Assembly (NCBI RefSeq): GCF_019320115.1
Contig: NC_089584.1
Coordinates: 59,206,852-59,270,851 of the forward strand
DNA length: 64,000 nt
Reading direction: 5' to 3'
DNA from: Miscanthus floridulus
Taxonomy: Eukaryota > Streptophyta > Magnoliopsida > Poales > Poaceae
Shown: piece after piece, positions 1 through 64,000 of the stretch
Numbering within the stretch: position 1 is the first letter of the stretch
How the letters are laid out: each line of letters starts with the position of its first letter
The notes under the pieces: generated by a model
Database searches by the model: none
What the model was told of the DNA's origin: nothing
Seen by the model: only the letters and a program-made list of their open reading frames with translations
Program-made: the position numbers and the translations under genes

Positions 1-770
1 GGACCTTTTGATGATCCATGGCCATGTCGGCCACGGACACAACATGGCCCAGGTAGGACACAGTGGGCACGGCGAAGGTGCACTTTGGCGTGCTTGAGGA
101 CGAGCTGGTACTACTGGAGGACTTCAAGCACCAAGCGAACATTGCGAAGGTGACCTTCCCAACTCTTGTTGTAGATTAGTATGTCATCAAAGAAGACATG
201 GACGAAGCGGCAAAGGTACCGGCCTAGGATGTCATTTATCAGAGCTTGGAATGTAGCTGGTACGTTGGTGAGGCCAAACGAGTCATGGTGAGTCCGGAAG
301 GCCATCTTGGGAACATCGGCGAGGTTCATGTGAACCTGGTGGTACCTGGAGCGAAGGTCTAGCTTGGAGAAGACGTAGGCGCCACAGAGCTCATCCAAGA
401 GCTTTTCCACAACTGGGATGGGGAACTTGTACTTGATCGTGATGGCATTGAGCGTGCGGTAGTCCATGTATAACTACCAGGATACCAGAAGCACCGGCAA
501 GGAGAATTCCAAGTTGCTCAGGAGAATGATGCCTTGGCACAAAAACTCAACACAGTGGTGCTCCAATTTGTCCTTCTGGAGTTGAGGGTAGCAGTAGGGC
601 CACACTGCCACCGGCTGCGCCCCCTCCATGAGATGGATGTGGTGGTCGTGGGCATGGCTGGTGGTAGTTGAGTCGGCTTGGTGAAGAGGGAGTTGAACTC
701 CTCGAGGAGGCTATCGAGGAGAGCCTCGGGCTATAGGGCGCGATAGGCTGGTGGAGAGCGCGTCGGCACA
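1..770 (-). pseudogene. Reverse transcriptase of gypsy C, broken
   Basis: Minus-strand translation shows RT block motifs: MDYRTLNAIT, then KLDLRSRYHQVHM with a retained catalytic Asp, FGLTN, and VFFDDILIY (the Y/F-x-DD box). Frames before and after continue as RT: EGAQPVAVWPY near 570-620 and SYLGHVVS near 20-50. Two small deletions are apparent against the family pattern. One removes residues just before MDYR and coincides with a TAG. The other removes about eight residues immediately before FGLTN. Another TAG follows VLEVLQ near 108-110. It should be inactive. Assignment as RT is secure; the size of the deletions is inferred from family patterns. Confidence 0.85.
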
Positions 771-775
771 GCTTG

Positions 776-1185
776 CTAAGTCACACGGTGGCCACGGACC
801 ACACACGAGATCGTGAGGCTAGCGAAGTCCCACAAGACCGGGCCCAATGTACGGAGCCAATCAGTACTGAGGATGAGGTCGTAGCCACCAAGCGCGATGG
901 TGAAGCAGTTCAGGCAGAAGGGTCCGCCGCCCACCTCCACCAGTAAGGCGCAGCTAACGTCGGTGCAGTGGAACCAGTTGCCATTCACGACTAGAACATT
1001 GAGGCCGGTATGGACTGGCTAGAGATGCATGCGGAGGCAGTGGGCGACGTCCGCCTTGATGAAGTTGTTCGTGGATCCAGAATCCACCATGGCAAGGAGC
1101 TTGTGGCCAATGACGCACACCCATAGGCGCACGGTGTCCGCATTCGATACCCCAGCCCACGCGTAGAGGGAGACCTGGGGTTCCA
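776..1185 (-). pseudogene. Aspartic protease of gypsy C
   Basis: The minus-strand reading frame contains MVDSGSTNNFI at about 1057-1092, the catalytic D-S/T-G of a retropepsin, and about 75 residues later YDLILSTDWLRTLGPV, the second conserved hydrophobic block (normally ILGMDWL). A TAG near 1020-1022 interrupts the frame between them. It would process the Gag-Pol polyprotein in virus-like particles. It lies between gag on the right and RT on the left, as expected for a minus-strand gypsy element. The catalytic triad is intact but the frame is not. Confidence 0.75.
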
Positions 1186-1189
1186 TCGG

Positions 1190-2280
1190 TTTGTCGTTCT
1201 AAAGCGGAGTGGTGGTGTCGTCTGGGTCCGCATCCTCATGGTCGATGAAGAAGAGGCAAGCGTAGCTCCGCCATCTCGATGGGTGAGAGCCAGTGGATGG
1301 CGCGGGGTGGAGTGTCGGTTGTTCGACGTCGGTAGGGGAGCAGGTAGGGCCAGCGGCGTGGCACGGTGCTACGCAAACGCCTGCCCATGGTCGCCGTGGT
1401 AGGAAAATGGCGTGCGGGCAAACGCACGGGCGAGGCTAATGTCGTGCTCCACATCGCGGGGCTTGTGCATCTTGATGTTGGAGCAAGGCTCGTCGAGGAG
1501 GCCAGAGCTGAACATCTACTGCTCTTGCTTGCCTGTCAGTGGATCGGTCCGGCTGATGAGCGCCAAGAAGTAGCTCTAGTACTCGTTGATGGAGCTAGTC
1601 TGCCAGAGATGGTGTAGTTCACCAGGGCATTGCTGTGGATGGGGGGCCCAAAGCGCACACTGCAGAGCTCACGAAATACAGGCCATGATCATGTACCGTG
1701 GCCATGTACCAATGGTATGTGTCGCTGTTCAGATGGAAACAGGCCAGCCATACCTTGTGGTGCTCCCCTGTTTGTTGTGCGGTGAAGAACTGCTCGCAAT
1801 GATCGAGCCACGACAGTGGATCATCCTTATCGTTTTAGTGTGGAAAATCCATCTTGAAGTAGTGGGGAACGAGGCCCTCCATCTCCCCGCATGGATGATC
1901 CCCATCAGAATCGTTCACTAGGATGAATCACGTCTCCGAGCGGGGGCACGGTGGGGAGCACCGTTGCCGGTGGAGCCGCTGTTGCCGAGGAGGCCCTTGC
2001 TGCCTAACAGAGGCGCCGTCAGGGTGGGTGTTGGTGGTAGAGGCCGCGGTGGGTGACGTAGCCGGCAGGCGAAACTGTCGACTACGACGATGCTGGTGGT
2101 GCCGGACTGGCCATCCAGCTTGGCCAGATGCGCTAGGATGTTCAAGACCTTGTCCGGTGACATCAGTCAAGACGGTCTGGAATCCCTTAACGACCAAGGT
2201 AAGCTCACTGACGGTCTCCTCCTGAGCCGCCAGGAGCTGCTTGATCTCGTCGATGTTGCCGTAACCCATGATAGGATTAC
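1190..2280 (-). pseudogene. Gag of gypsy C, frameshifted
   Basis: Several minus-strand frames join into a Gag-like protein. The N-terminal part near 2090-2280 begins MGYGNIDEIKQLL and has an amphipathic helix character. A central stretch near 1690-1830 reads DDPLSWLDHCEQFF followed by KVWLACFHL, which is the retrotransposon Gag capsid pattern. No intact CCHC zinc knuckle was found in the 1190-1300 stretch where one would be expected. At least two frame changes separate these parts. It is positioned directly inside the primer-binding site, as gag should be. Confidence 0.65.
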
Positions 2281-2286
2281 TGGAGG

Positions 2287-2295
2287 CTGATACCA
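2287..2295 (-). other. Primer-binding site, tRNA-iMet type
   Basis: The minus strand reads TGGTATCAG, the start of the usual complement to the 3' end of initiator Met tRNA. It lies four bases inside the LTR edge at 2299. Confidence 0.7.
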
Positions 2296-2298
2296 AAT

Positions 2299-2584
2299 TG
2301 TCATGACCGTGGGGAAGTGACCGAATAGGATAGGAGTGGGAAGTCGCCGTCCGTTCGACTGCCGGTTTCCTACCCGTGGTGGCTGGTGTGGGGAACAAGA
2401 AGATGAGAGAACACAGAAAGGAGATGAGAATAAGAATTGGGTTGTAATTGCCTGTTTATTCCTTGACCACCACTGCTTAAAAAAGGAGATTACAACTTCA
2501 TTCTCTCCTAAACTCTTGTCTCTCCCAAATTCAAGCCTTCCTGATTTGATTCCTTGACCCTTTCCTGCCTAATTAGCCCCGACA
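2299..2584 (-). repeat. 5' LTR of gypsy C
   Basis: On the minus strand this 286 bp segment begins TGTCGGGGC and ends GGTCATGACA, giving TG...CA ends and a short TGTC...GACA inverted repeat. It abuts the primer-binding site. The partner LTR lies outside the window, so the boundaries rest on the terminal dinucleotides and the primer-binding site alone. Confidence 0.7.
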
Positions 2585-2966
2585 ATGGCGCCTATAGTTA
2601 TTACCGACCATAACAGGAAAACTAGTAGCATGATAAGCAGAGATTCTTTGAAGCCAGCCTCACACCATTCCTGCCACTTCAGGTTTAGGGAGGTCCAAAC
2701 TTTTGCCTAGACCCCACCTACCACTACCAACTTGGGACGGTCAGGCCAGCAAAGGCACACCACGGACCTTGGCCTAGAAGTCATTGCTAAGCATCCATAT
2801 CACCTTAATGCCCCCACTCGGGTGACAAGCTCTCGCTACTAAGCTCTTGCAAAGATTATTCGAATGAAAGATAGAACTACACATAATTCGAGCGGACATA
2901 ACGTCACATCATATCCATTGTTCACTAATAGATTCATATTGTTTTTTTTTCTTATCTTAATTCCAG
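2585..2966. other. Non-coding; possibly intron of the following exon
   Basis: No coding region or repeat is recognised. The right end carries a long pyrimidine tract (about 2941-2961) and CAG at 2964-2966, a good splice acceptor for the exon that follows. Confidence 0.4.
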
Positions 2967-3245
2967 GGGTATCCTTGCCCATTCTCTTGCTATTGTCGCT
3001 GGCCGGAGAGTTGCAAGGCTGATGGCATTACTCTTGAGTCCCTTGAAGAGGTGAAAATTACTTTCATTAGGAACTCCTATGGACAAGTGCAGTTCGTGGA
3101 GGAGCTCGCCAGAGGCCATGCACCAAGCCTGAAAAAGTTGGTCATCAACTGTGATCTATGGAGCGACGGTTCAACCCAAGAGCTACAAGAGAAGGTCGGC
3201 AGAATGTTTGATCCAGATGTCATTGTCGAATGCAATGTTATTTAG
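2967..3245 (+). pseudogene. Last exon of an F-box/FBD-type gene (fragment)
   Basis: An open frame starts directly after a pyrimidine-rich acceptor and ends at TAG 3243-3245. Its translation begins with a cysteine-rich part (PCPFSCYCRWPES), then ITLESLEEVKIT, FVEELARGHAPSLKKLVI and ends EKVGRMFDPDVIVECNVI. This is the layout of the C-terminal FBD domain of plant F-box/LRR proteins: LxSLEEVxI, then a hydrophobic FVxxL...APxLKKxxI block, then a final VxxxV strand. These proteins are predicted substrate adaptors of SCF ubiquitin ligases. No F-box or LRR exons occur upstream. Gypsy C and unrecognised DNA precede it, so it is probably a stranded gene fragment, although upstream exons could lie outside the window. 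An LRR end of another protein class is the main alternative. Confidence 0.5.
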
Positions 3246-3653
3246 CGCGCACCAGGGGTGTTTATGTTTTGATGGAAAGCTTAGAGCCTGTCAAAAATAC
3301 AGTGCAATGGTCTTGGATTGTTTTTGCACTCCTAGGAGGGGACTATTTGAGAAGCTTTTGGGAATTGGGATAGGGTTTCAGTTCATATTTAGACTTCCGG
3401 CATTTATCCATATTATTATTATTACATTCCAAGAAGACAATTAGCTTGCGTCATGCCCATGTGATGACTGGAGATAACTTTCGTGCGTTGAACTTGATCA
3501 TGCATACTCCTATAGGAAATCAGCACGAGTTCCATTGCTTGTTCCTTGTACCTGTAGAGCAGAGCTCCCTGTCCCAGGCGAATGGCGATAAGCATGGACG
3601 AGGTGACCGACCTCTTGCTTTGGTCCGCGGGAACTTGACGGCATCTCTCACAA
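3246..3653. other. Probable 3' flank of the FBD exon; nothing else seen
   Basis: No coding or repeat feature is recognised. There is a short ATT triplet run near 3411-3422. The stretch ends at the target site duplication of the next element. Confidence 0.4.
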
Positions 3654-3661
3654 AGTACTAT

Positions 3662-4863
3662 AGGCGTGGCTAGCGTCCGGACTTCTAGACGTACGTGCGT
3701 GTCCAGACGTCTGTGCAGCCCGTCCGTCTTGCTCTGACTCGCTCGTGCACCCCATCCTCGACGCTGCACCCGCTGCTCCTTGCTTCCGAATGGAGGGCCG
3801 CGCAGCTCGTCCCCGTCTCCCATGCACACCCTGCCCCCGCTGCTCCCCGCTCCTTCCCTTGACCACATCCTCTCTCTCCGCGTGTGCGGGACCTAGGAGC
3901 CAACCCCTAGCTCGCTGCGCCCCTATCTGTCGGTCCCCAGCTCTGTCGCGCCCCATCCCCCGGTGCCGGGGCTGTGCACCCATTACTCACCGTGCCCCCT
4001 GAAACACTTGGATGCAACATACGTCGGACATAGATGAAACTTCTGAAACATACTATTACAACATATGTATGAAACATATGCAACATCCAGATAAAACAAT
4101 ACAACGTGTGTGTGAATCATATGCAACATCCAGATAAAACACTTGCAATATGTGTGTGAAACCTATGCAACATCCAAATAAAAAACATTCGCTACAACAT
4201 GCGTCTGAAACAGATGAAATATTTTTTTTTTCAAAATGCTTGCAACATACCACTAAAAACACTGAAAAAATATGCAACATGTGCAGCACCCCGATCTGCT
4301 TTTGCAACATACATATATAACAATTACAACATACCCCTGAAACATTCAAAACAATTAAAATATATATTTGAAACATAGGGGAGGGGACGCCCGGGGCCGG
4401 TCAATTTCGGCCGTCGGGGTGGGATCCGGCGGTGAGCGGCGGCACGTGAGCACCACCAGCACTGGCTATGCTCATGGGTGCCCTTGGCTCGGCCGGGAAA
4501 GACCTGAGGCGTCATGGCACGTGTGCCCCAGTGGCCATGGCGGGGTCAGCGGCATGCCCGACAGCGGTGGGCAACGGACGAATGACGAGGGCACGAGCGA
4601 CGTAGGTGAGACGCAGGTGAGCGGCGCAGGGAGCGAGGGCGCGCGACGCGTCCAGCGATAGGGAAGGGCATGGTGCGGCGCAGCCTGACGAGTGTGGTGT
4701 CGGAGAAGGGGGCGGAAGGTCCGAGCGGCCACACGCTGCTTCGGGTCGGACGGATAAGTATGAAGTGATGATTTTTTTTATGAGAGATGAACCTTGCTCG
4801 TGTGGAGCCACCTCCGGACGAGAGTCACGGACGGACAGACGCCCGTTCTGGATCATTATGGCC
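3662..4863 (-). mobile_element. Non-autonomous DNA transposon, copy 1 of a three-copy family
   Basis: The element is flanked by AGTACTAT at 3654-3661 and 4864-4871 (8 bp identical; 8 of 9 if extended by one base, as for a Mutator-like element). The left end reads GGCTAGCGTCCGGAC, the reverse complement of the right ends of the copies near 37080 and 43090, so this copy is inverted relative to them. The interior has a GC-rich, exon-like half and an AT-rich half (about 4005-4370) made of degenerate units such as GCAACATCCAGATAAAAC and TGAAACATATGCAACA. Short reading frames here are compositional. No transposase is present. A Mutator-like origin is inferred. Confidence 0.6.
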
Positions 4864-4871
4864 AGTACTAT

Positions 4872-5076
4872 GCTCCTACTTTACTTTGGTAGGAACAGTT
4901 GACAGTGATGAGTTGGATATGTATCCTCCCTCCGGATCCGTTGCAAACAAATTAGCCCGTGTGGTTGCCTGACGGTTCCGAAGCCCCCTCTCTGAATGAA
5001 GCCCAAATCAGTGATCACTTTCTTCGAAAATGTAAATAATCACACACCCCAAACAAAGCAACTAGCGGTGTTTGGT
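4872..5076. other. Intergenic, nothing recognised
   Basis: Short AT-rich spacer between the preceding transposon and a duplicated segment. Confidence 0.4.
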
Positions 5077-5218
5077 TCGACTTTTGCTGATCACGAGGGT
5101 TCGTAGGCCAGCTGCGGTGCGTAAAATCAGACTCAATATTCAATCTCACGGCTTTTGCTGACCACGCGGTGGGGTAGGCCAGCTGCGGTGCGTAAATTCA
5201 GACTCAATATATTCAATA
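5077..5218 (+). repeat. Direct tandem duplication of a segment of about 68 bp
   Basis: Two adjacent copies each contain GCCAGCTGCGGTGCGTAAA and the following ATCAGACTCAATAT-like stretch (about 5077-5145 and 5149-5218), differing at several bases. A further short match to the ATTCAATCTCACGG junction recurs near 5596. No coding function is seen. Confidence 0.7.
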
Positions 5219-5660
5219 AAACACACGTTTGTTTTAGAAAAAAAAAACACATGAATTTTTTTATATCTCTCCCTCTCTCTTTCTCACCGGTGACCACCGG
5301 TGCCGGCGACGGCGCCCGCACCCGGCGCGCCTCCCCGCGCCCGCGCCGGCCGTGATAGTGGCGGTGGCGGCGGCGCCCACGCCCATGCCCGGCGCGCCTC
5401 CCCGCGCCTGCACCGGCCATGGCAGTGGCGGCGGCGGCGGATCTGTGATTTGTCCTTCCATAGAAAAAAAATTGTGATATGTGATCTGTGGAGGCTGGAG
5501 GCTGAAGGTAGAAGAAGGATGCAAGCTGTTGGATCTTAATCTTATGGTGTAAAAAAAATTCATGTATTAAAACTGTATAAAACATATGATTGTGTTCAAT
5601 CTCACGGTGGATCAATATCAATCTTTGGTGGTGTTGGATGTGAAGGCAAGTTGGGTCCGA
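5219..5660. repeat. GC-rich imperfect tandem duplication in a non-coding block
   Basis: Within about 5310-5440 a GC-rich unit with CCGGCGCGCCTCCCCGCGCC occurs twice, about 75-80 bp apart, each followed by a GTGGCGGxGGCGGC run. The open frames on both strands come from this composition. AT-rich flanks contain homopolymer A runs. No gene is called. Confidence 0.5.
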
Positions 5661-5933
5661 GTTGCTAAATCTCGTCTAGTGCAGTGCAGACGGGAATCAG
5701 CGCAAAGGATGTGGCGGTAGCATAGCATATACTATCCTAGTAGCATCGTAGAGTAAAGCAACAGCGCTGCCAGAGTGACGATTGTGCGCCAGAGGAAAGG
5801 AAATCCAGACTAGATTTTGTTCCCAGTTGCCGTTTGGTTCTTGCCTGCCACCATTCTAACTCACCGGCCTTCTGGATGCCGCCGGCATGTTGCTGTCTTT
5901 CATTCAGAAAACTGGTCAAGAGAAAAGTTAGGA
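5661..5933. other. Intergenic, nothing recognised
   Basis: Unique-looking sequence without a convincing gene or repeat. Confidence 0.4.
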
Positions 5934-6092
5934 TACGTTTGGATGCACAGCGATCTTTGCCTGTGTCTCGCCTTGCTTAGCCAGGTGAGGCTAACCTATC
6001 CCGACAAGACAATTTAGCTTTTCTAGACCAGCGAAGAAGAGCTCGCTCGTGCAGCAATCGAGGCAGCAGGTCAAGGGATCCAAATACGTTTT
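5934..6092. mobile_element. MITE-like inverted-repeat element
   Basis: The left side reads GATACGTTTGGATGC and the right side GGATCCAAATACG, which together form an imperfect inverted repeat about 160 bp apart. The GTTTGGATGC end resembles Tourist-type miniature elements of grasses. No clear target duplication was found, so the call is tentative. Confidence 0.4.
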
Positions 6093-6506
6093 TGTCCTTC
6101 ATTTCTCGCTGGGCGAGGTGAGGCAAGTGATGGAAACGAGGCGTCCGATCTTGTGGTCTTGTGGAGGCTTGACACTCATGGTTCAGTTTCAGTTACAAAG
6201 ACTTAAACTCTACAATCACGGCACCACATCTTCTCTTGTTATGAACTATGCACTATCTGGTTGACCTCGGGACCAAGTTTAATCTTTGCAGGTAAATAAA
6301 AAACACAAGTAAGAACAAAGAAAATACAATCTGAAACATTACAGATGTAAGATTAAGGCCATGAGTTGCAGTTTCACAAGCCGATGAACATTGATTATTC
6401 AACGACAAATTAACCTATGCAAAACCAAACCCCAATTTGGGTAGTGACTACTGAATATACAGTCTGAGGGGTGGCTAAGACCAGTTGGAGACGTCCCTAA
6501 TGGACT
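6093..6506. other. Intergenic, nothing recognised
   Basis: AT-rich sequence without a supported gene or repeat. Confidence 0.4.
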
Positions 6507-6621
6507 CCGTTCGCGTGCCCTTAAACCTGGCTTGATCCGCTTATTTTTTCATCCAGAACAGTGTTTTTCTCTCACAAATTCCTCCAGATGGGGCCTGTTC
6601 ACAAATTCCTCCGGCGAACGG
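6507..6621 (+). mobile_element. MITE-like repeat, copy A
   Basis: It begins CCGTTCGCGTGCCC and ends CCGGCGAACGGG, so the ends are partly inverted (GTTCGC and GCGAAC). The core TTTTTCTCTCACAAATTCCTC resembles the hAT-type miniature elements of grasses with GTTCG ends. A second copy lies at 6927-7062 in the same orientation. Confidence 0.5.
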
Positions 6622-6926
6622 GTTGCAAGTGGAGAACACCTAAGTGTATCCTCCTCCTTGGCAACATCCTTAGAAGGCTAGTGTAAGCTTCCAAGCGAAG
6701 TTGGAGGCCCAATCTGTATAAAGTTTGAGTTGATCTCAGACTTTAGAGTAGCCTGCACGTGTCATTATTCAGGATGTATTATATTTTGTTTTTTTCTACA
6801 TATGCATAAAAGGCTAAGGAGATAATATTTCCAATGGCACTGGTCTCAGGTCCAAATTCCTTAGAGTCAATGATAATCGTCAAAACAAGTGGATGTATGT
6901 AATCTGACATAGTGGCGTTAATGCCT

Positions 6927-7062
6927 TTTGGACCATGCCTTTAAACCCGGCTTGATCCGCTTCTTTTTTCATCCGGAACAGTATTTTTCTCTCACAAATT
7001 CCTCTAGCATTTCTCCGAACCATCCAAATTTCTCCAGAATTCCTCCAAACGAACAGACCCTT
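6927..7062 (+). mobile_element. MITE-like repeat, copy B
   Basis: This copy shares the segment ACC(T/C)GGCTTGATCCGCTT and the following TTTTTTCATCC and TTTTTCTCTCACAAATTCCTC blocks with copy A. It then carries extra TTCTCC repeats and ends CCAAACGAACAGACCC. The 300 bp between the copies shows nothing recognisable. Confidence 0.5.
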
Positions 7063-7170
7063 GATTGGGACATGCTCTAACTTATGCTAGATTCCTAAGG
7101 GTGAGGCTCAAGGCGATGCCACAACACCAGGCATAAACAACAACATAATGTCGTGATCATTTGGAGGCCT

Positions 7171-7466
7171 TGGACTATCTCCAACAATGAAACCCAAAAT
7201 ACAAGACCCATATCACGTTTGGGTAGTGCTACAAGCAAATGTTTCAATACCCATTTTTGGTCTTATCCAACAACAAGATCTAAAAGAGAATCCTTTATAC
7301 AAATGGGTCTTGAGGAGAGAGGATACTCAAATTTAGGCTGTGTCTCTCCTGGCACCCCAAATACGTCTTCTGTATAGGTACTCTGTTGGAGGCCGATACA
7401 GTACTGTCGAAGACCCATTTTGCGTTTGGGTGCCCTTATGGGTCACTTGTTGGAGACAACCTTACC
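7171..7466. mobile_element. MITE-like element with TCTCCAACAA ends
   Basis: The left end TATCTCCAACAATGAAACCC and the right end, read on the other strand as GTCTCCAACAAGTGACCC, form an imperfect terminal inverted repeat. Inner sequences (GTTTGGGTAGTGC, GTTTGGGTGCCC) also recur. There is no coding capacity. The target duplication is unclear. Confidence 0.45.
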
Positions 7467-7565
7467 CACATGGTATTGAGGTGGGAATATATCTATTTTA
7501 AAGCTTATCAAATAATCCTTTCATCAAATACTCATGGACTTCAATCACGTTCTGGATAAAAGAAA

Positions 7566-7570
7566 TATGA
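7566..7570. other. Left target site duplication of gypsy A (TATGA)
   Basis: TATGA precedes the LTR start at 7571 and recurs exactly at 35791-35795 after the 3' LTR, bounding the whole 28 kb nest. Confidence 0.9.
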
Positions 7571-9232
7571 TGTCACGACCCGATCTTGACACCCTTGTGA
7601 GCATCAACATCATGAGCATCATTGCAATTGTAATAAAAAACTATAAACCAAACTGTAATTCTTTCTATATTAAAACTGCTCACTGTTGAATTGACGGACG
7701 GTCCATTAGCAGCCCGAACCATCCGCCCATTCATCTGCACGACCTGACAGAGTCTAGACCCTATCAGTCAGTTCACCGACACCACCGGACAATCTGCCGC
7801 CACAACGGAGCGTCCGATAGAGTCAGCCTATGAAGAGTTGTGAAGTGTCACTTCGAGATATCACTTGGTCCCACTTGACAGCCCACCTGTCCAGCTCGTG
7901 GAATGGTTAAGGCAGAGCACCCACCAACTCACTCATTCACTCTCTCCCTCTCTCTCTAGTTCATCTCTCTCTACACTCTCTCACACTCAAGCAAAAGAGG
8001 AGAAGGAAAGGAGATGGGATTGAAGCAAGGATACAGCAAGAGATGGCCATGGAGACCACCTAAAAGCCTTCAACCACAAGAGGTAGGGGTTAGAAGAGGG
8101 AAGAGCCCTCTCACCCTTGCCATAAGGAGCTAGGAGGTGGAGGAGGAAGCAAGCAGAAGGAGATTTTGAGTTATCAAGAGGGAGAGATCTAGCTGCTCCA
8201 TCTTCTTGAAGAGCTTTGCATCTTGTCATTGCAACCCTTGGTAAGGATCTAACCAAGCCAAACCTAGGATTTCACCTTTTAGGAGCCACAACCAAGGAAA
8301 TGTCAATTTGTGGCCTAGGTTTAGTTTGCACCCAAAGTATCTAGGACCAACTAGCTAGATATGCTCCATAGAACCCTAGTAACCTACCCTAGAGATGGTT
8401 TGCACTTGCAAGTGCCACAGATGAAGATTTGGATTTCGAGTTGCTAAGAAGTGTTCACTGTCAGTAATGACAGAGGGTCCGATATCACTAGCAGGATGTC
8501 TATCAGTATTGAGTAGCTGTCTGTTCACTTACATAGCACACATTATAATTCACTAGAGTCTCCGCCACTACACCGGAGTGTCCGTCGAATTTTAAGTTAG
8601 AGACAGAGGAGTTCCAGAGAACCTAGTCCACAGCTTTTGGTACAGCGGAGCGTCTATCGATATTCTGAAGTGTCCGCTGAATTATAAAGCCTGAACCCGA
8701 GAGTACCTAGTTCACACTGGATGATCCATAACACACATGGAGTGTCCGATACAGCTTGAGCACTTAGCAGTTAGCAGAACCCTATAGACCTAATCTGACG
8801 GATGGTCCGATACCTCGATGGAGCGATCCGTTGAATTATAAATCGAACACAGAGACTCCCAAGAGTACTAACTTCATACTAGAGAGTCTGATCCTATATC
8901 GGAGAGTCTAATGATCCTAGAGTGCCAAATTCCCACTAAGTCCTAGAATCACCAGAGCATCCGACATCTACGCTGGACTATCCGAGAGTCATCAGTCAGT
9001 AGACCTTAGTGTACACCTGCACACTCACTCTTGTAACACTAAAGCTCAAACAACTAAATAACATTGCATGATATCCTGCAATTTGAAGTATTATACTTTA
9101 TGCAAATCGCTCATCAAGCATCATGCATATAGGTGACACGATCTCTGAAGATCCCATGCTTGAGGAGGAGCCTCAAGAGGAAGAAGCCGCTGAGCCTAGC
9201 AACGACGTTCAAGGCAGGCCCCTATGCATCCC
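7571..9232 (+). repeat. 5' LTR of gypsy A, left part
   Basis: This matches 32982-34607 of the 3' LTR nearly throughout, including the CT-rich tract (about 7930-7985) and a long block with repeated GAGTGTCCGAT-like units (about 8460-9000). It is cut at 9232 by copia A, whose TSD ATCCC is 9228-9232. Short reading frames on the minus strand near 7987-8256 recur in the other LTR and are not genes. Confidence 0.93.
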
Positions 9233-9864
9233 TGAAAGCATCTAGGCCCCCAGTTGGGTTTCGGTGATTAATGACAATACGTGATTACTGTGACTAACGT
9301 GTGTTTTGCAGAGGTAATTAAGTTAGGTCACGGTAATGGAGATCGATTGGGCAATCATGGTGGTCATGCCCCTACGATGGAAATCGTTTCGGTTTTCAAA
9401 GGATGGACGTCAAGGTTAAGGATGGACTAGTTCTAAGTATCGTTTGGTGTTGAATAGACACTTAGAGTAGTTTAGGACTTTGTTTTTCCTTTGGCCGTAC
9501 TATTAAGGGGGGTATGGACGGGTAGCTTGACCTAGGTGAGTCTAGTGAGTTAAGTGTGGTGCACACTTGCTAAATCTAGCACTAGGTAGCTCCAAAATAG
9601 CCCTTAGATCCATTGGAGCAAACTTCATTCATGTATGATCGAAAGTTGGAAGTGAATGGAGGGTCAAATGCTGACCGGACGCTGACTTCGGTATGACCGG
9701 ACGCTGGCGCAGAGTCCAGTCAGTTCATTTGATCAAGGTGAAATCATCTGGAAGTGACCGGATGCTGAGAGGTGAAGTGACCAGACGCTGAGTCCTAGCG
9801 TCCGGTCAACTACAGTAAGGTTCTAGAGAGGGAGAATCACAACAGGATGCGTCCGGTCAGTGTT

Positions 9865-9893
9865 GACCGGACGCTGAGTCCCAGCGTCCGGTC
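9865..9893 (+). promoter_or_regulatory. Perfect 12 bp inverted repeat in copia A LTR
   Basis: GACCGGACGCTG at 9865-9876 and its exact reverse complement at 9882-9893 are separated by 5 bases. The structure lies about 150 bp upstream of the TATA box, within a cluster of single copies of either arm. The counterpart in the 3' LTR near 25027-25054 is imperfect. It could be a protein-binding site or hairpin; the role is unknown. Confidence 0.6.
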
Positions 9894-10040
9894 GACTCCA
9901 GTAAGGTTCCAGAGAGGGAAATTCACGACCGAACGCTGTCTAGCGTTCAGTCACCATTTGATCACTGGAATTCGAGTGAACTAACTAGAGCGTCCGGTCA
10001 CCCCACAGAGGCACATAACGGTTTATTTTTCAGCCATGCT

Positions 10041-10048
10041 TATAAATA
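10041..10048 (+). promoter_or_regulatory. TATA box of copia A 5' LTR
   Basis: TATAAATA is conserved in position in both LTRs (25216-25223 in the 3' copy), with upstream CGG-rich repeats. It probably directs genomic transcription. Confidence 0.65.
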
Positions 10049-10750
10049 CTTTTGCTCATTTCAACAACTGAGAAACACCTTTGTGAGTGCCAAGAAGAGC
10101 AAGGTCCTAGTGAGGTGATTGAGATTTGAGAATCCCAAAGAGTGCCCTCATTAGTGAGATCAAGAGTAGCAAAGTGTGCATCCACCCTTCTCATTAGGCT
10201 TGTCGTGGTCAAGTGAGAGTTCATGCTTGTTACTCTTGGTGATCGCCATCACCTAGATGGCTTGGTGTTGATTGGGAGCTTGGTGATCTTCCGACGGTGC
10301 TTGTGGATGACCCAACTCAAGTTGTGAGCGGTTGTGGGTGATTCACCGCAATGGATTATCAAAGAATCAACCCGTAGAGAGCACTTGATTCTTGCGCGTA
10401 TCAAGGGGGAGCTACACCCTTGTGCGGGTGCTCCAAGGAGGACTAGTGGGGAGTGGCGACTCTCCGATACCTTGGCAAAACATCACCACGTTCCTCCTTC
10501 TCTCTCTTGATTTTGAGCATTTACTTTGAGCATTTACTTTGAGCAATTCAATACTTGTCTTTACATTCATAGAATTGCCATGCTAGAGTAGGATTGGAAC
10601 TTAGGTTGCAAGATTTTTTGTGCGGTAGAACATTAGAAACATTTTCTAGGCACAAGGGGTTAATTGGGCTAACCGTAGGACTTAATTATTGCAAAGAATT
10701 TAGAATTAGCCCAATTCATCCCCCTCTTGGGCATCTTGATCCTTTCAATT

Positions 10751-10762
10751 TGTATCGGAGCC
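10751..10762 (+). other. Primer-binding site of copia A
   Basis: TGTATCGGAGCC starts three bases after the 5' LTR and resembles the TGGTATC-GGAGCC form found in SIRE-type elements (complement of initiator Met tRNA). Confidence 0.65.
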
Positions 10763-10800
10763 TCATGCTCATGTATTTAGGCTTAACCGCCTAGAGAAAG

Positions 10801-10904
10801 ATGTCTCACAGGGATGGACCTCCTCCTATCTTTGAGGGGGATAATTTTCCATATTGGAAAATTCGTATGGAGGCGTACTTAGAAGCTCTAGATGTTGGAA
10901 TACT
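10801..10904 (+). pseudogene. Gag of copia A, 5' segment
   Basis: The start ATG at 10801 opens MSHRDGPPPIFEGDNFPYWKI, the N-terminal pattern of copia Gag (FxGxNYxxWKxxM). The frame is interrupted after DVGIL by the solo LTR at 10905 and resumes at 14490 (RAASQSFPKP), with the duplicated ATACT across the joint. It would form the virus-like particle shell. Confidence 0.85.
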
Positions 10905-13900
10905 TGTGGTAGAACCTCCTAAATTATAGGACCCACATGCACTTGTCACTGTCCAACGACCTTTGACAACTATGCATATGTTCCTGGTAACTTAAGAAGT
11001 CTGTCGGGTGTCCTCGGGGAACCCCGAATCATCCATGATTTCCGAGCAGGATCACATTACAGAGTCATTGCAGTATTACAACATTTATTCAAATATATAC
11101 ATCAGAGTAAAATAGCGGAAGTCTTACGATAACTTAATTTACAAACTAGATGTTTCAAACCTTACAAACTAAGTTCGATAATTATTACAAACCATAGTAG
11201 TAGTGGAGTGGCATAATTAACATAAACATAACACACAAAATAAGCATCCTGCCCAAGGATCACACATTCACTTATCGTCATTGACAGGAACAACAGTCAT
11301 GCAGCAAGGTCCAAAACAGACCTGCTCATGAGGCTCACCTGCAACAAGGGTTAACGAACCCTGAGTACAAAAGTACTCAACAAGACTTAACCAAAATAAA
11401 AACTGAGAAGACTCAGGAATGTAGGCTCAGGGATTCAAGGTATGGATTTAGTAATAATCAAAGTTCTTTTTGCATAAAAGCATCTTTAATAAAATTCTTT
11501 ACTTCAACATATAAAACTTTATAAGAATCACATATGAATCTGCCATGATCCATAATGAGATCATGAACTTCATATCAAACTCTTTCTTAAACCTTACTCA
11601 AGTTTTAGTTATTAACTACGATGATGAACAGAGAGTTGAGTCTCCATAACCGAGAAGCAACGACGATTCGAACCGATTGTAAACCCAGCTGGGGATTCCA
11701 GACCACATGACATATGTAGGTTCCCGACTTACATATATCAACCTACTCTCGGATCTTCTAAAACAAGAACGGGTCCACACCACCCGAGAATATAGTACTC
11801 CACCAATCCAGCCCAAAGCCATGTGGGTACACGCTACTCTCACCATCTCTCGACTCCCAGTGCACGAGTAGCCATTCTCGTAATAGAATAGCCAAGTTAA
11901 GGCTTACCGTAGTATGTGGTTAGTACTACAAAGTCTCATCTCACACAGTTCAACAACGGATGGACCTTAATCGACACAGGCGGAAAGAAACCGCTCACAA
12001 GACCTTCATGTCTTGCGGCTCTCACACACCGAGTCCGTCCGGTCTAGATTTATTACTTCCCATGCTCATATCTCATGATAACATAAGTAGCCAAACATCC
12101 ATTTAAAACTCTCAGGTGACAGGGAATCACCCGGCTAAGCAGGACTAAGCATAACTAGTCATTTACGAATTAAAACTGGTAACAAGGTAGATGTGGAAAA
12201 ACAAGGTTGGTAATGCACCAATTAGGTTTCCACTTGACTCTTAATCACTTAATGCAGTATATAAAAGCAAAAGCGATAAAATTTGTAAAACACAAGGTAG
12301 GGTTAAATGCATCCGGGGCTTGCCTTCGTTGACGGAAAAGTTAGGTTCCTACGACGTCCCATAATTATCCGATCCGACCTCAACAGACGGATTAACCTCC
12401 TCCACAACTTGATTAACTACCACGTGTTCACCTTCGTTCACTACATGTAGTAACAATGCTATGTTTAACATGATGCGGGATACAAAACATGATGCTTGAT
12501 GATGGATGCAAATTTAACAATTCAAATACAACTTTCCTTCGCGGTACAGTTGCAAGTCAAATAAACTAAACCTTTTTCGTAACACATACATTAATTGCCA
12601 AGGATCATTAGCAACTAATGATCCAAGGTCATCACTCAATCCAAAATTTCAAACAAAACCTAAATCATTAAAGGTTACTATTTGCTTTTATGAATTAATT
12701 ATTTAATTCAAAATTATGAAATAAATCAACTTATTCTAATTGAGCTCAAAATTTTTGTAAATGTTCATCACATGATAACTAAGTGCAAAACAATTTTCAT
12801 AAGTTTTGGATAAAGAATTAAGCCTAGAAAAATCATGAAAACTCATTTATTAATTAATTGAGCAATTTTTATCACATTCAAAAAGTACTGAAAAACAACA
12901 TTTCATATTTTTATTAAATAATATACATCACAGAGAGGTCACACAAAAATTTTCATAATTTTTGGAACTCTAAATAATTCTACACAAAAATAACAATAAC
13001 TATTACTATTCATTCAAATCTGCAAAATAGAAAAATCCATTTTTAACGCTGAGTCACTGACAATGGACCCCACATGTCATCTTCAACCTTCGACGTTTGA
13101 CTACAGCGACGACGGCGCTGACCGACGCCTCCTCGCCGATGGTGAGACCAACAGCGATGGCGAAGATACCAACACGTTCACCATGACTAGGCGCATTGAT
13201 TTGTCGCACTACGGAGATTAATTGCGACACGATACAAGCCTGACGCCGGCCATGGCGGATGCGGTGGCTCGATGACACTATGCCAGCGATAGGAGCCTAG
13301 TAGCAATTAAATACATGGCATAGGAAGGTCTAGCAGCTCACCTCGAACACGATGGAGCAAAGAGCGAGGTCGGAGGATCAACGGAGATGTTGGTCGACGT
13401 CCACGATGATCACAGCGGTGAAAACAATGACGACGGCGGTGAACTGGTGACTGTGATGGACAAATTGACCAAGCAATGAGGTATTAAGCACCACGGCATC
13501 AAGACAAAGCTGTAGGTACACTGAGCAAGAGCCAAGACTCACCGGAGAGCGCTGGTCGTGGTGAAACAGGATCACCGGTGACTCTGCCGGCCGCAAGGAA
13601 GAAAGGCGCGCGCAGCGGGTTCCCGGCGGAATTAGGCGACAATGGCTGGAGGACTAGGTTCGCAAGGAGAATATGAAGCTAGGACAGGCTTGGCTGTGAC
13701 GGTGGAGCACTATGGCGACGGCAAACACACGACGGAGCAGCGGCGGTGGCGTCGGGAAAACAAAGGAAGAGGAAGGAAGAACGGTGACGACGTCTGAGCT
13801 TTATAGGACGGCGAGGAAGCAAGAGAAAGACACGTCGTGGCCTTCTCTACACCAGCGCGAAGCCATGGGCAGCCACAGGCACATCTAGAACCGAGCAGAA

Positions 13901-14484
13901 GGACGCCGGCGGTGGGCTTAAGCGGCGAGCACTGTTCCACTTATTTACAAAATTGCCATTTATTTTAAAAGCCAAATTACTCCCAAATTTGTATAACAAC
14001 TCAAAAATCTCCAAAAATAAAAGTTGCTCAAAATTCAAAGTTCTACAACTTTGCTTTTATAACCACCCCCTAGTTCGGTCTACATTTTGAAATGAAATTT
14101 TGAATTCAAATAGGGGACATTTAAAGAATTTTGCCTTTTCAAATTACTTCAAATTTTTCATAACAACTTTGAAAACTTCAAAAACAAACTTTGTATAACT
14201 TGACAAGCTCTACACTTTTGCTTTTAGGTTCAACCCCAAAATATGCTTAGATTTTGAAATGAGTTTTCAAGGTAGGATTTAAATACTGAAAATCAGGGTT
14301 TTCTTGAAAATTCAAATCCAAACCAAATTTTGAACTTGATTCAAACAATACAATTCAACACATACCACATAAAGGTAAACTTGTTTTAGTGTATGCATAT
14401 CAAAATTTTCGCTAAATACCAAATGCTTTGCAACACATATGATGACATGGCAGGTTTTAGTATTTAAACACCCGAGGTGTTACA
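10905..14484 (-). mobile_element. Solo LTR of a long-LTR gypsy element
   Basis: This 3580 bp insert starts TGTGGTAG and ends GGTGTTACA (TG...CA), and is flanked by ATACT at 10900-10904 and 14485-14489. It lacks protein-coding domains, a primer-binding site and a purine tract, so it is best read as a solo LTR left by LTR-LTR recombination. Minus orientation is inferred from the TGTAACACC start, like the gypsy B LTR (TGTAACAACC), and from a minus-strand TATAAA at 13800-13805. A GC-rich part (about 13050-13940) gives chance open frames. The AT-rich flanks near 12480-13020 and 13960-14360 hold nothing recognisable. Confidence 0.8.
13800..13805 (-). promoter_or_regulatory. Putative TATA box of the solo LTR
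   Basis: The minus strand reads CCTATAAAGCTC about 680 bp from the LTR start, comparable in relative position to the TATAAA of the gypsy B LTR. Confidence 0.45.
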
Positions 14485-14489
14485 ATACT

Positions 14490-16770
14490 TAGAGCCGCCT
14501 CACAAAGCTTCCCAAAACCTTGGGATGCTACACACCTACAAGGCGATGAGGTGAATTACGAGAAATGGAAAGCAAAGGCTCAAAACACCATCTTTAGAGG
14601 TCTTTGCAAAGATGTGTTCAATCGAGTGAGGAACCACAAAGACGCTCATGCACTATGGTCGGACGTTTGTGCGCTCCATGAGGGAACAAAGAGTGAGCGT
14701 GAGGAACACTATCATCTTGTCATGAAAAAGCTTAACTCTTTTGAGATGCTTCCTAAAGAATGTGCTAATGAGATGTACTCACATTTGAATATTCTTGTAG
14801 AGGAAGTTAATGGGCTTGGACTCACTCAAATGCAACCATCCGATGTTGTAAGAAAGATTTTGAGTGTCCTCCCCATTGACAAATATGGGCATATTGTGAC
14901 CGTGCTTCATCAAGATGGTCTCTCCACCGCTACACCGATAGAAATCTTAAGAAAGATCAATGCTCATGAGATATATATGCACATCACGCCATAAGATGGC
15001 TCATCCTCTACCAAGAAGAAAGACAAGGACTTAGCATTCAAAGCTAGCCAAGAGAAGGGCAAAGCAAGACTTGAGTATGAGAGCTCAAGTGATGATGAAG
15101 TTGATGATGCAAGTCTTGCTCTCATGGTGAGAAAAACTACCAAGATGCTAAAGAAGCTCAACAAGAGTGGCATCAAGTTCAATGGCAAGAAGAAGAAGTT
15201 CCTCACTAGCTCTAGAAGGAAGCCAATCTTCGAGATGGATTGCTATAATTGTGGAGAACTTGGTCATCTGGCACACCAATGCACCAAGCCCAAGAAAGAC
15301 AAGTTCAAGAATAAGTACAAGGGCAAGAAAGATGACTCAAGTAATGAAGAAGAAGATGAGAAGAAGAAAAACAAGCCATACAAGAAGAGAGATGGCAAAA
15401 AGGAGTTCCACAAGAAGAAGAGTGGAAAGGCATACATCATTGGTGATTGTCTCATGGAAATTGATTTATCTAGTGGCTCATCCGATGATGATAGTGACAA
15501 CAAGAAGGTGGCCGCCATTGTTATTGACTTTCATCATCTTCACCGCCACCACCTCCATCATCCTCTACGCACCTATGCCTTATGGCCAAGGGTGAACGCA
15601 AGGTATCAAATGATGATGATAGTAGTGGTGATGAACATGCTAGTAATGATGATAGCGATAGTGATGATGATGAATATGAATCACCTTCTTATGATGATCT
15701 TGCTAGATTGCTAAAACAATACACTAAGTTCATTATAAAGACTAGAGCTAAGAATGAAAAGCTAGAAGCTAAGAATGGTTAACTTTTAGCAAAATGTGAT
15801 ATAGCGGAAAAGGCTAGTGTTGAGCTTAGAGAAGCAAATGATGCTATATCATCCAAACTCAAGGTGCTCAAATCTTCTAAGAAATAGCTTAAAGATAAAC
15901 ATGATAAACTTAAGAGGACACATAACGAGCTCATCACTAGCCACAACAAGCTAAAAGAAGAATACACTACTCTTAAGATTAATCATGATAATCCTTTTAT
16001 TGCTCAAGAATTCTTATCCAATGAGCCACATGATGCTACTAATGATGTTGTTAAGATTGATATAGCTACATCATGTGATGATTTGACCATTGAGAGCATT
16101 GAGCAAAGTTCTAGTAGCAAGGGCAAGCAAGTGGTTGAGGCCGATGATTATGATGAGTTTGTCAAGCTCAAGAATGATAATGAAAAGCTCAAGAAAGATC
16201 TTGAAGAAATCAAAAGCCACAACACTATTGTGCTAGAAACTCTTGATCATGATGGTGATTTGATCCTTGAGAATGAGAAGCTCAAAGAAGAGAACAAGAA
16301 GCTCAAGGAAGAGAAAAACAATGATGCTCTCAAGGAAGAAAACAAGAAGCTCAAATTGGAGAAAGAGCATCTCAAGATTGGATTGAGCAAGTTCCCAAGA
16401 GGCAAGCATCTACAAAGTGAGCTACTTATGAACACTGTCATGAAGATGGATAGAAGTGGCATTGAGTATTTAGCAAACCAAGAGAAGAAGGCTCAAGCTC
16501 AACAACAACACAAGTCAAAGCCAAAGCCAAAGAGATGTTTTGAGTGTGGACAAGAAGGTCACTTTGCCCATGAGTGCCAAACTCCACCACCACAACCCTT
16601 GCCCAAGCATGCTAGACCTTTTTGCCTTCAATGCTCACTACATGCTTAGAAAGGATTCTAGTGGGAAAATAAAAGTCATGTTCTTAGGACCTTCCAACAA
16701 GAATAGGCCTAAGAAAATTTGGGTTGTAAAGTCACTTGTTGAGAAGGTGAAGGGCCCTCAACAAGTTTGA
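14490..16770 (+). pseudogene. Gag of copia A, main segment with two zinc knuckles
   Basis: The frame continues the 5' segment (NYEKWKAKAQNTIFRGL, NSFEMLPKE, LPIDKYGHIVTVLHQ), the copia Gag capsid region. A CCHC zinc knuckle lies at 15241-15282 (CYNCGELGHLAHQC) and a second at 16536-16577 (CFECGQEGHFAHEC), separated by a Lys/Glu/Asp-rich coiled coil (about 16090-16390). Breaks: TAA at 14992-14994, a frame change near 15520-15590, TAA near 15779 and TAG near 15886. Two knuckles flanking a long acidic coiled coil is a SIRE-type Gag layout. It packages RNA. Lysine-rich frames here should not be read as host proteins. Confidence 0.88.
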
Positions 16771-16799
16771 GTTCCTAAAGCTTGATCTCTTGTGTGTAG

Positions 16800-18005
16800 G
16801 TGAACTACAAGATCGGTGGAAGTCATTGGGTTATTGATAGTGGTTGCACACAACATATGACCGGTGATCCTTGTATGTTCACCTCACTAGATGAAGAAGT
16901 AGATGGACAAGAAAGAATCACATTTGGAGATAATTCAAAGGGCAAGGTTAAAGGATTGGGCAAAGTGGCAATATCAAATGATCATTCTATCTCAAATGTG
17001 CTACATGTTGCTTTATTGAGCTTCAACTTGCTATCCATTGGACAATTGTGTGATCTTGGCTTCCAATGCTTGTTCACCAATAAGGAAGTTGTTGTATCTA
17101 AGAAGGATGATGATCAAGTGATATTTAAAGGATTTAGATACAACAACCTATATCTAGTGGATTTCACCTCTGAAGATGCAAATTTAAAGACTTGTCTATT
17201 CACCAAAACAACACTTGGGTGGCTATGGCATAGAAGACTTGCTAATGTTGGGATGAGCTCACTCAAGAAGCTAATGAAGAATGATTTGATGAGAGGGTTG
17301 AAGGATGTGAAGTTTGAGAAGGACAAGCTTTGTAGTGCATGTCAAGCCGGCAAGCAAGTTGCAAATACTCATCCAACCAAAGCTTTCATGTCAACCACAA
17401 GAGTGCTAGAACTCCTTTACATGGACTTATTTGGACCAACAACATACAAGAGTTTGAGAGGAAATCTCTATTGTCTTGTGATTGTTGATGACTATTCAAG
17501 ATACACATGGGTATTCTTCCTTCATGACAAATCCAAAGTTGCATCTTGCTTCAAGAAGTTTGCCAAGAGAGCACAAAATGAATTTGAAGTGAAGCTCAAG
17601 AAGATTAGAAGTGACAATGGGAAGGAATTTGACAACACAAACATTGAAGCCTATTGTGATGAAGTTAGGATCAAGCATGAGGTCTCCAGAACATATACTC
17701 CTCAACAAAATGGTGTAGTTGAGAGAAAAAACCGGACATTGATCACTATTGCAAGAACAATGCTAGATGAGTACAACACCCCCAAAGCTCTATGGGCGAA
17801 AGCTATCAGCACCGCATGCTATGCATCCAACCGCCTATTCCTTCAAAAGTTCCTTGGCAAGACACCTTATGAGTTGCTCAATGGGAAGAAGCCGGACGTC
17901 TCCTTCTTTAGGGTGTTTGGTTGTAAATGCTACATCTACAAGAAGCGGCAACACCTAGGGAAGTTCCAAAGACATTGTGATATTGGTTTCCTTGTTGGTT
18001 ACTAA
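16800..18005 (+). pseudogene. Protease and integrase of copia A
   Basis: In order: the retropepsin motif VIDSGCTQHMTG (Asp codon 16836-16838); a GAG-pre-integrase zinc region LWHRRLAN...CSACQAGK, in which the second His of the HHCC pair is Asn; and the integrase core with YMDLFGP, RSDNGKEF and NGVVERKNRT supplying D, D and E. It then runs to CDIGFLVGY and a TAA at 18003-18005. Downstream the same frame continues (SKAYRVFNYATG), so the stop is a mutation within one polyprotein. The lost zinc ligand adds a second defect. Confidence 0.9.
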
Positions 18006-18347
18006 TCAAAGTCCAAAGCATATAGAGTATTTAATTATGCCACTGGCTTGGTTGAAGAAACATATGATGTGGAATTAGATGAATCTAATGGCTCCCAAGG
18101 AGCACATGAGAATCTTGATGATGTAGGTGATGAACCATTGAGGGAGGCTATGAAGAACATTCTGATTGGAGACATCAAGCCTAAAGATGATGAAGATGAT
18201 GTACAAGTGATTGATCCACCTTCTTCATCAAGTGTGCCACAAGATGGTGATAAAGATAGGAGAGTAGAAAATGAAGATACTCATGTCTCCCATGATCAAA
18301 TGGTGGTACAAGCACAAGATGTTGATGCTCCACAGCCTCCTCCTTAA
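18006..18347 (+). pseudogene. Integrase-RT linker of copia A
   Basis: An acidic, low-complexity linker of about 110 residues (VEETYDVELDESNGSQGAHEN onward) connects integrase to RT, as in SIRE-type Pol. It ends at TAA 18345-18347, after which RT continues in the same frame. Confidence 0.75.
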
Positions 18348-19199
18348 GTGGTCAATAGAAGAAACACACCTCTACTACAAGATCATCCACAAGATCTCAT
18401 CATAGGGAGTCCATTAAAGGGTGTAATGACTCGCTCACAAAAACTTGCTTCATTTATTGCTCATCACTCTTTTTTCTCTTGCTATGAGCCTACTAAGATA
18501 GAAGAAGCTCTTCATGATCTGGATTGTATAAATGCCATGCATGAAGAGTTGACCAACTTCACCCGTAATGAAGTTTGGACTCTTGAAGAGCGGCCAAAAG
18601 GTGCAAGAGTCATTGGAACAAAGTGGGTGTTCCGCAACAAGCAAGATGATCAAGGTGTAGTTGTGGGGAACAAGGCAAGACTAGTTGCAAAGGGGTTCTC
18701 TCAAGTTGAAGGTTTGGATTTTGGAGAGACCTTTGCACCGGTTGCAAGACTAGAAGCCATTCGTATCCTCCTTGCATATGCCTCACATCATGACATGAAA
18801 CTATATCAAATGGATGTGAAAAGTGCATTTTTAAATGGCTTTATTAATGAACTAGTCTATGTTGATCAACCTCCTGGGTTTGAAGACCCTAGATATCCTA
18901 ATCATGTTTATAGGTTGTCTAAGGCATTATATGGGCTTAAGCAAGCCCCAAGAGCTTGGTATGAGCGCCTTCGAGACTTCCTCATTGAGAAGGGCTTCAC
19001 CATTGGGAAGGTCGACACCATACTATTCACCAAGAAGCTTGATGGGCATATCTTCATTTGTCAAGTGTATGTTGATGATATCATCTTTGGATCATCAAAT
19101 GAAGATTCTTGCAAAGAGTTTGGTGAATTGATGTCAAAGGAGTTCGAGATGTCAATGATTGGTGAGCTTACATTCTTGGTTTTCAAGTCAAGCAAATGA
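18348..19199 (+). pseudogene. Reverse transcriptase of copia A
   Basis: The frame shows [55 protein letters not shown] (first catalytic Asp), [20 protein letters not shown] and [11 protein letters not shown] (catalytic YVDD), all diagnostic for copia RT. A frame change near 19185-19195 precedes the RNase H part. Catalytic residues are intact here, unlike in copia B. It would copy the genomic RNA to DNA inside the particle. Confidence 0.93.
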
Positions 19200-20021
19200 G
19201 AGAAGGGATTTTCATCTCTCAAGAGAACTATACAAATGATCTTCTCAAGAGATTCAAGATGGATGAATGTAAGCCAATCAAGACACCAATGCCAACTAAT
19301 GGACATCTTGACCTAGATGAGGGAGGTAACACGGTTGATCAAACTCTCTACCACTCTATGATTGGTAGCTTGTTATATTTAACCGCATCTAGGCCCGACA
19401 TCATGTTTAGTGTGTATGTGTGCTAGATTTCAAGCTAATCCTAAGGAAACCCATTTGATTGCCATAAAAAGAATCCTTAGGTATCTTAAGCACACACTAA
19501 GCATTGGCCTTTGGTATCCCAAAGGAGCTAGATTTGAATTAATTGGCTATTCCGATTCGTATTATGCCGGTTGCAAAGTTGATAGAAAAAGCATATCCGG
19601 AGGGTGCCATTTGCTTGGTAGATCACTTGTGCCTTGGTCCTCCAAGAAACAAAATAGTATGGCTTTGTCCACCGCTAAAGCAGAATACATTGCCACGGGT
19701 GCTTGTTGTGCACAAATTCTTTACATGAAACAAATTTTACTAGACTATGGTGTAGTTCTAGAAAAAGTACCTCTTTTGTGCGACAATGAAAGTGCGGTAA
19801 AACTTGCAAATAATCCGGTTCAATACTCTCACACCAAGCACATAGATATCCATCATCACTTTCTTAGAGATCATGTTGCAAAGAATGATATTTCACTAGA
19901 AGGTGTAAGGACCAAGGATCAATTGGCGGATATCTTCACTAAACCGCTAGATGAGGCGACTTTTTGTCGATTGCGGAATGAGCTCAATGTTCTTGATCTT
20001 AGTAACTTCACTAAAAAATAA
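19200..20021 (+). pseudogene. RT end and RNase H of copia A
   Basis: The RT thumb part (QENYTNDLLKRFKM, IGSLLYLTASRPDI) is followed, after a second frame change near 19410-19430, by RNase H: YSDSYYAGC, MALSTAKAEYIA with the catalytic Glu, LLCDNESAVKLANNP and HIDIHHHFLRD, ending near DIFTKPLDE and stop TAA. This is the C terminus of copia Pol. Confidence 0.92.
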
Positions 20022-20790
20022 CTTTTTGTTGTCCCTTGCATTGCATTGTAATATACAACATGTTTACTCTTTATGATAATGCATATAGGGCTTGTCTAAC
20101 ATGGTTAAGATAACCGCCGAAAAGCATATGAAGAAGCTTAACCTTGGATCAAACTTGACAAGCAACTAGATTTACTTTCAAGAATTGCATTGCATATGCA
20201 TGAATGTTGCTTTGTCGTTTATCTTCAATTGCCCTCTTATTGCCTATTTTCTTAAAAAGAATTATAGCCTAAGGCAAAATATTTTGAAATTTTTGAGGGT
20301 TTGAGAGATGTCACTCACATCAGTCCCAATTGGTGTTTATTTGGATCTTATTGGAGTTGGGACTTGATTGGGAATAGGCAGCACGAAGGACTTTGAAGAT
20401 TTGCTGGAAAAAGAGTGACTGGATGCTGCACTGGACTCTGGAGTCCAGTGTTTAGTCAATTCACAGGAGGTGTACTGCTGTCAAGAAGGAGTGACTGGAC
20501 GCTAAAACATTTTTTCCCAGCGTCCGGTCAGATGGCGATCCAGTGTTCGGTCAGATGGCGATCCAGTGTCTGGTCGATCGAAGATGATGAAGGCAGCTTG
20601 CACCGGACTCTGGCTGTGTCCGGTTGGAGTTCACCGGACGCGTCCGATCGCGATTCTAGGGGTTTTGGACCTCTCTGGAATTGACCGAATGCTAGGTGGC
20701 AGTGTCCGATCACTGCCACCGGAGCGTCCGGTCAGTAGAAAACGTGCGGGAATCAAACTCTTTTCTCCATTTCCTTTTCTACTCCATGGG
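20022..20790 (+). other. Spacer after Pol with CCGGACGC-type repeats
   Basis: There is no gene. From about 20410 to 20730 it repeats units related to those of the LTR (GTGACTGGACGCT, CAGCGTCCGGTCAG). It includes a near-perfect palindrome at 20429-20450 with 10 bp arms (CACTGGACTC and GAGTCCAGTG) around TG. The reading frames crossing it are not supported. Confidence 0.6.
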
Positions 20791-20796
20791 GGCCAC

Positions 20797-20803
20797 TATA
20801 AAT
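20797..20803 (+). promoter_or_regulatory. Candidate internal TATA box before the extra ORF
   Basis: TATAAAT is followed by a GC-rich, leader-like stretch and, 800 bp on, by the ATG at 21611. A donor-like CAG/GTAGCAAG lies at 21357-21366 and acceptor-like AGs at 21504-21505 and 21609-21610, so a spliced leader is possible. This is inference only. Confidence 0.4.
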
Positions 20804-20819
20804 CTCCGCGCGCGTTGAT

Positions 20820-21610
20820 CTAATTCGCCGTCTCTAGCTCCACCACGCCATCCTCTACAGCTCGCCGCGCACTACCACGCCCGCCGCCCTGCCTACGCCG
20901 TCGCCAGCACCTCTACTCTGCACGCCTCCCCACGTCAACGCCGTTGTGCCATGCCAACGCCGCCATGCTTCTCTGTGCTACCGGTGTCCGTGCCTGCCCA
21001 CAGCCATGCCACCGCTGCAGCGCCTCGAGTGCTCCCAGCACCATCGCCACACCACGCCCTGCCAGCGTAGCCACCGTGCCGCCATGCTCGCCATGCTCTC
21101 GTGCCTCTATGCCTCGCCCTGCCAGCACCACCACCGCGCCGTCTTCTCCCGCGTCGTCGCTCATGCCTCCCTTGCCCGACCATGCTACCGTGCCCTATGT
21201 CACCACGACCGTGCCTCTGCTCCCCGCATTTGAGCCGCAATGCTCACTGTCAGTGCCGCCAGCTTCATCCAGTGTCGAGTTGCGACATTCGAACCCTAAT
21301 TGCCATCCCGGTGGTTCCCCGATTCGTTCCTATTCTTGTCGTTTTGCCGGTTCATCAGGTAGCAAGCCCTCGTTTCCAATTTCGTTCCTAATTGCTTACT
21401 TCCTAGGATTTCATATCTTTAGATATATTGTATTTATTTGTATATCCTATCTATTCTATCGTGCAGCGAGTTGGTGCCTGTTGTGGTCCTATTTGCAATT
21501 GTCAGTCAACTTGAGGCCAAGCTCATGAGTACAGATCGAGGCCAAGCCTCGGAAGTGACAGTTGGTAGTTGATCTTCGTTAGTGGTAGTTGTTCTTTTTA
21601 GATCCATTAG
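20820..21610 (+). other. GC-rich leader-like region before the extra ORF
   Basis: From 20820 to about 21300 the sequence is a C-rich run of GCC/CACC triplets. It opens all frames by composition, then becomes AT-rich until the ATG. No protein family is recognised. Confidence 0.45.
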
Positions 21611-23970
21611 ATGGCTCATGTCAAGAATGTTGGAGGTGGTCCTGGTGATGAGGATCTAAGTCCCCTGCCTCGCCAGCCTATAGATACAAAAGGCAAGGCA
21701 ACGAAGAATCTTGCAACAAAGAAGCGGAAGTATCCAGATGCATATACAACTAGAGCAGCCGTAGTTGCAGCAGCAGCAGAGCGTGTAGAGGCAGGAGGTG
21801 CTAGGAGTGGAGTCTAGATCACAGATCAGCTCTCTCCATCTATGAGGGCTACACTAGAGCAGGTTGAGCGCCGTCATGGTGGTCTAGCTGGGACTGTCAT
21901 GGTTGCGGGATGGTGAGTTGTCTTGGATGAGAGTCAGCCTTAGGGGGAGTCACAGCAAGAGCCATAGCCAGCAGAGCAGACTCAAGAGGGAGAGTAGGCC
22001 GAGGAGACAGAGCAGGCACCTCAGCCACAGCTTCATCGCTCTAGTCATACCCGTGCTCCAGTCACTCTGAGGTCAGAGACACGGCGAAGGGGTTCACGTC
22101 CACCGCCTAGACCACAGGGTCCGCCTCCAGTGACCCACTTGGATGTGAGGGCCACCATGGCCAAGCAGGTTCAATAGCTCAGATTTGTGGACTTTGAGCA
22201 GTGGTTTCCACCGAGGCGGGATGAGCATGCTTCAGAGGGTTTCTACACACCTCTATAGGAAGATTTTTATAATGCATATCTTAATAGTGGGGCAGTATTC
22301 AGATCTCAGAGGGTGTGTAACATTGAGACCATTGTAGCAACAGCTAGAGAGCATATTTGCCCCTACCTATCATATCTACCAGAGCTGACAGATTTACTTG
22401 GACGGACAGGCTCATATGTTCTATGTTGGGTCCATCAGTTCTATGCTTCACTCTGGATTGACCCACAGCACATATTTATACACTTTGCATTCAAAGACAG
22501 AGATTACAGGCTGATGAGCACTAGGGTCAGAGAGATTCTCAGGCTTCAAGAGGAGCCCATCTGGCTACATGAGGTTTGCTATGGATAGACAATGCCTCCC
22601 AGACACCCTCACGGCAGTCTTGTGCCCCCTATAGATCTAGTCCACCAGTGCTTCACAGAGCCTTTCGGCGAGGGATCGAGCAGGACACCCAGTGATCTCA
22701 CTCCTACTGCTTGAGTACTTGATGCTATTATGAGGAGGACACTGCTTTCGAGGATAGGGTATCGTGAGGGCTTGACTCACATACAACTATGGCTTCTAAA
22801 CTCTCTAATGCAGCAGACTATGTTTGATATTTGGGATCTCCTTCTATCAGAGATAGAGGATACTATTGCTGAGGGGTTCAGAGGTCACCATTAGTTGCCC
22901 TATGTTCACTGGATCACATTTCTTATTCATAGGCAGTTATAGTGAGGCGGCCTAAGATGCTAGCTGAGTATAGTGGTGCTACTATAGAGTTCCCTACATA
23001 CAACCTAACTCAGATGATCCACCATAGTACACTGAGTGCACCTAGCTAGCCACGCTGTCGTCTAGAGGTGCCAGAGACTACAGCCTAGCAGGATGATATT
23101 ATTAGGGGCATAGCAGCTATAGAGGAGGAGCAACTTAATGCCTAGTAGGAGGGGATGGTTGAGAGCGACCCCAGCGACAGCTCAGATGAGGACTACCATG
23201 AGATCCCTCAGATGCCTCCTAGACGACATGACCATGAGGCCGGTAGCTCTAGTTTAGCTCCATCTGCGCCGCAGACAGACCCTGCTCTACTTGCAATACT
23301 TGAGTGGATGAGGCAGGATCAGGCTTGCCAGGCTCAGGAGACCGCCGCTACTTTTGCATAGTTTCAGACTCGGCAGGATGAGTTTTAGCGGCAGCAGCAG
23401 GCCATGCGTCAGTAGCAGCTTCTCATGCAGCAACAGCTACTTGGGTTTATGCAGCATGTTGTGACAGCTATTAGGGTTCCACCGCCACAGCCTTCACCCT
23501 AGCTTGGTCAGACTACCACCACTTCTATGACTCCAGCTTTACAGCCTAGTGGCCTTTGGAGTTAGGGACAACCTCCATCATAGTTTGCTTCACCTATAGA
23601 GCAGGTGTCCCAATGGTTTGCCTCGCCGGTGTTAGCCCTGTAGTTCACACCTCTTCAGACGGGCTTCACACCGACTCAAACTTCCTCGCTGATAGTGCTA
23701 GATACCTCAGTCTCCAGGAGTCTTGGAGCGACTTTTAGTGAGTTGACAGGACAGCCTACTCTACCATATTTGCATGTCCCAGGTCCTTCTATAGTTGCAC
23801 CTATTACCAGGACTACAGAGATGCTCCCTTCTTCTGTTGCATCATCAGAGCCGCCTGCTTCAGTGATACCTACACAGTCTATGATCGCTCCAGTCCCTGA
23901 TTCGACCTAGACCGCTTCAGCATCGCTTCTAGCTCCAAAGGGTTAGACAACTCAGAGCTCAAGGTCAGAT
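21611..23970 (+). pseudogene. Extra 3' ORF of copia A (env position), decayed
   Basis: The frame starts MAHVKNVGGGPGDEDL and can be followed for about 2.3 kb. It has a Lys/Ala-rich start, a conserved-looking central domain (FVDFEQWFPPRRDEHASEGF; SYVLCWVHQFYASLWIDP; YRLMSTRVREILRLQE), an acidic Ser/Asp part and a Gln-rich coiled tail (RQQQAMRQ, LLMQQQLL) followed by a Pro/Thr-rich end. One frame change lies near 22930-23040. I count about 22 in-frame TAG, about 3 TGA and no TAA. It occupies the place of the envelope-like ORF of SIRE elements, but I see no signal peptide or clear membrane segment. The function is unknown. Confidence 0.65.
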
Positions 23971-24462
23971 GATGATGGCACACAACTTGAGTTTTGGTGT
24001 TTGACGTTAAAGGGGGAGATGGATTGAGTATGCCAGTCTTAGGGGGAGCTTAGTTTATCTATTAGATTATCTATTACATTTGGAGTTTTATGTGTGATAC
24101 ACTATTATACATCCGTACACTATTATGCATTCGTGTGTTTACTTTTATGCATCAAACTATATTTATGTGATAGTGATATCTACGTGATCATGATATATGA
24201 CATGTGTGCTCTCTACTTTGAATTATTTATATGTCATATCACTTGTGCTATGCTCATTTGCTTTGCTTCCGCATTTTACTCTAATGCAAATGAGCTTTAT
24301 TACTTGTACTCATGCTTATTTCATATCTTTTGAGTACATTATGTTGGCTTGGGTCATATAAGCTTGCCTAACTCTTTTGTTCTTATTGTCTAAAGCTTAT
24401 ATGAACCAAGCATGTTAAAAATCTAAACTCTTTCACATACTCGAGGTGGTATTGTCATCAAT
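23971..24462 (+). other. 3' untranslated region of copia A
   Basis: This is AT-rich sequence without a gene, ending at the purine tract. The short open frame near 24094-24333 is AT-rich chance. Confidence 0.5.
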
Positions 24463-24480
24463 CACCAAAAAGGGGGAGAT
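24463..24480 (+). other. Polypurine tract of copia A
   Basis: CACCAAAAAGGGGGAGAT lies immediately before the 3' LTR and would prime plus-strand DNA synthesis. Confidence 0.85.
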
Positions 24481-25932
24481 TGAAAGAATCTAGGCCCCTA
24501 GTTGGGTTTCGGTGATTAATGACAATATATGATTACTGTGACTGACGTGTGTTTTGCAAAGGCAATTAAGTTAGGTCACAGTAATGGAGATTGATTGGGC
24601 AATCATGGTGGTCATGCCCCTACGATGGAAATCGTTTTGGTTTTCAAAGGATGGATGACAAGGTTAATGATGGACTAGTTCTAAGTGTCGTTTGGTGTTG
24701 AAGAGACACTTAGAGTAGTTTAGGACTTTGTTTTTCCTTTGGCTATACTATTAAGGGGGGTATGGATGGGTAGCTTGACCTAGGTAAGTCTAGTGAGTCA
24801 GGTGTGATGCACACTTGCTAAATCTAGCACTAGGTAGCTCTAAAATAGCCCTTAGATCCATTGGAGCAAACTTCATTCATGTATGATCGAAAGTTGGAAG
24901 TGAATGGAGGGTCAAATGCTGACTAGATGCTGGCTTCGGTGTGACTGGACGCTGGCGTAGAGTCCGGTCAGTTCATTTGATCAAGGTGAAATCATCTGGT
25001 AGTGACCGGATGCTGAGAGGTGAAGTGATCGAACGCTGAGTCCTAGCGTCCGGTCGACTCCAGTAAGGTTCTAGAGAGGGAAATTCATTGTCCAGCGTCC
25101 GATCACCATTTGATCACTGGAATTCAGGGTGAACTGGCTGGAGCGTCTGGTCAACGTGACCGGAGCGTTCGGTCACCCCGTAGAGGCATATAACGGTTTG
25201 TTTTTTAGCCATGCTTATAAATACTTCCTCCATTCATGTGTGGGGATACTTTTGCTCATTTCAACAGATGAGAAACACCTTTATGAGTGCCAAGAAGAGC
25301 AAGGTCCTAGTGAGGTGATTGAGATTTGAGAATCCCAAAGAGAGCCCTCATTAGTGAGATCAAGAGTAGCAAAGTGTGCATCCACCCTTCTCATTAGGCT
25401 TGTCGTGGTCAAGTGAGAGTTCGTGCTTGTTACTCTTGGTGATCGGCATCACCTAGATGGCTTGGTGGTGATTGGGAGCTTGGTGATCATCCGACAGTGC
25501 TTGTGGATGACCCAACTCAAGTTGTGAGCGGTTGTGGGTGATTCACCGTGATGGAGTTTCAAAGAATCAACCCGTAGAGAGCACTTGATCCTTGCGCGGA
25601 TCAAGGGGAGCTACACCCTTGCGCAGGTGCTCTATCGAGGACTAGTGGGGAGTGGCGACTCTCTGATACCTCGGCAAAACATCACCGCGTTCCTCCTTCT
25701 CTCTCTTTACTTTGAGCATTTACTTTGAGCAATTCAATACTTGTCATTACATTCATAGATTGCCATGCTAGAGTAGGATTGGAACTTAGGTTGCAATACT
25801 TTTTGTGTGGTAGAACATTAGAAACACTTTCTAGGTACAAGGGGTTAATTGGGCTAACCGCAGGACTTAATTATTGCAAAGAATTTAGAATGAGCCCAAT
25901 TCACCTCCCTCTTGGGCATCTTGATCCTTTCA
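24481..25932 (+). repeat. 3' LTR of copia A
   Basis: This 1452 bp LTR begins TGAAAGAATC, ends CCTTTCA, and is followed by the TSD ATCCC at 25933-25937. It contains TATAAATA at 25216-25223. It is shorter than the 5' LTR through several small indels but keeps a 25 bp segment that the 5' LTR lacks. Confidence 0.94.
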
Positions 25933-25937
25933 ATCCC

Positions 25938-26837
25938 TATGCTTTTTAAATGTAGAATGAACTATGGTTATTTATTGCATCGCTATGTTACTAAATGACT
26001 AGTGAATAGGAAGGGATTCACCTATGCCAAGCCATAACCACATAATGCCACACCAAGCATCCCTTATGTACCAACCGGTCTTATGGTGATATCCCTTGTT
26101 TCAAGTGGGGTTAATTTGTACCCCTTTGCAGAGTTTACTTTTGAAAGCAATAAGTTCTAACTTCTAGATACGGACTAGAGTTGGGTTCAGAAATCTGGAC
26201 TCGTGGAAGATCGAGTTCCAATTGGCTAAAAGTTTACACCGATCACCTAAGCTACGCTCTGCTATTGCTACGTCATATATCATCTTTACTTTTGGTATAA
26301 ATGCTTTTATGCAAATGATACGCATTCCTTGCTACTACCCAAATTGAATAATCCTTGTTTATTAGATTGGGTAAGACCCGCAGAGTACATTTGAGTACTC
26401 ACCCTGTTGGATCTTAAGTTTTGTAGGTACCATAGCTCCCGTCCATGGATTCTTCTATGCTCCAGACCCTTCATCGGATCAGGAGTGGTGAATGATTCCG
26501 TGTTCCACTGATACATGGATGTGGCACACCCGTGTATCAGTTATCATGAAACTATGTTGTTTTGAAAGACTTCCGCTAGACTTTGATGTAGTTGATGTGA
26601 TCAGGTTATGAACTAAGTGTGTGAACCAAAGCTTGTAAACCTTAATGCTTTGAACTATGATGTAACTTAAGCATGGTTGTGATGTATTCTTTCTCTTGAA
26701 CTGGTCCTAGATGAGGCTGGCCCGAGTACATCTAATGGGGGTGTACTAGGGTGACCTGTTAAGGGATGTGTCCAACTTAATAATCTCTGGTGGATTATCA
26801 TCTTGGGTACTCACTTTAGAGGGCGTAGATCCTGACA
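25938..26837 (+). repeat. 5' LTR of gypsy A, right part
   Basis: It resumes at TATGCTTTTTAAATG, matching 34608 onward in the 3' LTR, and ends ATCCTGACA. A 457 bp segment present in the 3' LTR (34728-35184) is missing at 26061. A 172 bp segment near 26462-26633 is kept here but lost from the 3' LTR. Confidence 0.92.
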
Positions 26838-26856
26838 GTAGGGGGCATGCCGATCG

Positions 26857-26870
26857 GGGTATCGGAGCAC
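26857..26870 (+). other. Probable primer-binding site of gypsy A
   Basis: GGGTATCGGAGCAC resembles the initiator Met tRNA complement, but it lies about 20 bases inside the LTR edge rather than directly next to it. This spacing is unusual for the family. Confidence 0.4.
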
Positions 26871-27106
26871 AGTTCGAGATGATCAAGAATCATTATAACT
26901 TTGTCTTGGGTTGGGGATCATAGACAACAAAAATTTGCCTCATTAACCAAGAAATTTTTGGAACAAAACCCAAACTTGAGTGCTAAGGTTGTCACTTATT
27001 ATAGTTATATAATCCTTGTCTATCTTAGAGCTAAACCTATTCCTTTCTACACTGAGTTGAGTTTTACAATCAAAATGTTCTAACTTGCCTTATCATACAT
27101 CGCTAG

Positions 27107-27993
27107 ATGGAGTTGGGATGTTTGGTGATGGCTACCTATGGGGAGAACACTGAAGGTTTTCTAGCCTTGCTCAATGAAGCGATGTGGAGGGCCAACTACT
27201 CGTATCGCCTGGAGTATGCTGTATACGCCCTAGGAGTTGGCCATGGAGTGATTGTCTACAGCTACAAGGTCCACATACCAAGTCACCTTGTGACCCAGGA
27301 GAAGAGATTGATCGCATTGCTTGGGGAAAGGGTACTTCGATCGATATGGCAATTCAAGTTGCGACTTATCATGCCATTGCGATGTTGAGAGAGGCACTCG
27401 TTACCCTAAGTGAACCACCGTTTTAGCATTTCCCAAAAAAGACAGAGATGAATGGAGTTTTCAAGTTCTCTATGTAGTATGCACCCAACACTCTATATGA
27501 GAAGAGGATGACAGAGTTGGTGATGTGCTAGGCACACATGATCCATTGTATGGAAGCTGAGCTATGGACTACTCAGTCAAGGTTTACCAATTTGCAGTAT
27601 CGAGTGGAACCATATGTGAGGATGACTACAATGCCCTACACCATTCTCTATTATCCTCAAGGGGACGATACTACGGTACATGAAGTGATGGAATATCCTT
27701 ACCGCTACCCGGAGGCTCAAGGAGTTAGAGTCCCTCAAAGTGTGGTACATCCCCAAAGGATGTCAGCGGGACTGCTGGTTAGGCACATGGCCTGTACCAC
27801 CTGCACACCAATAGATTTGCTTGGAGATACAACAGTGCATCTTCTTCACCCCAAAGCCCCTGGATGTGATGGTGACCTATCATTGTACCTACTAGCGAAC
27901 AACCATTTCCTAGTGGACTTCAGGAGGCCACCGTATGACTCGCCTACTCCAACACTGAACTTGTCTCCTTCTGAGGACATGAGCGGAGTGTAA
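27107..27993 (+). pseudogene. Additional ORF between 5' LTR and gag of gypsy A
   Basis: A sense-strand frame runs from MELGCLVMATYGENTEGFLAL, through YAVYALGVGHGVIVYSY, a frame change near 27300, AIQVATYHAIAMLREAL, VEPYVRMTTMPYTILYYPQ, and YRYPEAQGVRVPQ, to LSPSEDMSGV and TAA. Internal stops after the frame change are all TAG (near 27423, 27475 and 27527). An upstream frame at 26901-27083 may belong to it. It is not Gag or Pol and I do not recognise the family. Its position parallels the ORF0/ORF1 reported before gag in some plant gypsy lineages. Confidence 0.55.
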
Positions 27994-28393
27994 TCACTAT
28001 GATGTTATGTAATTGCAAGATCCGCTTGCCCTACTTTTAAAAACTCTTTTGAAGTGTTAGCTTGTTATATCGTTGTGAGACTTGAGAGTGTGCTTTTGTA
28101 AGAACTTAAAACATGTGCTTTGATTGCTTGCCTAATGTACGCGTAGAAGCATATGCAACTGCACTCTTAACATGTATCCTTGTAGTATTGTTGTAAGTCG
28201 AGACCTGGATGGTGATCTTAAGTTGGTGTTTATATATGGCCTATGTCACTCCTTGTCATGATGCATTATGTGTGGAATACGATGATCCATTTTAAGAATG
28301 TTGATATTTCGACCTTCTATGAATGCATTATCCTGATCCCTTTTGTCTCATTTTGTCTAAAACATATCTAATGGGAGATGTATCTTGGATAGG
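27994..28393 (+). other. Spacer between additional ORF and gag of gypsy A
   Basis: AT-rich, non-coding stretch without a recognised feature. Confidence 0.45.
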
Positions 28394-29500
28394 ATGGTTG
28401 ACACCTGAGGTTCGTCTTCTCGGGGAGGCATAGGGGGAAATCATAACCCACCACCACCACCGCCACCACCTCCGCATGGTGTTGTACCAACATTGGCCAA
28501 GATTCTTTAGAGGGATGAAGCTCATTGCAAGGCTTAGAATGACATGATGGGTCACATGGTGCAAGTGATGGAGACCATGCAAGCTAACCCACATGGAGCA
28601 CAACTGCCTCAGCCCCGAGGATACCCTAGTTTTGTGAGAACCAATCTACCTATCTTCGCCGGAGGAAAGGATCTGATGGCAGCTGATCATTGGCTGAGGA
28701 CCATGGAGCAGAAGTTCACCCTACTACAATGCACGGAGTAGGAGAAGGTGAATTATGCAGCACATCAACTGCAAGAGGCAACTAGTCATTAGTGGCATGA
28801 CTATCATGCCTACTTGCAGCCCAATGCGCAACTCACTTGGCAGTAGTTTAGAGAGGCCTTTTGCGGATTCTTTATACCCATAGGGTCTATGCTCATTAAG
28901 GCTATTGAGTTTCGCAACTTGGTCCAAGGAAAGATGTCGATGGTTGAGTACACCCACAAGTTCAATGAGCTTGCCCAATATGCTCCAAATGAAGTTGCTA
29001 CTGATGAGGGTAAGAAAGTGAGGTATGAGCACGGCCTCACTCCTATCATGCAAGAGAAATTATGCAACATGCCAACCCCCACTTTCAATGAGATGGTGAG
29101 CGCTGCTATCAAGGCTAAGACCAAGAAGAATGCAGTAGACAATGATAGCCGCAAGAGGGAACCTTACAACCCAGGCTATGGATAGGGTTTGTCCTCTAGG
29201 TAGAGAATTGCACGAACTCCGCCAAGGATTCTATGCTACGCCGCACTGCTTCCAATGTGGATCCAGCCACATGCACCTCCATAGCATCAGCAGATGTAGA
29301 AGGAGAAAGACCATCAGGCAGTAGTAGCTACCGGGCGTGTTTTGAGTGTGGTGGTTTTGGCCACTTATCTCATGAATGCCCAGCTAGACTACAGAAGCAG
29401 CAAGCCACCGCACCAAGGACAATAGCTCCCAAACGCACCAGCAATGTGCCCAAGAAGAACACGCAACTGCACTTTGTGACCGCTAAAGAAGCTCAAGTGG
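28394..29500 (+). pseudogene. Gag of gypsy A
   Basis: It begins MVDT at 28394, where the next codon is TGA in a position where related Gags carry Arg (CGA). It continues with a Pro-rich run, RTNLPIFAGGKDLMAADHWL and the capsid block AIEFRNLVQGKMSMVEYTHKFN, then QEKLCNMPTPTFNEMV. After a frame change near 29180 comes a CCHC zinc knuckle at 29338-29379 (CFECGGFGHLSHEC). Several TAG codons (near 28505, 28538, 28740, 28792 and 28845) sit where Gln or a similar residue is expected. It is non-functional as it stands. Confidence 0.85.
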
Positions 29501-29990
29501 ATGATGGAGTGATAATTGGTAAGTTATCCATCAACTCCATTTTAGCAAGAATGTTGTTTGATTCTAGAGCATCTCATTCATTTATTCATGAGGGTTATGT
29601 CCAGGACAATAAGTTTCCAACTATGGAGTTTGGGAGGGGATTTTAGATTATTGCCCCTGGAGTTACACACGAGTCTAACCACATAGTTAGCCAAGCTCGG
29701 ATTGAGATAGCGGGTTTGGAATTTTTAGCCAACCTGATCATTCTCCAGTTGGGGAATGATGTGGATGTTATTTTGGGGATGAAGTGGATGGTTAAGCATC
29801 AATATGTCATTAGGTGTGTACCTAGATCTATAGAAATTCAGCACCCCTCAGGGAAGTTGGTTACTCTTTATGCTTCCCAAAGTCAGCAAATTGCCTTGAA
29901 TAGTTTGAGAACCAAGTCCAATGTATTGACGGGTGTTGAACTAGTCCCAGTTGTGTATGAATTTCCCAATGTTTTCCTAGAAGAGTTAAC
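29501..29990 (+). pseudogene. Aspartic protease of gypsy A
   Basis: The motif ARMLFDSRASHSFI at about 29545-29590 corresponds to the retropepsin active site, but the Gly of D-S-G is Arg (AGA at 29566-29568). The second block VDVILGMKWMVKHQ has Lys where Asp is usual. A TAG follows FGRGF at 29644-29646. It should be catalytically dead. Confidence 0.82.
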
Positions 29991-30900
29991 TGGAATGCCC
30001 CCAAAGAGAGACGTAGAGTTCCTAATCTAATTAGAACCTAGAACTGCGCCTGTGTCAAAACCTCCATATAAGATGGCACCACCTGAGTTGGAAGAGATGA
30101 AGAAACAACTAACAAGTTTGTTGGAGAAGGGTTACATTAGACCTAGTTGGGATGTCCAGCTTTGTTCGTGACTAAGAAGGATCACAACCTAAGGATGGTA
30201 GTAGATTATCGGCCACTCAATGCAAGGACCATCAAAAACAAGTATCTGCTCCCAAGGATTGATATTTTATTTGATCAACTCAATGGGGCCAAATTCTTCT
30301 CTAATATCAATTTGAGATTGGGGTATCATCAAATTCAAATCCGAGAAGGGGATATACCAAAGACTGCATTTTCTACGCGATATGGTTCTTATGAGTACAC
30401 AATTATGTCCTTTGGATTGACTAACGCTCTAGCTTACTTCATGTATCTCATGAATTCAATCTTCTTTGAAGAGTTGGATGTGTTTGTGATTATCTTCATC
30501 GATGATATCTTAATATATTCAAAGACCGAAGAAGATCACATGAAACACTTGAGAATTGTGTTATAGAAGCTAAGGGACCATAAACTATATGCTAAGTTTA
30601 GCAAGTGTGAGTTTTGGCTCACCGAGGTTTCCTTTTTGGGACATATCTTATCTCATAATGGAATCTCCATGGACCCAAGCAAGATTAAGGATGTAGTGGA
30701 ATGGGTTACTCCCACTATGATGAAGGAAGTTCAAGGCTTTCTCGGATTGGCGGGTTATTACCGTCGATTTGTGCCCGACTTCTCCAAGATTGCCAAGCCA
30801 TTGACTAAGCTCACTAAGAAGCATGAAGCTTATGTTTGGACTGAGGCAAGGGAAGAAGCCTTTCAAATCTTAAAGCAAAGGCTAGTTACTGCTCCTATGC
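29991..30900 (+). pseudogene. Reverse transcriptase of gypsy A
   Basis: Motifs in order: [25 protein letters not shown], a frame change near 30150, [66 protein letters not shown], and SFLGHILS. The first catalytic Asp (normally DLRSGYHQ) is Asn at about 30309-30311; the FIDD box is intact. A TAG interrupts near 30564. Typical Tekay RT, inactivated. Confidence 0.9.
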
Positions 30901-31350
30901 TAGTCCAACCTGATATCACTAGACCCTTCGAAGTTTATTATGATGCATCCAATGTTGGATTGGGTTGTGTACTTATGCAAGACGGACATGTCATAACTTA
31001 TGCCTCTAGACAGTTGAAGAATTCTAAGGTGAACTATCCTACTCATGATCTTGAGTTGGCAGCGGTAGTTCATGCCTTGAAATTTGGAGGCACTGTTTGT
31101 TCTATCAGCCGTGCACAATTTTCACTAACCATAAGAGCTTGAGGTATTTCTTCACCCAATCAGAGCTCAATATGAGGCAACGAAGGTGGTTGGAATTAAT
31201 TAAGGATTATGATTTGAACATCCAATACCACTCGAGAAAGGCAAATGTGGTAGCTGATGCCTTGAGTAGGAAGGCCAGTTGTAGTTGCACCAAGGTAAAG
31301 AGAAATGTTGATTTGTTATGTCAAGATATGCAAAAATTGAGTGTATCCTA
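30901..31350 (+). pseudogene. RNase H of gypsy A
   Basis: [39 protein letters not shown] and, after a frame change near 31090, [13 protein letters not shown] and [12 protein letters not shown] through ADALSRKAS. These are the RNase H blocks that follow gypsy RT. Confidence 0.88.
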
Positions 31351-32837
31351 GGTAACAAAAAGTTCCTTGTCTATGTTGCAAGTGACTTCTCACTTATTAC
31401 GAGACATTAAGGCAGGACAACACTTGGACGAAGATCTTGTTACCATTAAAGAGAGGATAAAAGATCCAAAGTATAAGAGTTTCCATTTGGATCACTTGAA
31501 TACCTTGTGGTTTGGGAAAGGCTTGTAGTACCTAACCAAGTGGATCTGAAGAAGCAAATCCTAAATGAGGCCCATGAATCACTTTTTTTCTATCCACCCT
31601 AGAAGCAACAAGATGTTTAGGGATGTGAGGAAAAGGTTTTGGTGGAAAGGCCTAAAATAGGATATTGCAAGGTTTGTAGCAGAATGCGATGTTTGTTGTA
31701 GAGTAAATGCCAAACATCTTAAACCGGTCTGGACTCTCCAACCATTACCTATACCAGCATGGAAATGGGAAGATACACTATGGATTTCATAATCGGTTTG
31801 CCAAAGACATCTAGTGGATATGATTCCATTTGGGTCATTGTTGACTGACTCACAAAGTCTGCACACTTTTTACCAGTCAAGGTCACTTATCCTATTTCCA
31901 AATATGTAGAGATATATCTTACTCAGATTGTTTGTTTGCATGGGATTCCCAAGACAATAGTTTTGGATAGAGGTCCGCAATTCATGTCTGATTTTTGGAA
32001 TGAGCTACACATGGCAATGGGAACAACATTGTTGTTTAGCACCGCTTATCACCCACAGACTGGAGGTCAAACTGAGAGAGTTAGTAAGATTTTGGAAGAT
32101 ATGTTGAGAGCTTGTGCTCTAATATATAGTTCTAGTTGGGACACTTGTTTGCCATTTGCTCAATTTGCCTACAACAATAGTTATCAAGCTTGTATCAACA
32201 TGAGTCCTTATGAGGCCTTGTATGGCAAAGATTGTAGGACTCCACTCAACTGGTTGGAAGTTGGAGAAAGAAGGCTATATGGCAATAAGAAAGTCAATGA
32301 AGCCAAAGAAAAAGTTAAGTAGATAAAGATTGCTTTAGAAGCCACACAAGATAGGTATAAGGCTTATGCCAATGAACATAGAAGGAATGTGGAGTATAAG
32401 GTTGGAGAATATGTGTATTTGAAGGTCACACCATTCAAAGGCACCTAGAGGTTCCAAGAGAAAGGAAAACTTGCTCCAAGATACATTGGTCCATTTTGGA
32501 TATATGATAAAAGGGGAAAGGTTGCTTATGCACTAGCCTTGCCCAACTCACATTTAGGAGTACACAATGTCTTCCATGTATCTCAACTAAAGAGATGTTT
32601 GAGAACCCCCGAAGAAGAGGTCAATCTACAAGATATTGAGGTCGACAGAAATTTGAGTTACAAAGGGCATCCAATTGCTATCCTTGACTTTTTGGAAAGG
32701 AAAACTAGAACAAAGACCATCAAGATGGTGAGGGTGTAATGGAGCCGCCATTCGACTGAAGAAACAACTTGGGAGGTTGAGGATAAGATGAGAATGGAAT
32801 ACCCTCACCTTTTCAAACAAAGGTATCAGTCTTAGGA
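31351..32837 (+). pseudogene. Integrase with chromodomain-like end, gypsy A
   Basis: The zinc-binding region (about 31510-31710) is broken over several frames. The core reads DSIWVIVD, then TGA at 31846-31848 where Arg is expected, LTKSAHFLPVK, VLDRGPQFMSDFWNEL, FSTAYHPQTGGQTERV and LPFAQFAYNNSYQA. Downstream GKLAPRYIGPFWI and NVFHVSQLKRCL lead to a chromodomain-like tail (WSRHSTEETTWEVEDKM) near 32742-32800. Further TAG stops lie near 32320 and 32446. The tail is what targets chromovirus integrases to heterochromatin. Confidence 0.88.
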
Positions 32838-32963
32838 GGATTTTCAGTTTGGGCTGAGTTTCAATGTTCTTAGTGTTGGTCGAAGGGATTTAAAATGTAT
32901 TTTCCTTGAATTTTCTCCCTTGATTGCATAAAACCTACTTTTGAGGAATCTTGGGACATGATT

Positions 32964-32981
32964 CTTCTAAGGGGGGAGAGT
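32964..32981 (+). other. Polypurine tract of gypsy A
   Basis: The sequence TTCTAAGGGGGGAGAGTT directly precedes the 3' LTR start TGTCATGACC. Confidence 0.85.
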
Positions 32982-35790
32982 TGTCATGACCCAGTCTTAA
33001 CACCCTTGTGAGCATCACTACAATTGTAATAAAAAACTAAAAACCAAACTGTACTTCTTTCTGTATTTAACTGCTCACTATTGAATTGACAGACGGTCCG
33101 TTAGCACCCTAGACCATCCACCGATTCATCTACATTACCTGACAGAGTCCAGACCCCATCAGTCAGTTCACCAACACCACCGGACAATCCGCCGCCACGA
33201 CGGAGCGTCCGATAGAGTCAACCCATGCAGAGTTGTGAAGTGTCACTTCGAGAGATCACTTGGTCTCACTTGACAGCCCACCTGTGCAGCTCATGGAATG
33301 GTCAAGGCAGAGCACCCATCAGCTCACTCATTCACTCTTGCACTCCCTCTCTCTCTAGTTCATCTCTCTCTCTACTCTCTCACACTCAAGCAAAAGAGGA
33401 AAAGAAAAGGAGAAGGGATTGAAGCAAGGATGCAGTAAGAGATGGCCATGGAGACCACCTAGAAGCCTTCAGCCACAAGAGGTAGGGATTGGAAGAGGGA
33501 GGAGCCCTTTCACCTTTGCCATAAGGAGCTAGGAAGAGGAGGAAGCAAGAAGAAGGAGATTTTGAGTTATCAAGGGGGAGAGATCCAGTTGCTCCATCGT
33601 CTTGAAGAGCTTTGCATCTTCTCATTGCAACCCTTAGTAAGGATCTAACCAAGCCAAACCTAGGATTTTACCTTTTAGGAGCCATAACCTAGGAATGCCA
33701 ATTTGTGGCCTAGGTTTAGTTTGCACCCAAAGTAGCTAGAACCAACTAGCTAGATATGCTCCATAGAACCCCAGTAACCTACCCTAGAGATGGTTTGCAC
33801 ATGCAAGTGCCATAGATGAAGATTTGGATTTTGAGTTGCTAAGAAGTGTTCACTATCAGTAATGACGGAGGGTCCAACATCACTAGTGGAGTGTCCGTCA
33901 GTACTGAGTAGCTCTTTGTTCACTTACACAGCACACACTATAATTCACCGGAGTCTCCGCCACTACACCAGAGTGTCCATCAAATTATAAGTCAGAGACA
34001 GAGGAGTTCTGGAGAACCCAGTCCACAACTTTTGGTATAGCGGAGCGTCCGTCAATATTCCGTAGTGTCTGCTGAATTATAAAGCTTGAACCCGAGAGTA
34101 CCTAGTTCACACCGGATTGTCCGTAACACACACACGGAGTGTCTGATCGCACTTAGCAGTCAGCAAAACCCTATAGACCTAATCTGACAGATGGTTCGTT
34201 ACCTCGACGGAATGATCCGTTGAATTATAAATCAAACATAGATACTTCCGAGAGCACTAACTTCGTACCGGAGAGTCCGATCCTATATTGGAGAGTCCGA
34301 TGATCCCAGAGTGCCAAATTCCCACTAAGTCCTAGAATCACTGGGGCGCCCGACATCTACGCTGGACTATCCGATAGACATCAGTCAGTAGACCTTAGTG
34401 TACACCTGCACACTCACTCTTGTAACACTAAAGCTCAAACAACTAAATATCATTGCATGGTATCCTACAACTTGTAGTATTGTACTTTATGCAAATCGCT
34501 CGTCAAGCATCATGCATATAGATCCCGTGCTTGAGGAGGAGCCTTAGGAGGAAGAAGCCGCCGAGCCTAGCAACGACGTTTAAGGCAGGCCCCTATGCAT
34601 CCCTATGCTTTTTAAATGCATAATGAACTATGGTTATTTATTGCATCGCTATGTTACTAAATTACTAGTGAACCAGAAGGGATTCACCTATGCCAAGCCA
34701 TAACTATATAACGCCACACCAAGCATCATGTATGTCTTTATTAATTACCCTGCTTAGTATGCTTAGATCTTAGAGTCGAGCTAATGATGGGTTTCTTATT
34801 ACTCGTGCGATGATAGGTTGTCCACCCACCAAGCAATACCTTTGGGAAGGGATCAACACTTGTTCCACATGGGAATGGGAAGGGTAATGGTCAGCAAGGG
34901 GTATGGTCATGGCAAGAAGGGGGATTCTTGGATGACATAGCTTGCTTACTGGTTAAGGACCGTGTGTCCGTTGTAGTGAGTAAGAACATAAAATTGTACA
35001 GACTACTTGTCGCCAATGGAGGTGACAAGCCAAGTAACTAATTGGGACCATTTTGTTCATGAAACTGGGAAGGGGGTTGCGCCAGTCGGGAATATCCGAG
35101 TCTGTGACAATGACCGGGCACTAAGCCGAACCTTTTGTCAGACACCTTGGTTGGGTTAGGGAAAGGTTAAAACATCGAGGTATCCCTTATGTACCGACGG
35201 GTCTTATGGGCGATATCCCTTGTTTCGAGTGGGGTTAACTTGTACCCCGCTGTAGAGTTTACTTTTGAAAGCAATAAGTTCTAACTTCTAGATGCGCACT
35301 AGAGTTGGGTTCAGAAATTAGGACTCATGAAAGATCGAGTTCGAATTAGCTAAAAGCTTACACCGATCACCTATGCTACGCTCTGCTATTGCTACGTCAT
35401 AGATCACCTTTACTTTTGGTATAAATGATTTTATGCAAATGATACGCATTCCTTGCTACTACCCAAATTGCATAATCCTTGTTTATTATATTAGGTAAGA
35501 CCAACGGAGTACATTCGAGTACTCACCCTGTTGGATCTTAAGTTTTGCAGGTACCATAGCTCCCGTCCATGGATTCTTCTATGCTTATAAACCGTAATAC
35601 TTTGAACTATGATGTAACTTAAGCATGGTTGTGATATATTCTCTCTCTTGAACTGATCATGGATGAGGCCGTCCCGAGTACATCTAATGGGGGGTGTACT
35701 AGGATGATCTGTTAAGGGATGTGTCCAACTTAATAATCCCTGGTGGATTATCATCTTGGGTACTCACTTAAGAGGGCGTTGATCCTGACA
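32982..35790 (+). repeat. 3' LTR of gypsy A
   Basis: This 2809 bp LTR runs from TGTCATGACC to ATCCTGACA and is followed by TSD TATGA (35791-35795). It matches the split 5' LTR end to end apart from two large deletions that fall in different LTRs. CT-rich tract near 33330-33390. No gene is present. Confidence 0.93.
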
Positions 35791-35795
35791 TATGA

Positions 35796-36140
35796 CCTTA
35801 CCAATAAAATATTGTCACTCTGTCGACAAACCTAATGTTAGGCTTTAATGAGTTTACACTTTAAAATTGGCTTTTTGTTTGTACACCCCCATTTTGTTGG
35901 TGTCTTTCCTCAATTTACATTAGCATCGTCGTGATTCCTAAACACATTAAATAATGACACTAGGTAGTAGCAAATTTTTAATTATGTCATTATATGCAAC
36001 ATGTTGTTGATAATTTTTATGGTCGCATCCAAAGGCTTCATATCCTCATCACAAGGTTCACTAGAAAAATTATACGCTCCTTAATCCCTCCTTGTATTTA
36101 AAAATGGGAACACTTCACTATCGGTAATGTTGTGCTAAGG
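35796..36140. other. Intergenic, nothing recognised
   Basis: AT-rich sequence flanking the gypsy A insertion site, without a supported feature. Confidence 0.4.
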
Positions 36141-37098
36141 ACGTCCGTCCGTTCGGACGTTCCAATGGTGGGCCACAACACCAGCCCAATAGCCTGACAC
36201 TTCACTTCCGTAATGCTCGTCCACTCGCCTCCAACCACATCCCAGCCCATCATCTGTTCCTCTTCATTCACCGCACCTTTGCGTCAGCACTGCTGTGACA
36301 TGCTCTAGCACGACCACACAGCCACGGCACTCTCCACTGCGCCCAACCAGCCGCCGTCCTCTCTCTCCACCGCTCTCTAGCGCCGCTGTCCACCATCCTT
36401 CCTCTCCACCGGGACATCCGCTCGCCGCAGCTTTCTCCACCGCGCTAGCCGCCTTCTCTACCGGAGCGGCGCTCCAATCCACAACATCGAGCTCCGTGTC
36501 GAGGAGCCTCCATCCGTCCAAGGCAGCAAGTAGATGTTACGCTGAAAACACATATTGCAAGCATGTGTTTAAAGTGTTTCAGATGTTTCATTGGTATGTT
36601 GTCAGTGTTTTCGTATGGATGTTGTAAAAGTAGATCGGGATGTTGTATGTGTTGTAATGGTTGTACACATATGTTGCAAATGTCTATTTCTAATGTTTTG
36701 CCTGTTTTTCAGATATATGTTGCAAGTGTGTTTATCTGGATGTTGTATATGTTTCACACACGTTGCAAGTGATTTATCTTGATGTTGTGTATGTTTGCAA
36801 TGGTTTTCAAGTGTTTTTGCGAGTGTTTCAGATGTATGTTTTAAGTGTTTCATCTGTCTTCAGACATATGTTGTAAGTGTTGCATATGGATGTTTCAAAA
36901 TAGATCGGGTCTTGCACATGTTGTAATGTGACCCGCCTGTTGCGGCTGCTGGAGGAGGCGCAAGGGGTTGGGAGACGCCGTGTGGGGTCAGGTGGGCGCA
37001 AGCGCCACATGAGATCAGACGGTACGCGGGGGAATGTGGTGCAGGCGCGGGTGTCCAAATGCGGGCGTCCATCTAGACGTTTGGACGCTAGCACCGCC
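36141..37098 (+). mobile_element. Non-autonomous DNA transposon, copy 2
   Basis: The left end holds GGACGTCCGTCCGTTCGGACG and the right end GTTTGGACGCTAGCACCGCC, partly inverted to each other. A GC-rich, exon-like left half is followed by degenerate units such as GTTGCAAGTGTTTCA, GGATGTTGTATATGTTTCA and AAAGTAGATCGGG (36550-36915). These are the reverse complement of the units in copy 1. There is no transposase; open frames are compositional. Boundaries are approximate and no target duplication was identified. Confidence 0.55.
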
Positions 37099-37580
37099 GC
37101 TTGCTCTGCTATATATATTAGACTAATAATTAGTGGCACTTGCTGGGTGTAATGGACTCTTATCTCATCATTATTTCTTGGAGTAATTAGGTTGATTTTT
37201 CTTTCACCTTTTACCACGTAACACATCATAATCCACGAGTAGAAAAGCTGCGCACTTGCTTCTTGGCTGTCGTATCATGGTAAAGATTGTTGGGTCCATC
37301 ATTACCTCAAGGCCTAAAAGACGATGTCTGCTAGTAACCACTGAAACCCAGCATATTCCATTCGCTCGGAACAAAATTGTAAGTTGATGCCATAGGAACT
37401 TCGTCGATCAGGATTCGATCATACGTTTCGTAAACATTTTGTTGAAGTGTATAATAATGTTGCACTACTTACTGTGACATCAACAGTGAATTAGCTTAAT
37501 ATTTTTCATATGCGGAGATGCAGAATCCAAATAGTGGATATATTTCCACAGTATTATATATGTATCCTGGTACAACTTAT
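37099..37580. other. Intergenic, nothing recognised
   Basis: AT-rich, no supported feature. Confidence 0.4.
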
Positions 37581-37584
37581 CTTT

Positions 37585-39420
37585 TTTTAAATAAATCAGG
37601 CAGGAGAGCCGCCGATTATATTAAAAAGAAAATAAGCTTAGACTGGACAACAACAAACAACAACAAAACTCAACGAAAAGGGAAAAACAACTTTGGTCGG
37701 TCAGATTGGGACAACGCGAACCGCACAAAGCCGAAGGTCAACTCAAGATAAAAAAGAAAAAAAAAACGTTGTCACCATCTCCAAACCACCGGTCGGTCAT
37801 CACACTGCACCGCCAACCCCCGAACGACAAAGATGTCAGGGCGAAAACGCCGTCCTCACCGCACACGCTGTCATTACCGACGATGACCCACACCGAGGTA
37901 GACTGCTGCCAAGCAGGAATAGCCACTCAAGATGATGTGCCACACCGGGCTAGCCACCGTCATGCAGGGCTAACCGTCATAGTCCGCCGCAAACTGTCAA
38001 ACCAAAGCATGAGCTACCTCTGGCGCTCACAAAGCCGATCCCGTTCACCGAGATCCAGACGCGCACATAGTTGTGTCCAGCAACCAAGCTGCCTCATCGA
38101 AGGTAGAAGTGTCACATGGGTCCTCCATCTGTCAGTTAGAAAACATCGTTGCGTCGGAACGACCATCGCTGAGTAGGACCACCCACGGCCAAACCACACG
38201 CTGGTCACCTCGGCACCACAATCTGCTAGTCATCACCTCCCACGTCGGCCCCCTTGCCAACTTCATGGGTGCTGCCCACACCGACGTCCTCACCATATTC
38301 GTGGGTGCAACTAGCGCATGGTCCCCACCATCGCCCTCCACCAAGCAGATGCCAAGCCCTCCAATCGCTGCGTGAAAACGCCCTTTTCCTAGGCACCTTC
38401 TGTTGGCATGGACACTGGACCCCGAATCCTCAACTAGGTTCCACCTTGTCGGCAACCGCCACGGCTAGCATAGCACGAGCTTCAAAGTGACGCCTTCAAC
38501 GAGGGGAGCAATGCCACAAGCACCGTCGTCACCTAACCCGGAGGCTAAGGTTTTACACAAAAAAAAGTGCCATGCAAGGGGAGAGGGCTAATCGATAGAC
38601 GCTTCCAAGGAAGTAAATGGCGCCCAGAGGCGTCACCGTCATCGACCCGAAGAAGGGCAAGGCTTTCGCCAAGGTCCCCAACACCTTGCACGGACGTCGT
38701 TACTACCGTTGCCAAGTGTGGGTTGTCGCCCGTCTTTGCCATCACCAGAGCACAGGGTTGCACATGGCCGAAGACGCAAACTAGGCCCCAGGCCATCGGA
38801 GCCTAGGGCAGCAAGGCAGCATCGTGCGCCAATGTCCAACTCTGCTGCCGACCGTCATCACTGCTTGTCGTCACGCGCCATTGCCGCCACGCCGTCGCCG
38901 TCGCCGAGAGACCATACGAACCGTCAGACCACTACCATCGAAGAGACCGCTAGCCACCCCTAGTTGAGAGGGGACTGGATCCGGACACCGGAGGACTGCA
39001 TTCGCCACCCTCGAGCCCCAATCACCGAAGCCACGCCTGAGTCCTTGATGCAGCCAAAGCAGTCGCCTGCTACCCATCGCGCCTTCACCGCCGCCATTGC
39101 CCACCACCTGATGAAGCACCGTGTGGATCCGGCCTTGGAGACACCGGATCCATCCACCACCAAGGCACCAGTGTCCCCACCAACCTCCATCGCCATTGTT
39201 GCCAAGGATAGCGGCAGCGCCCTGAGCCTACTGCAGGGACTGTGCCGCTGCCTTCCTTGTGCCTGCACTGGCCTCCCCATGGAGCACTCCAGCAGCAGCG
39301 AGGTGGAGGAGGGGAGGGGGGGTGATGGCATGGAGATTAGGGCACCGCGCCTTTGCTGCCACTTGGGGACGACGTGGGGGCATGGCCAAACCTAAAGCTG
39401 ACGAATATTGTTGTTTCAAC
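37585..39420 (-). mobile_element. Possible 5'-truncated LINE-like element
   Basis: The minus strand ends with AATATAATCGGCGGCTCTCC, TGCCTGATTTA and an A-run (plus strand T-run near 37582-37588), a tail resembling 3' ends of grass LINEs. The body is GC-rich on both strands (37690-39400) with many overlapping open frames, but no reverse transcriptase or endonuclease motif is visible, so none is called as a gene. The distal end and target duplication were not found. It could equally be a captured or processed gene fragment. Confidence 0.3.
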
Positions 39421-39427
39421 TATAGTA

Positions 39428-39687
39428 CTCCCTCCGTCCTGAAAAGAATGCAATTATGAGATCCGTGCCAGTCAAAGTAACTCAAGTTTGACAAAGTTTA
39501 TAGTTAATACTATTAGCATTTATGTCTCCAAACAAAATTTATTATGTAAATATATTCTATAACTAACCTAACGGTAATTATTTTCTATCACGAATGGTAG
39601 TAGTTTTTAATATAAATTTAATCAAAATTCAAACAGCTTGACTTCTCGAAAAACGAGAATTGTATTTTTTTTCCTAGACGGAGGGAG
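39428..39687. mobile_element. Stowaway-type MITE (Tc1/Mariner)
   Basis: The element starts CTCCCTCCGTCC and ends GACGGAGGGAG as an inverted repeat, with TA duplications at 39426-39427 and 39688-39689. The 260 bp, AT-rich interior is non-coding. The terminal repeat is the classic grass Stowaway sequence. Confidence 0.92.
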
Positions 39688-39689
39688 TA

Positions 39690-40319
39690 CACATTAGAAT
39701 GTTTCTAAGTTCTCAACATTGGCCTTCAAGAAACCAACTTTGTATGGGTGGCAAAAAACAAAACATTGAACCTTCCACTGCAGCAAGTACTCTCGTCCTG
39801 GCGGGGGTTCAAATCGGATAACTACTGACCAATTATCTTTCTTAGTTCTTCTGTTGGCAAGCACAACCAGCATTATTTTTCTTCAGTAATAAAAAGCAGA
39901 TGTGAACATCAATAAAGGTGTACCTATATAGCAGTTGCACATACATATGTTATGGAATTTGACATCAGGTTTTAGGTATCATGCATGAACTTTAGTCACA
40001 GTCATAATAAAGGTGTGTGCCTGCTAAGTTGCCCAATCATAGCAAAATATATCAGAGTCGCACCAGAAGGTGTAGTCATTTTATCTGTTAGCCACATTTT
40101 ACCTAATTAGGAACCATCTCTTGTAAATTACAAGACGTACGTGCTTGCGTCAAATGAGTTCATCATTGAGTCATTTAACTTTACCCCCTGTTCCAAAGCA
40201 ACCATTCGTAAAGATGGAGGACGGAGCCATTTCAGTTGTACTCGCTGCTGTCATGTTCACGGTAATGGTGGTGCATCATGTATATAGTATTTTAAACAAG
40301 GCTAGTGAACACAACTAAT
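39690..40319. other. Intergenic, nothing recognised
   Basis: AT-rich, no supported feature. Confidence 0.4.
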
Positions 40320-40800
40320 GGGGGATGGGGTTTGGTTTCCTATCTTCCGTGAGATTGAAGACAACTAACGATATAGGAGTGACACATCGAACTGACTTTA
40401 GATCAAGATTCGAACCCTGCAACCACGTCTCCTTTGGTTATCGAGGTGAGCCTCATCCAGAATATGTCAGGGTGTTGCGTTGTCGTCTTTTTAGCCGTTT
40501 GGGTCTTGTAATGTGTTGGGGCTCCTTAGGGACATGAATAGGGGTCTTCGGCCACCCCTTAGACTATGTAATCAGTGTCGTCCAATTAGGGTTTGAGTTT
40601 TTCTTTAGATCAATTTGTCATTATATAGTCACCGTTCATCGGTTTGTAAAACCACAACTTATGGGCTTTATCTATATTTGCAATTGTCACTTTACTTGAG
40701 TTGCGTTTATCTTGTTTTTACTTGTGTTTTTCGATTCGCAACAGGGATTAGCATTCTTAGTGGACTAACAAAGCTAGTCGCAAGAATTTTAAACTAAGAA
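40320..40800 (+). repeat. LTR-like fragment, uncertain
   Basis: The stretch with TTGCGTTTATCTTGTTTTT and then ATTCGCAACAGGGATTAGCAT resembles the end of gypsy LTRs and leaders in grasses. No partner, primer-binding site or target duplication is present. It is recorded as a possibility only. Confidence 0.25.
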
Positions 40801-41844
40801 ACCTTTTGAATTCACTGTTGCTACTATACACATTGCCACACAACACATGATTTTCCATTTAACGTAGGTACAAATGGGTATGTCACATCTAGAATTCCCG
40901 GTGCTTGTTGTTTCCCTAGTCGGGTTATTTGGTAAGAAGCACGCTTAGAAAATGAATATGTCCGCCTCCAATATGTCAGCTGCGGTACCTGCGTGCAGAG
41001 TCTTCAGCGATGAAAACATCCAGATGAAACTGGTTGCTAGCAGGAAGAATAATGGTATTAAAGAACGATTGGTGGATGTTGTTATCATGTGCTGTTTTAT
41101 AGGTCCATGTTGCCAGCACCATGTTAAATTGATTGGTATTGTTCTCCGGATATGCTGGGATTCTATCAGGGTGCTTCTAGTTTTTAAGCTTTTTAGAACA
41201 AAGGGAAAGTATAGCAATCTTGGAGGATTATAATTCTAGAGGAATACTTCTTATATTTTTTTTGGATCAAAGGATTAAACCCTATGAAATTTCTTTAGAT
41301 TACTATTGGATATATGAAACCATGCATAGGAATTTTGGAGCAAAACTAGAATACGTTGGACCTCATGGTAACTTTTCTTTGTGTCTATCTCTTTCTTAAT
41401 TTCCTATATTTTTCCTCTACTGCATCTAATTAAAGGCGATTGAAACCTTCTTACGCTTTAAATTCATATGTAGAACTGTAAGTTCCATATAACTTAAATT
41501 CTGTTTTTTTTCAGTACTATATTTCAAGATCCTGCATTAAAAATAGGCCCTACATGTGAATCTAGCAGCACTACTAAAATGGTGGAATTCTCCTCATGTT
41601 TTTAAGTAGTAATAAAACACTATCACTAGTCTTGCACATGAGAATCCTCACTAGGAGACATTTAGTAAGAAAAGTTTATACTAAAAATTAAATAGTAAAA
41701 CACTAAGAAACCCACCTCACTAGCAGAAGTCTAAAATTCTAGTTGTGTCTATGCATGCATGACATCCATCTGCGCACACATGACAAGTGCTGATTCTAGA
41801 TTTCTTATTAGCAAATTGTTTACTAAAATAACGATAATGCTCTA
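40801..41844. other. Intergenic, nothing recognised
   Basis: AT-rich. A 93-codon open frame at 40952-41233 shows no family signature, so no gene is called. Confidence 0.4.
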
Positions 41845-43098
41845 GGGTGTATGTCCGTTCGCACACTCCTCGGCCCAACAGGCTTGTTCTCCTCCACCTT
41901 CAGTCCTTGACGATTTCTTAAAAAAAAACAGTGACATTTCCGTTCCCCACCGCCGCACGCATCCGACAACCGCGGGCGCCTCCACCGTGCCACTTGCGCC
42001 TGCGCCCGCCCGCCGCTCGCCTTCTCCAGCGCGAGGGCCGCTCACCACGGGCAGTGCACCCACTCGCCGCGGTCATCGCGAGCGCAGCGGCGGTGCACCC
42101 GGCCCCATCCAGTGCTGCTGCGCGGCCCGCGCCACGTCTCCATCCACCGTGCCACCACCACCCCAGCTGGCGCCACCCGAAGGAGGTCGCCATCGGTCCG
42201 GACATCATCTTCCGCAGCCGGTCGAAGACACCGCGATAGGAAGTGGAGGCCTGCGCCTGTGCCTGGGTGTACGCTGGGTCATTGCTCTCAACTTCCCAAT
42301 GACCCGAGCTTGCTGGATACCACAGTTCCCCACTAGGTAGGCCATGGTTAGCGGCGACGTCATGTTTCAAGTGTTTCAGACGTTTCAGACTTATGTTTTG
42401 TGTTTCATATGGATATTGCAGAATTAGATCTGGGACGTTGCATATATTGCAATGACAATATACACATGTTTCAAGCCTATGTTTCAATTATTTCATGTGT
42501 TTCAGACGTATGTTTTAAGTGTTTGATCCGGATGTTGCATATGTTGTTATGACTATACACATATTTTAAGCGTATGTTTCAAGTATTTCAGGTATTTCAG
42601 ACTTATGCTGCAAATGTTTTATCTGGATGCAAAAGTGGATCTAGATATTGCATATGTTGCATACACGCATGTTTTCAACGTATGTTTCAAGTGTTTCATC
42701 TATTTTTCATATGATGCTGCAAATATATTCATTTGGATGTTTCAAAAGTAGATCTGGTGTTACACATGTTGCATGGCGCCGGTGGCTAGCAGACAGCGGC
42801 CCTACCGCAGCCGCCTGCTGCTGCCGTTGTGGCGCCGCCGTGGGTCACCATGCCAACGCAGGATGGGCGTGCTACACATATGTTGCCTGAGGCTGGCAGA
42901 CGCCTTTGTGGCGCGCATCTGCAGGCGGGTCAGGTGACTTGGGATCCACATGGGTTTCTCGTGCCAACGCAGGATGGGCGTGGGTGCTGCGTCTGGATAG
43001 GGGAGCTGGCGCTGGATGGGATGCAGACGTGGGGCTTGGGATGGGATGCAAGCAGGGGCGAGAAGCTACGTCCGGACGTCCAGACGCTAGCCCTTCTG
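41845..43098 (+). mobile_element. Non-autonomous DNA transposon, copy 3
   Basis: Same layout and orientation as copy 2: a GC-rich half (41930-42340), then degenerate units (GGATGTTGCATATGTTG, TTTCAAGTGTTTCA, AAAGTAGATCTGG; 42360-42775), a second GC-rich part containing a direct repeat of ATGCCAACGCAGGATGGGCGT-like sequence (near 42849 and 42962), and the right end GTCCGGACGTCCAGACGCTAGC-like. There is no transposase. Confidence 0.55.
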
Positions 43099-43279
43099 TT
43101 AATGTAAGGGCAAATCTCATGTTACTTATGATCAAAACATTTTACAAGCCGTTTGATATCTAGATATTTCACAAACACATGTGGCTCCCATTTTTTGGGC
43201 CTTTGGTGCTGTAAAAGCACAAAAATTATTACAGCAATGATGTGTGAAGAATTGAGGAATATATAATTCATTTATAGAA
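43099..43279. other. Intergenic, nothing recognised
   Basis: Short AT-rich spacer. Confidence 0.4.
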
Positions 43280-44285
43280 CACTACTACGATAAACTTAAT
43301 AAAGGCGGGCAAAAAAGATTTCTCAAGGCGGGCAACCCGTTCGCCTCGGTCAAAAGGTCACATTAAATAAAACTTTATCGAGGCGGTTTAAATGCCCGTC
43401 TTGGTTAATCAAATAAAAAAATAAAAAAATAAAACCCATGGACAAGCCCAGTGAGCCCATCCACGGGCCGCTGGATCTCACCTGCCGGGATCTGCCACCG
43501 CTGGATCCACGCTGCTCGACTCCTCAACTAGATCCAGGCACCGGGAGTGCCATTGGGGAGGAGGGGGTGGATCCGCCACCGAGGAGTAGGAGGAGGATAC
43601 CAGATCCGCCGCTGGAGACGAGGAGGGGCTGGATAAGTCACCAGGGACGAGGAGGGGGCCGGATCCGCCACCAGGGGACGAGGTGGGAGGTAGACGGAGG
43701 AGGGGTGCCACTGTGGTGAGAGGGAGAGGGAGGAGGGGCGCCGCCGTGGTTGGAGGGAGAAGGCGCGTCGCCATGGTTTGAGCGAGGAGGGGTGCTAGCG
43801 TGGTGGGAGAGAGAGGCAGGAGGGGCCAATGTGTGTGAGAGAGAGGAGGGGCTCGGTCGGTTTGTGAGAGAGAGAGAGGAGGGGTGTGGCTGACGGGCTG
43901 AGAGAGGGAGTAGAGGATGAGAGTGAGAATGAGTGAGTGAAACCCTAGAGTCCCATATATATACTCTGAGCGATAAAGCGGTCCAAGATGGGCTTTTCTA
44001 AATCGGAGTGGGCTTGGCCATATTAACCAAGACGGGCTTATAAGAGGCCCACCTCCGAAATTGGTACCGAAAATGGTAAGGCCCGCTTCGGTTAGTAGAT
44101 TTTAGGCGGTGGTTATTTTTAACCGCCTCCGTAAATCAATTTTGCGAGGCGGTTGATTGTGACCGCCCCGGTTAAGAAAAATGCCTACCTAGGTTAAACC
44201 CAGGCATTAACCGAGGCGGTTCAGATGCATGCCCACCTCCGAGCAACTTTGCCAAACGTCTCAATGAAGTTTTTCTGTAGTAGTG
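43280..44285. mobile_element. Non-autonomous CACTA transposon
   Basis: The ends are CACTACTACGATAAAC and, on the opposite strand, CACTACTACAGAAAAAC, the CACTA terminal inverted repeat. Subterminal AGGCGGG/GAGGCGGTT units repeat in both orientations within 200 bp of each end. Flanking triplets differ (GAA and GCC), so the 3 bp target duplication is not preserved. The interior has GC-rich, gene-like sequence and no transposase. Confidence 0.8.
43955..43963 (-). promoter_or_regulatory. TATA-like promoter inside the CACTA element
   Basis: The minus strand reads GTATATATATGGG followed by AGGGTTTCACTCACTC and a CT-rich leader, a typical plant core-promoter arrangement. The downstream GC-rich frames (to about 43478) show no recognised family, so this may be a captured promoter and first exon. 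Confidence 0.35.
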
Positions 44286-44703
44286 GCCAACAAAGGTTGA
44301 GTATGCACTCATCAATGTTCAGGCAGCACAAATGTGCTTTTCACTAACCGACAATCTAACACTACGAAGGCGGCACTGCAGATTGAAGCCGGAGCGTCCT
44401 GCGAAGGAGACGAGAGGAGCTAGCGGAGGGAGTTGGTGGCGGAGCTATGCTAGGGACCCGGAAGAGCCACAAGATTGCTAGTGGATAGAAGGGGTGATGA
44501 TAGAGATCTGCTGGGGGAGAGGGGAGATAGGAAGGTAGAGCCCATAGAAGGAGAGAGGAGAGGCAGGCAATGTGGGGGAGGTGGAGGTCTGCGGTGGGGA
44601 CAGAGGTTGGGGAGGTGAGAAGCCCGGTGCATGAAAAAAAATTTCCCAACTTCTTTGGTTTGTGTTGCATGGATAGAATTAAAGTGCTTATGAGAAAAGC
44701 TAC
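44286..44703. other. GC-rich non-coding stretch
   Basis: Pro/Ser/Leu-rich frames on the minus strand reflect GGAGA-type repeats. No gene is called. Confidence 0.4.
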
Positions 44704-44706
44704 TTA

Positions 44707-45586
44707 GAACATCTCCAACAATAGTCCATATCCCTTTCCCATCTATGTTTTTTCAAGAAAAAAAGAGAAAAACTCATCTCAAGAGTTCTCCATGTTCCTT
44801 CTCCATCTTTTAGCAATCAGCAAACCGGCCTCCTCCCCGATTTTTCCCGGGTGGCTCTCGTAGTGCGCGTGCTGTTGGAGTCGGGCGTCAGGCCTAGGTC
44901 GCCGATGAGTCCCAGACGCAGCTGCACGTACGGACCCGGCTCCGGCGGCGTCGTGAACCAGAACGTCCGCACCGTGCCGCCCAACCCCGTAGTAGTACTT
45001 GGTGCCGTGGTCGAGGTTGCTGTCTTTCTGATCGAGCGTGCCCTCGGACGTGTAGTTGTAGTATGTGTAGCGCGTGACGGTGCCCTCGGCGGCGAGGTCG
45101 AGCGTCTTGTCCGTGGCGCAGCCGTACAGGACGGTGCTGTTGCCCTCGGCCTCCACGGTGACCCAGGACACCCCCCCGCCGTCTGCTGGGCCGCGGCCGC
45201 GAGGAGCACTATGGCCGACCAGCAGCGCGACGGCGCCATGGCGTCGCCGCCGGATGCCACTGCCAGCCACCACCGTGTGCATGGTGGCCACCACAGGACA
45301 CTAGTTGAGATCAGAGGACACGTGCGTATGTACGTTCAGGCTGCCGGCTCGGAAATCGCGGCGGCGGCCAGGGAGGCGCCGGCGTCGAAGGGTTCACGCG
45401 ACCCTGCAATGTCGTGCGAAAAAAAAGATTGCGGCAAAAAAAAGGCTTGTGGGCCCAATATTTGATTTATTGGAAGTGATTTATAGGATACTCTAAGATG
45501 GATTTCTTTTTTCTTCCAATACTTTTTGGGAGTTGGAAAACATGGATTTTTTGGGAGGAAAATTTATGATACTTTTAGAGATGCTC
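44707..45586. mobile_element. PIF/Harbinger-type element carrying a gene fragment
   Basis: The ends GAACATCTCC and, on the other strand, GAGCATCTCT match at 8 of 10 bases and resemble the GAGCATCTCCAACAG ends of grass PIF/Harbinger and Tourist elements. A TTA duplication flanks them (44704-44706 and 45587-45589), as expected for that superfamily. AT-rich arms enclose a GC-rich core of about 500 bp that encodes a piece of purple acid phosphatase. No transposase is present, so it would depend on an autonomous relative. Confidence 0.7.
44812..45276 (-). pseudogene. Purple acid phosphatase N-terminal fragment, captured
   Basis: Minus-strand frames show a start with a hydrophobic stretch (CWSAIVLLAAAAQQTAGG), then the fibronectin-like N-terminal domain of plant purple acid phosphatases: VSWVTVEAEGNSTVLYG, AEGTVTRYTYYNYTS, HGTKYYYGVG, FWFTTPPEPGPY, LGLIGDLG and YESHPGK. 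At least three frame changes separate these blocks. The hydrophobic stretch joins VSWVT directly, without the 40-50 residues usually between signal peptide and this domain, and the metal-binding catalytic domain is absent. Full-length enzymes are secreted metallophosphatases that release phosphate. This fragment cannot be one; it is a captured, rearranged piece. Confidence 0.75.
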
Positions 45587-45747
45587 TTATAAGCTATGCG
45601 TTTGGATTTGCTTCAGATTTTTTCCAGTAAAAAGTTGGCAAATAAGAAAGTCGTACTAGGCTTTTTCTAATTCAAAACATGTCTAACCAAATTTATAGTG
45701 TATCAACATTTATAACACCAGATAGGCATAGCATGCAAATGTTTCAT
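45587..45747. other. Intergenic, nothing recognised
   Basis: Short AT-rich spacer between the PIF/Harbinger-type element and the CACTA end. Confidence 0.4.
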
Positions 45748-46681
45748 ACTACGGGAAACACGTGATTTGCCGAGTGCAAAAATCTTTGCCGAGTGCCAAA
45801 TTTCGGGCACTCGGTAAAGATCTGCTTTGCCGAGCGCCGCACTCGGCAAAATATTTGTCGAGTGCCTGGCACTTGACAAAGACCTGCACTCGGCAAAGGC
45901 TATCTTTGCCGAGTGTCGGCACTGGCAAAGGCAGACACTCGGCAAAGATTGGTAGATGTCCTGGTTTGTGAGCATCGTACGTGACAACGTGCTCGAAACT
46001 TTTTCAAATTTTTTCCACGGCATACGCATACGATACGGCGACAACTCGACAAGTTTCATGATTTTCGGAATTCGTTCGCATTTTATACAATTAAAAAACC
46101 ACTCCCACGCAGGTTAGCGGCATTGCCCCTGAGCACGTTGATCGAAATTTCGAGACAGTTCCTGGATTTAGCCTAAATTTACACTAAGAAACAAGGATAA
46201 CATTTTTTGAACGAATGTAATCCATTATTCGATGCACCTACAGTTCAAACTTACATTTTCTGGAAAAAATCAACAAAACAAAATAAACTATAGAAATATG
46301 CCAAAAGGCAATAAAATGTCCAAATTTAAACATGTTGTTTGTGGTAGTGTACTAAAGCTTCAAAAAAATTGGTGGCAAAAAACAAAAAAATTTTTTTTGG
46401 CGAGTGCCTAGGGTTGGCACTCGGCAAAGTAAATTCTTTGTCGAGTGCCGCCCAGCTGGCACTCGGCAAAGAGCTGCTGAAATTTTATTAAAACTTCGCC
46501 GAGTGCTAGATCACGACACTCGGCGAAGAAAATTGACTTTGCCGAGTGCCGCCGATCTGGCACTCGGCAAAGCCGCCATTTCCTTCAACCGCGCCCGGCC
46601 GATGCGCTCTCTGTCTCGCTCTCTCATTCCTCTCTCCCTCTCACCCTCTCTCTCCCTCACCGCCCCGCCGCCACCGCCGGC
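45748..46681 (+). mobile_element. CACTA transposon end with TTTGCCGAGTGC subterminal repeats
   Basis: The left end reads ACTACGGGAAACACG, close to a CACTA terminal repeat (ACTAC-GGGAAA). TTTGCCGAGTGC or its complement occurs about 11 times in 45768-45950 and about 8 times in 46400-46570, in both orientations, the transposase-binding layout of panicoid CACTA elements. The intervening 400 bp is AT-rich and non-coding. The second terminal repeat is not seen, and the assembly gap follows. Confidence 0.75.
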
Positions 46682-46781
46682 NNNNNNNNNNNNNNNNNNN
46701 NNNNNNNNNNNNNNNNNNNNNNNNNNNNNNNNNNNNNNNNNNNNNNNNNNNNNNNNNNNNNNNNNNNNNNNNNNNNNNNNN
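46682..46781. other. Assembly gap (100 N)
   Basis: Exactly 100 unknown bases, a conventional placeholder, so the true size is unknown. Frames crossing it are not meaningful. Confidence 0.98.
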
Positions 46782-47019
46782 TGATAGGGCAGAGGATTCG
46801 CTAGGGTTGAGGCTTTGGCGATGGCGGCATCGGCTGTTAAGATTTGCTCGATAAAGAAGGGGAAAGCAAACGGGCTGAGTGAGTTGGAAAAGATACTATT
46901 GGGATATTATATAAGACTCGAACCAGGAAGTCAGGAGTCATGTGTATATCTCAGAACAAAAAGGTTGCGACATGGTAAATAGATAAATAGGAATTTTGAA
47001 ATAAAATCATTTTTATCCC
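46782..47019 (+). other. 3' non-coding part of a Tat-like gypsy element
   Basis: No coding domain is seen. Its position before a purine tract and LTR implies the end of the internal region of that element; its start is lost in the gap. Confidence 0.45.
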
Positions 47020-47032
47020 AAAATTGGGGGCA
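47020..47032 (+). other. Polypurine tract of Tat-like gypsy element
   Basis: AAAATTGGGGGCA directly before the LTR start TGTGTTTACACC. This arrangement is typical of Tat-lineage gypsy elements. Confidence 0.65.
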
Positions 47033-48452
47033 TGTGTTTACACCAAAATTTGGAAAGAAGAACGTGGAAACTTGAAGCTTCCAAGATTGTGTCAATCAAG
47101 GAATTGATTGCATAAGGATCGATATCAGCTGATTCAGATGCGACACTAGAATCGGCTCTCTTCGAATGATGTCAGCAGATAACGATAATGAGCTATAGTT
47201 GGTGTCGAGAAATACATATCAGACTCTACAAAAAGGGAAAGATTAGGGTCCAAGTTATCTTGAGTGAGGAATGTTTTCTTTTATACCAAAGATTGTAATG
47301 AGTCATACTTGAGTAGGATTCATGCTTAGGCTCTAGGTATAAATATTGGACCCCGGCTATGGTAAAAGACATCCAATCAACCAATACAAGTTACTTTCTT
47401 TTTTGGCTCCGTGCCAACCCTTAGGAGTAGGAGTAGAGTAGAATCCGGCGAGTTCTTCAATAAGCAAGGCTGCATCGGTCCAACCAATCTCTGGCTTGTC
47501 TGTAAGTACCATCATGGCTTATACTTTGGTTTGTACGGCTGCATCGGTTAAGTTTGACCTCCATTGTGAGCTCTAGTATAAGCTAGTTATCGATCTTGGT
47601 CTAATTCAAGTACGGCTGCATTGATCCGGTCGACCTCCACTGCTCAGATTAGATTAAGGTCAAGTTATTGGCTCTACCTAAGGATGGTGTCCTTCGGGTA
47701 GATTCATTAAGTTACCGATCTTGCTGATGTTCTTACTGTCATTAGTCTTTTCAGCAATATCAACCTGCCCGGTCGAGATCGATCTAGATCGGCCTCACAT
47801 CCTTTTAATCCCTCATTTATCTTGATTACATTGCAACGATCTTTAGTTTAAGTGATAGGTTATGTTTTATCGGCTGATCTACTTCGATCTTGATCATGCA
47901 TAGTACGCGATCAGGGCATGCCTGATCTTGAGGAGGTTTACTAGCTAGTTGAATCTGGTCTGTAGCCCACTATCATGGCTGCATCGATCCGGTCGACCCC
48001 CACTGTTAGTACTCTAGATCGGAGGATGCTAGCTGGTAGGTTTGCTTTTGACCAGGCATGACCCTAGCTGTTTGATATGCCTACATCGACTAAATAGCCG
48101 ATCGCCCATATTTCAACATTCATAGTGTGTTTTAATGATTCTATTAAATATGAGTAGATTCGTTTTCTTTAAGGATAGAATATGTTATCTTTATTATGGT
48201 TGCATCGATACGGTCGAACCCCACTGTTAAAGATGATAGGTTAGATTTGAGGAGTTGATAGGTTTGCTCATGTTGAATAGTCTATTGTTCACATTCTATG
48301 ATCCTTTTTCTACCCAAATCAGCTCTTTTAGCCGATTCGTCTGTGCTTCCACAAATATGACGCGCTCTCATGAACCTGTTGAAGTATGGTCAATTCTATG
48401 AATTCTTTGGATTTAGTTTGTTGTTATCATCATAGCTGCATCAATCCGGTCA
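47033..48452 (+). repeat. 3' LTR of a Tat-like gypsy element
   Basis: This 1420 bp segment starts TGTGTTTACACC and ends CCGGTCA, where copia B coding sequence begins abruptly. A TATA box TATAAATA lies at 47338-47345. From 47460 on, it has six irregularly spaced copies of a GGCTGCATCGATCCGGTCGA-like module (near 47469, 47538, 47621, 47989, 48201 and 48434). The gag-pol region and 5' LTR are not present in the window. Confidence 0.65.
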
Positions 48453-49294
48453 AACCCTTTTGAGAGGAGAAAGTCCCTCAACCCCTCATACCATGCTCTA
48501 GGTGCTTGCTTCAAGCCATACAATGCCTTCTTCAACTTGTACACATGGTTGGGTTTCTTTTCATCTTCAAAACCAGGAGGTTGCTCAACATACACTTCTT
48601 CATTGGTGTAGTCATTTAGAAATGCACTCTTGACATCCATTTGATAGAGCTTGATATTGTGGGCACAAGCATAGGCTAGCAAAATTCTAATTGCTTCCAA
48701 TCTAGCAACTGGGGCATATGTTTCTCCAAAATCAAGACCTTCAACTTAAGTGTATCCTTGTGCTACCAATCTTGTTTTGTTCATTACTACTATCCCATCT
48801 TGATCTTGCTTGTTTCTATAGACCCATTTGGTTCCAATCACATTGTGTCCCTTTGGTCTCTCTACTAATTCTCATACTTGATTTTTAGTGAAGTTTTTCA
48901 ATTCTTCATGCATTGCATTTACCCAATCAACATCTTTGAAAGTTTCATCTATCTTCTTTGGTTCAATGGATGATACAAAAGAGAAATGCTCACAAAATAA
49001 AGCCAATCTTGATCTAGTTTGTACACCTCTAAAAATATCTCCAATTATAGTGTCTAATGGATGATCTCTTGCAATATTGGTTGGTTGGAGAATTGGAACA
49101 TTGCTTGCACTTGCTTGATCATTTGATTGAGATGATGTACTAGTCACTTGATCTTGCACTTTGTCATGAGAGCCACTTGTATTAGCTTGATTAGTGTCAT
49201 CTTGCACATTTGACTTAGAGAGCACTTGCACTTGATCATCTTCATCATCAATCACTTGCCTAGGCCTTAAGTCACCAACATCCATGTTCTTCAT
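48453..49294 (-). pseudogene. Reverse transcriptase of copia B, truncated
   Basis: Minus-strand blocks: FCEHFSFVSSIEP, VNAMHEELKNFTKNQV, a TGA where Trp is usual, GTKWVYRNKQD, a TAA where GYTQVEG is expected near 48748, then [38 protein letters not shown] and [15 protein letters not shown]. The frame ends at LLSKGF, where the Tat-like LTR begins. The YVDD box is therefore missing and the enzyme cannot work. Confidence 0.92.
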
Positions 49295-50650
49295 GGCATT
49301 TGAAAGTTGAATGCCTCTAATATCTTCAAGATTCTCATTCTCATCTTGGGAACCCTTGGTTTTATCAAATTCAACACATGCACCTCTTCAAGAGTACCAC
49401 TTGCCAAATTCCAAACTCTATATGCTTTGCTTGTAGTAGAGTATCCAAGTAAGAATCCTTCATCACATTTCTTATCAAAATTGCTCAATCTAGTGCCTTT
49501 CTTCAAGATATAGCATTTGCAACCAAATACCCAAAAGTATGCAATATTGGGCTTTCTACCATTCAAGAGCTCATATGGTGTCTTCTCTTTCAATGGGTGA
49601 CAATACAAGCGGTTGCTACAATAGCAAGCCGTGTTGATAGCATCAGCCTAAAAGGATTGACTCACATTGTACTCACTAAGCATAGACCTTGTCATGTCAA
49701 TAAGTGTTCTATTTTTCCTCTCAACAAGGCCATTTGATTGTGGAGTGTACTTGGCCGAGAATTGATGTCTAATTCCAAAATCATTGCATAAATCATCAAT
49801 TCTTGTGTTCTTGAACTCACTACCATTGTCACTTCTAACTCTCTTGATGGTTGTTTCAAACTCATTATGAATGCCCTTGACAAATGATTTGAAAGTTGCA
49901 AACACATCACTCTTGTCCACTAGAAAGAATACCCAAGTGTATCTTGTATAGTCATCCACTATCACAATGCTATATTTGTTTCCACCGATGCTAGTGTATT
50001 GTGTTGGCCCAAACAAGTCTATGTGCAACAACTCAAATGCTTTACTAGTGCTCATCATGCTTTTCTTAGGATGGGTCTTTCCAACTTGTTTGCTAACTTG
50101 ACAAGAGCTACAAAGCTTATCCTTCTCAAACACAACATCTTTCAAGCCTCTAACCAAGTCATGCTTAACCAATATATTCAATTGTTTCATTCCAACATGA
50201 CTAGGTCTTCTATACCATAACCAACCCATGCTAGACTTAGTGAACAAGCATGTTGACAATTGAGCTTCACTAGCATTGAAATTAACCAAGTATAGATTCT
50301 CATATCTAAAGCCTTTGAAGATCAAATTAGAGCCATCTAAACTTATGATCTCTATATCATCTACCCCAAATATGCATTTGAATCCAAGATCACACAATTG
50401 AGCCACGGATAGCAAATTGAAGTTCAAGCTCTCAACTAGCAACACATTGGAAATGCTCATGTCATTTGATATTGCAATCTTACCAAACCCTTTGACCTTG
50501 CCTTTGCCATTGTCACCAAATGTGATACTATCATAACCATCATTGCCATTGGTATTGATTGAGTTGAACATTCTTGCATCACCGATCATGTGTTGAGTGC
50601 ACCCACTATCAAGAACCCAATGCCTTCCTTCAGCTTTGTAATTGACCTAC
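49295..50650 (-). pseudogene. Protease and integrase of copia B
   Basis: The protease motif WVLDSGCTQHMIGD lies near 50575-50620. The pre-integrase zinc region reads LWYRRPSHVGM, with Tyr in place of the first His, then CSSCQVSK. The core has HIDLFGP, RSDNGSEF and NGLVERKNRT (D, D, E). A TAG follows NVSQSF near 49648. The frame resumes as NTACYCSNRLY and TPYELLNGRKP. Confidence 0.9.
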
Positions 50651-50983
50651 AAAAGAAGATCAATTCTTTTCAGGTACCCAAACTTGCTTGGGTCCTTGAA
50701 GGTTAGTCACTAAGCTCTTTGGTACCCAAATGGCTTTCTTCTTTGAGCCCATCCATGGTGCACCAATGAAAATAGCCTTCACACCATTTGTACTCTTAGT
50801 AAGAACATAAAAAGAATCAAGATTAATTGAGGATACATTGGCTTGAGACTTCTTGTTCGTGCACTTTTGCTCTACATGACCACCGTGCTTGCAACTAGTG
50901 CAAAACTAACCATTGTTCTTCACAAAACTAGTCTTGTGAGGAGCAAAGGCCGTCTTGCCTTTCTTGGGGGTATAGCCCAATCC
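50651..50983 (-). pseudogene. Gag-protease junction of copia B
   Basis: Broken frames between the Gag stop and the protease include FYVLTKSTNGVKAIFIGAPW-like sequence and a knuckle-like CSHCGHVEQKC pattern near 50850-50890. This suggests a second zinc-binding site as in copia A. Confidence 0.5.
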
Positions 50984-52716
50984 CTATTTATAGAGAGAAG
51001 CTCTTTGGCTACCCAAGCACATAAGCAAGCGGTCCTCACCACCATAGGCCTTAGCCAAGGTGTGATTGAGTTCTTTTACCTCCTTCTTGAGTGTCTCATT
51101 CTCAACCATTAGTGAGGCATCACAAGTGAAACCAGCACTACTAGATGAGGTAGAAGTGGAAGTACTACAAGAAGGGTTAGTGGAACCAACAATGATAGGC
51201 TTACACAATGACTCTTCAATTATGTCACATGTTAAGCCTACTTCACATGTTACAACATGCTTCTTCTCATTTTGCTCATTACGTAGAGAGGAATGAGCTT
51301 TTTCAAGCTTCTTGTGAGCCTTGCCAAGTTCCTCATGGTCTTCCTTTAGACTCTCATGTGATGCATTGAGCTCATCAAAGGCTTTTCTAAGGGCTTTTAG
51401 TTCCTTAGTCAAGACTTTGCATTCCCTTCTCTTAATATCAAAATATTCTTTAGCGTCTTCTAACATGTCAAATAGTTCATCTTTAGTTGGTTCATCATCT
51501 TCACTTTCACTTTCACTTTTATCATGTTCCTCATCACTCTCATCATGGGCTTTTACCTTAGTGGCCTTAGCCATGAAGTATGTCAATGGAGTGTCGAAGA
51601 GGGAAGGCTTCTCATGAATAGCAATGCTTGCAAGAGCCTTCTTCTTGGTGGTCTTGTCATCATCACTTGAATCATCATCACTTGAGGAAGCATCACTATC
51701 CCAAGTGACCACATATAAACCACCCTTCTTCTTGCTCTTCTTGAAAGTCATCTTGTCCTTCTTCTCTTTCTTTTCCTTCTTCTCCTTCTTCTTGCTCTTC
51801 TTGTCATCATCATCATTGTCGCTATTGTATGGGCATTGAGCAACAAGATGATCCTTGCTTCCACACTTGAAGCGCCTTCTTGACTCTTCCTTGTTCTTGG
51901 ATGAAGACTTCTTCCTTCTAGCACGATAGCCCTTCTTCACCATGAACTTGACAAATCTCTTCACAAAGAGAGTCATCTTATCATCATCATCCCAAGAGAA
52001 TGAGCCTTCATCTTCACTTGATGTGTCTTGCTTGGCCTTGCCCTTAGATGATGTAGCTTTGAATGCCACACTCTTCTTCTTCTCATCTTTCTTCTCCTTC
52101 TTTTCTTTCTTCTCATCACCATCTCTATATACATCATCGGTCATGATATCTCCCAAGACTTGGTTTGGTGTCATTGTCTCCAAACCGGTTCTCACTAGCA
52201 AGGTGACCAACATGCCAAATCTTATGGGTAAGCATCTCAAGAACTTATGTGAGATGTCCTTGTCCTCCACTTTCTCACCAAGTGCTTTAAGATCATTGAC
52301 AAGCACCTCCATCTGATGGAACATGTCCAACACACTCTCATCTTCCTTCAACTTGAAGCCAACAAACTTCTCCTTAAGAATGTATGTCTTTGCACCCTTT
52401 TATTGCCTTGGTGCCCTCAAATGATTCTTCCAACTTCTTCCAAGCCTCATGAGCCACCTCAAAGTTCTTGATTTGCTCAAATGTTCTCTCATCAATAGCA
52501 TCATGAATGGCACTAATAGAAATGTCATTGTTTTGGAGAAGCACTTCTTTGGCCGTGGTGGGATTCTCTAGATCAGCTATCTCAATTTTGGTCTCCACCA
52601 CCTTCCACACTTTTTCTATTGATTGACTCGATGTGTGTGGTCATCTTAGGCTTCTAATATGGATAATTTGTGCCATCAGATTGGGGTGGCTTCTTGGTTT
52701 TGTTGATTTGAGCCAT
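50984..52716 (-). pseudogene. Gag of copia B
   Basis: The likely start is ATG at 52714-52716 (MAQINKTKKPPQSDG). A stop where Trp is expected lies near 52654, and a frame change lies near 52375-52400. The main 455-codon frame begins MKEDESVLDMFHQMEVLVNDL, has LRCLPIRFGMLVTLL, a Lys-rich stretch, a zinc knuckle that has lost its first Cys (RFKCGSKDHLVAQC), and a long acidic coiled coil (about 51350-51600). This is a SIRE-type Gag, not a host protein. Confidence 0.9.
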
Positions 52717-52760
52717 TTTGACACCGAAGGTTGTTAAGCCTCAAATCACGGTGACCACGA

Positions 52761-52771
52761 CTCCGATACCA
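52761..52771 (-). other. Primer-binding site of copia B
   Basis: The minus strand reads TGGTATCGGAG two bases inside the LTR edge. Confidence 0.75.
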
Positions 52772-52773
52772 CT

Positions 52774-53578
52774 TGAAAGGTCCTAATGACTAGAGGGGGT
52801 GAATAGCCTATTAAAAATTTCTACAACAACACTAAGACAAGTGATTAGTTAATAAGATTGCGAAGCAAATTTTGCGTTAGTACTACACTTGGGGTTGCAA
52901 GCCACCAACCCAATTCTAATTTCTATGATCTCTAGTATGTCACAAAAGAGCTATGTCGCTAAATTACACCTAGGTGAACAAAGCTAGCTAGATAACTACA
53001 ACTAAAGAGCTACACAAGTTACAAGCACTACACAAGGTGAATACAAAGTAATGAGGGAGAAGGGTAGAAGTAATGTACCACTGTGGCAAGTGATTGATCA
53101 ATGAATATCAATGAATACTGAGGAGACAATCAAGACACAATGATTTTTCCTCTGAGGTTCACTTGCTTGTCGGTAAGCTAGTCCCCATTATGGTGATTCA
53201 CTCACTCGGAGGATCACATGCTAATAGGCATCACACACCTAACCCGCAACCGGGTGATCCACAAGCCACATGCAATCCACTAGAGTTGCCTTTGGTGCTC
53301 CACCGGGGAAGGCACAAGAACCCCTCACAATCACAATGATCGGAGCCAGAGACATTCACCATCCTCCGCTCCATGATACACCAATCATTGGGCAACCTAG
53401 GTGTCGGCAAACACCAAGAGTAACAAGAACTCCACTAGCCCAAAACATCCAACTAGTGCCACAAGATGCTAGAACACTAAGCAATGCACTAGAGGCTCAC
53501 CAATCTCACTCAAGATGATGGAATCAAGTGTGCAAGTGAGTGGAGTGGTGTGATTAGCTCTTAAAGGGTGTATGCAGC
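52774..53578 (-). repeat. 5' LTR of copia B, interrupted
   Basis: On the minus strand it ends CCTTTCA next to the primer-binding site. About 805 bp are present before gypsy B begins; the remainder should lie beyond gypsy B outside the window. No gene is seen. Confidence 0.75.
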
Positions 53579-55499
53579 TGTTAGTGAAACGACCCCGATT
53601 TCCACGAAGGGGAAACCACATCGTCGAAGTGTAATAAGACCGTTGTAGATCATATTACCCAAATTCCAATTGACTATCACATCCATACAACGATAATATC
53701 AGAGTACATGTAGTGCGGAATTACATAAATTATTACATCGCCACATTGGCGGAATCAAAAGTAGCATTCATTCAGAATAGCTTGAAGATAAGATCGCCAA
53801 AACTTGAGCGTAGGCACGAACCCCTCATCCGTCAAACTCTTTGGAGCTATACTCCTTAGCGAAACCTGTGTGCCAAAATTTATCAGTACGATTTGTACTG
53901 GCCACTCCCAACCCTATGAGCATTTGCTTTGTGGAAATTGGATGCAAGTTGGATATAATCAAAGGAACCTATAAGGCTAGGGGTTTCCTATGCAGTAGCA
54001 TATCAGGTATATAATAATAGTTGGTCAAGTTTTAACACCATTCCCTCACACATTCCACCCCATTTCCCATTCCAGAGCTAGGTTTCGATCCTAGGATCAA
54101 TATACCACCATTCCACACCGTCACCATACCATAACCATACCATAACCATACCATCACTCAGTCGACAGGCCAACTCCCTCTCAGCACTATCTCAAGGCCC
54201 GTAGCCCCTGGCTACGACCGACACTCTCTTATAGGGGGAGAAAAGAAGGACTCATCTCCTAGCTAGTTTAAGCGAAACCCAGGAAAGGTCCATAGCCGAC
54301 AAGTTGGCATATGTATCGATCGATCAACCAAACACTCTGCAGAGGTTTTACATAACCACAAGATCCGCCTTCCTCGCTGACCATCGTCAACTGGGCTGAT
54401 TCCAGCCGCTTGCTAGCATAGGATAATGCCACTCTTCCATTCAGCCCAGGTACACCCCAAGTCTAGTCTGGGGTGGCTGAAACTATGAGTCATGAGCTGG
54501 GTCCACAAGGTCTCCATAAAATCTTAGAAGGGTGTGGGGGATCCTCCGTGCCCCGTACCTCCCTCTCACTATCCGCTATCAACCTAGCAGTAGTGGCAAT
54601 ATCCTACCAAGTAGTCCGGCCGTCCCGCACCATATAGGGCGAGTGGTATGTAAGGCTTCCAGGTGAATCTGAGTACTAGTAAGTCCTTAGGGATGACCAA
54701 GCCAGAATGTCTTCATCAGGGTTTCCATTTATCGTGCCACCATAGCACCTCCACCCTAGGCTCCTCCCATCACAGGTTCACACCCAGGGCCACCTCATAT
54801 ACTGTTTACCCACCACAGGTATCCATTCTAGGGGTGCCTAGGTAGCACCCCATGGCATGACTTGCCCTAGGCTCGTCGTATACTCCAACTTGGTTGACAC
54901 AACCCTCACCCTCCACGCACCCAAGTCACACACGCAGCACTCTCCCCATAGTCCAGATAACACCAGTTTCCACCACGCATCAATGTAGTGCAAGCGTAGT
55001 AGAAGTAATAAGCAATGAAGTATAGTAGCAAGCATGTGACTAGCCTAACAGCTGGGTGAGTAGGGACAAGGTTGCGTCAAGGTAAAGGCCATCAAGAAAG
55101 CATACTACTATGCAAGTCCTATCATAGTGTGATCATAATAATAAGGTAAAGCAATAGCAGTTCTATATTAGCCATGCGTAATAGGTGCTACGAGGTTGGG
55201 TGGGATGTGGCACCTTTAGTGTAGTCATCTCCGTTCTCCTCACGGTAGTCTCGGTCCTCGTCCGTCTGATTCTCCTCTGAGTCTGCAAACGATCGCATTT
55301 CGGTCGCGTTAGCGACGTCTATAGAATAGCACAAAGAAGCAATGGAAATTCAAAAGAGCCAAATGTACTCAAACATGGGTTCATTGCGTAGAGCTTGATT
55401 TTAGATGAATTTTGGTCCTAGTTTCATATTTTTCTGAGGTCATATGAATTAGTTATGAATTTCCAAAGTTTAAATCATTTCTGAAAATAGAAAAGGCTG

Positions 55500-55960
55500 A
55501 ATTAATCCTGGGCTGACACGTGTCACGCTGTGACGGGTCCACGTGGCATGCTGTCATCAGCATGACATCAGCATCTTGGTTTTGAACTGACAGGTGGGGT
55601 CCAACTGACGTCAGCATGACGTCGTCAACGTCATTAGTTCCGATTGGTGGGCCTAGGGGCTCTTGGGTCACTGACATGTGGGTCCGGTCAAAGTCAACGT
55701 CAGTCAACGGTGAGTCAATGGTCAACGGTCTATGGTTAATGGTCAGGGTCACTGACATGTGGGGCCAGGGCTGCTGACGTCAGCAGCTAATGTCATCGTG
55801 ACGTCAGCATGATGTCACCCTGGCTGTGTTGGCTTCTGACGTGTGGGTCCCACGTGACGTCAGCATGACGTCACCATCTGACATGTGGGTCCAGGGTGTC
55901 TGTGCCACTGACATGAGGGGCCAGGTCAACGATCAACGTTGACCGGTCAACGGTCAATAC
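55500..55960 (-). promoter_or_regulatory. Cluster of TGACGTCA palindromes in gypsy B LTR
   Basis: At least four TGACGTCA (bZIP/CRE-like) sites and several half-sites (ATGACGTC, TGATGTCA), with TGACATGTGGGTCC and GGTCAACG repeats, lie within 460 bp. They fall downstream of the predicted TATA box, so inside the transcribed part of the LTR. A related TGACATGTGGGGTCC stretch occurs in the solo LTR near 13060-13080. Regulatory function is unproven. Confidence 0.45.
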
Positions 55961-57208
55961 GGGTCGGGTCTCAACTGGGCCTGGACAGGGCTGGATCTAG
56001 GCCGAGCTTGGCCCGCCATGTGGCATGCTATGGCGCTGCCACGTCACGGCCTTGGGCCTTTACTGGGCTTCGTTTCCAGGCTGTGGGCATGAGCTTGGCT
56101 CACGGTGGACCCATGTTCATAGTCCATAGACCTAAGGCAGGGTCCATGGTGGACCGCATCCACCTTCTTTTTCCCTAGCTCGGCTCACATGCACCGAGCG
56201 CAGGGCTACGCTACTCACTCGCCCCTCCTCCTCTGCTTCTTCCACGGCCGTGCTCCCGCCGGCGGCGTGCCTCGTCGGCAAGCTTTGTCGTAGGCGCTGG
56301 TGCCCAATTGAGGAGGGGAAAAGCTGCGCCGAGCCTTGGCATACACGGTGGTGGGATCTAAGTGGTGGCCAGGGCTTTCCAGAGCGTCGGCCACGGAGGT
56401 CGGCGGCTTGGTGTGGTGGCGCTCGTCGGTGTGGCATGGTCAGGCTATGGTGGTGGACCAGAGCGTGTTTGGCGGGGCGCGTGAGTTTCCCGTGGCTCCA
56501 GCGAATAGGGCGGGTGAGTTAGGGAGGCGCCAGGCGCTCCCAGCGGTACTGGCCACAGTGGTCGGCGGCTCTGGCCGGTGGTCTAGTGCTCAGACCGGTG
56601 GTCTGGTGCTCGGACTGGTGGTCTAGTGCTCGGACCGGTGGCCTAGTGCTCGGAGGTGGTCGGGTGCTCGGAGGTGGTCGGGTGCGCCAGCGGTGGCCAA
56701 GCCACGACGGCGGTGTTGCGAGCACGGTGAGCGAGTGCTCTGCTTCAGCGTCCGGGGGGCTTGGAGGGTTCTACAGCGTCCAAGGGCTTGGAGGTGGTCG
56801 TGGTGTGCGCGTGAGTGTGCTGTGCTTGTGTGCCTAGAGACCGGAGATGGTCTTGGCCTACGTGCTCACGGTATGGAGCGCCATGGCCGGGGTAGCAAGG
56901 TCCAGTGGTGAGCAGGGGATGAACCAGGGCTCACCATAGGTGTTGTGGAAGAGGGGATGGTGGTGTAGTGACGAGTTGTGGCCGTGTAGCTCCGGAAGCC
57001 GTGCAGTGCCGACCCGCGACTGTGATGACGACGACGGCATCACCCTTGGCTACGGTGACCTCAACAGCACGCGGGGGCTCCGATTCTCTTCTCACGATCT
57101 CCTTCCTGGCCCTCTACTCTCAGTGTGGTATGGCTGCTGGGCCACCAAGCAGCGGCGGTGGCTGAGGGAGAGGCTAAGGCGCCGGGCGTTAGCAGCGTGC
57201 GGGCTGGC

Positions 57209-57214
57209 TTTATA
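57209..57214 (-). promoter_or_regulatory. Putative TATA box of gypsy B LTR
   Basis: The minus strand reads GGCTATAAAGCC about 940 bp from the LTR start, a plausible end of U3. Confidence 0.5.
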
Positions 57215-58153
57215 GCCGAGCACCATGCCCCTAATGGCGGCTGGCATCATGCGGTGGAGGCATGTGCACCGCATCAGACGGTGGCGCGGGGTTGCATGAG
57301 CGCAGCGCAAGGGGGACAGGGTCATGCCCCGGGCGTGACCCCCTGGCCCGCCCCTGCCAACGTTGTCGGCTCCCGGTCGCGCGGCGGTTGAGCGTGGCGT
57401 GGAGAAGATGAACAGGAGGGCTATCATGCGGGGCCCACGTGGCAGCGGCAGCAGGCGAGCGGAGGGTGCGTGGGCGTGCTGGGCTGCTGCGCGCGAGTTG
57501 GGCCAGCCTGCTGCGTGCTGGCGGCGCTGCTTGCTGGGCTGCTACGCGCTGGCGGGCCGAGAAGCCGAGCAGGCCTAGGCTGCGAGGCCTTCTCCTCTTT
57601 TCTTTTCTTTTCTGTTTTCTTTTTCTACTTCCTTGATTTGAATTCAAATTTGGTTTTTAAATTTGGATTCCAAATTGGTGCACCATATTCATTGGAGTTT
57701 AGATATGAGGCCCACCACATTCTTTTATATATTTTTATATATTAGGAATTTATTTAGCTAGTTTGTATATCAATCATAGGTGTAGTTTGATATATATATA
57801 TATATATATATAAATAGGATTAGTTTTCTCTTTTTACACAATTATTCTTTGTTTTTGAATAGTACTTACTTTATGGTGTGTTTCTTTTAAAAGAGTTGTC
57901 AAGCATAACATAAAACAAATGGAAATCCAAATCACAATTTGGGTTAACAATGTATGCATCACTTTATTTGTTAGAAATTAAGTAATCATAATCAACAAAA
58001 GACATGCCATGCTTATGTGTTAACTTGGGTTGGGGTTAGACCTAATGCATCTCTTAGGTTGGGTTTCTATACATGACACTCATCATCACATGGGAGTTCT
58101 AAGAAAAATTTTGTAGTTGGTATTTTTGGTGTATGGATTTTTGGGTTGTTACA

Positions 58154-58168
58154 GTCCTACCCCCTTAA
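58154..58168 (-). other. Polypurine tract of gypsy B
   Basis: The minus strand reads TAAGGGGGTAGGAC directly before the LTR start TGTAACAACC. Confidence 0.85.
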
Positions 58169-58189
58169 CAGAATCTTATCCCCGAGATT

Positions 58190-59560
58190 AAAGCATAACG
58201 TACTCTTCGAAGAGGTAAGGATATCGTAGTCGAAGGTCAGATTCTTTCTCCCATGTTGCCTCTTTCTCTGTGTGATTGCTCCACTAGATCTTGCACATAG
58301 GAATAGTCTTGCTTCAGGTCTCTTTGGTATCTCTGCCTAGAATTCTGATAGGATGTTCTTTATACTCAAGTGTATCTTGAATGTCAAGTGTATCAGTTGG
58401 AACTACTTCATTGGGCACTCTCAAACACTTGCGTAGCTGAGAGACATGGAATATGGGATGTACACCTGCCAATTCCTCGGGTAGCTCAAGTTTGTAGGCG
58501 AGCTTTCCAATCCTCTTGCAAATCTTGTATGGGCCAACAAATCTAGGGGCAAGCTTTCCTTTCACATGGAATCTGACAGTTCCACGTAGTGGGGATACCT
58601 TGAGATAGACAAAATCTCCCACATTGAACTCCAGTTCTCTTCTTCTTTTATCAGCATTGCTCTTGTATCGACTTTGGGCAATTCTCAAGTTCTCCTTTAC
58701 TTGCGCAACTCCTTCTGCATCCTGAATCTTAGCAGAATCAAAGAACAATCTTTCACCCGGTTGAGACCACATCAAAGGTGTCTTACAAGGTCTACCATAC
58801 AGAGCTTCAAACGGCGACATCTTGATACTGGCTTGATAGCTGTTGTTATAAGAGAACTCTGTATAGGGTAAGCATTTCTCCCAATCAGAGCCATAATTCA
58901 GTACACTAGCGCGAAGCATGTCTTCTAAGATCTAATTTACTCGTTCTGTCTATCCATCTGTCTGTGGGTGGTAAGCTGTACTGAAATCAAGTTTGGTTCC
59001 AATGGACTTGTGCAGAGCTTCCCAGAATCGAGACACAAACTGAGGACCACGATCAGATACAATACTAGAGGGAGCTCCATGCAGCCTGAGAATATGCTCA
59101 ACATATAGATCTACTAATTTTTCAGCATTGGTCTTGGTCTTAATTGGTACAAAGTGAGCAATCTTCGTCAAACGATCAACAATCACCTAGATGGAATCAT
59201 TGCCTTTCTGCGAATGGGGCAATCCAACTATGAAATCCATGGAAATGCTCTCCCACTTCCACTCGGGAACATCAAGAGGCTTTAGCAAACCTGTAGGCCT
59301 TTGATGTTCAGCCTTGACTCTATTGCAGGTGTCACAATGTGCCACATGTCCTGCGATGTTTGTCTTCATGCCCTTCCACCAGAAGTGTTTCTTCAAGTCT
59401 TGGTACATCTTTGAACTTCCAGGGTGAATGTAGTACTTGGAATCGTGAGCTTCTGACAGAATTTCCTCTCATAGTACTAGGTCAGATGGAATATAGATTC
59501 TGTTCTTGAACAAGATGGTTCCTTGTTCATCTTCTTGGTGGTTGGTCTTGTAGCCTAGTT
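58190..59560 (-). pseudogene. Integrase with chromodomain-like tail, gypsy B
   Basis: Minus-strand order: zinc region (HDSKYYIHPGSSKMYQDLKK, HVAHCDTCNRVK), core VIVDRLTKIAHFVPIK, SIVSDRGPQFVSRFWE, STAYHPQTDG then TAG, TERVN then TAG, ILEDMLRA, LPYTEFSYNNSYQ, the GPY/F region GKLAPRFVGPYKICKRIG, FHVSQLRKCL, and a chromodomain-like tail WSNHTEREATWEKESDLR near 58200-58260. In-frame stops are TAG near 59190, 58935, 58972 and 58278. Otherwise this is close to a full-length Tekay integrase. Confidence 0.92.
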
Positions 59561-59633
59561 TCATCAGTCCACGGAGATATTTGATCTCTTCACAACTTTT
59601 CTGAGCTTGACGGATATGATCTGTGAGATCATA

Positions 59634-60110
59634 CTATATGTGGAGCTCATTCAACAAGCCATGCGGTGGTATCTCTAGTTGAAAATCATCAATCTCTTCC
59701 TTGAGCTCGGGTGGTACGGATTCAGTGATTAAGGTGTGATAGTAACTCTTGCGACTGAGAGCATCTGCGACTACATTAGCTTTTCCCGGATGATAGTGAA
59801 TTTCTAGGTCATAGTCCTTGATCAACTCTAGCCATCGGCGTTGCCTCATATTTAGATCCTCCTGAGTGAAAAAGTACTTTAAGCTCTTGTGATCCATATA
59901 GATATCACACTTGTTGCCTATCAAGTAGTGTCTCCAGATCTTCAAAGCATGCACAACTGCTGCTAACTCAAGATCATGGGTTGGGTAACAGTTCTCGTGT
60001 TCTTTCAACTATCGAGACGCATATGCTATCACGCTCCCATCTTGCATCAGTACACAACCAAGTCCTTGACGGGATGCATCACAATAGACTATGAAATCTT
60101 TGCTGATATT
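59634..60110 (-). pseudogene. RNase H of gypsy B
   Basis: [23 protein letters not shown] then TAG (near 60009), [45 protein letters not shown] and ADALSRKS. Catalytic Asp residues are retained; only the single TAG breaks the frame. Confidence 0.92.
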
Positions 60111-60950
60111 AGGCAATGCTAGCACAGGAGTTGTGGTAAGCTTTTGTTTCAATTCCTGGAAGCTTTGTTCACACGTGGGCGTCCATTCAAACTCCCTAGT
60201 CTTCTTCAGAAGGTTGGTCATTGGACGGGCTATCTTGGAGAAGTTCTCGATGAACCGGCGATAATATCCAGCCAATCCCAGGAAACTTCTGACTTCAATC
60301 ACATTACGGGGTTGATCCCACTCCTTCACAGCTTCAATCTTGGCTGGATCAACTGCGACACCTTCAGCTGATAGTACATGGCCTAGGAAGGCAACTTTCT
60401 GTAGCCAAAATTCGCATTTGCTGAACTTTGCATAGAGCTGATGTTGTGCTAAGTTTTCAAGCACTGTTCTCAGATGATGTTCGTGTTCTTTAGCGGTGGA
60501 TGAATAGACAAGGATGTCATCAATGAATACTACCATGAACTTATCCAGTTCATCCATGAAAACCTTATTCATCATGTTCATGAAGTATGCGGGAGCATTC
60601 GTGAGTCCAAAGGACACCATAGTGAACTCAAACTATCCATACCTAGTCACAAAGGCTGTCTTCCGGATGTCACTATCTTGAATCTTCATCTAATGATAGC
60701 CAGATCTGAGGTCAATCTTGGAAAAATACTTGGCACCTCGAAGCTGATCAAGCAAATCATCAATCCTTGGCAGGGGATACTTGTTCTTGATGGTGACTGT
60801 GTTCAAGTTCTGGTAATCAATACACATTCTCATCGAGCCATCCTTCTTAACAAATAGAACAGGGGATCCCTAGGGTGAAGCATTGGGTCTGATATATCCC
60901 TTCGAGATGAGCTCATCAAGCTATTCCTTGAGCTCGGCTAGTTCATCAAC
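60111..60950 (-). pseudogene. Reverse transcriptase of gypsy B
   Basis: In order: LDELISKGYIRPNASP, TAG where Trp is usual (near 60870), [31 protein letters not shown] then TAG, MKIQDSDIRKTAFVTRYG then [36 protein letters not shown] and [16 protein letters not shown]. Both catalytic Asp motifs are intact. The stops are all TAG. Confidence 0.93.
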
Positions 60951-61480
60951 TAACATGCGATAGGGTCTCTTGGCAATAGGTCCTGTTCCCGGCAAAAGAT
61001 CTATGATGAATTCTACATCATGGTCTGGTGGCATACCTGGTAATTCTTTAGGGAATACATCGGGGTAGTCTCTAACCACAGGCACATCATGAACTGTCTT
61101 CTCCTCTTTTTGTGATTCTGAACTGGCTTTAAGGGCGCACAAGACAGAGGTGGACTTTCTGGACTGGGGTTCACATCTAATGACTTGGCCTGATGGGTGG
61201 GTCACTTGGACATATCTAGGTGAATATGATATGATGCCTCGGTGAATGGTTAACCAATCCATACCTAAGATGACATCCAGGTTTGTGGAAGGTAACAGGG
61301 TTAGGTCGGCTTTAAAGATAAGACGCTCAATGGTAGGACTCACTCCCTTACAGATGTGGGTGCATTTTAGGTCTCCTAATGGTGAGCTGGTGATGATAGG
61401 CTTCTCGCGTGGGGTTATAGGTAGGTCATGTTCTCATGCAAACTTGGATGATATGTAAGAACAAGTTGCTCCAGAGTCAA
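60951..61480 (-). pseudogene. Aspartic protease of gypsy B
   Basis: SVLFDSGATCSYIS with intact D-S-G (61467-61478), a TGA where Arg (CGA) is expected just before EHDLPIT, and VILGMDWLTIHRGIISY near 61240-61290. The Pol linker PVVRDYPDVFPKELPGMPPD follows. Confidence 0.9.
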
Positions 61481-62827
61481 ATAGAACTGATGCAGTATTG
61501 CCATTAACTAAAAACATACCATACACAACGTTAGGGGCAGCTTGTGCTTTCTCGATGTCCAGATGGTTGAGACGTCCACGAGTAGCAGATCCCTTGAACT
61601 GAGACTTCTGAGCAGCTGAGTTCTGAGGGTATTCAGCGGCTTTGTGACCTGGTTGGCCACAAGCAAAGTAGGTGAAAGGCATACCGCCTGTAGGGGTTGG
61701 TGCGGGTGCCTTCCAGTTTCTAGTGCTTGGTGCGGAGCGGTTCTGTGCTAGACGTTCATTCGCTGAGCGGGGATGTTGAAATGGTCCTGAGTGTTGCGGT
61801 CCTGAGCATAACTGTCCTGAGTGTAATGATCCTGAGCAGGGTGGGAGTATTTGGCGGTGTAGCCTCCACTACCCCTACTCGATCCAGGGTTGTCATCCCC
61901 GTTGTCGCGAGAGCGTTCCCTAGATGGTGCATCTCTGTGGAACCTCTTGCGATCACGTCCACGGAAGGACTCCTCAGGCTTACGCTTCCTCTCCCTGTAC
62001 TCTTCTCCAGCTTCTGCATGGTCCTTCTCAATCTAGATGCAGTGATCCACTAGAGCTCGCAACGTGTTACTCTCAATACCACCAAACTTCAGCTTAATGT
62101 GAGGGTTGAGTCCCTTGCGGTAATAGTATAGCTTCTCCTCAGAGTTCACAACATAGGAAGGTGCATAGCGCAGAAGATTGGTGAAACGAGTAGTGTACTT
62201 GGTCACCCTGTCCTTTCCCATCTTGATGTTGCGGAACTCCTCAGCTTTGGCCTCCATGATACCCTTGGGAACGTGATACTCAGTGAATGCTTCGGCGAAC
62301 TCATCCCACGAGATGTTAGCAGGGTCTTCATGGGAATCACTAAAACTGTCCCACTAGGCGCGTGCTGCACCTGTGAGCTAGTGTGTGGCAGCTCCAACAC
62401 ACTCATCATCTATGAAAGTAGTGAGGTCAAGCTTCTTCTCCATTTCCTTAAGCCAGTCATCGGCTACAAGCGGGTCAGGGTCGGTGCCATCATAGGTAGG
62501 TGGCCTTAGCTTTAGGAATCCTTCTAGCTTCCTTTGGAAGTCATTCTATTGACCTCCCTGGTGACGGTTTGCTCCTTCAACAAGAGCTGCAAGAAGCTGG
62601 GTCTGTTTTGCCATCACTTCTGCCAGGTTCGGTGGTGGTGGTGGTGGAATATTCTCCTCAGACGGTGGGGTATTCTCTAGGTGGAAGGGTATCCCTCCAC
62701 GTCCACGACCACGGCCACGGCCACGGTTGTTGCCACCATGTCCCCCAATGGGTTCAACTAGTTTAGGGGTGGGCGCACGTCCTCGATTCATTAGGCGATT
62801 AGAGCAGCGGTTCGGCATCTGCAACAC
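61481..62827 (-). pseudogene. Gag of gypsy B
   Basis: It starts at MPNRCSNRLMNRGRAPTP (ATG near 62818). A Gly/Arg repeat (GRGRGRGRGG), a Pro run, then LRPPTYDGTDPDPLVADDWL, FTEYHVPKGIMEAKAEEF and LLRYAPSYVVNSEEKL form the capsid region. The zinc knuckle near 61640-61675 reads YFACGQPGHKAAEYP, with the first and last Cys replaced by Tyr. TAG codons lie near 62034, 62356, 62380 and 62548. Confidence 0.9.
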
Positions 62828-63131
62828 GGATCATAGAGAATTTAGTGCTTGTGCCATAAGTGCTTATAATTCAAAATGATTACATGATTTTGACAATTTA
62901 AAGAAAAACATTTATACTACCCAACACTCATTACAAAGAAGCAATAAGATCCATAAGATGCAATAAGATCCAAAACATTCATTACATGGGTTTTATTACA
63001 TAGCATCGTCTCCAGTAGCTACACTTGAAGACATGTGAGAATCATACTACGCATAATGTCTCATAAGGTGTACATCATGGGGCACAACTTACCGAATCTA
63101 CTGACATGACTCGTGACCACACAGGGTCATT
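62828..63131 (-). other. Spacer between additional ORF and gag of gypsy B
   Basis: AT-rich, non-coding; nothing recognised. Confidence 0.5.
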
Positions 63132-64000
63132 CTACTCTAACTCGTACACCGCAGCTGGGATACGACTATTCTCGATCTCGATCTCCTCGTCAGACTTGTG
63201 AAGTCGGGACACGTACTTCAAGGCCTCGGCGAGCGCCTTAGTAGGCTTGGCTCCAGGTAGAGTAGGGCAGGCATCTAGGTTGAGGCGAGTCGGGGCTAAC
63301 TCAAACTCCTCTATCCTAGGCTTCGTCTTGCTGCGAACCTCCTTGGGTAACTGATCCCACATACCCTTCATCTCCTTGAGGCGCTTCTTGTTAGACTTCT
63401 GCCATGCCTGCCAAGTCCTCTCACACTTGTCCTGTAGGTACTCATTCTACCTAAGTGCCTCGATCAGGTGACCCTAGTTGTGAATGGCCTTCTTCCTAAA
63501 CTCCTCAAGATCTTGAGTCAAGGTCTTGTTCCGAGACTGGATTTTCAGCATATCAATCCCCTTGGACCTCTCTCTGTCTCCTCTGCGGTTGAACTCGGCC
63601 TTCTTGTCATCCAACTCCCTCTGCAACTCCAAGACCTTGCTGTCGAGGTAGCAGTTCCTATTGCCTAGGTCAGCAGCTTTGTCCTATAAGTCGGTGACCT
63701 CGGCTTTGTGGACTTCTTCACGACGGTTGAGCTCGTCCTGTAGCTTGGCAACTGTCTCAAGTAGACTAGCTTACTCCTATGCTCCCTACGAGTCTCGCTC
63801 CTAGTACTCCCATAGAAGGGCCTGGTTCTGACGTCTCTTCTGCTCAAGCTGGGTCACGTACCTATCCTGCTCTAATAGGTGGATAGCTGAGACACGAAGG
63901 CATCTGTCCTCCTCGGCAAGGATAACTCTGCCAGCTGCGAAACTCTGCTCACTAGGGGTAAGGCTGAGGTCGAGGGCCTGGGGAAGTAGGCGAAACTCTG
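63132..64000 (-). pseudogene. Additional coiled-coil ORF upstream of gag, gypsy B (partial)
   Basis: A single minus-strand frame can be followed from the window edge for about 289 codons to TAG at 63132-63134. It has heptad-like stretches (LLEQDRYVTQLEQKRRQ, LLETVAKLQDELNRREE, KVLELQRELDDKKAEF, DLEEFRKKAIHN) and then a different C-terminal part (KGMWDQLPKEVRSKTK, TPRIEEF-like, KALAEALKYVSRLHKSDEE). About six internal TAG and one TAA interrupt it. It is predicted to be a long coiled coil. I do not recognise a family. It is neither Gag nor Pol and differs from the corresponding frame of gypsy A. Confidence 0.65.

What the first reader, a model, noticed from the sequence alone, without database searches (positions are those of the whole stretch)
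21611..23970. Extra ORF of copia A is killed almost only by TAG codons
Following the frame by eye I count about 22 in-frame TAG, about 3 TGA and no TAA in 2.3 kb. Most TAGs sit in Gln-rich context (for example between CAG codons near 23360-23420), so CAG to TAG is the likely change. CAG is a CHG site, and plant CHG methylation is maintained by CMT3-type enzymes; deaminated methylcytosine becomes T. Random decay should give all three stops. The sequence therefore seems to record long-term CHG methylation of a once functional protein.
Basis: partly seen in the sequence, partly recalled or inferred. Interest (0 to 1): 0.75.

Follow-up and report, generated by a model that had tools for sequence, protein, structure and literature searches.

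The report
Retrotransposon gene decaying at CAG sites
A dead gene inside a grass retrotransposon is broken almost only by TAG stops because its many CAG codons change C to T far faster than most other sites, as expected of methylated DNA, and the C of CAG changes much more often than the C of the matching CTG on the other strand.

Summary
Along its real path (one frame to about 22930, another from about 22951) the extra ORF has 21 TAG, 2 internal TGA and no TAA. In 38 other genomic copies, the 21 TAG columns carry CAG or TAG in 656 of 739 cells. C-to-T change per site is 21.5% in CAG, 17.8% in CG, 8.4% in CCG, 4.9% in CTG and 1.3-3.2% in CHH classes, with CAG and CTG equal on both strands. The CHG reading is supported, with corrections: CG is about as hot; codon supply alone predicts most of the TAG excess (p = 0.04 for this copy); and the C of CAG mutates 4-5 times more often than the C of CTG in the same duplex, which symmetric CHG methylation does not predict. 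A gypsy family shows a weaker, uneven bias. Third-position bias of shared changes shows the ORF was once under selection. Gag-pol of the same element is almost free of CAG/CTG, so it lacks this weakness. Methylation itself was not measured. A known kind of decay, with an unexpected asymmetry and an unexplained CWG-poor gag-pol.

The parts
9228..9232 (.). target-site duplication ATCCC, left copy
   Evidence: sequence printed; repeated at 25933-25937
9233..10747 (+). 5' LTR of copia A
   Evidence: 86/1406 substitutions against the 3' LTR
14461..16766 (+). gag region of copia A, broken; CAG 0 and CTG 1 in 14461-15711 where about 26 and 24 are expected
16800..20021 (+). pol of copia A (integrase and reverse transcriptase matched; RNase H not tested); CAG 4 and CTG 5 where about 58 and 57 are expected
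   Evidence: Pfam rve and RVT_2
21611..22930 (+). extra ORF, first part (frame of 21611)
22951..24027 (+). extra ORF, second part (frame of 21613), Gln-rich, ends at TGA 24025
24011..24018 (+). Sirevirus polypurine octamer AGGGGGAG
   Evidence: motif from PMC2829016
24041..24048 (+). Sirevirus polypurine octamer AGGGGGAG
24471..24478 (+). terminal polypurine octamer AGGGGGAG, starting 10 bp before the 3' LTR
24481..25932 (+). 3' LTR of copia A
25933..25937 (.). target-site duplication ATCCC, right copy
7571..9232 (+). outer gypsy 5' LTR, part left of the copia A insertion
   Evidence: matches 32982-34604
25938..26837 (+). outer gypsy 5' LTR, part right of the copia A insertion (with gaps in the match)
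   Evidence: matches pieces of 34592-35790

Best explanation
The ORF is the accessory gene, in the envelope position, of a Sirevirus-type copia element. It coded for a protein under purifying selection while its source lineage was active (shown by codon-position bias). After insertion, cytosines in CG and CHG contexts changed to T at rates several times those of CHH (shown). The likely chemistry is spontaneous deamination of 5-methylcytosine kept at CG by MET1-type and at CHG by CMT3/ZMET2-type enzymes (inferred from context; enzymes from established knowledge). Because the ORF is full of CAG codons, and because the C of CAG is the hottest site class, the gene dies by TAG. The C of CTG on the opposite strand of the same site mutates 4-5 times less, so deamination or mismatch repair must treat mC-A and mC-T differently, or the two strands are unequally methylated (inferred; not resolved).
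For: C>T per site (39 triples of copies): CAG 576/2684 (0.214 on the + strand, 0.216 on the -), CTG 133/2693 (0.050, 0.049), CCG 46/550, CG 321/1804, CAH 160/5067, CCH 151/5976, CTH 86/6377. Little changed with other outgroups, random partners, 13 disjoint triples or another aligner setting. Same duplex: CAG to TAG 555 against CAA 116; CTG to CTA 94 against TTG 19. Other data: pol copies CAG 21/145, CTG 4/113; gypsy copies CAG 42/142, CTG 17/157, CG 53/267, CTH 77/2187; LTR pairs of the window CAG 27/66, CTG 13/52 (sums). Segmental duplicate sharing both insertion junctions: discordant CAG 58/138, CTG 15/95, CG 38/83, CAH 5/194, CTH 3/261 in the ORF. Once functional: transversions shared by 4 or more copies fall 25/9/62 on codon positions 1/2/3, singletons 122/109/128 (Fisher p = 4e-7). 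CCG below CAG agrees with published methylation (PMC5221884 passages).
Against: No methylation data for this genome. In the PMC5221884 passages I saw, CAG and CTG methylation are grouped together with no difference mentioned, so methylation alone does not predict the CAG/CTG difference. In gypsy copies the bias is uneven: CTG is 13/69 on the + strand and 4/88 on the -, against CAG 20/81 and 22/61, and CAG exceeds CTG in 11 of 18 copies. In pol it does so in 12 of 30 copies, with few sites per copy. The LTR-pair difference alone is not significant (p = 0.08). In the duplicate's pol piece CAG is 0/8, CTG 1/9 and CCG 0/22, and in its gypsy piece CAG 7/21, CTG 0/14. In pol copies CTA does not lead the CTH class as it does in the ORF. 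The 40 scored copies are the best matches to this copy out of 4712 candidates, not a random sample.
Confidence: 0.87

Rival explanations
1. Codon supply only: cytosines decay at one rate in all contexts, and TAG dominates simply because Gln is written CAG here.
For: CAG+TAG 65 against CAA 11, CGA+TGA 4, TGG 12; the window tally alone is only p = 0.04 from this null.
Against: Rates differ several-fold by context on both strands and in LTRs; CAA codons are lost at 15/192 against CAG 724/2424.
Confidence: 0.04
2. The TAGs are old and shared: the ORF was already broken in the source element, and its stops were copied by transposition.
For: At 3 of 21 columns TAG is commoner than CAG among the other copies.
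Against: TAG share in other copies is nearly the same at window-TAG columns (175/571) and window-CAG columns (364/1300); the segmental duplicate, which shares the insertion, has CAG at 10 of 18 comparable window-TAG columns (TAG at 7, TAA at 1) and TAG at 14 of 40 window-CAG columns. CAG discordance between the two LTRs, 9/19, is high enough to give most TAGs after insertion. Shared transversions sit mostly at third positions.
Confidence: 0.06
3. Enzymatic editing of single-stranded DNA or RNA (APOBEC-like, or during reverse transcription) made the changes.
For: C>T excess and strong sequence context.
Against: Such editing is expected to be strand-biased; here CAG rates are 0.214 and 0.216 on the two strands, and changes continue after a chromosomal duplication.
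Confidence: 0.02
4. TAG is read as an amino acid or suppressed in this ORF (a title in the reference list of PMC2829016, reports stop-codon suppression for the soybean element SIRE1), so the ORF is alive.
For: Almost all stops are TAG and sit at CAG positions.
Against: TAG positions vary from copy to copy, singleton transversions show no codon-position bias, the frame is broken, and the same C>T happens in LTRs and on the other strand.
Confidence: 0.01

Closest known systems
Methylation-driven C-to-T decay of silenced plant transposons at CG and CHG sites
   Same: C>T excess at CG and CHG; PMC5221884 (passages read) already notes that deamination of mCAG or mCTG gives CTA and CAA sites.
   Different: Here the CHG effect is uneven: CAG far above CTG and about as hot as CG; and the outcome, TAG-only death of a CAG-rich gene, is counted codon by codon.
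Sirevirus genus of Ty1/copia elements, some with an envelope-like gene (PMC2829016, passages and section 6)
   Same: Three AGGGGGAG octamers at the end of or after the ORF, the last starting 10 bp before the 3' LTR; LTRs of 1515 and 1452 bp; long linker; an extra ORF after pol.
   Different: The three window pieces of the extra ORF sent to Pfam gave no hit beyond E = 1, a relative's open piece gives only a below-cutoff match to PF20167 Transposase_32; an envelope function was not shown.
Repeat-induced point mutation in fungi (recalled)
   Same: Repeat-associated C>T that writes stop codons.
   Different: Context CAG/CG on both strands, gradual and continuing after a duplication, in a plant.

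Membership tests
CHG-methylation decay | C>T higher in CHG than CHH, on both strands | tested here: met
   12.7% against 2.3%; CAG 0.214/0.216 by strand
CHG-methylation decay | TAG codons derive from CAG | tested here: met
   451 CAG, 205 TAG, 41 CAA, 3 TGG of 739 cells at 21 columns; 20 of 21 columns clear
CHG-methylation decay | both cytosines of a CAG/CTG site decay alike, as expected of symmetric methylation | tested here: not met
   CAG side 4-5 times the CTG side in the ORF, weaker in gypsy; so 'symmetric CHG decay' is too simple
CHG-methylation decay | sites are methylated in the germline | not testable with these tools
   no methylome held
Sirevirus (Ty1/copia) | RVT_2-type reverse transcriptase after integrase | tested here: met
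Sirevirus (Ty1/copia) | multiple AGGGGGAG octamers near the 3' LTR, last one starting 10 bp upstream | tested here: met
   24011, 24041, 24471; LTR starts 24481; one further octamer lies inside the ORF at 21942 and one in the 5' LTR at 10404
Sirevirus (Ty1/copia) | repeated motifs in the LTR and inverted repeat flanking the terminal octamer | not tested
   -
Envelope-like protein | signal or transmembrane segments and coiled coil (recalled) | not tested
   the ORF is called 'envelope position' only by place
PF20167 Transposase_32 (putative plant transposon protein) | profile match over the curated cut-off | tested here: not met
   29.9 bits against cut-off 45 for a relative's 279-aa open piece; many of the 120 listed database relatives carry PF20167

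The most novel reading that the evidence does not exclude
The gag-pol of this Sirevirus lineage has been purged of CAG and CTG (CWG) sites by selection to stay a poor substrate for the CMT3/KYP silencing loop, while the extra ORF has kept its CAGs and is therefore the part most quickly mutated to death. Evidence: in a 1008-codon open pol piece of a related copy no CWG spans a codon boundary where synonymous shuffling expects 39.6, and Gln is CAA 40: CAG 0 while Lys AAG 55 exceeds AAA 25. In that piece CG is less depleted (28 against 56.7). In the extra ORF and the outer gypsy, CG is depleted at boundaries but CWG is not or only mildly. Against: in copia B, CG is as depleted as CWG (8/60.9 and 6/36.7); the gypsy pol stretch also lacks CAG and CTG by a dinucleotide measure (14/49 and 20/42); and the eight other Ty1/copia pieces without a CWG deficit have no CG deficit either, so they are poor controls. 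A mutational purge of gag-pol, with the ORF acquired later, is not excluded.
Probability: 0.25. Interest if true: 0.8.

Novelty: new variant of a known kind. Interest (0 to 1): 0.58.

Why it matters
It turns a hand count of stops into a measured mutation spectrum. In these silent elements the C of CAG is lost about as fast as that of CG, and 4-5 times faster than the C of CTG in the same duplex. If general, this would matter for dating retrotransposons, for how T:G mismatches are repaired in plants, and for why some element genes hold almost no CAG or CTG.

Tried and rejected
Read-through or recoding of TAG was considered and rejected (variable positions, flat singleton codon positions, same changes in LTRs). 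Strand-biased editing was rejected (equal strand rates). A purely ancient, inherited set of stops was rejected (little excess sharing with the segmental duplicate or other copies). The stop tally alone was set aside as proof because codon supply explains most of it (p = 0.04). UV at pyrimidine pairs was considered: the CAG rate is not raised by a pyrimidine as such on the 5' side (A.CAG 0.285, C.CAG 0.281, G.CAG 0.181, T.CAG 0.188), so it is not the main cause.

Correction made on checking: the HSP70 control (L097) had been read on its antisense strand (ratio 0.92); one search repeats it on the coding strand (0.96) and repeats the others by their match strand with unchanged results. One search also shows that the eight Ty1/copia controls are four groups of related copies (four copies 97-99.9% alike, two 98.7% alike, two single) without CG depletion.

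Literature: ten full-text searches (two of them returned nothing). In their listings and in the passages I read I saw no report of a CAG-over-CTG mutation bias or of CWG-free Sirevirus gag-pol; the library holds only open-licence papers, so this is weak evidence of absence. Passages seen: PMC5221884, PMC9073684, PMC2829016 (section 6 in full), PMC5738225, PMC12844716, PMC9256654, PMC6482504, PMC8995044. The others were seen as listings with the start of the abstract only.

Rows dropped: L036 (identical to L035) and L001 (the window itself) from the ORF set; L041 (the window) from the pol set; one of 19 gypsy triples below 80% identity; codon cells with gaps; five of ten printed gag-pol stops (16647-16740), because another frame is open there.

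Full report
WHAT IS THERE. The window lies on contig C5 of a 2.68-Gb assembly with 2420 contigs; very large contigs numbered up to C19 suggest Miscanthus, which is a guess from recall. The element called copia A runs from 9233 to 25932, has LTRs at 9233-10747 and 24481-25932, and is flanked by ATCCC on both sides. It sits inside the 5' LTR of an outer gypsy element. The two copia A LTRs differ at 86 of 1406 aligned sites (6.1%); the outer LTR differs at 151 of 1617 in its first part (a second, gapped part gives 111/726 and is less sure). So the nested element is the younger, as it must be. Pieces of pol match integrase and RVT_2. Three AGGGGGAG octamers at the end of and after the ORF, the last starting 10 bp before the 3' LTR, are the Sirevirus signature described in PMC2829016 (section read).

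THE COUNT. In one frame from 21611 the stops are 21 TAG, 12 TGA and 1 TAA, but the second half of that frame is not the coding frame. Along the composite path of 798 codons there are 21 TAG, 2 internal TGA and no TAA, with 44 CAG, 11 CAA, 2 CGA and 12 TGG left. With one C-to-T or G-to-A rate for all contexts, at least 21 TAG among 23 has p = 0.04. So the tally by itself is weak evidence, and the statement that random decay should give all three stops needs the codon supply to be counted first.

ANCESTRAL CODONS. I fetched 39 further copies of the stretch from the same genome, the best scored of 4712 candidates; one is identical to another and was dropped, leaving 38. The longest open stretch in any of the 40 loci, on the strand of the match, is 279 codons. 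At the 21 TAG columns the 38 copies have 739 ungapped codons: 451 CAG, 205 TAG, 41 CAA, 4 TAA, 3 TGG and 35 others (summed). CAG is the commonest non-TAG codon at 20 of the 21 columns; at the other, 19 of 37 cells are codons outside the named ones. Over all ORF columns the copies hold 724 TAG, 45 TGA and 15 TAA, with 1700 CAG, 177 CAA and 122 CGA. Put as losses: CAG 724/2424, CGA 45/167, CAA 15/192. The first two are CHG and CG sites, the last is CHH.

RATES BY CONTEXT. For each copy A, its nearest copy B and the next copy O were compared; where B and O agree over five bases, a different base in A was counted as a change in A. In 39 triples (the window and 38 copies) C-to-T per site was: CAG 576/2684 (21.5%), CG 321/1804 (17.8%), CCG 46/550 (8.4%), CTG 133/2693 (4.9%), CAH 160/5067 (3.2%), CCH 151/5976 (2.5%), CTH 86/6377 (1.3%). 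Plus and minus strands agree for CAG (0.214, 0.216) and CTG (0.050, 0.049). Outgroup rank 5, 10 or 20, random partners, 13 disjoint triples and another aligner setting give CAG 0.215-0.244 and CTG 0.039-0.062. CAG exceeds CTG in 39 of 39 copies, and the ratio is 4.35 with bootstrap range 3.5-5.3. In pol copies the counts are 21/145 and 4/113, but sites are few and CAG exceeds CTG in only 12 of 30 copies. In gypsy copies they are 42/142 and 17/157, ratio 2.7 with bootstrap range 1.2-5.8, 11 of 18 copies, and the + strand CTG count (13/69) is much higher than the - strand one (4/88).

THE ASYMMETRY. Where B and O both read CAG, A reads TAG 555 times and CAA 116 times; where they read CTG, A reads CTA 94 times and TTG 19 times. 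TAG and CTA are the same event on opposite strands, so within one duplex the C of CAG mutates 4-5 times more than the C of CTG. CAG/CTG sites are symmetric, and the passages of PMC5221884 that I saw treat CAG and CTG methylation together, with CCG lower; ZMET2 prefers A or T over C or G at the next base in vitro (PMC9256654 passages). A repair or deamination difference between mC-A and mC-T is my preferred reading; unequal methylation is not excluded. CAH also exceeds CTH (2.3 times), so part of the effect is a general C-A against C-T difference.

A TIMED PAIR. Both junctions of the copia A insertion are found, in full, at only one other place among 40 scored hits each: C5 65.37-65.39 Mb, inverted. 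That locus is therefore a duplicate made after the insertion. Between the duplicates the extra ORF differs at 184/2385 sites (7.7%), pol at 93/3447 (2.7%) and an outer gypsy piece at 36/1499 (2.4%). In the ORF the discordant share is CAG 58/138, CG 38/83, CTG 15/95, CAH 5/194 and CTH 3/261; the pol and gypsy pieces have few CWG sites (CAG 0/8 and 7/21, CTG 1/9 and 0/14). Of 18 comparable window TAG columns the duplicate has CAG at 10, TAG at 7 and TAA at 1, and of 40 window CAG columns it has TAG at 14. So about half of the comparable stops differ since the duplication. TAG share in all 38 copies is hardly higher at window TAG columns (175/571) than at window CAG columns (364/1300).

ONCE FUNCTIONAL. 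Purine/pyrimidine differences shared by at least four copies, which I take as older than most insertions, fall 25, 9 and 62 on codon positions 1, 2 and 3; those seen in one copy fall 122, 109 and 128 (Fisher p = 4e-7). Pol gives 3, 2, 25 against 72, 54, 87. The ORF was under purifying selection in the active lineage. A 279-residue open piece of one relative has 183 database relatives at E up to 0.001, many of the 120 listed carrying PF20167; its own Pfam match is below the cut-off. The protein's function is not settled here.

WHY THIS ORF AND NOT GAG-POL. In gag-pol of the same copy CAG and CTG are nearly absent: 0 and 1 in 14461-15711 (expected 26 and 24) and 4 and 5 in pol (expected 58 and 57), against 98 and 23 in the extra ORF (expected 94 and 48). 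Lesser deficits are seen in the LTRs (ratios 0.39-0.51) and the gypsy pol stretch (CAG 14/49, CTG 20/42). In open gag-pol pieces Gln is CAA 61: CAG 1, while Lys is AAG 128: AAA 59; CWG spanning codon boundaries number 7 against 55.7 +- 5.5 in synonymous shuffles, copia B 6 against 36.7, the extra ORF 55 against 47.3, the gypsy 38 against 47.2. A 1008-codon open pol piece of a related copy has none against 39.6 and three shorter ones 0/15.1, 1/13.3 and 2/6.3, so this belongs to the source element and is not only decay. CG at codon boundaries is depleted in gag-pol (26/93.2), copia B (8/60.9), the ORF (11/27.2) and the gypsy (20/57.5), and 28/56.7 in the 1008-codon piece. Thus the ORF shares the CG loss but not the CWG loss. 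Eight other Ty1/copia pieces have CWG ratios 0.81-1.30, but also no CG loss (0.88-1.01), and one HSP70 gene has 0.96 and 0.96; they show that the deficit is not general and do not tell avoidance from decay. Gag-pol of the window copy has few stops: on the path I followed, 4 TAA and 1 TAG. A selective or historical difference between gag-pol and the ORF is needed. Avoidance of the CMT3 loop is the boldest reading; late acquisition of the ORF, after a mutational purge of gag-pol, is the alternative, and copia B, where CG and CWG are equally low, fits the latter as well.

VERDICT. The added results are the CAG/CTG asymmetry, the like heat of CG, the time-controlled duplicate, and the CWG-poor gag-pol. 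Methylation is inferred, not measured.

Noticed in passing
window 14461-20021 (+) and 52399-48416 (-): Gag-pol of both Sirevirus-like copia elements is almost free of CAG and CTG trinucleotides, also across codon boundaries, while CCG is not depleted.
   Followed up: partly
G000:C5 65.37-65.39 Mb against window 9233-31800: An inverted segmental duplication about 6 Mb away carries the same nested copia-in-gypsy insertion with both junctions; useful as a clock.
   Followed up: yes
G000:C5:136331023-136332162: An HSP70-like match in the same genome is listed with 7 internal TAG and no other stop, a possible second case of TAG-only death.
   Followed up: no
window 16474-16767: Between gag and pol another frame is open than the one before it, so the gag-pol junction is frame-shifted in this copy.
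   Followed up: no
window about 46700-46800: A run of unknown bases interrupts the sequence (X residues in two frames).
   Followed up: no
[quoted passage not shown] it may contain another insertion.
   Followed up: no
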